NCBI GenBank assembly: GCA_020050835.1 | Contig: JAGVKB010000107.1 | Location: forward strand, 1-38,504 | Reading direction: 5' to 3' | Length of the DNA stretch: 38,504 nucleotides | Source of the DNA: Candidatus Obscuribacterales bacterium | Lineage (GTDB): Bacteria > Cyanobacteriota > Vampirovibrionia > Obscuribacterales > Obscuribacteraceae | Part shown: positions 1-38,504 of the stretch, one piece after another | How positions within the stretch are numbered: the first letter of the stretch is position 1 | How the letters are laid out: every line of letters begins with the position of its first letter | Position numbers and translations under genes: made by a program | Notes under the pieces: generated by a model | The model's input: the letters and a program-made list of their open reading frames with translations, nothing else | Databases searched by the model: none | Told to the model about the DNA's origin: nothing

Positions 1-67
1 CAATTAGATTTTCGACGCAGTAGAATAGCTCGGAAAGCAGGCCGGGAGTTGCTGTGTCTGGGTAGCA

Positions 68-1591
68 TCAAACTTGGTTGTGTTGCCAGGCACCACGCTT
101 GAAGAGCGCGACAAAAAGCAGGGCTGAAAGAATAGCGCTACTGCCGATACTTACCCAGCAACCAAGCGGTCCCAATCCGAATGTAATTGTTAGAAGCCAG
201 GCTGCTGGCAGTCGAGCGCCAAGGTCGGTGGCAACTGAGATCGCCAGCGGCCAGGCAACGTAGCCTGCCCCTTCCATGGCGGCGTAAAGCACGGCGCTCA
301 GCGCTCGAAACGGTGCAGCAATAGCGGCGATATAGAGAAATCGAATGCTGTCCGCTACCACGCCTGCATCGACGCTCATCAGCTCGGCAATTGGGCGAGC
401 CAGCAATAACAACGGCAGCGCCATCGTAGAAGCAGCTAGCACGCCTGCTGCGGCGGACTTCCAGGCTATTTCTTCGGCGCGCTTGGGTTGTCCCGCTCCC
501 AGGTTTTGCCCGACCAGAACCTGTGCCGCCTGGGCGAGCGCTGGAATCAAAACTCCGACGATCATGAATTCCACCTTGCAGCCGACCGACCAGGCGGCAA
601 TAGAGGCGCTGGCATTCGTGCAGCGAGCCAGAATGAGCGTTAGCGCGGCATCACCGAGCAGGAGCAAAGTGGTGCCAAGGCAGGTAGGAATGCCGATCCG
701 CAAGATGCGAGCAATATACTTCCGGGAACAGAACTCCACATTTAATTGCAAGCACTGACTGAGTTTTGGATCTCGGCGGACCGCATTGCCGATGAAAGTC
801 AAGCCGACCCCACTAGCTAAGCTCCAGGCGATGCCGATCCCTGCCAGTCCGAGATGAAATGGGTGGATACATAGAAGGTAATCACCAATTGTGACGAGAA
901 CAGGAACGATCATCATAGTTCTTGCTGGGATGATTGTGTTTCCGCTGGCTCGAAGAATGCAGGAAAGGATAGCGATCAAAGTGTAAGGAAAGAGGCTAAA
1001 CAGGTTGAAGCGGAGATATGTCAGTGTGCTTGTATACAATTCGGCATCAAGACCGATTGCGTGAAGGATGGCTGGTGCCAGTGAGATTCCGAGCGATACT
1101 TCGATCAATCCGAACGCGACTGCTAATTTGATTGATTGTCTACCTACGGCGATTGCGCTTTTGTAGTCAGCCTGTCCCCAGAAGCGGCTAAAAATCGCGA
1201 TCATGCCGCTGCTGACTGCCGAGGACAGGAGCACAGCCAGGAACCAAACCATCTCGCCAGCTCCTACTGCCGCCTGGGCTGCAGCTGACATTCGCCCGGC
1301 CACGTAGCCGTCGGATATGGTCGATAGACTAAGTGTTAGCATCGAAAAAAAGACGGGCCAGGAGAGTTGCCAGATTGCCGGCCAGATTGGACCGGTGGTC
1401 AAATCGAGGTCGGAATTCGATCGTTGAGCTCTACATAGTTTGCTCAGAACTCCGCCGACCCTGCTTCTCACTGAGTCGAAAATATCCTTAAGTCCGGCTT
1501 GTGCCGCGCTGGCCGCTGGAGCGATCGCCGGAAAGCCAGTTTGAATCAATCTGAACTGTCGTCTTGAAAAGCCCGCCTTGAGACTTGCCAT
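68..1591 (-). CDS. MATE family multidrug/metabolite efflux transporter
   Basis: This is a polytopic inner-membrane protein of 507 residues with about 12 hydrophobic segments, the size expected for MATE exporters (Na+ or H+ driven export of drugs or metabolites). The family-type opening, TTGPIWPAIWQLSWPVFF, starts near residue 66 and is followed by DGYVAGRMS. The two halves resemble each other, as in MATE. The ATG at 1591 has GGGAG about 10 nt upstream (1602-1606), so the 60-residue hydrophilic N-terminal extension is probably real, although it is longer than usual and lacks an obvious function. The gene follows trpA after a 129-nt gap in the same direction. It could be read through from the trp operon, but the gap contains a hairpin and the gene has its own good ribosome binding site. 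The substrate cannot be told from sequence. Confidence 0.9.
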   Translation of the reverse strand: MASLKAGFSRRQFRLIQTGFPAIAPAASAAQAGLKDIFDSVRSRVGGVLSKLCRAQRSNSDLDLTTGPIWPAIWQLSWPVFFSMLTLSLSTISDGYVAGRMSAAAQAAVGAGEMVWFLAVLLSSAVSSGMIAIFSRFWGQADYKSAIAVGRQSIKLAVAFGLIEVSLGISLAPAILHAIGLDAELYTSTLTYLRFNLFSLFPYTLIAILSCILRASGNTIIPARTMMIVPVLVTIGDYLLCIHPFHLGLAGIGIAWSLASGVGLTFIGNAVRRDPKLSQCLQLNVEFCSRKYIARILRIGIPTCLGTTLLLLGDAALTLILARCTNASASIAAWSVGCKVEFMIVGVLIPALAQAAQVLVGQNLGAGQPKRAEEIAWKSAAAGVLAASTMALPLLLLARPIAELMSVDAGVVADSIRFLYIAAIAAPFRALSAVLYAAMEGAGYVAWPLAISVATDLGARLPAAWLLTITFGLGPLGCWVSIGSSAILSALLFVALFKRGAWQHNQV

Positions 1592-1614
1592 TGTTCAATT
1601 TCTCCCAGAGCAGA

Positions 1615-1643
1615 TCGTCCTTGTGATTACAGAGTAAGGACGA
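1615..1643 (-). other. 8-bp stem hairpin in the leader of the MATE gene
   Basis: There is a perfect inverted repeat, TCGTCCTT at 1615-1622 and AAGGACGA at 1636-1643, with a 13-nt loop. It lies between the trpA stop (1721) and the MATE start (1591), 24 nt upstream of that start codon. No T-run follows on either strand, so it is not a standard intrinsic terminator. It may be an RNA structure that affects MATE translation, a processing site, or chance. Confidence 0.3.
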
Positions 1644-1720
1644 AAGCGACCACTGCTGTGGCAAGAATTTGGCACAATTGGGTCAAAGCATAAGATTGAT
1701 CGACAAGCCGTTCTGGATCG

Positions 1721-2536
1721 TCAGTCTACGGCGGTTAACTGTACCGAGTTAACCATTGAGTTCAAATAGTCCTTCAAGTTTTGAAGGTTGAATTCGCTGC
1801 CAGTTTCACTGACTATTTCGATTATGCGCGAACCGGTAATCACCCCGTCAGCGCCGAGCTCCAACATGCTGTGAGCCTGCTCGGGGGTGGACACGCCGAA
1901 TCCGACGCATACCGGCAGGTGGCTTGTCTTATGTACACTGGCGACGATCGCTTTGAGATGGCTGTCATAGCGCTCCTGGACACCGGTTATGCCGAGCCGC
2001 GAAACCAGGTACAAAAAGGCACCGGCATGTTGCAAGATCTGAGCCAAGCGATGCTCATCGGTCAGTGGGGAGACGATGAAAATCATCTCCACTCCGGCTT
2101 TGCGAGCTGCGTCTTGTAACTCGTCGGCGGACTCAACCGGCAGATCGGCGATTAATACTCCGTCGACACCAGCTTCTGCCACGCCGGCGAAGAACTGCTC
2201 CGGACCCTTGGCCAGGACCATGTTGTAATAGACAAGTAATCCAATTGGAATCTGCTCATCGATCTTGCGTACTTCCCGGATCAACTCGAGCGCATCGCTT
2301 ACCTTGAACCCAGAGGCAAGCGTCTCGAAGGCTGCCTTCTGAATCGTCGGTCCGTCCGCGATCGGATCGCTAAAGGCCAACCCCAATTCAAGCGCCGCTG
2401 CGCCTGATTCAATCATCGCTTGAATGATTTGCAAAGAGTTGCGCCGGTTCGGCCAGCCTAATAAGGTGAAAGGAATAAATGCTTTCTCTCCGCTTGCCTT
2501 CAACTGGGAGAATCTTGTTTCGTACCGGTTTGTCAT
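1721..2536 (-). CDS. trpA: Tryptophan synthase alpha chain
   Basis: TrpA cleaves indole-3-glycerol phosphate to indole and glyceraldehyde 3-phosphate and passes indole to TrpB through the alpha2beta2 complex. At 271 residues it has the normal family length. The catalytic region reads [17 protein letters not shown] near residues 50-66, giving the family's conserved catalytic Glu and Asp. The phosphate-binding GFGVSTPEQ and GADGVITGS segments are also present. The start codon overlaps the trpB stop by 4 nt (ATGA), which indicates translational coupling. It is the last gene of the trp operon. No clear terminator is seen directly after its stop. Confidence 0.97.
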
Positions 2537-3696
2537 TGTGCCATCACCTGTTGGAGATCTTTATCGCCGCGTCCCGAAAGATTGATTAAAATGGATTTTC
2601 CGGCGCCGCTGCCGGCTGCCAGCTTCTTGGCGAAAGCGAGCGCATGAGCGCTTTCAAGCGCCGGAATGATGCCTTCCAATCGGCAGAGTTCATGAAAGGC
2701 TTGGAGCGCTTCTTGGTCGGTTGCGGATTCGTAGCTGGCTCGTCCTGATTCTTTGAGAAAGGCGTGTTCGGGACCGACCGAGGGGTAGTCGAGTCCGGCA
2801 GCCACGCTGTAGGTTTCGTGAATCTGTCCGTCCTCGTCCTGCAGCACCATGCTCTTCATACCATGGAGCACCCCGATGCTTCCCTTGGCCAGAACGGCTC
2901 CATGTTCGTGAGTCTCAAGCCCCTTGCCTGCCGGTTCGACACCGATCAGCTTGACGCTTGGCTCGTCGATAAATGCCGAAAAGATGCCGATTGCGTTGGA
3001 GCCACCGCCGATGCATGCCAGCACGTAATCGGGAAGTTTATGGTGATTTTGCTGAAAGCTGTCTTTTGCTTCTTGTCCAATTACGCTCTGGAAGTATTTT
3101 ACGAGCGTTGGGAAAGGGTGAGGTCCAGCCGCCGTGCCAAGCAGATAATGAGTGTTGGCGAGGTTGGAGATCCAGTCGCGCAAAGCGTCGTTGATTGCAT
3201 CCTTCAGCGTCTTGCCGCCGGCGGTAACGGGATGCACTGTCGCTCCCAGCAAACGCATTCGAAAGACATTCGGTTTTTGCCTTTCCATGTCGACTTCGCC
3301 CATATACACTTCAGTTGTGAGCCCCAAAAGCGCACCGGCCATCGCAGTTGCCACACCGTGCTGCCCGGCGCCAGTCTCGGCGATCACTCTGGTCTTGCCC
3401 ATGGACTTGGCCAGAAGCGCCTGCCCAATTGCATTGTTGGTTTTGTGCGCTCCACCGTGAAGAAGATCTTCGCGTTTCAAGAAGATCTCCGCCCCCCATT
3501 GGTCGGATAGATTGCTGGCATGATAAAGCGGCGTCGGGCGACCGGCATAGTTGGTCAGGAGGTCATTCAACTTTTGTTGAAACGTGCGATCATCAACCGA
3601 GTTGAGGAAGGCTTCTTCGAGCTCCGCCAGAGCCGGCATGAGCGACTCGGGAACATAGACGCCGCCGAATGCTCCGAACTTACCTAAAGTACGCAT
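2533..3696 (-). CDS. trpB: Tryptophan synthase beta chain
   Basis: This is the PLP-dependent enzyme that condenses indole and serine to tryptophan. It is 387 residues, close to the roughly 390-400 of TrpB1-type enzymes. The N-terminus ([19 protein letters not shown]) is the standard TrpB opening. The PLP lysine lies in HGGAHKTNN near residue 83, the cofactor phosphate loop is GGGSNAIG near residue 230, and the C-terminal GRGDKDL is present. This is the classical TrpB1 form that works with TrpA rather than the TrpB2 form. It overlaps trpF by 13 nt upstream and trpA by 4 nt downstream. A GGAAAG-type ribosome binding site precedes the ATG at 3696. Confidence 0.98.
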
Positions 3697-4397
3697 CTTT
3701 CCGCTTCCTCTCGCACTGACTTACAGAAATTCTCCAGTCGACTCCAATCTTTTAGCCCGGGCTCCTTTTCCACGCCGGTCGCGACATCAACTCCGTGAAA
3801 GGAGACGATTCTCCCGCATTCTACTGCCTGGGATTGTGGCTTCGGTGTGGCATTAAATGTGGTGCCAGTCAGCCGTCTGACTACCGAACGCACATTGTCG
3901 GGCGTCAAACCGCCCGCAAAGAGGAAGTCGGGAATATCAGCCGGTGCGGACGCTGCGATGTCGAGCGCTCGAGCGAGCCAGTCCGGGCTGGAATCCAGCT
4001 TCGGTCGGTCCAGTAGAATCATCTCGACTACGTCTTTGTAGCGCCGGACATTAGCCCAATCGAAACGCTCGTCAATTGCCAGCGCCTTGATTGAAGGCAG
4101 TGCGAGCGCGGCTACCTGCTCCGGCGACTCTGCCCCATGATACTGGACGAGATCGAGTCCGACTGCAGTGAAGTGCTCCTCAATCTCTTTGCTGGGCGCG
4201 TCCTTGAAAACACCCACCAGTTTTGCCCTTCCCTTCAGCGCTGTCGCGATTGCTGTGGCGGTCTCGCGCGACACTTTACGCGGGCTGGCTTCAACAAAGA
4301 TAAAGCCGAGATATGATGCGCCAGCCGAGACAGCTGCTTCCGCATCGGCCAGGTTAGTCACACCACAGATTTTGATGGTGGTTGTCACTGTCTGCAT
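3684..4397 (-). CDS. trpF: Phosphoribosylanthranilate isomerase
   Basis: TrpF converts phosphoribosylanthranilate to CdRP, the third step of tryptophan synthesis. The N-terminal [26 protein letters not shown] carries the catalytic Cys of the KICG motif. A central LVGVFKD strand and the [12 protein letters not shown] and GVDVATGVE segments complete the TIM barrel; the last provides the conserved Asp and Gly-rich phosphate site. At 237 residues it is slightly longer than the usual 200-215, because of extra residues near the C-terminus. The start is ambiguous. The ATG at 4397 has AGGAG only 2 nt upstream, whereas a GTG at 4388 would overlap the trpC stop as GTGA and have 11 nt spacing. The ATG is listed because it is the stronger initiation codon. 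Confidence 0.95.
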
Positions 4398-5152
4398 AGC
4401 TCCTTCAAAGTTGAGTCGAGGTTTTTGGACTGCATTAAAGCCGAGCCGATTAAGAAACGATTGCAGTATGGCAAGAGCTTTTCGATGTCCTGTCGGTTCT
4501 GTATGCCGCTGGCGGAAACGGCTATCGCTGGAGGCGGGATGAGTGGAGCCAGTCTGCGAGTAGTGTCGAGATCGATTTCGAATGTATTGAGATTTCGATT
4601 GTTGATTAGAAGTACCTGCGGTGACAACTTGAGCGCCCTGCTCAATTCTTCTTCGGTTTGCACTTCGACGACGGGAGTCATGCCTAGTTTGACAATAAGT
4701 TGGTGCAGCTCTTGCAATTCCTCATCGGCAAGAATTTTGACAATCAGCAGCACCGCTTGCGCTCCGTACTTACGCGCTTCAAGGATTTGATACGGCTCGA
4801 GTACGAAGTCTTTGCATAGCACCGGATGTGGTGAATTGTTTGCGACTTTGCTGAGCAGTTCGAGACTGCCGTTGAAGTATCTTTTGTCTGTAAGGACGGA
4901 GATGGCGCTGGCGTAGCGGTTGTAACTGGCCAGTACTTCGTCAAGGTTTACTTCCGATCGCAATACTCCCGCTGATGGCGAAGCTGGCTTGAGTTCGGTA
5001 ATCAGCTTGAGACCCAGCGAATCAAGCGCCAAATGAAAGCTGGCGTTGCCGGCCGGCAACCCGCTCGCCAGAGCGTCTTGAGATAACAATGCCTTGCGTC
5101 TGGCTATTTCGGAGCGCTTGTTTTCCACTATTTCAAGCAAGATATCGGGCAT
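4385..5152 (-). CDS. trpC: Indole-3-glycerol phosphate synthase
   Basis: TrpC closes the ring of CdRP to form indole-3-glycerol phosphate. The open frame runs up to 5320, but the true start is the ATG at 5152. It has CGGAGGA just upstream, gives the typical N-terminus MPDILLEIVENKRSEIARRK, and yields 255 residues, the family norm. Family motifs are LITELKPASPSAG (the usual KxxSPSxG, with Lys at position 1), VLCKDFVLEPYQILEARKYGAQA with the catalytic Lys, NNRNLNTFEID and SASGIQNRQDI. It overlaps trpD by 20 nt and trpF by 13 nt. It is a stand-alone domain, not the TrpC-TrpF fusion of enterics. Confidence 0.96.
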   Translation of the reverse strand: MPDILLEIVENKRSEIARRKALLSQDALASGLPAGNASFHLALDSLGLKLITELKPASPSAGVLRSEVNLDEVLASYNRYASAISVLTDKRYFNGSLELLSKVANNSPHPVLCKDFVLEPYQILEARKYGAQAVLLIVKILADEELQELHQLIVKLGMTPVVEVQTEEELSRALKLSPQVLLINNRNLNTFEIDLDTTRRLAPLIPPPAIAVSASGIQNRQDIEKLLPYCNRFLIGSALMQSKNLDSTLKELCRQ

Positions 5153-6113
5153 AAATCCTCCGCGATTTTTCGAACAGAGCTCGGACTGCTCCACCGGCCA
5201 ACAGCTCGGCGGCGACTTTAACTCCTTCTTCGATCGAGCTGGCGAGATCACAGACATGAAATGCTGCTCCGGAATTGAGGCAAACCATCTTGTAAAAGCT
5301 CGATTCCTGGTCTCGCCCATCGATTAGCTGCTCAAAGATCTTAGCGTTATTCTCCGGTGTCGCTTCAAAAGGAGCGGCTGAACTGCTCGATGCGGGCTTC
5401 GCTCTGTACTCGGACTCGGCAATCTTATGAGGGGAGGCGGTGGTAATGTACGTGCTTCCATCTGCAATCAGCTCATCCATCCCGTTTTCGCCACGCACGA
5501 CGAATGCCCGGGTGCAGCCGGATGATTGGGTGAGGAATTGGGCCACCAGCTGTTGTACGTCGGCGCTGCACACTCCCAGGACTCGATACTCAGGGCGAGC
5601 TGGGTTGAGCAGCGGCCCAATCAAGTTGAAAATTGTTCGGGCTCCCAGCGTCTTCCTGATCGGTGCGAGCTTGGACAGTCCCGGATAAAATTGCGGTGCA
5701 TAGAGAAACACCAGCCCTGACTGCTCGAGAAGAGTGGGGATGTCTTCCAGCGGTAGCTTTCGAGGAAAGCCAAGCAGGTCCAACAGATCAAAACTACCGC
5801 TCTTGCTTGTGGCTCCGACATTTCCGCATTTCGTCACCTTCAGACCGGCTGCCGCCAGCACAAAGGAAGTGGTTGTGGAGGTATTGAAGTGGGGAAGACC
5901 GCTGCCGCCGGTTCCGGTGCAATCGACTGCGCCAGAGCCAAGCTTGTTTAGTGAGGCTGCTCCGGTTATTAGCATCTCATCAAAAGCCGCTAGAAATCTC
6001 TGCAAAAGCCCAGCGTCCAGCTGGTCGGGTGTAAGCGAGAGCAACGCGCTCTTCATCTCTGTTTCGGAGAGTCGACAATGAAGAATATCGCGTATCTGTG
6101 TATCGTTTAGCAT
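5133..6113 (-). CDS. trpD: Anthranilate phosphoribosyltransferase
   Basis: TrpD transfers phosphoribose from PRPP to anthranilate. It is 326 residues, near the usual 330-345, and is separate from TrpG. The N-terminal helical domain is followed by the glycine-rich PRPP loop CTGTGGSGLPHFNTST near residues 69-84. It then carries KCGNVGATSKSGSFDLLDLLG and, later, GMDELIADGSTYI with the metal-binding Asp-Glu pair. In the glycine-rich loop most family members have GTGGD; here the Asp is Ser, and a His replaces the usual Thr before Phe-Asn. The remaining active-site residues look intact, so activity is still expected. It overlaps trpG by 7 nt and trpC by 20 nt. Confidence 0.95.
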   Translation of the reverse strand: MLNDTQIRDILHCRLSETEMKSALLSLTPDQLDAGLLQRFLAAFDEMLITGAASLNKLGSGAVDCTGTGGSGLPHFNTSTTTSFVLAAAGLKVTKCGNVGATSKSGSFDLLDLLGFPRKLPLEDIPTLLEQSGLVFLYAPQFYPGLSKLAPIRKTLGARTIFNLIGPLLNPARPEYRVLGVCSADVQQLVAQFLTQSSGCTRAFVVRGENGMDELIADGSTYITTASPHKIAESEYRAKPASSSSAAPFEATPENNAKIFEQLIDGRDQESSFYKMVCLNSGAAFHVCDLASSIEEGVKVAAELLAGGAVRALFEKSRRIYARYLA

Positions 6114-6697
6114 TTGCTGATGAAGTTCTGAAGGATCTTTCCGCCCTCAGGAGTGCCAATCGACTCCGGGTGGAACTGAACGCCATAAATTGGTTTGCTG
6201 CGGTGTGCGAGTGCCATAATCAAACCGTGAGCAGCTTCTCTGGCGGTAACTACCAGCTCTTGCGGAAAGTTCTCTTCGGCAGCTACTAGTGAATGGTAGC
6301 GCATCGCTTCGAAATTGTCCGGCAGTCCGTCCAGCAGTGGCGATGGGCTGTCGATGCGAACATAGCTGCTTTTGCCGTGCACTATTTGCGGTGCACCGAC
6401 GACTTGGCCGCCAAGATGATGAACGATGCCCTGATGTCCTAAGCAAACACCTAAGATTGGGCAGTTTAAGAGGGTCTGATTCAGGATAATGTTTTTGCAA
6501 ACACCAAAATCCTTGTCGTTTGCCGGGTGACCCGGTCCCGGTGAGAGAACCAGGCGGGACGGCTTGAGAGCCAATAACTCCGACAATTCGATCTTGTCAT
6601 TGCGATAGACGGCGACACTTTCTGCTGTCCTTGTCTGGAGCATCTGGTAGAGATTGAATGTGAATGAGTCGTAATTGTCAATCAGAACTATCGGCAT
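6107..6697 (-). CDS. trpG: Anthranilate synthase glutamine amidotransferase component
   Basis: This is a class I glutamine amidotransferase that supplies ammonia to TrpE. The start is taken as the ATG at 6697, giving MPIVLIDNYDSFTFNLYQ, the family N-terminus, with GAGAGGG upstream. A TTG at 6718 would only add seven unsupported residues. The product is 196 residues, normal for the family. It contains LSPGPGHP, the nucleophile motif GVCLGHQ and the His-Glu pair in VQFHPESIGTPEG. The protein may also serve as PabA, since such subunits are often shared, but the operon position supports tryptophan synthesis. It overlaps trpE by 20 nt and trpD by 7 nt. Confidence 0.96.
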   Translation of the reverse strand: MPIVLIDNYDSFTFNLYQMLQTRTAESVAVYRNDKIELSELLALKPSRLVLSPGPGHPANDKDFGVCKNIILNQTLLNCPILGVCLGHQGIVHHLGGQVVGAPQIVHGKSSYVRIDSPSPLLDGLPDNFEAMRYHSLVAAEENFPQELVVTAREAAHGLIMALAHRSKPIYGVQFHPESIGTPEGGKILQNFISKC

Positions 6698-8150
6698 TGC
6701 TCTTTGCCCTCTCCGCAAGTTTTATCGCTTTCATGACGCTCATCGCTTTATTGCGCGTTTCTTGATACTCAGCGTCTGGCTTTGAATCAAAGACAATGCC
6801 GGCACCGGCATTCACGTGAGCATAGCCGTCCTTGATCAAGGCAGAACGAATGGCGATCGCTCCGTCGGCATTGCCAGCGAAATCGAAGTAACCAACGACG
6901 CCCGAGTAGACTCCGCGCTTTTCCGGTTCTAATTCGGATAATAGCTGCATCGCTCGAATCTTGGGGGCACCAGATACGGTGCCGCGCGGAAAGCAGCTCT
7001 GGAATGCATCGAAGCAGGTCTTGTCCTCGCTAAGTGTGCCGGTAATCTCGGTGGCCAGGTGCATTACGTGGGTGTATCTGGTAATGGTTGCGATTGCTCC
7101 GACTTCGATTGTTCCGGGCTGGCAGATTCTGCCGAGATCGTTGCGACCGAGATCTACGAGCATGCGATGTTCTGCAAGCTCCTTCTCGTCTGACTTAAGT
7201 TCGGCGGCGAGCCTCTGGTCCTCTTCGTCGGAGTCCCCACGCGGACGAGTACCGGCCAGCGCTCTGAGAACTGCCTGTCCATTCTGGCATTTTACGAAGG
7301 TTTCTGGCGAGGAGCCGATGTACGTAAAGCCGGGATACTTGAGCAGATAGCCGTACGGCGATGGATTGAGCGCCTGAAGAATCCGATAGATGTTCAAGTC
7401 TGGAACAGAGACCGGATGAGAGAAGCGATGAGAGACGACTATCTGGAAGACCTGACCTTCCTTGATGTACTGCTTGGATCGCTCAACCAGAGTGATGAAT
7501 TCGTCCTTGTTAAATGGACCTGTTACTCCGCTCCAAATTTCGTCATTGGTCAGGTGTTGTTCTCTGTCGGTCAGTGCAGCCAGCGTCGAGGGTTTGGTCA
7601 GTCGCTGGAGCAGCCCTTCGGCATGCTCGGCGCCTCTGTACGAGATAATCTTGATGCGGCGAAACTGGTGATCGAAAACGATTGCCGAATCATATAAGCC
7701 GTAGTAACCGTCGGGAACGCCAAAGGGATCCGCCTGCTGTTGAGGAATTCCTTCGAAATAACTGGTGGCTGCATATCCGAGATATCCGACCAGACCACCG
7801 GTGAACGGAAAGTCTATCTCTTGAGTAAACTTGCTGTATCCCTGCTCCTCCAGAAATTGCCTTAGAAATGCCAGCGGATTGGCAACTGGATAGCTCTTCG
7901 TCTGGCTGGTGATTCGGTCAATTACCTGGGCTTGACCGTTCTGGAAGGAGATCGTTTTGATTGGATCAACACCAATAAACGAATACCTGGCAAGTCTGTT
8001 ATCTCCCTCCGTGCTTTCGAACAAGAATGCCGTCGGCTCTTCCTGACTCAGCTTGTGATAGACCGAAACCGGAGTTCCGACATCGGACAGCAGAGACAGG
8101 ACGACGGGACTCTGTTTTCCGGTCATTTCGGATTGTGTTGCTCGTTGCAT
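6678..8150 (-). CDS. trpE: Anthranilate synthase component I
   Basis: TrpE converts chorismate to anthranilate, the committed step. At 490 residues it is typical. The N-terminal part has FLFESTEGDNRLARYSFIG, the LxES...S element that in this family binds tryptophan for feedback inhibition. The catalytic C-terminal domain has IGSSPETFVKCQNG, LAGTRPRG, DLGRNDLGRI, and FPRGTVSGAPKIRAMQLLSELEP, ending in YQETRNKA. These are the chorismate-binding signatures. It is the first structural gene of the trp operon, with its ATG at 8150 downstream of a leader peptide and attenuator. The SD-like AGG is weak and distant, so initiation may depend on leader RNA folding. The product is expected to be controlled at both expression and enzyme level. 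Confidence 0.97.
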   Translation of the reverse strand: MQRATQSEMTGKQSPVVLSLLSDVGTPVSVYHKLSQEEPTAFLFESTEGDNRLARYSFIGVDPIKTISFQNGQAQVIDRITSQTKSYPVANPLAFLRQFLEEQGYSKFTQEIDFPFTGGLVGYLGYAATSYFEGIPQQQADPFGVPDGYYGLYDSAIVFDHQFRRIKIISYRGAEHAEGLLQRLTKPSTLAALTDREQHLTNDEIWSGVTGPFNKDEFITLVERSKQYIKEGQVFQIVVSHRFSHPVSVPDLNIYRILQALNPSPYGYLLKYPGFTYIGSSPETFVKCQNGQAVLRALAGTRPRGDSDEEDQRLAAELKSDEKELAEHRMLVDLGRNDLGRICQPGTIEVGAIATITRYTHVMHLATEITGTLSEDKTCFDAFQSCFPRGTVSGAPKIRAMQLLSELEPEKRGVYSGVVGYFDFAGNADGAIAIRSALIKDGYAHVNAGAGIVFDSKPDAEYQETRNKAMSVMKAIKLAERAKSNADSSD

Positions 8151-8177
8151 CGTGCTTAAACCTACTTGGAATTGTTA

Positions 8178-8222
8178 CAAAACAAAGACCGCAGCTGTCG
8201 TATCTGGGCAAGCCTGCGGTCT
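8178..8222 (-). terminator. trp attenuator (intrinsic terminator upstream of trpE)
   Basis: On the minus strand the arms AGACCGCAG (8222-8214) and CTGCGGTCT (8194-8186) form a perfect 9-bp, mostly GC stem with a 19-nt loop. It is followed at once by the U-rich tract TTGTTTTG (8185-8178). It lies between the Trp-rich leader ORF and trpE, where a regulatory terminator is expected. Competing pairings are visible. CAAGCC in the leader (8288-8283) is complementary to GGCTTG in the hairpin (8214-8209). GACCGCA (8338-8332) duplicates the 5' arm, so it could pair with the 3' arm. Either could act as antiterminator. The pairing assignments are inferences; the hairpin and tail are visible. Confidence 0.85.
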
Positions 8223-8247
8223 CTTGGATTTTGGTGGGTGTTTTGAG

Positions 8248-8346
8248 TTAGATCAAATCGAATTGAGCACCGACCATGGCCTGGCTTGTCTGGGTTTCGT
8301 TCCACCAGCTCCACCAGATGCTCTTGTTGATTGCGGTCGTGTTCAT
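8248..8346 (-). CDS. trpL: trp operon leader peptide with tandem Trp codons
   Basis: This 32-codon ORF runs from the ATG at 8346 to the TAA at 8248-8250. Codons 11-15 read Trp-Trp-Ser-Trp-Trp (TGG codons at 8302-8307 and 8311-8316). Four Trp codons in five are far above chance and match the layout of attenuator peptides in enteric trp operons. The stop lies 25 nt before the terminator stem. A ribosome stalled on the Trp codons when charged tRNA-Trp is scarce would change folding of the following RNA and allow transcription into trpE. No good Shine-Dalgarno sequence is seen before the ATG. The frame is open further upstream (to 8433), but that part falls in a strong palindrome, so the ATG at 8346 is preferred. 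The peptide itself probably has no other role. Confidence 0.85.
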   Translation of the reverse strand: MNTTAINKSIWWSWWNETQTSQAMVGAQFDLI

Positions 8347-8380
8347 TACAGTAGATCTATCATTAGGTATTTTGGCGGCT

Positions 8381-8439
8381 CGCCACTTGCAAACCGGCGA
8401 CTGACATATTACCATGTCGCCGCCGGTTTGCAAGTGGCG
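8381..8439. repeat. Long near-perfect palindrome upstream of the trp leader
   Basis: The arms CGCCACTTGCAAACCGGCG (8381-8399) and its exact complement at 8421-8439 form a 19-bp perfect stem. Within the 21-nt gap, GACAT and ATGTC pair again around a 6-nt loop, with only a small internal bulge. The structure extends to 24 bp. It lies 34 nt upstream of the leader start and 57 nt beyond the end of the upstream gene (8497). It may end transcription of that gene, but no T-run follows on the minus strand (AGCCGCCAAAATACC). It may instead be an operator, an RNase III site or a dispersed palindromic element. A TTGCAA that could act as a -35 box lies within one arm. Confidence 0.75.
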
Positions 8440-8496
8440 GTAGTGTTTACTCCATTGAAAGGGAAAGCGGTAAAGTCTCGACTCTGAGCGAGGTTG

Positions 8497-9351
8497 CTAT
8501 CGACGGCCTCGGCCGAACAATCGTCCCAGGAATGAAGCGATATTGCGGCCAATTCCACCGCCGCCACTACAGCTTCCGCCGCTGCAGTCGCCGGCTGAGC
8601 CGTTGCCGCTGCCATTTCCGTTGCCATCGTTTTGATTGAAGTTGTACCGCGGCCCGAGGCTTCGGCGATCTCCATAGAACTTGCTGGACTGATCCATTCC
8701 GCTGGCTTGATCCGAGTGACGTCCGTTGTAGTAGTTGCGCGTCTGATCCATTGGGTAGCAGCCGCCCGGACCACACACCGACCGTTGACCGCTAAACAAT
8801 CTTTGTTGCCACTCTTGCGGTCCGTGGTACTTTCCATTGGAGTCTAAGCCGCAGATCATATGGTTGGGATCGTACTCTCGAGAGCTGTTGAAATTCTGTT
8901 GAGAGCGCCCGTTGAATAATTTCTGCTGCCAGTCTTGCGGCCCGTGATACTTGCCATTGGCGTCGAGCCCGCAGACCATTTGATTTTGATCGTAGCCTTT
9001 TTGTCCCTTGTTATTGAAGTAGTTCTGCGAGCGATCCCAACAGGAGCAACCACCGTCACAGTTGCAGCCGTAAACATTGCTCAGATAGGGACGAAAGTCG
9101 TACGAGTTGCCTCCCTGCCGTCGATAATCGAAATCATTGCCGCCACGGGCGTTGTATTCGACCAATCCAAATTCCTTGGAGAGTCCGGGAAGGTTGAAGC
9201 TCCGATCGCCGGGGCGCAGTGAGTCGGTGCGAAGAGTATCTTTGTTGTAAGCGTCAGCGTATATCCTGCTGGTGGGCGCCTCAGTTTGCCCTTCCAAGCT
9301 CGGCATCGCGTCAATCTTTTCCTTGCATTCAATTTCTGTAGTGCTGGACAT
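8497..9351 (-). CDS. Gly/Asn/Tyr-rich repeat protein of unknown function
   Basis: I do not recognise this 284-residue protein. It has no signal peptide or membrane segment. A conserved unit of about 24 residues, beginning MxCGLDxNGKYHGPQxWQQ, occurs at residues 125-148 and 165-188, exactly 40 residues apart. Before it is a Cys cluster, CNCDGGCSC (97-104). After it comes a low-complexity tail with Asn-Gly-Ser repeats and CSGGSCSGGGG (256-266). The protein ends in a short hydrophobic and Arg-rich segment, IASFLGRLFGRGRR. The ATG at 9351 has AGAGGAG about 10 nt upstream, so translation is well supported. It lies between the giant exoprotein gene and the trp leader, and its composition suggests a structural or surface role. 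That is a guess. Confidence 0.75.
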   Translation of the reverse strand: MSSTTEIECKEKIDAMPSLEGQTEAPTSRIYADAYNKDTLRTDSLRPGDRSFNLPGLSKEFGLVEYNARGGNDFDYRRQGGNSYDFRPYLSNVYGCNCDGGCSCWDRSQNYFNNKGQKGYDQNQMVCGLDANGKYHGPQDWQQKLFNGRSQQNFNSSREYDPNHMICGLDSNGKYHGPQEWQQRLFSGQRSVCGPGGCYPMDQTRNYYNGRHSDQASGMDQSSKFYGDRRSLGPRYNFNQNDGNGNGSGNGSAGDCSGGSCSGGGGIGRNIASFLGRLFGRGRR

Positions 9352-9693
9352 TTGGTGATTCTCCTCTTGCGGACACCATTTGCACCAGCAAAATAGAAAC
9401 GGCGTCCGAAATCATCTCCGGTCGCCGAAATGTGGGTTTGATAAACCTGCGGCCGGATCTTTGGTAAAAGTAACCGATCCAGCCCGAGCTCCTGTAGGGT
9501 AAGGCCAGAACTGGTCTGTGTCAATAGTAAAGTTTGTGCCCAATTAGTAGTCCGCAATTGCGTAGCAACTATCAAAGCAAGTCAGCTGCAATTGCTGGTG
9601 TCGCGCTGCAGTAGCTGTTGGAGAGAGTTTCAGACGGAAGGGTTATGCCACGGTCCCGGGCAGGCAGCGATTGAAACAGGCTGTCTGTCCAGA
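9352..9693. other. 342-bp intergenic region between the repeat-protein gene and the giant gene
   Basis: No convincing gene lies here. Short open frames overlap other genes and lack start signals. Close to the giant gene's stop there is an imperfect inverted repeat (about 9657-9690), which in the minus-strand transcript has two A-C mismatches and no T-run, so it is a poor terminator. A candidate promoter for the downstream gene is listed separately. The octamer GCAATTGC occurs twice (about 9551 and 9586), of unclear meaning. Confidence 0.5.
9496..9524 (-). promoter_or_regulatory. Candidate sigma70-type promoter for the 8497-9351 gene
   Basis: On the minus strand a perfect TTGACA (9524-9519) is followed after 17 nt by TACCCT (9501-9496), which is a weak -10 box (3 of 6). 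The spacer contains the near-palindrome CCAGTTCTGG. Transcription would begin about 140 nt before the start codon at 9351. The -35 match and spacing support it; the -10 does not. Confidence 0.35.
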
Positions 9694-12600
9694 TTATGGT
9701 TGTACCGTTGAATACGCACCGTGTCCGGCCGTGACGTGATTGACGCAGACAGCCATCTTGATCAGCTTCTTGGAGATTTGCCGATCAAATGGGGCATTAC
9801 TCTTCAGAATTTTCGATAGCAATTCGTCGCGACCAAGCAAGGAGACCAAGGAGACTTCGCTGCGCATGATGGTTGATCCCTTTGCGATGTCTACTTGTTT
9901 TATTCGACGACGTCCGGTCGCGTCCCGCTTGAGCTCGCCAGGTACCGACCCGTCATTGGCACCGACAATAATTTCTTGACCGGACGCCAGGGTGGTTTGA
10001 TGTCGTCCAATAATTGCTTTGATCGAATGTCCTTTCGGTTCGTAGAGGTTGACTACTTTCAAGACCCCTGCCGAATTTTTGATTAAGGCGACCGAGCCGG
10101 GATCCAGCGATAGGGTGCTGGAGCCGCTCTTAACCACGGTTGCTTGACCGGCATGAATCAGCACTTCGCCGTCTTTCAGGTTCAGTATGCCATTCGATTC
10201 GATCGTCACTTTCGTGCTGCTTGTGTGTTTGACGGAACAGGACTTGGTAGTCAGTGTTTGAATAGCGAGCATCTGCGGTGAGGTGTTTGCCGATTGCAAG
10301 AACCTGATCGGCTTGAGAACTGCTTCGTCCAGCACGCCCGGCTCGGTAAAAGTATAAGTCTGCGCTGGACCGGATTGGTTGTTTGCAGTATGCAACTTGT
10401 GGCTGCCAGGTTTCTGCGCAATCGGGACAGACTTTCCGTTCATGCTTTGAATCACCTTTTCCCAGCGCTTCTTCGCAGCAGCGGTCAGGCAGCCCATATT
10501 GCAAACGAGCAACGGCTCTTTATTGGCCATCATCAGGCGATCCACTCTGGACTTGCGTGATTTGAGTCCGATATCAGCAACCGTGACTGCTCCGGCGATT
10601 GGCTCCCTGTCTACGCCATCAGTTGAGATCAGCTCTTCTTCTTCAACTGAGTTGGCTGCGATCACCAACTCTTCGCCGTTTGCTGCCGAGAGAGATTTCG
10701 ACTTGCCATTGGCTGTGACATTGACTGTGATGTTGTCGCCAGCAAGATTGACGAGGCGCACTACACCAGCGACCTTTTGCTCGAGAATGCCGGCGCTTCC
10801 GTTTGGAAGATCGACGCTTCCGAACATCGTGTTGACGTGAGTGCCCTTAGTGCCGGCTGCGATTGCCAAGCGACCCTCTCTAATCGTAACGCTGTGGTTG
10901 CCGGATGGCGCGAAAGTGCTTCCACCGCTGCCGACGATTACAGTGTCGTCTCCAAGATCGAATGAAAACGGCTGGCAAGCTCCGCCTGCGATATACCACG
11001 AACTGGATTGATCCGATTCGGAATTGTCGTTGGAGCCGCTGCCAGCGGCCATGATTGTCGGTGTGCATGGTGGTTGCGGTGGTGTTGGTTGCTCCTTGGG
11101 AGTGGTGTCAGTCTGAACCTTTTGAGTCTGAATCTGAGGTGTAGGTGGAATCTCCCTCGACTCCTGTGGTGGAGTCTGAGGAGGGGGCGGTGGCGGTGGT
11201 GGCGGAGGAGGTGGTGGCGACGATGGCGTCGACGGAGGGGGAGGAGGAGGCGGCGGCGGAGGAGGAGGTGGTGGTGGAGGTGGTGGCGGTGGTGGTGGCG
11301 GTGGCGGTGGTGGAGGAGGAGGAGGTGGTGGTGGTGGTGGTGGTGGCGGTGCAGCAGCTCCGGCAGCCGGAGCGAAGGCCAGCACTGCGCCAGGGCTCCC
11401 GAAATTGACTACCCCGCCGTTGATGTCAAAAATAGTGGCGCCAGCGATCTGCTCACGGAACCCGAAGTAAAGACCTTGCACGCTGACGGTGCCTGGATTG
11501 TCCAGGTTCTGAGTGAGGGATAGTGTTCCTACATCGCCGGCGTCGAATTGAACGGTATTTTCGAGATTCAACAAATTACTAAGAGTAAACTCTGGATTGT
11601 CAAAGTCGCGGTTAGCGAAGTAAGGATCGATCTGATTGACCATGTTGGTGTCAAACTTGGAGGCGGTGAATTGCACGCCACCACCAGTGAAGGTCAGCGG
11701 TTCGACGCCAATTAGATTCGCTCGAGCGCTGATGATAAAGAATGAGCCGAATATTGTCTCTCCAAACAGATAAACATTACCGCCATTTGCAGTAACTCTG
11801 GCGATGGCAGCTGGGCGCTCTTCAATTCCGGTTCCTTCATCTGAGTAGCCTGGTGCGCCGTAGATTCCCTGCAGGTTGATGAAGCCGCCAATTCCGGCCA
11901 GAAGATTTATGTCTCCTTTGTAGGATGTGAGTTCGGAGGCGATTATATTAATGTTCTTGGACTGGATGGTGATTGCTCCGCCCGACAGAAACTGTGAGTC
12001 ATTCAGGACGCCACTGCCATCGGGAATTGAATCGACCGGATTGCCCGCACTCACCGTACTGTGCGATAGAGTGACTGCCTGACCGGCGTTCATGGAAATC
12101 AATCCGGCAGTAGTTTGGATGGTCGAGTCGGCGACTGTGATCTGACCGGTTAGTGGTGCGGCATTAATTATAATCGGTCCGTTGGAGTTCAATGTAGTAT
12201 CCGTCAATGTGACGCTGCTACCGGACAAGGTAATCGGTCCAGCCGGGTTCGATTGGTCGAAGCATCCGGGGCAACCTGCTCCGATTAAGATTGAACGCAG
12301 TATGAGCTGTCCATTGGCTGAGATCTGGACCGGATTGCCGTTGCCTGCCAGCTCCCCAGTGTTGTATTCGTTCTGGGCGGAGCTAATCAGGGCGCCAGAC
12401 AGAACTAAGTTGCCGCCGGTGAAGTTGAACAAGAAGCCTTCGGGAGATGTTGCATCGATTCTACCTAAGGTGAGAACGGAAGCCATTACGCCCGGGCTAA
12501 TCTGTTCTTGCGGAAGTGAGCCGGTATCGAATGTAAATGAAGACCCGCCGAGATTCAGTTGCCCATGCAAGGGTCCTGAGCCGGAGACAACCACTGCTTG

Positions 12601-15600
12601 ACCGATTGTACCGTCGAAGTTATAGAGATTATAGAACGATTCAAGAGCTACGGATATATTCAAATTGATGCTGCCGCTCATTGTAGAATAACCAACATCT
12701 ACGCCCGGACGGCGAGCCGAAATAGTGCTATCCACCTGGAGATTGAGCTTGCCGGTGGTGGCGCGATTGATAATGAAGATTTTGCCATTGTTGTCGGCCG
12801 TAATGCTGCCTGTCACGAAGCTGTGTGGGCTGAGGCCGCCGACGACAAACAGTGAATCTGGATCCGGATCGCTGTAGATTATTTCGATGCTTCCTCCGTA
12901 ACCGACATTATTGGGAGCCACGCCGTTGGTAGTAACAGATCCATTAGCATCGATGTCGCCTGTCACTTGAACCTTGCCATTGGCGGCTAGCACATAGGTG
13001 GCACCTCCAGCTCCCTGTCCCGCACTGGACGGAGCTATGATTACATGTTGCATGTCCACAAACAGATCGTTGCCTGATATCAACCAGAGCGTGCCTCCGC
13101 CATAACCGTCCGGCGTGCCTGTACCGGCTTGCGTAGCTGAGATCTGCAATTGTCCGGATTGATTTCCTACAGAAATGTCGCTTTGGGAACCGCTTCCCAG
13201 CGTTGTGACCTTGATGGTGCCGCCTTGTCCGGTTCGGAAGGAGTTTGCGCTGAGCAGCAGCGGGTTGTTACCGGCGATGCCGGAGAGATCCAGTTTTGAG
13301 CCTACGATCGTGATGTTTCCACCCAGACAGCAGCCGGATTGGGGTCCCGGCCCGATCGCATCGACCGAGATGGTCGGAACGGAAATTTTCACTGTTCCGC
13401 TGAGAGTTCGATCGTCGTTTGCGGCGTTGAGTATGATCGAACCGCCTCTGGAGGCTGGCAGTTGGACCAGGAGATTGCTGGCTGACTCGATTGAGATTCC
13501 GCCGCTGCCCTTATTTGTCAGGCTTATTATTGCGCGGTCATCGCCCACGAATACACCTGCGAGATTGGTAGAGCTGGCGGAAAGTGTATGCGAGATGGTA
13601 AGTGCCTGGATGCTGGTGACGCTTACATTGATTTTTCCGGCAATGCCGCTGGTGCTTCCCCCATCGGCGCGCAGACTGCCGGCGAAGCCTAGGAGGTCCG
13701 GATTTCCCGGAAGCGGATTGAGATGTTTTATGTTGCCTTCCCCGCCAGTTCCCGCGATTAGATTGAAAACGCCCGCATCGCCAGTGGTGCCGCCTGGACT
13801 GACGCTGAGAGCCGACATCGTCCCAAATCGCAGGTCTCGTGCGGCGCTGGCATTGATTGTGCCGCCCATCCCACCGGCAGGTCCGCTCCGCGCGAAAGCT
13901 TCAATCTGTCCTTGATCTGAACCAAACGTCAAGCTCCCGTTTGTGGCATCTAGCGTAGTGAGAGTGATCGAGCCGCCGAGACCGTTGTCTGAGCCGCTCG
14001 CGTCGATCGTCAGTGGATTGGCTCCAATAATGGAGATTGACGAACCTCTCAGTGTGACGCTCCCACCCCTGACGCAGAACGAGCAATGGTTTGTTCCGCC
14101 AGAGATGATGCTGCCATCGGCGCTGGCTGAAAGCTCTCCGCCGACGACTGTCAGCGCTCCTCCGGTTGGATTATCGAAGGGATGAGCTGCCTCGATAGTA
14201 ATCGTAGCTCCACGCCCGTTGTGAGCATTGGCGACAATACTGTCGGCGGCAAATTTTAGACCGCCAGTGCCGTAATTTACAAAAGAGATTGTTCCGGCCC
14301 GGCCGCTGTCGTCAAAGAAGTTGAAGGTGGGATGGAATCCGGTGCTCGCTGCGCCGGAGCTCACGGAAAAACTATTGGTAGACAGGTCCAGCAACTGAGA
14401 GCTGTAACTATTGATGACAATCTGACCGGCATACCCTCTCCCCAGTCCGTCCGCTCCGCCGCCGCTGGCATTGAGTGTTCCTGCTCCGGAGATCGTCACC
14501 AGGTCGCTTGCGATAAGGCTGTAGCTGGCGCCGCCACCGTTGTTACCCCGCGGTCCGGCATCTAGCTTGGAGAGATCCAATATATTGATCGCAGTGCCAT
14601 TAACACTAATGCTGCCACCGTCACCGGAGTCGGAGCCTGTCGAACCGCCACGTGCGAACAACTGGAGCCGGCCGGCTCCGCTACCTACTTCGATCGCGCC
14701 GGCGCTGACACCGATAGTACCGCCGCGACCCTCACCGCCGGCGTCAGCAGTCAGGATCAGGTTGGTGCCGGCAGTATTCAACGTGCTTGCGGATAAGTAG
14801 ATGGTGCCACCTCTGAAATCTCCATCGGCAGAGGTAGAAAGTGCGCCGGTAGGAATAGTGAGCGTTCCGGCGGATGTGAGGGAGATATACGAACCGCCGC
14901 CGTCATGGGCGCTGGCACTCAGTGTGCCGATTGTGAGGTCTCCGTAAGCATAGATGCTAACGGAGTTTCCACTCTGTTCGGCAAAGCTGCCGGCGATGCC
15001 ATCATCGGTATTAATGTTTATGTTAGATAGGTTCAAGTGCTGACCTTCGGCGTTCTGATTCAGGTAGATTGTTCCTCCTCGCCCGAATCCTTGACCGTTG
15101 ACGCCGCCACCCCTGGCACTGAGCGCCCCGGCTGGCAGGGTGAGTATAGCGCCGCTGAAAGTATAGGTGCCGCCGCTGCCATTAGCTCCTAGTGGACCGG
15201 AGTTCATGAAGGTGTGACTTGTGACTGTTAAATTGCGTGCATAGATTGCAAGACGGCCACCGTTGCCTGATGTCGAACCAGGCGAGCCTCCGGTGGCGAA
15301 CATTTTGATCTGGTTGGCATTCTGTCCGACGACTACATCACCTTCCGGGCTGTAGATGTCTACATAACCCCCATCTCCTCCCCCGGCGCCGTTTGCGCTG
15401 AGGGTCAGGTTGTTAGTTACCACCAGGTCCGTTATGGTCAGCGGCAACTCGCCGCCGTTGTAATCACCGCCGTCGTTCTCATGGGCGTCTACCGACAGTG
15501 TGCCACCAAGAATTTCAAGCGTACCTACCGGCGGCGGGTTGCCTGGGAGCTCCTCTTCTGAGTTGCTGCCGGCGAATATCTCTATTCTTCCGCCCCCGCC

Positions 15601-18600
15601 GTTGTGAGCTTTTGCCGACAGTTGCGAGCCGTCTGCCAGTTTGATTCCGCCGCCACCTAAATTCCACAGATACAGCCTTCCACCGCGGCCTTCTCCTCCG
15701 GTGCTGCCGGTACCAGCATCGGCCATTAAAGTGATTGTCGACAGATCGAACCGTTGGTTGTTGTGGACCTTAAGTGAGATCACACCGCCGGCTCCGGAAC
15801 CTGTATTGTCGAAGCCACCGCCGAAGGCGTTCAGTATTCCGGCCGGCAGCACGATAGTACCTGTCCCGCTCGTCCCGGCAGTCAGTTCAATTGTCCCTCC
15901 GCCGCCGTTTAGGCCAAGCGGAATTACATTGAGCGCGGACATGTTGTTTACATTGATGCTACCGCCGGTCGTGATTTCAATTCTGCCGCCGTCGCCGAAG
16001 TCGGAGCCGGGTGAGCCGCCATTGGCGAGAATTTGTACTTCTCCGTCATTGATCCCCAATGTGAGGTTGTCGCGAATATCGAGGAGGACCTCCCCACCTT
16101 CGCCATCGCCGGATGCCTTCGCGGAAAGAATCAAGTTACTGGTTGTGTTCAAGACCGAGCCCGCGATTCTAAGTGTTCCGCCCATTGACTCGAGTCCGCT
16201 CGCATCGACAGACAGTGTGCCACCATTTATGGTGACCGAGCCGTAAGAAAGCGTTTGCTCCTCTTCTGAATACTCGTCGATGGCGCTGCGAGCCAACAAT
16301 GAAATGGTGCCGCTTTCGCCATTCATTGACGCCACTGATAGACTTTCACCTGAACCGATCTTGATCCCGCCGGTGCCTGTGTTTTGTACCAAGATTGATC
16401 CGCCGCTGCCTTGCTCTAGTCCGCTCATCGCTGAAACCGATGCAGCCGATATGTCCAACTCTTGGGAGTTGTGGTTGGCGAACAAGATGACGTGCCCGCC
16501 ATCACCGAAGCCTTCACCGTTGCTGCCGCCACCGCGAGCATTGAGATTGCCGGACAATAGCCGGACAGTACCGTCGCCAGTCGGGCGCACACCGGCAAAA
16601 TCTACATCGCTACCACCCTCTTCGCCTTCATCATTGGAGCTCTTGTATGAGAACTGCCAGCCCCCTTCCTTTCCGTATTCAGTGAAGCAGCACTCATACT
16701 CGTTTTGAAGGTTGTTGCAAGTGGGACAATCGGCGACAAGTATGCCGTCGGCTCCTTGCAAACTCCCGGCGTTCAGTTCATAGCGAGCGCCAGCGCCATT
16801 GGTTCCGCGGCTATGGGCGTCGATCGCCGCTGCATCGTGAACGGTTAGATTTTGTCCAGCATTAATAAGGATGGTTCCACCATCGACGGTATCGCCGTTC
16901 GGTCCACTGAGTGCGAAAAGGCTTACCTGACCTGGAGCAAGACCGATGTCCAGATTGCCTTTGGTCTGATCGTCGAGCTCATTGGCCGGGTGATCGTAGG
17001 CAGTTAAAATCACCGACCCGCCGTGTCCGGAGTCGGTTGAATCTGCTTGCAGTGTTAGATGAGTATTTGTCGCTACTCTCAAGTTTTTGCTTGTGAGCGA
17101 AATTAGACCACCATCGCCGCTACCAGAGCCGTTGGCGCTGAATGTAATCGTATTGGGCGTGAGACCGCCGTCAATCACTACGTTCGATCCGGTCACAATA
17201 ATTGCTCCGCCAATGAAGTCGCCGCCTCCGGCATTGGCGGAAAGCCCGCTGTGAATGGTGATCGGACCGGAAGGGAAGGTGAATTGACCGCCAAGGCGAA
17301 TGTCGTCTTGAATTACTGTGGCGCTAATGACGATGATTCCGCCTTCTCCTACGTTCGAATTGACTGACAGCGATGAATTGTCACCGAGCGTGATACCGCC
17401 GGCTCCGGCGCTCTTGATTGAAATCAGTCCACCACCGCCTTGCGGTCCGCCTTCTGCAGACAATGAGCCGTCGATTGAGATAGCCGAGCTCGGGTGCGAA
17501 CTGTAGGACATAATGTTGATCAAGCCACCGTAGGCATCGCCCAATCCATCGACGTTGATGAAACTTTGTTGGTCGATAGTGATACTGTCGCCATAAATAT
17601 TTACTGCACCACCGCCGGTAGGATCATCAAAGTCTTCTATCATGCCATTCAGAGTAATGTTGCTGTTCATGAGATGAACAGAACCAGGTCTTGCAGAAGC
17701 CGTAACAAATGGGCTCAGTTCGCCCCAACCGTTGAGGGTGATTATTCCGGCCGACTCTTCGTTTGTCGAAGCTGATAGCGTGGCGTCAGTCAAGGTGATT
17801 CCGCCCGAGCCGTTATTGGTAATCTCAATTGCGGTGTCCGGTGTGGCAAAGCTCGAGCCCAGAAGTCCGTTTGAGATGATTTGGCCGGTAATTGTGATCG
17901 CAGCAAGCGAACTCCTCGCTGTGATGGATACCCGCCCCACCTTAAGAGACTGTCCAGATCTGTCGACTCCAATGGAGCTTGTGTCTAGAATTCCACTGAA
18001 GTTCACAGTCCCTTCGCCGGCTGCTCCGCCTATGAAGTTGACAGTGGCTCCGCCGATATTGGGAAATTCAAAATCTGGCAATAGTTTGATCTCGTCAGCA
18101 TCAACGTTTAAGGTGCCGCCGGCTGAAATAAGTACACCTCCTCCGGAGACAAAGCCGACTGAGGATCCCTGTCCGAGCTGGTCGAAAAAGAAGTTTTCCT
18201 GCACGCCCTGATTCAGGATTGAAATCTTTCCATCACCCGCACCGATGTTGATGTTGCCTCTCTCCGGAAGTGCCGCGGTTGGCCCGTCAAAAGTTGCTAT
18301 TAAAACGGCGCCTCTCAATCCGGCCGGCAAATTCTCGTAGTCTGGGTTGAGAACGGGCGAGGCGCTGGTGTTGATCGTTAAGTGCCCGCTTGTGACAGTG
18401 AGAGTCGATGCAAATATGAAGATGCCGCCTCCGTAAGTCGGTCTCTGTTCGGTGCCCTCTACCCCGTGCCCCTGAGCTGACAGAACTCCGCCTGCTATAT
18501 TGATTGGACCGCTGGTCTCTGTGTTTGCGTCTTCGAAATCGCCTTGACCGTTTAGACTGCTGGCATTCAAGAATAGAATTCCGCCATCTCCATTGTGGGC

Positions 18601-21600
18601 TTTAATACTTAAGTTGTCGGGGCTACCAACATTGATGCCGCCGGTGCCCCGGTTGGCGACCAGAATACTGCCGCCGTCTCCGCGATTGATGGTCGATCCG
18701 TCATAGACAGTGGTTTGAATTCCGGCGTCGGCCACCAGCTTGGTTTGGCTGATATCAAACAAGGAAGAGCTGCGAACAGACAGGACGAGTGCTCCACCTT
18801 GCCCAGTACCAGCCCCGTTGAGGCCACCGCCGCTGACATCGAAGCTGTTAAACTCGCCTTCGGCCAGCGCTGGCAGCATGATAGTGCCGTCACCGGCAGC
18901 TCCGGCAGTGAGATAGACAGTCGCTCCGGTAGCGTTGGATGCAAACACGTTGAAATTGATACTTACCATGTCGTGAACGGTGAGATCGCCGCCGGAGACT
19001 ATCTCTATGTAGATAGGCTGAAACAAGAAGCCAGCTCCAGCCAATCCGACATCAGCCTCCCTGGCGCCGGTGGTGGCCAGTATCTGGATCTGTCCAGAGT
19101 CGTCTCCGAAGTCCAAGCTATTGTTGCTGATGAGTTGAATTCTGCCGCCATCTCCAACCGGGCTGCTTACGTCGAGTGTTAAAGAACCTCCAATCACTTC
19201 GATTTCGGATGCTGCAATGTTGATTGTCCCGCCTGATGCCGAGCAGAAGAAGCATTCTGCAGGAAGTACTCCTACTGCTGAGAGCACGCCGGCACCGATC
19301 TCTACTGTTCCGAAGGAGGATACTGCGGCATTGCTGTGGTAAAGGTCCGCGTTGAGTTTGATCACGCCGCCTGTGTTCTTAAAGCCATTGGCGGAAACTG
19401 TGTTTGCACTGGCCAACTTGATTCCGCCGCCACCACGATTGTTGATGTTGATCAGTCCGCCGACTCCGCCAAACTCAGTATCAAGTGGAGCGTCTGCTCG
19501 TATTTCGATCGACGATACATCCAACATCTCTGCACTGTTGGCGGTCAAGAAAATCTGTCCGCCGTTGCTTGAAGTTTCTACAAGCGAGTTAGAAGCGTCA
19601 AGGACACCGGTCGTATCGAAGTAGATGTTGCCGTCTCCTGCTGTGCCTGCCTCCAATACGTAGAAGCCGCCCGAGCCGTAAGTCGGTTGGCTGGTGACTG
19701 CAGCCAGCTCCTTAACGATCAGATCATGACTGGCGTGGACTGCGACGCGACCATCGCGACCATTAACTCCACCAGCGTGGATCTCCAGCTGATTGTCGCC
19801 AGTGCCTAAAACGATATTGCCGGCAGGGTCCAATCCCGAAGTAGGCACCGCACTCGTTCTAATTGCCACGTTTTCGGCTGAAAGCACGGCACTGCCTGAG
19901 CCTACCGGTCCTTCGACGGCAATATCGCTCGCTACGATCAGCAGGTCACGATCGAAGATGGTCAGATTGCTGCCGCCGGTTAAGTAGACGGAGCCATCTC
20001 CAACCATTGAGTTCGTCGCACCATGGGCAGCGATCAAACTTAAGCTGCTTCTGCCGCTGGTGGTGACTACCGACGGGTCCGGGAAGGCGATTCCGCCCGA
20101 ACCGAAATTGGCTATTGACAGTTGACCTGAGCTGAAGCCTGGCATGACCGAAAGTGTCCCGCCCAATCCGTTGACTGGACTGGCCGGCGAGCCGACTGTG
20201 AAGACTGCATCGCTGACGGATGTGGCTGTGAAATTAGTCAAGACGCTCACGTTACCGTTGATGGCAACATTGCCGCCGGCAAACAGGGAGACTGAGTTGC
20301 CGGTGAGTCTACCGGTTGAAATCGAGCCTGGCGCCACCTTCGGCATTGTGACTTGGTTGACGTGAGCACTGTACGTCAAGAAATTGGGATCGTTCAGGTT
20401 GGCCCCAGTGAACCGGGTCTGGGCATCGGTCGCCACCGCGGCTGCGCATCCAGCTGCGCAAGTATCGATCTGGCCGTTGGCGTGAACATAGACGGTGGTG
20501 TTTGTCCGAGCTCTGGCGACAGCTAGGTATATGTGCCCTGCGGAGCCCGCTATGCCAGGGTTGGAGTTGATCTCTCCGACCGTGATGGCGTTGGTAACGT
20601 CGTCGCTGCTGGCTAATCGCCTGTCGGCAATGATCGTGACGTCACCGCTGTACTTATAATTGCCGGCGCCTTGATTGGCGGCGGTGGTGTTGATCAGTCC
20701 GTTGTCCGGAAGAAGCACCTTCCCGGTGTCAGTGCCAGAGCCTTGCAAGGCGATCATTGTGACATTGCCGCCACCGACATGACCGTCTTGTCCAACCGGC
20801 AGGATGCCGTGGCTGTCGATCAATGTGACAGGCTTGACCGAAACCAGGTCTATCTTTCCGCCAGTCGAGCTGGCAGTCAACACGGAGCCGAAACTAAATT
20901 GAGTCGGCGCGCTTCCGCCTGGAAAGTTTGCTCCCGCGATCAACGTGATATCTCCACCGCCGTTCACGCCGCTACTGCTGGTGTCAATCGTCAGCGGTCC
21001 TGGATTGCCGGACTCCGATGAATCTACCGAAATGTCGCCAGAAGCGATGATGGTAAGTGGATTGCCGCCGGTGACTGAAATGTCATCGGTCAGGAAGAAA
21101 TTGCCGTTGGCGGTATAGAGCGGGTCGCCGGAAAGCTCGACGCGGCCCAGGCGCAGATCGCCGGCAGTCGTGTGCACTTCGGTCGCAGTGCCATAACTGT
21201 TAACCACGCCTGTAATGTGTTCTGCAGACACTGTGACCTTGCCATGCCCGGAAAACAGGTTCAACTGTTTGCTCAAGATGTCGCCACCATTGAGATGAGT
21301 GTCGAAGCTGCCCTTGAACAGCGAGTCACGGAAGTTGATCGAGCCCGCCAGCGCTTCCAGTCTGCCGGCCAGATTGTTCACAACCAGAGTCTGCGCGAGT
21401 ATGGAGGCGAGATTTATGTTGCCGGTTGCCGAGGCGATCGTTCCGGAATTGATGATGTTGCCGGCGCCCGCAGCGAGATTGATGTTGTTGACCGCTTGCA
21501 TGACGGCGCTCTGCCCGGCATTGACGATCGAGCCGCCGGCTACAGCGGTCAACGCTCCGGAGCTTTGAATCGTTCCGTGATTGATAATGTCTGTCAGAGC

Positions 21601-22233
21601 GGTCAGGTGCAAATCGAGTGCCGCGACAGGATTTGCGAAGCCGGCGATGCCGGCGGCAGGCAATACGGACGACAGCAGCGCGCCTTGCTGGTTGTAGATG
21701 TTGGCGGCGCTGATAGCGGCGCTAGTTACTTGAGAGTTGGTAGAAAGGGCGTACAAATTACCTTGATTTACCAGGTTGCCAGCCAGATTCAACGAAGCAG
21801 CTGTTCCAAAATCTCTTAAGGCAGTTACGCCTTGCGGAATCACGAGATCGCTGACGTACTGGTTGAATTTAGCCCCCATCGTGAATTGCCCGCCGACCGC
21901 GTTGCCGAGATCGCCGAGCACGAGCCCTTGCTGACCGGTAGAGAAAACTTGATAGGCTGCCAGCCGCTCCGCCGGCGTCACCATGTCCTGGGCCCCGAGG
22001 GTGCGTGTCGTGTCTCCGACCTGAATCGTGATCGACCCCTCATTGGTGAGATGCCCGACTCCCAGATTGCGGTCGGTAGAGGTCAGGTCGAGATTGACCG
22101 GAGCGACCCCTGTTTGACTGCCGTCGGTTGCTGTCTGGGCGCTGGTTGTGAGGGTGGTTAACCCGTGAACAATCAGCAGATTAACAAACAAGACAGCCGA
22201 TACGAACTTGCGAAAAGACTTTTGTGACTTCAT
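9694..22233 (-). CDS. Giant haemagglutinin-like beta-helix exoprotein with poly-proline linker and FecR-like C-terminus
   Basis: This gene encodes 4179 residues without interruption. The ATG at 22233 is preferred over a TTG at 22308, because it gives a signal peptide (KSQKSFRKF, then a hydrophobic run, ending near SAQT at about residue 31) and has GAGAGAAAG upstream. Residues from about 35 to 280 resemble the N-terminal domain of filamentous haemagglutinins (LTNEGSITIQVGD, LNLAGNLVNQGNLYALS). Residues from about 280 to 3600 are Gly/Ser/Asn-rich parallel beta-helix-type repeats, arranged partly as a larger unit of about 240-270 residues whose anchor GxGGIxL recurs at about 19420, 18640, 17805, 17400, 16375, 15650, 14265 and 13500. 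Pro39 and Pro13 tracts follow (3629-3685), then two FecR-like segments (about 3775-3855 and 4010-4100). It is probably a surface or secreted adhesin or matrix protein. No TpsB partner, autotransporter barrel or sortase signal is seen. Confidence 0.9.
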   Translation of the reverse strand: MKSQKSFRKFVSAVLFVNLLIVHGLTTLTTSAQTATDGSQTGVAPVNLDLTSTDRNLGVGHLTNEGSITIQVGDTTRTLGAQDMVTPAERLAAYQVFSTGQQGLVLGDLGNAVGGQFTMGAKFNQYVSDLVIPQGVTALRDFGTAASLNLAGNLVNQGNLYALSTNSQVTSAAISAANIYNQQGALLSSVLPAAGIAGFANPVAALDLHLTALTDIINHGTIQSSGALTAVAGGSIVNAGQSAVMQAVNNINLAAGAGNIINSGTIASATGNINLASILAQTLVVNNLAGRLEALAGSINFRDSLFKGSFDTHLNGGDILSKQLNLFSGHGKVTVSAEHITGVVNSYGTATEVHTTAGDLRLGRVELSGDPLYTANGNFFLTDDISVTGGNPLTIIASGDISVDSSESGNPGPLTIDTSSSGVNGGGDITLIAGANFPGGSAPTQFSFGSVLTASSTGGKIDLVSVKPVTLIDSHGILPVGQDGHVGGGNVTMIALQGSGTDTGKVLLPDNGLINTTAANQGAGNYKYSGDVTIIADRRLASSDDVTNAITVGEINSNPGIAGSAGHIYLAVARARTNTTVYVHANGQIDTCAAGCAAAVATDAQTRFTGANLNDPNFLTYSAHVNQVTMPKVAPGSISTGRLTGNSVSLFAGGNVAINGNVSVLTNFTATSVSDAVFTVGSPASPVNGLGGTLSVMPGFSSGQLSIANFGSGGIAFPDPSVVTTSGRSSLSLIAAHGATNSMVGDGSVYLTGGSNLTIFDRDLLIVASDIAVEGPVGSGSAVLSAENVAIRTSAVPTSGLDPAGNIVLGTGDNQLEIHAGGVNGRDGRVAVHASHDLIVKELAAVTSQPTYGSGGFYVLEAGTAGDGNIYFDTTGVLDASNSLVETSSNGGQIFLTANSAEMLDVSSIEIRADAPLDTEFGGVGGLININNRGGGGIKLASANTVSANGFKNTGGVIKLNADLYHSNAAVSSFGTVEIGAGVLSAVGVLPAECFFCSASGGTINIAASEIEVIGGSLTLDVSSPVGDGGRIQLISNNSLDFGDDSGQIQILATTGAREADVGLAGAGFLFQPIYIEIVSGGDLTVHDMVSINFNVFASNATGATVYLTAGAAGDGTIMLPALAEGEFNSFDVSGGGLNGAGTGQGGALVLSVRSSSLFDISQTKLVADAGIQTTVYDGSTINRGDGGSILVANRGTGGINVGSPDNLSIKAHNGDGGILFLNASSLNGQGDFEDANTETSGPINIAGGVLSAQGHGVEGTEQRPTYGGGIFIFASTLTVTSGHLTINTSASPVLNPDYENLPAGLRGAVLIATFDGPTAALPERGNINIGAGDGKISILNQGVQENFFFDQLGQGSSVGFVSGGGVLISAGGTLNVDADEIKLLPDFEFPNIGGATVNFIGGAAGEGTVNFSGILDTSSIGVDRSGQSLKVGRVSITARSSLAAITITGQIISNGLLGSSFATPDTAIEITNNGSGGITLTDATLSASTNEESAGIITLNGWGELSPFVTASARPGSVHLMNSNITLNGMIEDFDDPTGGGAVNIYGDSITIDQQSFINVDGLGDAYGGLINIMSYSSHPSSAISIDGSLSAEGGPQGGGGLISIKSAGAGGITLGDNSSLSVNSNVGEGGIIVISATVIQDDIRLGGQFTFPSGPITIHSGLSANAGGGDFIGGAIIVTGSNVVIDGGLTPNTITFSANGSGSGDGGLISLTSKNLRVATNTHLTLQADSTDSGHGGSVILTAYDHPANELDDQTKGNLDIGLAPGQVSLFALSGPNGDTVDGGTILINAGQNLTVHDAAAIDAHSRGTNGAGARYELNAGSLQGADGILVADCPTCNNLQNEYECCFTEYGKEGGWQFSYKSSNDEGEEGGSDVDFAGVRPTGDGTVRLLSGNLNARGGGSNGEGFGDGGHVILFANHNSQELDISAASVSAMSGLEQGSGGSILVQNTGTGGIKIGSGESLSVASMNGESGTISLLARSAIDEYSEEEQTLSYGSVTINGGTLSVDASGLESMGGTLRIAGSVLNTTSNLILSAKASGDGEGGEVLLDIRDNLTLGINDGEVQILANGGSPGSDFGDGGRIEITTGGSINVNNMSALNVIPLGLNGGGGTIELTAGTSGTGTIVLPAGILNAFGGGFDNTGSGAGGVISLKVHNNQRFDLSTITLMADAGTGSTGGEGRGGRLYLWNLGGGGIKLADGSQLSAKAHNGGGGRIEIFAGSNSEEELPGNPPPVGTLEILGGTLSVDAHENDGGDYNGGELPLTITDLVVTNNLTLSANGAGGGDGGYVDIYSPEGDVVVGQNANQIKMFATGGSPGSTSGNGGRLAIYARNLTVTSHTFMNSGPLGANGSGGTYTFSGAILTLPAGALSARGGGVNGQGFGRGGTIYLNQNAEGQHLNLSNININTDDGIAGSFAEQSGNSVSIYAYGDLTIGTLSASAHDGGGSYISLTSAGTLTIPTGALSTSADGDFRGGTIYLSASTLNTAGTNLILTADAGGEGRGGTIGVSAGAIEVGSGAGRLQLFARGGSTGSDSGDGGSISVNGTAINILDLSKLDAGPRGNNGGGASYSLIASDLVTISGAGTLNASGGGADGLGRGYAGQIVINSYSSQLLDLSTNSFSVSSGAASTGFHPTFNFFDDSGRAGTISFVNYGTGGLKFAADSIVANAHNGRGATITIEAAHPFDNPTGGALTVVGGELSASADGSIISGGTNHCSFCVRGGSVTLRGSSISIIGANPLTIDASGSDNGLGGSITLTTLDATNGSLTFGSDQGQIEAFARSGPAGGMGGTINASAARDLRFGTMSALSVSPGGTTGDAGVFNLIAGTGGEGNIKHLNPLPGNPDLLGFAGSLRADGGSTSGIAGKINVSVTSIQALTISHTLSASSTNLAGVFVGDDRAIISLTNKGSGGISIESASNLLVQLPASRGGSIILNAANDDRTLSGTVKISVPTISVDAIGPGPQSGCCLGGNITIVGSKLDLSGIAGNNPLLLSANSFRTGQGGTIKVTTLGSGSQSDISVGNQSGQLQISATQAGTGTPDGYGGGTLWLISGNDLFVDMQHVIIAPSSAGQGAGGATYVLAANGKVQVTGDIDANGSVTTNGVAPNNVGYGGSIEIIYSDPDPDSLFVVGGLSPHSFVTGSITADNNGKIFIINRATTGKLNLQVDSTISARRPGVDVGYSTMSGSINLNISVALESFYNLYNFDGTIGQAVVVSGSGPLHGQLNLGGSSFTFDTGSLPQEQISPGVMASVLTLGRIDATSPEGFLFNFTGGNLVLSGALISSAQNEYNTGELAGNGNPVQISANGQLILRSILIGAGCPGCFDQSNPAGPITLSGSSVTLTDTTLNSNGPIIINAAPLTGQITVADSTIQTTAGLISMNAGQAVTLSHSTVSAGNPVDSIPDGSGVLNDSQFLSGGAITIQSKNINIIASELTSYKGDINLLAGIGGFINLQGIYGAPGYSDEGTGIEERPAAIARVTANGGNVYLFGETIFGSFFIISARANLIGVEPLTFTGGGVQFTASKFDTNMVNQIDPYFANRDFDNPEFTLSNLLNLENTVQFDAGDVGTLSLTQNLDNPGTVSVQGLYFGFREQIAGATIFDINGGVVNFGSPGAVLAFAPAAGAAAPPPPPPPPPPPPPPPPPPPPPPPPPPPPPPPPPPPPPPPSTPSSPPPPPPPPPPPPPQTPPQESREIPPTPQIQTQKVQTDTTPKEQPTPPQPPCTPTIMAAGSGSNDNSESDQSSSWYIAGGACQPFSFDLGDDTVIVGSGGSTFAPSGNHSVTIREGRLAIAAGTKGTHVNTMFGSVDLPNGSAGILEQKVAGVVRLVNLAGDNITVNVTANGKSKSLSAANGEELVIAANSVEEEELISTDGVDREPIAGAVTVADIGLKSRKSRVDRLMMANKEPLLVCNMGCLTAAAKKRWEKVIQSMNGKSVPIAQKPGSHKLHTANNQSGPAQTYTFTEPGVLDEAVLKPIRFLQSANTSPQMLAIQTLTTKSCSVKHTSSTKVTIESNGILNLKDGEVLIHAGQATVVKSGSSTLSLDPGSVALIKNSAGVLKVVNLYEPKGHSIKAIIGRHQTTLASGQEIIVGANDGSVPGELKRDATGRRRIKQVDIAKGSTIMRSEVSLVSLLGRDELLSKILKSNAPFDRQISKKLIKMAVCVNHVTAGHGAYSTVQP
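11179..11349 (-). repeat. Poly-proline triplet tract within the giant gene
   Basis: Codons at 11233-11349 encode 39 consecutive prolines (residues 3629-3667 of the giant protein). After STPSS, another 13 prolines are encoded at 11179-11217. All four CCN codons are mixed, so it is not a pure triplet repeat and is less prone to slippage than one. The plus strand here is G-rich, (GGN)n, with quadruplex potential. The tract would form a stiff polyproline II rod between the beta-helix and the C-terminal modules. Such runs need EF-P for translation. Confidence 0.95.
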
Positions 22234-22392
22234 CTTTCTCTCACCAGATTGATTAACAGCCCGTGCGGACCTGATCGCGGATGCCTGAACTTCAAGCGAT
22301 CCGGTCAAAACTTCATGCTTGCCTAATATGTGCCCGATCGGCGACGTTTTTAATCAGTTTGCTAGTTAAATGCCAGAAGGGTGAAGCACTGC

Positions 22393-25107
22393 TCAGGCGT
22401 CGGCTGACTCGGACGGAAAGATAGTCACTTGCTGAATCGTCTCTTCTGCGTCGCGCAGCCGGATGACGGCGTTGCGCAACATGCCCGAAAACTCTTGGCA
22501 GGTGGATACTGTCGGGTCTGCCAGTGGCGGATAAAGCGGCAGTCCGAAACTTACTTCGAGCGGAGCCGGTTGGGGGATGAAATTGCCCTTGGGCAGGATT
22601 TCGTTCGTTCCCTTGACATAGGCTGGGATAATCGGGCAGCCGACAGTGATGGAAAGCCTGGCCGCTCCGGGTTTGAAAGGACCGATCTGCCCGCCGGTGG
22701 AACGAGTTCCCTCCGGAAAGATGATCAAGATGTGCCCCTTACGCAGCAATTGCTCGCAGGTCTTCATGCTCTCTTCGAAATTGCCGTAGCGGTCGAACGG
22801 AACTGCGTTGAGGAGGTAGGTTGAGAAGGCTGAGCGCCAGGAGTCTGAAAAGAAGTAATCTGCCGCTGCGACCGGATGAACGATTGAAAGCAGGTGCTGT
22901 GGAAAGCTTGCCAGCAGAGCGATGCAGTCAAAATGGCTGGCATGATTGGCTGCCACAATGTAGGGAGGATCGAGCAGTAAACGGTCGGTGCCAGCCGTCT
23001 CGAATTGATTGTAGACTTTAATGGCGGTTCTGGCGGCGATCTCGAGCACTTTGCGGCTGGTAGTCACGATCGGATCATCACGGAGCGGCCAGGTGGACGG
23101 ATCGTGATGCTCGACTGGCCAGGACTTCCACTCGGTGCGCTGCTCAGGCAGGAGATCTTCCTGCCCTTCGGTCTTAGCAGGTTGCTCGCTCTGCTGCTGC
23201 AGCAGGTACTTCGCGAGGATAACGAGATCCTCGACTGTCTGTGCCTCTTGAACTGCGGTGTCCGGAACATCGACTGAAAATTGCTGTTCGAGCCGAAAGA
23301 CGAGATCGAGGCGAGCGAAAGAATCCAGCCCGAGATCGGCGCTCAAGCTCATTTCCGGGCTGAAGTATCGAGAGCCGGACGGGCAGATACCGCGCAAAAT
23401 TGCCGGGTCCATCACTTGCGAAATGACGTCGCAAACCTGTTTCCCGTCTTCATCCCAGGCAAACGAACTCTGATTTGACTTCTTGGAAGACTTCTTCTTT
23501 TGCTGAGCGAGTTCGAAGAGGCGTACAATTTCACCGCGCCGAACCTTGCCGGAGGCGGTTCTCGGTAGCTGCTGGTCCAAAACCTGGAAGCTCTGCAAAC
23601 GCTTGTAGTCGGCCAATTCGGACAACAGTTGTCCGATCTCATGCTTGATCAGCTCGTCTCTGTCCGGGCTGTTTGCTACTGAGTCGTGCACCACCAGTGC
23701 GGCACAGACTACTTCTCCGCGCGAACTCGGTTGCCCGAAGACGCATGCTTCCTTGATGATGGCGCTTTTAGAGAGTGCTTCTTCGAGCTCCTCCGGATAG
23801 AGATTGTAACCGCCGGCGGTTACAATCACCGATTTCATTCGGCCGTTGACGTGCAAATGCCCGTCCGAGTCGATCGAGCCGCTGTCACCGGTTTTAAGCC
23901 AGCCATTTACCAGTGCTTTGGTAGTTTCATCCGGATTGTTCCAATAGCCCTGCATGACATTGGGGCCCTTGACCAGAATCTCGCCGATGCCCAGAGCATC
24001 AGCGTTGTCGATTCGCACCTCTACCCCAGCCAGCGGTACTCCGACGCTGGTCGCTTTCTGGTTGGATCTGGTATTGGCGGCGACGATCGGCGCTGCTTCG
24101 GTTAGTCCGTATCCGATCAACAGTGTTATTCCAAGAGACCGAAGTGTCTCGACCAGCTCCGGTGGTGTGGGCGCACCACCGGCTAGCCAGAACTTGATGT
24201 TGCCGCCGAGCTCTTTGTGGAGCTCTTTCAGAAGTATCTTGCCGAGCGCGGGATTTTGGAAGACAATTCGACGCAGCAAGGCGACTTGCAGCTGTTTGGA
24301 CTTGGGAAGTTGTTCGAGTTTCGATTCAATGTCTTCGGTGATGCTCTGAAATACCAGCGGCGTCGCCAGCAAGACGGAAACTTTCTCGAACTTGAGCAAC
24401 TCCTTCAAATGCGATGGACCCTTGGGCTGGCAATAGACAATGGTGGCGCCCTTGTGAAGCGGACCGGCCAGACCGCCTGTAAACTCGAGCATATGCGAGA
24501 GCGGCAGCACGGAAAGCAAACGATCTTCGTTGGAAACTTCGAAGGCATTGGCCGCCGCCACGACGTTGGACAAGATGTTGCCGTGAGTGAGCACCACGCC
24601 TTTGGCTGTGCCGGCGGTGCCGGAGGTAAACACTATCAAGGCCGGATCTTCTCTGGAAGGAGACTGAAGATGCGGAATCTCAGGCAAGGGCTGCTCAATG
24701 AATAGACGCTGCAAAAGCTCCATTCTCGCCTTCGGAACGCGATCGCTGAACAGGATGAATTGTCTTTCTCCAAACAAGATTAGCCTGGGTTCGACTTTGT
24801 CGATGATCGGTAGCACTTCGCTCGCTCGGCTGCGGGCATCGAGCGGGACAACTATCGCGCCGATGCGAAAGGCACCAAAGCAGGCGAGCACCCATTCCGG
24901 AGAATTGTTGGCACAAATTCCAAGATAATCTCCTGGGCGGACACCGCGCTTCCAGAGTGCTTGAGCGGCCTGATAGGTCAATTTACTCAACTGGCGATAG
25001 GCGATCTCCCGCACCTTTCCGTTATGGATGTGCCGGAAGGCTATCCGGTCGGCAAAGCGAGCCGACGCTGTCAAGAATAGCTCTTGTAAGTTCTTGAATC
25101 GAGCCAT
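22393..25107 (-). CDS. Acyl-activating enzyme / acyl-carrier domain / PlsC acyltransferase fusion
   Basis: This 904-residue protein joins three functions. Residues 1-530 form an AMP-dependent acyl ligase: P-loop VFTSGTAGTAKG (159-170), GYGLTEAAP (332-340), GWLKTGD (402-408) and the C-terminal lysine in TASGKVRRGEI (K521). Residues about 555-635 are an acyl-carrier domain with LGLDSFARLD, Ser596 being the expected phosphopantetheine site. Residues about 680-880 are a 1-acylglycerol-3-phosphate acyltransferase (PlsC) domain with NHASHFD (721-727) and FPEGTRS (797-803). A Lys/Ser-rich linker separates the first two. E. coli Aas has the acyltransferase first and no carrier, so this order is distinct. 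It may charge a fatty acid onto its own carrier and pass it to a lysophospholipid. It is last in a lipid cluster, 34 nt after the CdsA gene. Confidence 0.92.
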   Translation of the reverse strand: MARFKNLQELFLTASARFADRIAFRHIHNGKVREIAYRQLSKLTYQAAQALWKRGVRPGDYLGICANNSPEWVLACFGAFRIGAIVVPLDARSRASEVLPIIDKVEPRLILFGERQFILFSDRVPKARMELLQRLFIEQPLPEIPHLQSPSREDPALIVFTSGTAGTAKGVVLTHGNILSNVVAAANAFEVSNEDRLLSVLPLSHMLEFTGGLAGPLHKGATIVYCQPKGPSHLKELLKFEKVSVLLATPLVFQSITEDIESKLEQLPKSKQLQVALLRRIVFQNPALGKILLKELHKELGGNIKFWLAGGAPTPPELVETLRSLGITLLIGYGLTEAAPIVAANTRSNQKATSVGVPLAGVEVRIDNADALGIGEILVKGPNVMQGYWNNPDETTKALVNGWLKTGDSGSIDSDGHLHVNGRMKSVIVTAGGYNLYPEELEEALSKSAIIKEACVFGQPSSRGEVVCAALVVHDSVANSPDRDELIKHEIGQLLSELADYKRLQSFQVLDQQLPRTASGKVRRGEIVRLFELAQQKKKSSKKSNQSSFAWDEDGKQVCDVISQVMDPAILRGICPSGSRYFSPEMSLSADLGLDSFARLDLVFRLEQQFSVDVPDTAVQEAQTVEDLVILAKYLLQQQSEQPAKTEGQEDLLPEQRTEWKSWPVEHHDPSTWPLRDDPIVTTSRKVLEIAARTAIKVYNQFETAGTDRLLLDPPYIVAANHASHFDCIALLASFPQHLLSIVHPVAAADYFFSDSWRSAFSTYLLNAVPFDRYGNFEESMKTCEQLLRKGHILIIFPEGTRSTGGQIGPFKPGAARLSITVGCPIIPAYVKGTNEILPKGNFIPQPAPLEVSFGLPLYPPLADPTVSTCQEFSGMLRNAVIRLRDAEETIQQVTIFPSESADA

Positions 25108-25141
25108 GTGAGCACCTTGGATGAGCCGAGCGCCTGACAGT

Positions 25142-26152
25142 TTACCTGAAGTTCATGGCAAGCAGGAGGAAATAGTAGAAAGCGGGGGTTGCAAAGATGA
25201 GGCTGTCGCAACGGTCGAGTAGACCGCCGTGCCCTGGAATCAGGTTGCCTGAGTCCTTGACTGCCATGTCCCGCTTGATTACGGATATTATAAGATCGCC
25301 CAGCGGAGCTGCCACTCCGATTATCAAGGCTGCTCCCAAAACTACCGGCAGGCTTAGTTCCGGAACGGCGTAACGAAAGATGAGGGCGGCTAGCAAGGAT
25401 CCAATCAATCCGCCGGCTGCTCCTTCTCTGGTTTTTTTTGGGCTGATCTTAGGAGTGAGTGGCGTTTTGCCGCAGAGTCGTCCGACGGTGTAGGCCAAGA
25501 CGTCATTGAACACCACCGTCATCGACAAGAAAATGATGTATCCAAATCCGCCTTGAAGCTCACGCAGAAATACCAGGTGTCCGAGGAACCACCCGAAATA
25601 CAAGATGCCGAGGATGGTGAATGCCTCCTTCATCAACATCCCTTCGTAAGTCTGCATGAATATAGGGATCGTTAAAACGAGCATTATAATGAAGACTGGC
25701 AGAATGTAAAACGGATGGAGCGCGTGAAAGAGCGAAACATCAGTCTTGAGCGGTAGTCCTGCTGATGCCGAAGCTAGACCTTGAAGTTTCGGCGGCAGCG
25801 GAGTCGATTCGAACAGGGCGGTAGCTACCAGCGCCACTCCCGAAACTCGGCCTACCCATTTGTAGGCTTCAGTGTCCCAGACATGGACGACATTGAAGAA
25901 TTCGCGCAAGCAGTAGAGCGCCATAGCGCAGACGAGCACAGCAAACGGCAGCCCTCCGAAATAGGCCGGAATTAGCACCACCGGCGCTATCATGTACCAG
26001 CTCAGATATCGCTTGCGCAGATTCTCGTCTGGCGCTCCCTTCTTCAGCTCGTACAGAAAGACACCGACTCCGGCGGCTAGAAAGAAGCCGGCTAAGATAA
26101 ACAGAGTGTCTCTAGCAACAGAGTCCAAGGACAGACAAAATGGAACGTTCAT
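25142..26152 (-). CDS. cdsA: Phosphatidate cytidylyltransferase (CDP-diacylglycerol synthase)
   Basis: This enzyme makes CDP-diacylglycerol from phosphatidate and CTP in the inner membrane. The 336-residue protein has about eight hydrophobic segments and ends with the full CdsA signature near residues 290-316 (SVIKRDMAVKDSGNLIPGHGG then LLDRCD), including the conserved Lys-Asp and terminal Asp. It is somewhat longer than housekeeping CdsA (about 270-285), as are YnbB-type paralogues. It sits directly after a YnbA-like CDP-alcohol phosphatidyltransferase, in the same order as ynbA-ynbB of E. coli as I remember it. It may therefore be a second, dedicated CDP-diacylglycerol synthase rather than the essential copy. 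The ribosome binding site is weak. Confidence 0.92.
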   Translation of the reverse strand: MNVPFCLSLDSVARDTLFILAGFFLAAGVGVFLYELKKGAPDENLRKRYLSWYMIAPVVLIPAYFGGLPFAVLVCAMALYCLREFFNVVHVWDTEAYKWVGRVSGVALVATALFESTPLPPKLQGLASASAGLPLKTDVSLFHALHPFYILPVFIIMLVLTIPIFMQTYEGMLMKEAFTILGILYFGWFLGHLVFLRELQGGFGYIIFLSMTVVFNDVLAYTVGRLCGKTPLTPKISPKKTREGAAGGLIGSLLAALIFRYAVPELSLPVVLGAALIIGVAAPLGDLIISVIKRDMAVKDSGNLIPGHGGLLDRCDSLIFATPAFYYFLLLAMNFR

Positions 26153-26178
26153 TTAAGTACACTTCTCAAGCTGGTTAG

Positions 26179-26859
26179 TCATTTCTGGTCTGGCTTCTGT
26201 TGGCCAAGCAGGTGAATGATGCGATCGAGACGTTGCAGTAATGTGATTGAGGCCAATGGGATGAAAAGCAGCAGCAGCAAACCGAAGATTGAATATCCCA
26301 TGCCGGTCCAATTAGGAAAGAGTCCGTAAAAAAGGCAGGCGCCCATCAGATAAATCATCCGGTCCGCCTTGCCGAGAATTCCTATGTACACTCGCTCTGA
26401 TGCTACCGCTTTACCGAGAATACCGATATAACTAACCATCAATATTGAGATGATAGAGAGCAAACCCGACAGCTTATCGACTGCAGGTGAAAGGGTCAAG
26501 CCAAGGAAGATAGCCACATCTGCCAGCCGGTCGCTGACTTCATTCAAGACCTCTCCGGCCGCCCTGGCTTTGCCGGTCTGCTGGGCCAGCATACCGTCGA
26601 GAGCGTTGAGTGCAAGTCTGGCAAACAAAAGCGGCACGGCCGCGACAGCCAAGAAAGGATGCTCGTACGAGTTACACAAAAGGATTCCAGCCAGGATGGA
26701 TAGAGCTAGCGCCGACCAGGTCAAAACATCCGGGTGAACATTCCAGAGCAGCTTGATCAGCGGCTGGAGCTGTTCACGAAACCACGGCTTGATATTGTAA
26801 ATTCCCATGCCGCCCTTCATTATGAATGCGCTGTTTTGCTGAGCGGAATCCTTGAACAT
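26179..26859 (-). CDS. CDP-alcohol phosphatidyltransferase, YnbA-like
   Basis: This integral membrane protein of 226 residues would transfer a phosphatidyl group from CDP-diacylglycerol to an alcohol. The start chosen is the ATG at 26859, with AGAGG close upstream. The frame extends to a TTG at 26919, and the ATG at 26808 (MGIYNIKPWFREQ) matches the start of YnbA-type proteins as I remember them, so the true protein may be shorter. The family motif is at residues 85-110 but is altered: Asn85 in place of the first Asp, Asp88 present, Gln93 in place of Arg, Asn106 in place of the third Asp, Asp110 present. Asn at the first and third positions is, to my recollection, usual for the YnbA branch. 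The gene starts a lipid cluster with cdsA 26 nt downstream. Confidence 0.85.
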   Translation of the reverse strand: MFKDSAQQNSAFIMKGGMGIYNIKPWFREQLQPLIKLLWNVHPDVLTWSALALSILAGILLCNSYEHPFLAVAAVPLLFARLALNALDGMLAQQTGKARAAGEVLNEVSDRLADVAIFLGLTLSPAVDKLSGLLSIISILMVSYIGILGKAVASERVYIGILGKADRMIYLMGACLFYGLFPNWTGMGYSIFGLLLLLFIPLASITLLQRLDRIIHLLGQQKPDQK

Positions 26860-26999
26860 TGTACCTCTTCGCATCTCTGAAACCCTACAATGACACGATA
26901 GAGCCTTCCGCGAGTACAAAATCAGCTGCTGTTACAGTTCCAAAACTGATTGATCAATCGGTGCAACGTGCCGCCATGTTGATCATTCGATGCGGGCTG

Positions 27000-28304
27000 C
27001 TACTGTCCTGGCAGCTGGCGATCGATCCGGCAAGCAGGCAGCTTGGCAAAGAGTTGAGCAGCTTTTGCCTCGCTGATGCTGGCAGGCAGATGTAGCTCGC
27101 GCAGATGAGTCAGTCGAGCCAGCTCGATAACGGCAGCATCGGTAATCTTAGTTGATTCCAGTCGCAGGTCGATCAGCTGATGTAGGCAGGCAAGCGCCTT
27201 CAGGTCTGAGTCATCCGTCTTAGTCCGGTTGAGGTGGAGGCGTCGCAGCGACGATAGGGCGCTCAGGCGAGATAGTCCGCCGCCTACTTGCGTATCGCTT
27301 AAGTCTAGCGCGTTAAGCGATCTGAGTTTCTGGAGATAAATTAGACCTTCGTTGTCGATCTGAGTGCCTTGTAGTGACAAGATATCCAGTCTGTTCAGCT
27401 TATCCAAGAATTGTAGCCCACGGCTGGTAATCAAGGTAGAGGTCAGGTTCAAGAATGAAAGTGATGGAGATTTTTGGAGGCAATGCATGGTTTGATCACC
27501 ACAGGTGGTGTGCTGCAGATCGAGTGCTCTTAAGTTGGCAATATTAGAAAAGTCGCACAGGCTCGTGCCATTGGTATGAGTTGAGTTAAGGTAAAGCTCT
27601 TTGAGAGAAGCAAGCCCAGCGATACTGGCGAGATCCTTTTCTTCAATCGATGATTTTTCGAAACTGATGAGCTCTAAATGCTTTAGATTTCGCCACGGTG
27701 AGAGATCGCCGCCGGCAAAGTTAGAATTGAAAATGAGCAGATATTTGAGCCTTTTCAGCCTGCCAATCGCCTGGACCAGCTCCGCAGTGGCGGACGGACC
27801 TCTATATTCGAGGACATCGATTGAATCGGGAGGAAAGCTTGATAGAACAGAGAGCTTGGCTTCGTTTGATCTGATTTTCAGCCTCAACAGGCCACCCGGC
27901 GGAATCCGGATCTCCCCCTTGGCCGGTCCGATATATTCCCAGGTCGTATCCCAGTATCCGGACTGGTGAGGGTATCCGATCTCCAGAGTACCGACAGTGC
28001 CGTCGCCGGGCAAGACGTAAATTCGATTACCGGCACCGGCTCTGCCGGCCGAGCCTTTCTCTTCTGGCGGCTGTGAGCTGGTGGTCGCCGCTGGCAGTTT
28101 GTCGAGCGTGATCTCCTTGTCGATCAGCTTCTCCAGTTTGGCGATAGCGGGGTCATCGATTCCAAATTTGACCGGTGGCTCTGCCGGTTCATACTTAACA
28201 GTCAGCAGTCTGAAAATTGCGCTGGCTCCAACTAGCACGCAGACAGCGACTCCAACGAACAGAGTAGCGATTAGCAGCCAGGTCCGATCTGATTTAGGTG
28301 CCAT
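27000..28304 (-). CDS. Membrane-anchored leucine-rich-repeat protein
   Basis: This 434-residue protein has one N-terminal membrane segment (about residues 9-32), a Pro/Lys/Glu-rich linker, then a beta-type domain (about 90-170). About ten leucine-rich repeats (about 175-425) follow, each near 23-25 residues, with the pattern LxxLxxLxLxxTxIxDxGL. They resemble the RNI/F-box-type LRRs common in planctomycetes and related bacteria. Such repeats usually bind protein partners. The orientation suggests that the LRR domain is periplasmic. It follows the SGNH gene after 56 nt and probably belongs to the MBOAT operon. No clear ribosome binding site precedes the ATG at 28304. The specific partner is unknown. 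Confidence 0.82.
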   Translation of the reverse strand: MAPKSDRTWLLIATLFVGVAVCVLVGASAIFRLLTVKYEPAEPPVKFGIDDPAIAKLEKLIDKEITLDKLPAATTSSQPPEEKGSAGRAGAGNRIYVLPGDGTVGTLEIGYPHQSGYWDTTWEYIGPAKGEIRIPPGGLLRLKIRSNEAKLSVLSSFPPDSIDVLEYRGPSATAELVQAIGRLKRLKYLLIFNSNFAGGDLSPWRNLKHLELISFEKSSIEEKDLASIAGLASLKELYLNSTHTNGTSLCDFSNIANLRALDLQHTTCGDQTMHCLQKSPSLSFLNLTSTLITSRGLQFLDKLNRLDILSLQGTQIDNEGLIYLQKLRSLNALDLSDTQVGGGLSRLSALSSLRRLHLNRTKTDDSDLKALACLHQLIDLRLESTKITDAAVIELARLTHLRELHLPASISEAKAAQLFAKLPACRIDRQLPGQ

Positions 28305-28360
28305 TTAGGTTTTTCATGAACAGTTGTCTGCGCTATTCAATTCTAAATAAAAAGGGCGAA

Positions 28361-29608
28361 CTACTGCAAACTTTCCTTCGGACGATGAGCCAAGCCGGTG
28401 GCTGGCACAGACAAGGCCTCGGCCAGTTGACCGTTGGCTGTGATTGCTCCCGCTATCTGGTCGAGCAGTTTTTTGCCACCGGCTGAATTCATGTGCGAGG
28501 TGTCGTAGAAATCCGCTCTGGTAAAAGTGGAGCGGTCGTTGAGATTCAAGAACGGGCAGCACTTCTCTCTGGCGGTCCTCTCCAGCATCGCCAGATAGCG
28601 ATTGTAGTACCCCTCCGGCATTAGAGCCAGGTTTTGCTCGGTCAGTGGCATGTTTACAATCAGCACTGGAATGTCGCTGCTTCGACAGTAGTCGAGCAGT
28701 TTTCCGAGGAAGACAGTTTGAATGTCGAACATATCCCTGTGTTTGATTCGATATCGCTTCCTGTACTCGGCTGAGTTGTCTTCCCACGAATACGGCTGGT
28801 GGGAGCGCACGATGAACATGCGCTCCTCGACTTCGGAGCGTAAGTTGCTGGGCAGGTTCTTGGTGGGGTCGGCCCTTTCGATCAAACTTGGTACGCAGAA
28901 GCTGCTCACTTTCGGTGAAAGTGTTTGTTTAACCGCTTCGGCCAGGATGACCTGAGTGTCTAGTTTCTTACTCCAGAGATAGATTGCGTTGCCAACGTAG
29001 TAGTCGATGCGATGCCAGAATTGCGGCATGGCTATGCTGATTACGTCGCTTACATCCACGAATCGCTTCAGGTAACGAAACGGCGGGGTGGCGGCCGGGC
29101 AGCTGACACCGCTGTCTATGAAATCCCGCAAGGAGAGTCCAAGTACCAGAAGCTTTGGTTTGCGATCGGTGCGGAAGAGCGCTTTGGCAACGATGTAATC
29201 ATCCGAGATCATTGAGCCGGGTAAGGCGAAGTTAAAACAGGATGCCGTGCGCAAACCAAGCTTTTCTGAGACTAGGCTGCTGAGGTATTCGGATTTGTGA
29301 TGATGCACATAATCTAGGTCTCGTTTGAGAAAGTCCGCGTCCTGACGGGAGACTGGATGCATCATTAAGGACGAACCGAGTAGCGCTACAGATGGTGCCT
29401 GGTGCTGGTCGAGGTACTCGCGAGTTGCCCACCAGGTCCAGGTATGAGCGGCCGGGAGGCTGTCCGGATCTACCTTTGAAAGCGGTTGAGCGTACCAGAA
29501 CAGGACATTGACTGCAAAGAAGAGCGCCAGACCCGAGATGACATGACTTTTCCAGAAGGAGGCTTGTTCCTGCGGTCGAATGAGTTGATTGTTGTCTGGA
29601 AGTTTCAT
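28361..29608 (-). CDS. SGNH-hydrolase-like partner of the MBOAT acyltransferase
   Basis: This 415-residue protein has an N-terminal membrane anchor (about residues 21-41) and a periplasmic SGNH-type domain. VALLGSSLMMHP places the candidate nucleophile Ser at residues 79-80, and FYDTSHMN near 367-373 supplies the Asp-x-x-His pair. It resembles the DUF1574/AlgJ/DltD-type proteins that sit beside MBOAT transferases and move acyl groups onto exopolysaccharide. The start is the ATG at 29608, since the frame's first codon is TTG; it lies 9 nt after the MBOAT stop, with no separate ribosome binding site, so translation is probably coupled. The substrate, probably a cell-surface polysaccharide, cannot be deduced. 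Confidence 0.82.
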   Translation of the reverse strand: MKLPDNNQLIRPQEQASFWKSHVISGLALFFAVNVLFWYAQPLSKVDPDSLPAAHTWTWWATREYLDQHQAPSVALLGSSLMMHPVSRQDADFLKRDLDYVHHHKSEYLSSLVSEKLGLRTASCFNFALPGSMISDDYIVAKALFRTDRKPKLLVLGLSLRDFIDSGVSCPAATPPFRYLKRFVDVSDVISIAMPQFWHRIDYYVGNAIYLWSKKLDTQVILAEAVKQTLSPKVSSFCVPSLIERADPTKNLPSNLRSEVEERMFIVRSHQPYSWEDNSAEYRKRYRIKHRDMFDIQTVFLGKLLDYCRSSDIPVLIVNMPLTEQNLALMPEGYYNRYLAMLERTAREKCCPFLNLNDRSTFTRADFYDTSHMNSAGGKKLLDQIAGAITANGQLAEALSVPATGLAHRPKESLQ

Positions 29609-29617
29609 CAATCGATT

Positions 29618-31069
29618 CTAAAACTGGAAGTAGATGAAGCGCGGGGATGTATCGGGTGTGAAAACTATGAGTAAGGCGATCATTGCGGCTACGTATGCTG
29701 CCTGTAACGCCTTCGGAAATGAGAGCGGCCGCTCGCGTTTGCTGAGTTTGTTCGAAAGTACCTGACCGGCGAACAAGAGAGCAAGAATGAATGGCAGGAG
29801 CATGAACATCACTGGGTCTTTCGTTGATGGCAGGCTCAAGCTCCAAGTCTGCATCCCTTGCGACATCGGACCGAGGCAGAGCAGCTTGCTGATGATGGCG
29901 GTGGACTGGGCGAAGGTGTCCGCTCGGAAAAACACCCAGCCGATGCAGACGAGATGAAAGGTCGTGACAATGGACATGACGTGGCCGATTGGAGACTTAA
30001 GTGAGCTCTTAATCCAGGACACACCATCAGTCAGGCGTTGAAACTCACGATGCAAGATCAGAAGAATACCTTGATACGCACCCCAGACTAGAAAGTGCAT
30101 GGACGCGCCGTGCCAGAGTCCGCCCAGCAACATGGTCAAGAAGAGATTTCGGTAGACGAATAAGCGGCCGCCTCGACTTCCTCCCAGCGGAATGAAAAGA
30201 TAATCACGCAGCCAGGTGGACAGAGAGATATGCCAACGGTGCCAGAATTCGGCGATCGATGAAGCCAGGTAAGGAAGGTTGAAGTTGGGGGGCACTTTGA
30301 AGCCGATCAAAAGCGCTGACCCACGGGCGATGTCGGTGTAGCCTGAAAAATCAAAATAGATCTGGAAGGCGAAGGCGTAGACGGCCAACCACATGTCCAA
30401 GCTGCTTAGAAGCTCGGGATGATCGAAGGCGCTTTGCACAACAACTGCCAGATTGTCCGCGAATAGTACTTTCTTGAAGAGTCCAAACAGGATCAGATTG
30501 ACTCCTTGATCGAACCATTCCGGATTAAATTTCAGCTTTTCGGACAATTGCGGAATGAAGTCCTGATAACGCTTAATCGGCCCGGCTATCTGAGTGGGAA
30601 AGAAGCTGGCAAAGAGCGCGAAGGAAGGAAAGGATTTTACGACCGGACCACCTTTGTAGACGTCGGTTACGTAGTGGATGAACTCGAAGACGAAAAACGA
30701 GATGCCCAGTGGCAAAATGATCTGGAACGGCAGAGCGGGAAGGTGCTTACCCCACGGCGCAAGCGTTTGGTTAAGCATGTCGACCGTGAAATAGGCATAC
30801 TTGAATACGCCCAGAATAATCAAGTTGGTTGTCACTGCAGTGCACAACCAGAGTTTGCGCTTGCTATTGGCGCGAGCGATCGCGAGCCCAAACAGGTAAT
30901 TGACCAGAGTCAATCCCAGTATCAATAGGCCATAGACTGGTTTCCAAGTCATGTAAAAGACGTAGCTGGCCACCAAGAGTAGTGGCACTCGCCAGCGCTG
31001 CGGGCAGGACCAGAAAAGCAGCACCACAATCGGCAGAAAGATTAGATAACCGAGGCTGTTAAAGAGCAC
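29618..31069 (-). CDS. MBOAT O-acyltransferase (AlgI/PatA-type)
   Basis: This polytopic membrane protein of 483 residues has the classical MBOAT opening (LFNSLGYLIFLPIVVLLFW). Conserved segments are FPTQIAGPIKRYQDF (157-171), FDFSGYTDIARG (239-250), EFWHRWHISLSTWLRDY (274-290) and GGLWHGASMHF (316-326), where His320 is the expected catalytic residue. Members of this branch pass acetyl or other acyl groups across the membrane to extracellular polysaccharides such as alginate or peptidoglycan. Translation starts at a GTG at 31069, with AGGGGAG 7 nt upstream. It is the first gene of a probable operon with the SGNH protein and the LRR protein, and a promoter is visible upstream. Confidence 0.95.
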   Translation of the reverse strand: MLFNSLGYLIFLPIVVLLFWSCPQRWRVPLLLVASYVFYMTWKPVYGLLILGLTLVNYLFGLAIARANSKRKLWLCTAVTTNLIILGVFKYAYFTVDMLNQTLAPWGKHLPALPFQIILPLGISFFVFEFIHYVTDVYKGGPVVKSFPSFALFASFFPTQIAGPIKRYQDFIPQLSEKLKFNPEWFDQGVNLILFGLFKKVLFADNLAVVVQSAFDHPELLSSLDMWLAVYAFAFQIYFDFSGYTDIARGSALLIGFKVPPNFNLPYLASSIAEFWHRWHISLSTWLRDYLFIPLGGSRGGRLFVYRNLFLTMLLGGLWHGASMHFLVWGAYQGILLILHREFQRLTDGVSWIKSSLKSPIGHVMSIVTTFHLVCIGWVFFRADTFAQSTAIISKLLCLGPMSQGMQTWSLSLPSTKDPVMFMLLPFILALLFAGQVLSNKLSKRERPLSFPKALQAAYVAAMIALLIVFTPDTSPRFIYFQF

Positions 31070-31127
31070 CGATACTCCCCTGCCCAGCCAGACTTCGGCT
31101 GAGCCCAGAACATATTACGTTGTCATC

Positions 31128-31156
31128 CATATAAGGGATAACTGTTTTGCTGTCAT
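31128..31156 (-). promoter_or_regulatory. Candidate sigma70-type promoter of the MBOAT operon
   Basis: On the minus strand ATGACA (31156-31151) is a 5/6 match to the -35 box. After 17 nt it is followed by TATATG (31133-31128), a 4/6 match to the -10 box. Transcription would start near 31121, giving a leader of about 50 nt before the GTG at 31069. The surrounding sequence is AT-rich relative to the genes. Confidence 0.5.
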
Positions 31157-31275
31157 TTAGAGCTTAACTATTTTTCTTGATTACCGGTCGTGACGAGGTT
31201 GCTGCCTGCGCTCGGCACCACTTGAGAGCTCGCGGGCGCTGCGAGCAAGGTCCTGCTTACAGGATTTTTAGAAGC

Positions 31276-31336
31276 GTAAGCGGTGATTGTCAAGATTTGT
31301 CGCGAGCCCGATGCAAGAAGCTCGCAATCCGCTTAC
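31276..31336. other. Nested inverted repeats downstream of the small membrane-protein gene
   Basis: GTAAGCGG (31276-31283) pairs with CCGCTTAC (31329-31336), and inside it GCGAGC (31302-31307) pairs with GCTCGC (31320-31325). The structure lies 23 nt beyond the stop of the gene ending at 31359. No T-run follows, so it may be a structured 3' end or processing element rather than an intrinsic terminator. Confidence 0.35.
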
Positions 31337-31358
31337 CTGATCTGCTCTGGCAGGAGAA

Positions 31359-31667
31359 CTAAACTGAAGCCTTTTGATGACCGCGCCCGGCAGCGATGTT
31401 GGCGGCGCCGCCGTTGTCGGCCAAAAGCTTGACTGCGAATTCGGTCGAATCGCGTACCTGGTGCAATTCGCGCTCCATTGTTCCGATTTGCGCTTCGAGG
31501 TCGGCGATGCGGCTGTTAAGCGGCAGCAGCTTTTGGTCGGTTTCTTTGGCGGCGATTCTGCTGGCAAGAGCGTCCCCGATCGGTTTTTTCAAAATAAACA
31601 CCGTCACGGCAAACCAGAATCCGATGATTGCCAGCCAGGCGCTGACGATAGCTAATTCACCAATCAT
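31359..31667 (-). CDS. Small membrane protein with a coiled-coil segment
   Basis: This 102-residue protein has one N-terminal membrane segment (about residues 3-25) and a heptad-like helical stretch (KLLPLNSRIADLEAQIGTM, about 46-64), then a mixed C-terminus. The start is the ATG at 31667, with GGGAGG about 9 nt upstream; the frame extends to a TTG at 31697 that has no such site. I do not recognise its family. It may anchor or organise a complex at the membrane. It is 84 nt downstream of the bestrophin gene in the same direction but also has a possible promoter of its own. Confidence 0.75.
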   Translation of the reverse strand: MIGELAIVSAWLAIIGFWFAVTVFILKKPIGDALASRIAAKETDQKLLPLNSRIADLEAQIGTMERELHQVRDSTEFAVKLLADNGGAANIAAGRGHQKASV

Positions 31668-31704
31668 GAATAGGGCCTCCCTGCGGAGAGATGACAATAG
31701 GCAG

Positions 31705-31710
31705 ATTATA
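31705..31710 (-). promoter_or_regulatory. Perfect TATAAT -10 box upstream of the 102-residue gene
   Basis: A perfect TATAAT reads on the minus strand at 31710-31705, 38 nt before the start codon at 31667. No -35 match is found at the right distance (AGCGGA). It could be an activator-dependent promoter or chance. It lies just beyond the stop of the bestrophin gene. Confidence 0.35.
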
Positions 31711-31751
31711 CTCGCCTGAGCAGCGGCTCCGCTTGTTTTGTTGGGTGAAGT

Positions 31752-32633
31752 TCAATTCCTGGCACCAGGCGAGGCGGCGATAACCCGGGGTGAAGCGCAT
31801 TTGAGGGTCTGGCAAACAGATCTTTCAATTGTTTCACAAATATTGTCAAGCGGCAAATCGTTGGAATCCGAGCCGAACGGCTCCTCGACTTCTTCGGCCA
31901 GAAACTCGAGCGCAATCACGAAATAGGTGCCGAGAAACATGAGCGGTATCGTCCAGAGGTCGAAGGACGGAACGAGCAGCCAGGGCAGGACAAGCAGGTA
32001 GAGCAGGAGCCAGGTCCAGATCAAGCTCTTGTATGAGCCGGCGATTGGCGATTTCAGAATCCGCTCGCAAGCTCCGCAGATGTCCATCAGCGAACGAACG
32101 TGGCTGTCGACCAGAATGAGCTCGAATACATCCGCGCCGCTTTTGTCGCCTGCTCGAAAGATGGAATGATAAATCAATCCCGACATGTGTAAGGGCAGAT
32201 GGTCTACTTTGTCCGAATCCGAATCCAGCGTGACAAGCCAGCTGTCCGGGTTCTGACCGCGCAGATGGCTTTTGAGCGCATAAGGGAAGGCGACTAACAA
32301 TTGGCCAACCTCGCACTGCCTGGTGGCGTCGGCTTCGAGATAGACTTTCAGCTTCAAAGCCAGGTTGCGCATATCGTTGACCAGCTGCCCCCAAAGCTTT
32401 CGTCCCTCCCACCAGCGGTCGTAGGCGCTGTTCGTGCGAAAGGCCAGCAAAAGACCGATTACCAAGCCGGTGGCCGATATGACCTCCGTTGCCTCTTGGA
32501 ATTTCTTGACTGGAAAGTAATGATCGTCGAACCAGCAAACGGCGCAGGTATAGATGAAGATGAACGACCAGAGCTGCCAAAACCAGTGTGATTTCGGAAA
32601 GAGTGTGCCGACCAGTTTGTTCATTTTTGGCAT
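31752..32633 (-). CDS. Bestrophin-family anion/ion channel
   Basis: This 293-residue membrane protein matches the prokaryotic bestrophin family (UPF0187). The core has LLLAFRTNSAYDRWWEGRKLWG, typical of the first long helix and neck. Near the C-terminus EEVEEPFGSDSNDLPLD matches the acidic PFGxDxNDLPLD cluster. In this family the proteins form pentameric channels of the inner membrane. The ATG at 32633 is chosen; the frame extends 90 codons further upstream, but that part lies inside the preceding gene in another frame and looks non-coding. An ATG at 32624 is an alternative. It follows the SRPBCC gene by 29 nt and is probably cotranscribed. Confidence 0.92.
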   Translation of the reverse strand: MPKMNKLVGTLFPKSHWFWQLWSFIFIYTCAVCWFDDHYFPVKKFQEATEVISATGLVIGLLLAFRTNSAYDRWWEGRKLWGQLVNDMRNLALKLKVYLEADATRQCEVGQLLVAFPYALKSHLRGQNPDSWLVTLDSDSDKVDHLPLHMSGLIYHSIFRAGDKSGADVFELILVDSHVRSLMDICGACERILKSPIAGSYKSLIWTWLLLYLLVLPWLLVPSFDLWTIPLMFLGTYFVIALEFLAEEVEEPFGSDSNDLPLDNICETIERSVCQTLKCASPRVIAASPGARN

Positions 32634-32662
32634 AGCGGGCCTGATTATTCCTGAAGTGGTCC

Positions 32663-34234
32663 CTAACCGTTGGAACTCTCCGAGAGTCCCTTGATGTGCC
32701 TGAGCACACGTAAGTGTATCTGGTGAATGATGCCGTCCGACCAGATGCGCCAATAGCTGGCCGGCCACATATGATGCTGATACCAAGTGGTCCCTTCCAG
32801 CTTGGTGCCGCCGCCGGCAAGCGGGGTCAACAAAAACTGTCCTTGTCTCGAGGTGAGGAAACCGTCCAGATGCGGCGGATCCAAATGTTTGTGAAAAGAC
32901 CACTCGAACATTGGTTGCGGTTGGGATGAAACGGAGAATCTAAGCAATCTTGGCCTGTCCCATACTTCAATCGGCTCGATAAAAGGACCGGTAGAAAAAA
33001 TGCAGTGCCTGACCGCTCCTGCTCCGCAGCCGTAGATCTTTGCTCTTACAGGATAGGCGATGCCGCTCAGGAAGAGCAATTCGGTCGGGTCCGGCAATTT
33101 GGAAAAGGAGACAACATTGCGCCACACAACTTCCGGCGGTGCCTGGATTGTTACAGAAGAGCGCACCGCAAATAGTGGCGCACCGGGGGCGGCGGCATAT
33201 TCCGCTCCCATTAAGAACGGCAGGAAAAGGAAGATTGAGAGTCGAATCAGAGTTGACTCGCCGGGTTTAGTCGGGCGGCGCTGGATTGCCCAGCCGACCA
33301 GGGCCCCCATCGAGGCGATTACCAGGGCGATCGGTGATGCCATGAGCAGGCAGATTGCACCTTCGACGCCGTAGATGAGCAGCAACCCGGCCAGACTGCC
33401 CAGCGACAACCAGGCTACAAACAAGGATTCGACGAGCTTTCGCGGCTGATTTCTTCCATAAAGAACCACCGAGCTCATCCCGACTGCAAAGGGGATGCCG
33501 ACAAAGAGCCCCCATCCGTAACTCTGGAGAACGGTGGTGCCCAGGATCGCCAGAGCGTAGGAGATCGGCTGTGGAATGAGAATGGCCACGAGCGCGCTGG
33601 CCAGGCGGTCTTCTTTCACGAGCCCGGACGGCAGCCGCTTTGTCCAGTGGCTGTTACCATGTTCTGAATCGGCAGTGCCGCTGCCGAAGATCTCCTTTGC
33701 TCGCTGATTATCCAAGCGCTTCTCTTGGTAGCTTTTGGGCTGCTCGAATGCCGTAAGCTCTTTCTGCTGGCTGGAAATCGACTTCGGGCCGTCATCTTCA
33801 GCGGTGGCGGTTAGCCGTTGAGTGGCAGTGCTCTCGTCAGCCCTCGATGGCAGAACGCACAAAACGAAAAAGAGCAGCAAGTTAACCACCGGCACAAAAA
33901 ACAACTTCACCAGCCATGAGGGCAGCTCGGCCGCACGTAATCTCTTTAGCGTTAAGGCGACTCCGCACCAGATAAAGGGCAGGGCCAGCGACATCATGGT
34001 GGCATAGTAAACGCGCAGCTCCGGTGAGTTGGACACTACATCGAGGGCGGTGCCGGGCATGAAGTAGTCAAGGATAAACCAGGAGCGATGGAAAATAAAC
34101 CAGCTGACTGTGCTGTCGATCGCGTATTTGATTGTGAAAAGCAGGAGACCCAATCCCAGGTAACGCTTGCGGCTCAATGTCCCGTCTATAAGCCACAGTT
34201 CTGAAATAGAGATGCGGGCTGGTGTTTGACTCAT
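32663..34234 (-). CDS. Membrane protein with DUF805-like N-terminus and SRPBCC-like C-terminus
   Basis: This 523-residue protein has three parts. Residues 1-130 contain four membrane segments and a DUF805-like pattern (LWLIDGTLSRKRYLGLGLL, then FIWCGVALTLKRLRAAELP). A polar linker (about 130-205) is followed by a second cluster of about five or six membrane segments (about 210-345). The C-terminal part (about 360-515) resembles the SRPBCC/START-like ligand-binding fold: VTIQAPPEVVWRNVVSFSKLPDP at its start and GQFLLTPLAGGGTKLEGTTWY later. It probably binds a hydrophobic ligand. The ribosome binding site before the ATG at 34234 is weak. It precedes the bestrophin gene, which suggests a shared membrane role. 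Confidence 0.75.
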   Translation of the reverse strand: MSQTPARISISELWLIDGTLSRKRYLGLGLLLFTIKYAIDSTVSWFIFHRSWFILDYFMPGTALDVVSNSPELRVYYATMMSLALPFIWCGVALTLKRLRAAELPSWLVKLFFVPVVNLLLFFVLCVLPSRADESTATQRLTATAEDDGPKSISSQQKELTAFEQPKSYQEKRLDNQRAKEIFGSGTADSEHGNSHWTKRLPSGLVKEDRLASALVAILIPQPISYALAILGTTVLQSYGWGLFVGIPFAVGMSSVVLYGRNQPRKLVESLFVAWLSLGSLAGLLLIYGVEGAICLLMASPIALVIASMGALVGWAIQRRPTKPGESTLIRLSIFLFLPFLMGAEYAAAPGAPLFAVRSSVTIQAPPEVVWRNVVSFSKLPDPTELLFLSGIAYPVRAKIYGCGAGAVRHCIFSTGPFIEPIEVWDRPRLLRFSVSSQPQPMFEWSFHKHLDPPHLDGFLTSRQGQFLLTPLAGGGTKLEGTTWYQHHMWPASYWRIWSDGIIHQIHLRVLRHIKGLSESSNG

Positions 34235-34406
34235 TTCAACCCGGTTGATTCCTTCGCTGAAGTGCTGACTTATTTGATCGGCGCCTGTTCAGTCTAATTT
34301 TAGTAAACTGAGTTCGGAATTTCGAATCGGCATCGATGATTAGTACTCAGAATCCTATCCGGTTGAAAAGGGTCGAGCTCCTTCCACGAACAGCGGAGAA
34401 CAAGTA

Positions 34407-35324
34407 ATGAAAGTTGGTGTAAGCGGCTCGTCTGGCCTCGTAGGCTCAGCGGTCGTCTCATTGTTGACCAAGAATGGCCACAGTATTTACAGGTTGGTCC
34501 GGTCGAGCGCTAACGAGCGGTCGCAAGACGGCAGCCGGCTGATCGCCTGGAATCCGCAATCCGGAGAAGTTGACAGCAGCAAGCTGGAGGGTCTTGATGC
34601 AGTCGTCCACCTGGCCGGCAGGGGGATCGCCTCAGGCAAGTGGACTCCGGAGGTGAAGCAGGACATTCGCGACAGCCGTCTTAAGGGTACGGCTCTTTTA
34701 TGCCAGGCTCTGTCCAGGCTGTCCGTTCGTCCGAAGGTATTGGTCTCGGCGTCGGCTGTCGGTTATTACGGAGACCGCGGTGCTGAGCTGTTGCATGAGG
34801 ATAGTGCGGCGGGAACCGGATTTCTCGCCGAACTTTGCCGGGATTGGGAGGCGGCCACCGAGCCTGCTGGCAAAAGTGGAATTCGGGTGGTCAATCTTCG
34901 GATCGGGGTGGTGCTTAGCACCGTCGGTGGTGCGCTAGCGAAAATGCTGCTGCCGTTTCAACTGGGAATCGGAGGGCAGATCGGGTCCGGCAAGCAATAT
35001 ATGAGCTGGGTAGCTTTAAACGATCTGGCTGGGATTGTCGACTTCGCATTAAGCAACGACGGATTGTCCGGTCCATTGAATGCTGTCGCACCAAACCCGG
35101 TGACTAACTTGCAGTTTACTAAAACGCTGGGAGCGGTATTGGGGCGACCGACTATCCTGCCCGTCCCTGATTTGGGTCTGCGGCTACTTTTTGGCGAGAT
35201 GGGAGATGAACTCCTTTTGAGCGGGCAGCGCGTAGATGCATCAAAGCTACTGGCCGCCGGCTATCAATTCGAGCTGCCTGATCTGGAGCAGGCGTTGCGG
35301 CGCGTTATCAGCGGTGCTGGTTAA
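34407..35324 (+). CDS. TIGR01777-type NAD(P)-dependent epimerase/SDR-family protein
   Basis: This 305-residue soluble protein has the Rossmann motif GSSGLVGSAV (residues 7-16). It also carries family-typical WNPQSGEV, VVHLAGRGIASGKWT, SASAVGYYGDRG, FLAELCRDWEAAT, LRIGVVLSTVGGALAKMLLPFQLGIGG and SWVALNDLAGIVDFAL. It is of the YfcH/TIGR01777 group of extended short-chain dehydrogenases, whose substrate is unknown. The start ATG has GGAGAA about 8 nt upstream. It is the only clear plus-strand gene in the window and its stop overlaps that of the converging gene at 35321. It is divergent from the SRPBCC gene, with 172 nt between them for promoters. Confidence 0.94.
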   Translation: MKVGVSGSSGLVGSAVVSLLTKNGHSIYRLVRSSANERSQDGSRLIAWNPQSGEVDSSKLEGLDAVVHLAGRGIASGKWTPEVKQDIRDSRLKGTALLCQALSRLSVRPKVLVSASAVGYYGDRGAELLHEDSAAGTGFLAELCRDWEAATEPAGKSGIRVVNLRIGVVLSTVGGALAKMLLPFQLGIGGQIGSGKQYMSWVALNDLAGIVDFALSNDGLSGPLNAVAPNPVTNLQFTKTLGAVLGRPTILPVPDLGLRLLFGEMGDELLLSGQRVDASKLLAAGYQFELPDLEQALRRVISGAG

Positions 35325-38314
35325 TTGTCGCTGAAGCGATTGTCTCCGAATGGACCGTCGCCGAAGTTTAGATCGCCCTGTCGTCTCTGATTCAATACAT
35401 CTCGGATCCAGTCGTTCGATTTAGCTCCCCGTTTCGAGCCAAAATAGCTCGGAGGTTTGCTTGACTCCGTGGCTTTCGTCCCGGAGCCGGTGCTCGGCGG
35501 GCCGGCCGGCGGCGGCATGTCATGGATGCGTGAAAGCGCCTCCGGCGAAAGTGTATAGCGAGTGTCTGTGCTCATCTTCATGTAAGTGCTCAGCTTTGTC
35601 TTATCGCCCAGAGCGCTGAGGGCAGACACTACTCGCGATGACTCTACTTTCAGGAGATCGATCGGTTCCATCGTCTGCAGAACGAATCTTTCGGTCTGAT
35701 TGGCGGTGGCGTAATCTTGCTGGCGTCCAGGAGTGGTTCTTAACCTCTCCATGTAGGTGTACCATTCTTGCGGATTCGTCTTCAGTACTTGCGCTGCGAA
35801 TTGACGCTCGGCAGCTTGTAGCCCGACATAATGCTGGCTCAGGTCTTCGCCCTTCTCGCGAGCGATATCACGCTGCATGCGAAGCTCTTCGATCTGTGCT
35901 GACTGCTTGCCGGGTTGGCCGGCAGCTGGTTCGACTTTGGTGGCGACTTCAGACGGCTTGGATGAGGGAGCGAGCTGAGCTTTTTCAGCGGCTGGGCGGG
36001 TTTGTTGCGGAGCGCCAAATGATTCCGGACCTAAATCGTGTATCCTGCTTAGCGTTTCAGGGTCGAGCTTACGACTGCTCAGCGCCCGCATGTATTCCGA
36101 ATACTTTGCTCTATCGTTGAGGAGTTTTAACGCATCGTGCACTCTTGAGCTGTCGGCAATTTTGAGCAGATCCGGTATCTCCATCTGGCACAAAGTCGAG
36201 CGCTCAGTGTGAACGGCTCGCAAATATTCGCTCTTGCGAGCCGGGTCTGACTTGAGAGCATTTAGATAGCTGTCCCATTCTTGCGGAGCGTTCTTCAGCG
36301 CCTGCTCGGCGAAACGCCCTTCCGCTTGAGCCATCTGCCGGTAAATTTCCTGGGCTTGGTTAGTGTGCGGCTTGTGTTCGGCATATTTGGCTCGTAATGA
36401 TTCCATGTGCTGACCAAACTCGGTCGATGATGCAACCGTTGTTTTGGGTTCAAGACGAGGCGCCGCTGCTTCCAGCGCTTTGCCGTTCGTCTCGGCTTTG
36501 CCATTGTGCTCTGCTGCCGATGGTTTCGGAGCAGCGGGCAGGTCGACTGGCCTGTAGGCGGGAAGCGTTTCGGGTGATGGCAGATGAGGGCTGATGATAA
36601 TCGATCTCAGTTCGGCTGCGTTTCCGTTTCCACCATTTGGTTCAACCTGTCCGTGCATGCGACTTTGCTGGAAACCAAGTCCGGGTGGGCCGCTCATTCG
36701 GTGGAATACCACGCTTCCGAAGCGCATGCCCGGCCTCAACCATACTGCTGTCGAGCCATTGTTCTTAATTTCGTGAGTGATCGGATTATTGGTGCCGTTG
36801 TTGAGTGTCGAGGCGGTGATGTTCTCGCTAATGCCGAGTCTGGCCAGGCTGCTCTGTACATTGATTTCACCGACCAGCGGTGGTTCTCCGTTCCAACCCT
36901 GTTTTGGCTCGGACGGCAGCGTGATCTTCTCTTTGGTGAAGGCCAGCACGAATTCGCCAGGTTGGAGCAATACGCCTTCCGGTCTTACTTCCGGCTTCAA
37001 GCCACGCAAGAAATCTTTTGGATTGGTCTGCCCGAGGTCGACTACTTTACCCTTGGGCAGGAAGACAAATCGATCTCCAAGTGTTAGATCCAGTGAGTTC
37101 GTGCCAACTTGCGGGAGCAGATGTTCGAGCTCGACCGGTTTGAACTCTCCTTTGTTTTCAGTCGGCAGGCTGACTTCCAGGCGACCGTCTTTGAGCGCTT
37201 TGGCGATATCGCGATTGCTCAACACCGACCCGGCTTTGCCGGCTTTACCGGCTTCGATATCGCCGAGTTCGGCGGCGAGCTCCCTGGCCAGTGCTTCTTT
37301 TCGAATCTCGGCAGCCGATTTGACATGCTCTCCTGTTACGGCATTGGCAGCTTCTCTTTCCGCAGCTATCTTGGTGGTTTGGTCGACGATACGCTCGTCG
37401 ATGTGAGCGATATTCTTGCGAAACTTTGGCGAGTTATCGTGACTGTACTGTACTCGCGCCAGGGGATTCTCGGCCGCTAAGAACTCCAGGCTGGATGATT
37501 TACCGGCAATCCCTTCCTGGGCGATGAAGCGGTCGATTGGAATGCCTCGACCCAAAGCATGATTCATGCCATCGGTGCTGCGGTTCAACTTGGCTTGCAC
37601 GTAAGGAAGCGCGATGTTCATCGCCCCGCCTGTGACGAAGTGGTCGGCCAGTTTACGGAGCGTGGGCAGCCTGTGCTGTGATATCCCTTCCGAGACCACT
37701 GCTTGAACGTCGGCGCCGACACCGCCGGCTGTAACTTTGAACAAAGTTCGCTTGACCATGTTCTCGGTGGACATGGCCATATGATTACCTTTGCCGATTA
37801 CGCCGAACATCGCCAGACCGCCGGCGGCGTTGCCGATTCGTGTCTCTCCCTTGAGCGGATCGCGGGCGAAGTCATAAGCCGCTGCCCCGGACATCATTGC
37901 TACATGCTCGCTGGCTACTGCTTTGGCCAGTCCGCCTTCAAGCTGGAGGTAGCGGCCACCGGCGCGCATAGTGCTGCCAGCTGCTTTGCCGGCTAGCACA
38001 TAAGGCACCATGCCGGCCAGACCGCCGGAGACATTTTGACAAAACCAAGACACTCCAATCGAATCGGCAGTTTTTACCGATTGCATGGAAAGTTTCGGTA
38101 GATCGCTGCCGGTAACGTACTTGGCCGCAGGATTGACAATACTTCTCAGTGCGCCGACCGGTTGAACTACTCCAGAGTTGTAGGCTGGATTGACGACATT
38201 GTTCTTTAGCCAGTCCCAACTGTCTGTGGCAATCCTGGAAAGGATTCCATCCTTCGCCTGCTGATCGGGTCTTTCGTGAAGGACGTCGCTTGCGTCTAAA
38301 GGGCGTGGGGGCAT
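35321..38314 (-). CDS. Large protein with embedded dCTP-deaminase-like domain and C-terminal helical repeats
   Basis: This 997-residue protein starts at the ATG at 38314 (AGGAG about 10 nt upstream); the frame's earlier start is a TTG. Residues about 50-240 are glycine-rich with hydrophobic segments. Residues 363-544 resemble dCTP deaminase/dUTPase: VLSNRDIAKALKDGRLEV, NSLDLTLGDRF, VLLQPGEFVLAFT, SSLARLG (488-494), THEIKNNG, LRPGMRFGSVVF and MSGPP. The Ser, the Arg of SSLARLG and the Glu (E515) that match catalytic positions of Dcd are kept. The residue before SS is Gln rather than Arg/Lys, and the DPG(W/F)xG segment is replaced by Asn-rich sequence. Two copies of a helical unit occupy about 638-761 and 810-933. 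Lone Dcd is about 190 residues. Function is unknown; it may be a regulator, effector or nucleotide-sensing protein. Confidence 0.85.
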   Translation of the reverse strand: MPPRPLDASDVLHERPDQQAKDGILSRIATDSWDWLKNNVVNPAYNSGVVQPVGALRSIVNPAAKYVTGSDLPKLSMQSVKTADSIGVSWFCQNVSGGLAGMVPYVLAGKAAGSTMRAGGRYLQLEGGLAKAVASEHVAMMSGAAAYDFARDPLKGETRIGNAAGGLAMFGVIGKGNHMAMSTENMVKRTLFKVTAGGVGADVQAVVSEGISQHRLPTLRKLADHFVTGGAMNIALPYVQAKLNRSTDGMNHALGRGIPIDRFIAQEGIAGKSSSLEFLAAENPLARVQYSHDNSPKFRKNIAHIDERIVDQTTKIAAEREAANAVTGEHVKSAAEIRKEALARELAAELGDIEAGKAGKAGSVLSNRDIAKALKDGRLEVSLPTENKGEFKPVELEHLLPQVGTNSLDLTLGDRFVFLPKGKVVDLGQTNPKDFLRGLKPEVRPEGVLLQPGEFVLAFTKEKITLPSEPKQGWNGEPPLVGEINVQSSLARLGISENITASTLNNGTNNPITHEIKNNGSTAVWLRPGMRFGSVVFHRMSGPPGLGFQQSRMHGQVEPNGGNGNAAELRSIIISPHLPSPETLPAYRPVDLPAAPKPSAAEHNGKAETNGKALEAAAPRLEPKTTVASSTEFGQHMESLRAKYAEHKPHTNQAQEIYRQMAQAEGRFAEQALKNAPQEWDSYLNALKSDPARKSEYLRAVHTERSTLCQMEIPDLLKIADSSRVHDALKLLNDRAKYSEYMRALSSRKLDPETLSRIHDLGPESFGAPQQTRPAAEKAQLAPSSKPSEVATKVEPAAGQPGKQSAQIEELRMQRDIAREKGEDLSQHYVGLQAAERQFAAQVLKTNPQEWYTYMERLRTTPGRQQDYATANQTERFVLQTMEPIDLLKVESSRVVSALSALGDKTKLSTYMKMSTDTRYTLSPEALSRIHDMPPPAGPPSTGSGTKATESSKPPSYFGSKRGAKSNDWIRDVLNQRRQGDLNFGDGPFGDNRFSDN

Positions 38315-38400
38315 AGCTGGACCGCTCCTATGGTTTCCAGTTTCTATTCTCCAGCCCGTGTGAGGAGATAGTGCGATCAAACACAACTCGCGTCAATGGG

Positions 38401-38430
38401 GGAAACTACGAAGGATGCGGAAACTACGAA
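38401..38430. repeat. Pair of 12-bp direct repeats with 18-bp period
   Basis: GGAAACTACGAA occurs at 38401-38412 and 38419-38430, giving an 18-bp period. The repeats lie upstream of the 997-residue gene (start 38314), about 87-116 bp from its start codon. They may be protein-binding sites or the edge of a longer tandem array outside the window. Confidence 0.55.
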
Positions 38431-38463
38431 AGCTCACCAGCCGATCATCTTAGATCGGAATAT

Positions 38464-38498
<35 letters not shown>

Positions 38499-38504
38499 AT
38501 CGGA

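Follow-up and report, generated by a model that had tools for sequence, protein, structure and literature searches.

Comparative evidence for a ribosome-mediated trp attenuator in an apparently non-photosynthetic branch of the Cyanobacteriota

Introduction

How do bacteria sense tryptophan when none of the familiar regulators can be found in their genomes? T-boxes and the TRAP protein are the usual means of Trp control in some other phyla. In Escherichia coli, the trpL leader lies before trpE and has tandem Trp codons at roughly the tenth codon of its short ORF, and an antiterminator (regions 2:3) competes with an intrinsic terminator (regions 3:4). According to Naville and Gautheret (2010), Proteobacteria and Actinobacteria were the only groups with known leader-peptide systems until their own Firmicutes case (PMC2965389), and Korolev and co-workers (2016) wrote that reliable data on attenuation were lacking for cyanobacteria (PMC4833913).

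The question is raised here by a stretch of DNA of 38,504 nucleotides (the window), taken from a genome assembly of 154 contigs and 7.0 Mb. On its minus strand, a short ORF rich in Trp codons and a hairpin precede a complete trpEGDCFBA operon. A first reading of the letters alone (the sequence-only reading) had described the arrangement as a classical trp attenuator and had guessed at a non-photosynthetic relative of cyanobacteria as its host. We asked what the leader does, and where else it occurs.

Results

To place the window, we searched 117 genomes sampled from its phylum for PsbA-type reaction-centre genes; Synechococcus elongatus served as positive control. Matches were present in 47 of the 117 genomes, with none in the window's own class. 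As psbA-bearing genomes occur among its members, the phylum was identified as Cyanobacteriota. The window's class appears to be non-photosynthetic, which fits the earlier guess about the lineage.

The operon downstream of the leader starts with trpE (6678-8150, ATG at 8150), which scored 507 bits against TIGR00564 (cut-off 517.7). Scores above cut-off were obtained for trpG (6107-6718; TIGR00566, 173.8 bits), trpD (5133-6113; TIGR01245, 226 bits), and trpB (2533-3696; TIGR00263, 618 bits). The best matches for trpC (4385-5320) were indole-3-glycerol-phosphate synthase models, covering residues 57-309, and those for trpF (3684-4397) were phosphoribosylanthranilate isomerase models; both genes scored below the strict cut-offs. 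The true start of trpC probably lies inside its ORF. The last gene, trpA (1721-2536), was assigned from its own sequence and position. Downstream of trpA, in the same orientation, lies an ORF read as a MATE-like transporter (68-1591), which could belong to the operon. Elsewhere in the window, an ORF of 4204 codons on the minus strand (9694-22308) resembles a filamentous-haemagglutinin-type repeat protein and contains a long proline run.

The leader ORF, also on the minus strand, comprises 32 codons (8248-8346; translation MNTTAINKSIWWSWWNETQTSQAMVGAQFDLI) and ends with a stop codon at 8250-8248, 24 nt ahead of the hairpin. Codons 11-15 read UGG UGG AGC UGG UGG (8302-8316), such that W11, W12, W14, and W15 (8316-8311 and 8307-8302) form the run WWSWW. 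The coordinates of the sequence-only reading, which had described a 32-codon ORF with four Trp codons in five, were correct. The exact 15-mer TGGTGGAGCTGGTGG has one further copy in the genome, which was read as unrelated coding sequence in a different frame.

We then compared the leader with those of related genomes. Upstream regions of trpE could be read for 29 of the 30 TrpE-bearing genomes of the same family, and 28 of these 29 regions contained an equivalent short ORF with adjacent Trp codons (WW). Such an ORF was found in 1.6% of dinucleotide shuffles and in 1 of 29 regions on the antisense strand. The alignment of the 28 leaders was anchored on WW, which is common to all of them, and in most a third or fourth Trp codon lies nearby.

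The apparent lack of a Shine-Dalgarno sequence had been taken as a sign of a variant scheme. This was not borne out, as sites below -4 kcal/mol occur in 7% of family leaders versus 14% of random positions. Weak sites are normal among these leaders, and we rejected the absence as a special feature. In Sinorhizobium meliloti, the trpL ORF lacks a Shine-Dalgarno sequence and is functional because transcription starts at the ATG itself (PMC7298713). No promoter matching the sigma-70 consensus was detected upstream of the leader in the window. A long inverted repeat (CGCCACTTGCAAACCGGCGGCGACA...TGTCAGTCGCCGGTTTGCAAGTGGCG, 8381-8440) lies just upstream of the leader; it has no T tract, is unique in the genome, and could serve to end the upstream gene or act as a regulatory site.

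The hairpin between the leader ORF and trpE (region 3:4, GAGACCGCAG...CTGCGGTCTT, minus strand, 8185-8223) has the features of an intrinsic terminator and runs into the T-rich tail TGTTTTGT (8177-8184). Its GC-rich stem was correctly located by the sequence-only reading, along with the tail, but has 10 bp rather than the 9 counted there, the final pair being G-U. The folding energy was -16.9 kcal/mol, compared with an average of -10.1 for shuffled sequences (z -2.8). In all 28 family leaders, the ORF is followed by a hairpin resembling a terminator and by a T-rich tail. Across this set, 91.7% of cells in the terminator helix were paired, and 5 of 9 pairs had changed on both sides. Compensatory cells numbered 18; 500 shuffles averaged 5.3, with none as high.

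These data bear on a reading in which the leader ORF is regulatory through translation or Rho-dependent termination, with ribosome position altering the accessibility of the trpE start or the access of Rho instead of an intrinsic terminator. In some relatives (L033), little distance separates the hairpin from where trpE is estimated to begin, which would agree with such an arrangement. We nonetheless consider it improbable. All 28 leaders keep a covarying, GC-rich hairpin with a T tract, and several relatives have 60-150 nt between the end of the hairpin and the estimated trpE start, a distance at which it could not mask the start codon.

Attenuation by transcription termination needs, in addition, a pairing that competes with the terminator. 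The ORF continues past the Trp run with codons complementary to the 5' arm and loop of the terminator. In the window, CAAGCC (region 2; 8288-8283) is predicted to pair with GGCTTG (region 3; 8214-8209), and both lie exactly where the sequence-only reading had put them. In many relatives the partners are CCGGGTAAGC and GCTTACCCG. Among 16 genus representatives, the region 2:3 duplex averaged -17.8 kcal/mol for native partners versus -14.5 kcal/mol (sd 0.63) for swapped ones (0 of 20,000 permutations). The window leader's own partner ranked 5 of 28 among possible partners.

Within a 7-bp antiterminator core, 164 of 175 cells were paired (permutation p ~0.007, genus representatives). Covarying partners were GGTAAGC/GCTTACC, GGCAAGC/GCTTGCT, GATAGGC/GCCTGTC, and GACGAGC/GCTTGTC. 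These pairs were counted from separately anchored cores, as the MAFFT alignment had shifted the shorter GCAGCTTACC terminators by one column. The leader peptides of many relatives share a conserved PGK motif, for which the RNA pairing is probably the simplest explanation.

The folding scheme is an ordinary 2:3 versus 3:4 switch. A variant had been proposed from an early copy of the terminator arm, GACCGCA, which does sit at 8338-8332 in the window leader. However, ACCGC upstream of the Trp codons was found in only 4 of 28 leaders, where shuffles gave 6% per leader, and the copy was rejected as a general part of the switch. The comparison of related leaders that the sequence-only reading had recommended came out in its favor for both the Trp codons and the hairpin. 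At the level of compared sequences, it demonstrates a leader ORF with its Trp codons, a predicted terminator, and a mutually exclusive, covarying pairing, all conserved family-wide.

Folding with a stalled ribosome had also been recommended. We modeled a transcript ending at the terminator loop, with region 4 yet to be made, and varied the position of the ribosome. Region 3 was captured upstream with a mean probability of 0.96 for a ribosome stalled at the first Trp codon and 0.94 at the last of the run, compared with 0.31 for a ribosome at the stop codon. The window leader alone gave 1.0, 1.0, and 0.07, respectively. Mean capture in the native leader set (0.94) exceeded that of all 60 shuffled sets (maximum 0.83), while the window leader alone differed from shuffled upstream RNA with p 0.07. 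As shuffled upstream RNA already captures region 3 (mean 0.75), the folding model carries little weight by itself.

Equilibrium folding at full length with ribosome masks yielded the terminator in nearly every ribosome state. It was set aside as a test of the switch, being uninformative when the terminator is almost always the most stable structure. Dominance of the terminator at full length implies that the switch would depend on co-transcriptional timing.

Tandem Trp codons, an intrinsic terminator, an exclusive antiterminator, and Trp genes downstream are thus found together, and the designation as a classical trp attenuator has gained strong comparative support. We conclude that a ribosome-mediated transcription attenuator very probably controls trpEGDCFBA through the supply of Trp-tRNA. 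From the sequences we infer translation of the leader ORF, a transcription start ahead of it, and Trp-dependent read-through. A ribosome would translate the 32 codons as RNA polymerase moves through the leader. A shortage of charged tRNA-Trp would stall the ribosome within WWSWW (8316-8302), leaving CAAGCC free to pair with GGCTTG. The antiterminator would then take up the terminator 5' arm, allowing polymerase to read into trpE. With Trp in good supply, the ribosome would advance and cover region 2, and the free arm would form the hairpin that, with the T tract, ends transcription.

We also examined whether Trp might be sensed by other means. T-box RNA (RF00230), TRAP (PF02081), and TrpR above cut-off (PF01371) were each found in 0 of 50 family genomes, while control genomes were positive. 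A single weak, partial match to TrpR was seen (G071). No Rfam family reached threshold in the window, including Trp_leader (RF00513). A reading in which a T-box, TRAP, or TrpR senses Trp and the leader ORF is incidental draws on the established role of the first two in some other phyla; it is largely refuted by these searches, and we regard it as highly improbable.

The distribution of the leader follows that of trpE. TrpE was found in 30 of 50 family genomes. The 20 genomes of this family (f1) without a TrpE match include several that are at least 90% complete, and Trp auxotrophy may thus be widespread among family members. A covariance model of the leader matched 28 of 30 TrpE-bearing genomes versus 0 of 20 without TrpE. 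As the model was built from the same 28 leaders, matches in trpE genomes were expected; the informative part of the search is the 0 of 20, together with the single match per genome at trpE. Of the two misses, G008 has a trpE without a leader, adjoining a divergent gene with little spacer, and in G067 the contig ends at that point. UGG codons and hairpins are short features that in a single genome might be a chance frame next to a constitutive terminator or spacer, but conservation in 28 of 29 regions, restriction to trpE genomes, and a covarying antiterminator refute this on comparative grounds and leave it hardly any probability.

Additional leaders were identified at other loci, with gene names taken from reading of the ORFs. 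Matches of the covariance model lay before three further targets: in G002 a divergent, additional trpS; in family f37 an aroF-trpE operon; and in G030 a GNAT acetyltransferase gene (leader peptides MTFTQTTQKQIWWQLGTNKVQACVIQINSA, MSQTPVISRKSPQWTWWRLQNKRLQDWFLR, and MSLHYTQRASVWWRWSPALRLCCRVF, respectively, each followed by a stop codon). In G030, the WW leader and terminator occupy approximately 1400-1650 on the minus strand of L082. A second, divergent TrpRS occurs in a few family members (L118 in G002:C18, L119 in G024, and L120 in G066). The copy in G002 has its own WW attenuator; none was seen on reading the copies in G024 and G066.

Two genomes of family f11, from another class of the same phylum, carry trpE leaders with the run NWRWWW and a CAGTGGC/GCCACTG pairing. 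No reaction-centre gene matches were found in these f11 genomes. In all five extra leaders (G002, f37, G030, and the two from f11), capture of the arm was greater in the stalled state (0.83-1.0) than in the stop state (0-0.51). No comparable leader was seen at the other trpE loci inspected in the phylum, mostly from photosynthetic genomes, and the covariance model had no matches outside the window's class in 244 phylum genomes. Weak matches in family f5 (E 5e-4 to 0.01) were taken as chance. A small Trp-containing ORF before trpE in genus g125 of f5 (L092, L099) was likewise rejected; it resembles a small protein, and no switch was apparent by eye.

Discussion

On balance, our data favor the view that ribosome-mediated Trp attenuation is established in two or more non-photosynthetic classes within the Cyanobacteriota and is not seen in sampled photosynthetic members. 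Among its targets would be trpE operons, aroF-trpE, and an auxiliary trpS, perhaps together with an acetyltransferase. As the leaders of the two classes have no obvious RNA sequence in common, attenuation may have evolved in each of them separately. While the mechanism is old and textbook, its conservation across the non-photosynthetic cyanobacterial branch appears to be unreported. No published report of Trp attenuation for this lineage was found in open papers, a search whose coverage excludes most subscription journals.

A set of 28 covarying leaders from a deep, non-photosynthetic branch makes it possible to test whether attenuation by leader peptides is of ancient origin or has been reinvented several times. 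Leader attenuation would also imply tight coupling of transcription and translation in this branch. The leaders offer a ready prediction of the Trp regulon for a lineage whose searched genomes yielded no T-box, no TRAP, and no TrpR above cut-off.

The leader shares with E. coli trpL (RF00513) a short ORF, a 2:3 versus 3:4 switch, and a position directly before trpE. The sequences are unrelated, however, and here the Trp codons form a WWSWW run in a family without TrpR above cut-off. Another difference from E. coli trpL is that region 2 forms part of the ORF, immediately behind the Trp codons, which leaves PGK in the peptides of many relatives. Attenuators before trp operons and trpS in Actinobacteria (Corynebacterium and Streptomyces) have double or triple UGG codons and GC-rich terminators (PMC1262725). 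They resemble the present leaders in their multiple-UGG leader peptides, GC-rich terminators, and targets (trp operon and trpS). They differ in phylum and leader sequence, and here the trpS case is confined to one genome and a second, divergent TrpRS. A further parallel is S. meliloti trpL, where trpE is subject to leader attenuation without transcription repression (PMC7298713). Attenuation of trpE by a leader is common to both, although in S. meliloti it controls trpE(G) only.

Follow-up and report, generated by a model that had tools for sequence, protein, structure and literature searches.

Two enzymes have been described that join acyl activation to acyl transfer in a manner close to the one reported here. 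ElbD, an ether-lipid enzyme of Myxococcus xanthus, combines adenylation (ACS), acyl-carrier, and AGPAT/PlsC-type domains with an N-terminal fatty acyl reductase (FAR) (PMC9131029), and ElbD homologues have been reported in many phyla (PMC11868695). Aas of Escherichia coli also fuses acyl activation to a lysophospholipid acyltransferase. Much less is available for the ynb genes, which in E. coli are ordered ynbA-ynbB-ynbC-ynbD; the literature on ynbABCD function deals only with YnbB, in MPIase synthesis (PMC6362211), and in the literature that we searched we found none on the function or biochemistry of ynbA-ynbB-plsC clusters, although these are widespread. The third relevant group comprises MBOAT-SGNH systems such as PatA-PatB and DltB-DltD, for which FXYXXF was defined as the acyl-shuttle motif and in which MBOATs bearing their own shuttle motif were described as acyl-CoA users (PMC12148441).

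The DNA stretch analyzed here (the window) is an entire 38.5-kb contig from the 7.0-Mb assembly of a Candidatus Obscuribacterales bacterium. Candidatus Obscuribacterales, Obscuribacter, and Melainabacteria are non-photosynthetic relatives of the cyanobacteria. On the minus strand, the window carries an operon whose genes encode, in the direction of transcription, an MBOAT O-acyltransferase (29618-31069), an SGNH acyltransferase-like protein (28361-29611), a leucine-rich-repeat (LRR) protein recognized by Pfam (27000-28304), a YnbA-like CDP-alcohol phosphotransferase (26179-26808), a CdsA-type phosphatidate cytidylyltransferase (25142-26152), and a 904-residue fusion protein (22393-25107). The successive intergenic gaps are 6, 56, 191, 26, and 34 bases. 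The initial annotation delimited a feature at 22393-26859; its gene content stands, but its end does not, as the operon reaches 31069 and the MBOAT-SGNH pair upstream had been overlooked. The start of the transferase at 26859 was likewise revised, conserved homologues suggesting 26808 within a frame that is open to 26919. The LRR gene is interposed in this genome, with no match in the sister loci L049 to L052. An Rfam search of the window gave no match, a terminator scan was at chance level, and a promoter scan was only slightly over chance. The operon is real and conserved, as the comparison with related genomes given below illustrates.

The fusion protein contains four Pfam domains, all exceeding the curated cut-offs: an AMP-binding (adenylation) domain at residues 14-389 (23941-25068; PF00501, E 1.4e-75), an AMP-binding_C subdomain at residues 440-521 (23545-23790; PF13193) in which Lys521 is invariant in the alignment, a PP-binding (acyl-carrier) domain at residues 583-629 (23221-23361; PF00550, E 3.2e-8), and a PlsC acyltransferase domain at residues 706-831 (22615-22992; PF01553, E 1.2e-22). 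The open reading frame and these domains bear out the earlier proposal of one 904-residue protein with acyl activation, carrier, and PlsC in that order. The nearest matches of the adenylation domain, both among families and in the PDB, are acyl-CoA ligases. The PlsC domain carries NHASHFD (721), PFDR (770), FPEGTR (797), and IIPAY (826), and thereby keeps the block consensus NHxSxxD, FxR, FPEGTR, and IIPxY. Ser596 (codon 23320-23322) is the predicted phosphopantetheine site on grounds of residue conservation, and with Asp595 it forms a canonical DSF/DSL carrier motif. The Asp-Ser pair is the same in 16 of 16 fusion proteins from two related groups, and the serine is invariant in a second alignment of 14 fusion proteins (14/14) from about seven phyla, so that the carrier domain and its Ser596, as originally assigned, are upheld. 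In the AlphaFold model (mean pLDDT 80, but only about 60-78 around Ser596) the carrier region forms helices at 553-565, 568-574, 596-610, 616-621, and 625-641; at the moderate confidence of the model there, Ser596 would open a helix in a short helical bundle resembling that of carrier proteins. AcpS, a candidate for the modification of Ser596, is encoded in the same genome.

The two genes directly upstream were correctly recognized at the outset as cdsA-like and ynbA-like. The cytidylyltransferase (PF01148, E 4e-58) has the CDP-diacylglycerol synthase signature and, in a comparison with E. coli proteins, is nearer to YnbB (122 bits) than to CdsA (92 bits). The transferase matches E. coli YnbA (E 4e-21) far ahead of PgsA (E 0.04), and its Pfam match is weak (PF01066, 23.0 bits for a cut-off of 22). 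The canonical CDP-alcohol phosphotransferase motif DxxDGxxAR(x8)GxxxDxxxD was not found in the window transferase, which has instead NxxDGxxA...GxxxNxxxD: two of the four catalytic Asp residues, the first and third, are replaced by Asn, as in E. coli YnbA, and the Arg is replaced by Gln. The initial annotation had passed over these two Asn residues. Residues N75, D78, G79, A82, G92, N96, and D100 are invariant in 11 YnbA-type sequences, including E. coli YnbA, from this bacterial class, one cyanobacterium, and alpha-, beta-, and gamma-proteobacteria. Among solved structures, those of bacterial phosphatidylinositol-phosphate synthases lie nearest to the YnbA family (E 1e-17), but these have Asp at both of the sites at which the window transferase has Asn. 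With Asn at two of the four Asp positions, the reaction is uncertain for the whole YnbA family, and the transferase may not be a CDP-alcohol phosphotransferase of the ordinary kind. An INO1-derived inositol-phosphate head group was also considered; no INO1 family member was found in the window genome, and inositol phosphate is therefore not an obvious head group, although it might be supplied by other routes.

The MBOAT protein (PF03062) is DltB/PatA-like. It matches DltB in the PDB (E 4e-26) and scores 179 bits against the NCBIfam model LTA_dltB, under the cut-off of 375. It contains GGLWHGAS with the conserved His, and its C-terminal end FIYFQF (codons 29621-29638) fits the FXYXXF acyl-shuttle motif. 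Its partner has one N-terminal helix and GSS and DTSH blocks, of which GSS and DxxH are invariant in the alignment; a PDB fold search with its modest-confidence model (pLDDT 67) ranked DltD first (E 8.5e-6), but with poor global superposition. An FXYXXF-tailed MBOAT with an SGNH partner of DltD-like fold is thus shared with PatA-PatB and DltB-DltD, whereas the window pair sits in a phospholipid operon. The pair is not exclusive to this operon, since genomes of the family usually carry more than one MBOAT copy, eight in the window genome; close orthologues of the window MBOAT (65-77%) also occur in three genomes without the window fusion.

A survey of gene order in other genomes showed that the linkage between YnbA-like, YnbB-like, and fusion genes recurs in orthologous loci, with co-directional and tightly packed genes. 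Locus L050 has the order MBOAT-SGNH-YnbA-YnbB-fusion, its genes overlapping or standing apart by a few tens of bases, and L049, L051, L127, and L128 are near variants or contig-truncated copies of it; in L051 there is no CdsA between the transferase and the fusion. When the comparison is made for the seven related loci whose transferase is at least 54% identical to that of the window, the MBOAT-SGNH pair lies upstream of the transferase in six. The fusion is present after the transferase in every locus in which the contig continues, at a distance of 6 kb in L052.

Outside these loci, YnbA-like and YnbB-like genes co-occur with a free-standing PlsC gene in four relatives, and the same trio is found in Burkholderia, in a fifth relative and on a Pseudanabaena plasmid (both with a methyltransferase gene), and in Shinella, with YnbC-type and YnbD-type genes. 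This recurrence of the trio in relatives, Pseudanabaena, Burkholderia, and Shinella indicates that PlsC repeatedly accompanies the other two genes; in the window, the fusion occupies the place of PlsC. E. coli ynbA-ynbB and the Pseudanabaena, Burkholderia, and Shinella clusters have in common with the window the Asn/Asn motif of the YnbA-like protein and a YnbB-like CdsA. The last three also have the PlsC partner, but as a free-standing protein, whereas in the window adenylation and carrier domains precede PlsC within a single protein and an MBOAT-SGNH pair is added. The fused PlsC domain is 27-35% identical to the free ynb PlsC proteins and forms a group alone in the tree, with weak support at the base. 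We conclude that the window holds a ynb-type cluster in which PlsC has been replaced by, or has grown into, an adenylation-carrier-PlsC fusion.

The fusion itself is more widespread than the initial annotation implied. The adenylation-carrier-PlsC order also occurs in Oligoflexia, Nitrospirae, Bacteroidales, Desulfuromonadales, and Acidobacteria, a form fronted by a fatty acyl reductase occurs in Planctomycetota, and a Latescibacterota protein has the reductase-fronted form with a carrier domain unscored by Pfam. The rarity that had been implied for such a fusion is thus not supported, and the three domains form the core of ElbD in the same order (PMC9131029). ElbD differs by its N-terminal reductase, which the window fusion lacks, and by its operon, in the description of which CdsA, YnbA-like, and MBOAT genes are absent. 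A FAR-dependent ether lipid route was rejected for the window genome, in which no true FAR was found (best PF07993 match 69 bits, compared to 206-226 in true FAR fusions). The difference in order from E. coli Aas was confirmed: in Aas, PlsC comes first (NHxSxxD at residue 35) and a carrier domain is absent. No relatives of the fusion were found in viral contigs. The carrier-fusion type is therefore already known and its union with ynb genes is seen here only in Obscuribacterales; the window operon combines known parts in a new way and does not represent a novel type of system.

A second, separate group of fusions, without ynb genes, exists in the same bacterial family. PlsC-domain and adenylation-domain trees place the two groups apart on well-supported branches, but the base of both trees lacks resolution, so that neither convergence nor a deep common origin of the two groups follows. 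In one locus (L057), a related but separate fusion of this family adjoins a gene for a patatin-like phospholipase.

The cluster had been described as a self-contained phospholipid module, which is not borne out by the genome. The acyl chain that PlsC-type enzymes add is the second one, and a first-step (glycerol-3-phosphate) acyltransferase was not found in the cluster; hence the cluster is not self-contained. Elsewhere, the genome encodes PlsY, a second PlsC-like protein, a second CdsA, and a PgsA-like protein. Together with AcpS, these separate genes indicate that the cluster runs alongside the normal route of phospholipid synthesis as a side branch.

The sequence shows directly the domains, the motifs, and an order of genes that is conserved, and from them we infer all the reactions of the following pathway. 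The N-terminal domain would convert a free fatty acid to acyl-AMP and load it onto the phosphopantetheine of the adjacent carrier at Ser596. The C-terminal PlsC domain would then transfer the acyl group to the free position of lysophosphatidate from the housekeeping PlsY route, the YnbB-like enzyme would make CDP-diacylglycerol, and the YnbA-like enzyme, with its non-canonical active site, would attach a special head group. As the weakest step, the MBOAT-SGNH pair might O-acylate the lipid or an envelope partner outside. We therefore lean, by a little over even chances, towards a dedicated, lineage-specific phospholipid branch of ynb type that receives acyl groups from an acyl-activating carrier of its own and may be followed by O-acylation outside.

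If this is true, the ElbD-type adenylation-carrier-PlsC core is used beyond ether-lipid synthesis. A PlsC that brings its own donor also offers a handle for the in vitro reconstitution of a ynb cluster: one protein, supplied with fatty acid, ATP, and lysophosphatidate, is expected to yield phosphatidate without CoA, and addition of the two neighbouring enzymes is expected to reveal the head group. Related ynb genes exist in E. coli and several phyla, and the window operon makes the ynb cluster testable.

Other readings of the locus were weighed against this ynb-type branch. The fusion could serve fatty-acid salvage or lysolipid repair as Aas does, activating free or released fatty acids and re-acylating lysophospholipids, the CdsA and YnbA-like proteins being mere neighbours. 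The activities of Aas are indeed present, in reverse order, and the fusion next to the phospholipase gene in L057 would suit such a role; yet in orthologous loci the fusion stays linked to YnbA-like and YnbB-like genes, and the cross-phylum YnbA-YnbB-PlsC link better suits a pathway that makes one particular lipid de novo, which leaves salvage or repair rather unlikely. It is also conceivable that PlsC is fed acyl-CoA or acyl-ACP in trans, with the carrier being structural or serving another acceptor. The kinship of this kind of adenylation domain with acyl-CoA ligases would agree with such a supply, but the invariance of the carrier Asp-Ser across both fusion groups, and of the Ser across phyla, implies that a phosphopantetheine site in cis is under selection, and we judge supply in trans to be quite improbable.

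A relay resembling the Dlt system, in which the adenylation and carrier domains act as DltA and DltC for the MBOAT-SGNH pair and acyl groups are (also) exported to a head group or polymer, is suggested by the presence in one operon, linked in six of the seven loci, of adenylation and carrier domains, a DltB-like MBOAT with an FXYXXF shuttle, and an SGNH protein with DltD as best fold match, but the Dlt system has separate DltA, DltC, and DltX where the window has a carrier fused to PlsC and a shuttle motif on the MBOAT, the PlsC domain already provides the carrier with an acceptor, and the probability of such a relay is very low because shuttle-bearing MBOATs are described as acyl-CoA users (PMC12148441), orthologues of this MBOAT exist without the fusion, and the gene is multi-copy. 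We give equally little credence to a merger of this relay with the phospholipid pathway, in which acyl groups on the carrier would go partly to PlsC in cis, to form the diacylglycerol core, and partly to the MBOAT-SGNH pair, for O-acylation of the head group outside, so that one acyl pool would give a multiply acylated phospholipid via the Asn-substituted YnbA-type transferase.

With regard to the remaining ynb genes, a search of the window genome for a YnbD-like phosphatase, made without a positive control, gave no match. A homologue of the methyltransferase part of the hydrolase-methyltransferase YnbC (44% over 262 aa) is encoded in the window genome, unlinked to the operon.

The YnbA-like transferase encoded upstream of the fusion protein (26179-26808) belongs to a family in which the first and third catalytic aspartates of CDP-alcohol phosphotransferases are replaced by asparagines (N75 and N96 in the numbering of alignment A5), and the same Asn/Asn substitution is present in E. 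coli YnbA. At another locus (L137, 8761-9849), a YnbA-like transferase runs on into a flavodoxin-like C-terminal part; the surrounding cluster encodes a methyltransferase, CdsA, and PlsC, and is adjoined by a gene on the opposite strand encoding an MFS-PlsC-adenylation protein.

A second group of adenylation-carrier-PlsC fusions (L053-L064) was found in the same bacterial family as the window genome, sharing ~27% identity with the window protein and lacking ynb neighbors. In one of these loci, L057, the fusion gene is adjoined by a gene for a patatin-like phospholipase. In an Oligoflexia bacterium (L071, 9851-12343), adenylation and carrier-PlsC are encoded separately by two consecutive frames, an arrangement that is either naturally split or the result of a frameshift.

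MBOAT genes of the type found in the fusion's operon reach 11 per genome in the family (G000 and relatives), with eight in the window genome. Some of the family's MBOAT genes are accompanied by several tandem SGNH genes, e.g. at least three beside a single MBOAT gene at L158.

On its downstream side, the fusion gene is followed after 84 bases by an open frame encoding 4204 residues (9694-22308, minus strand), for which a Pfam search returned no matches. The predicted product carries an export-like segment at its N-terminus, a long glycine/serine-rich repetitive stretch, and poly-proline tracts, and looks like a giant surface or secreted protein.

Elsewhere in the window, Pfam identified a compact tryptophan operon (1721-8150, minus strand) encoding TrpA, TrpB, TrpF, TrpC, TrpD, TrpG, and TrpE, and a 1021-residue open reading frame (35321-38386, minus strand) contains a dCTP-deaminase-like domain in its middle.
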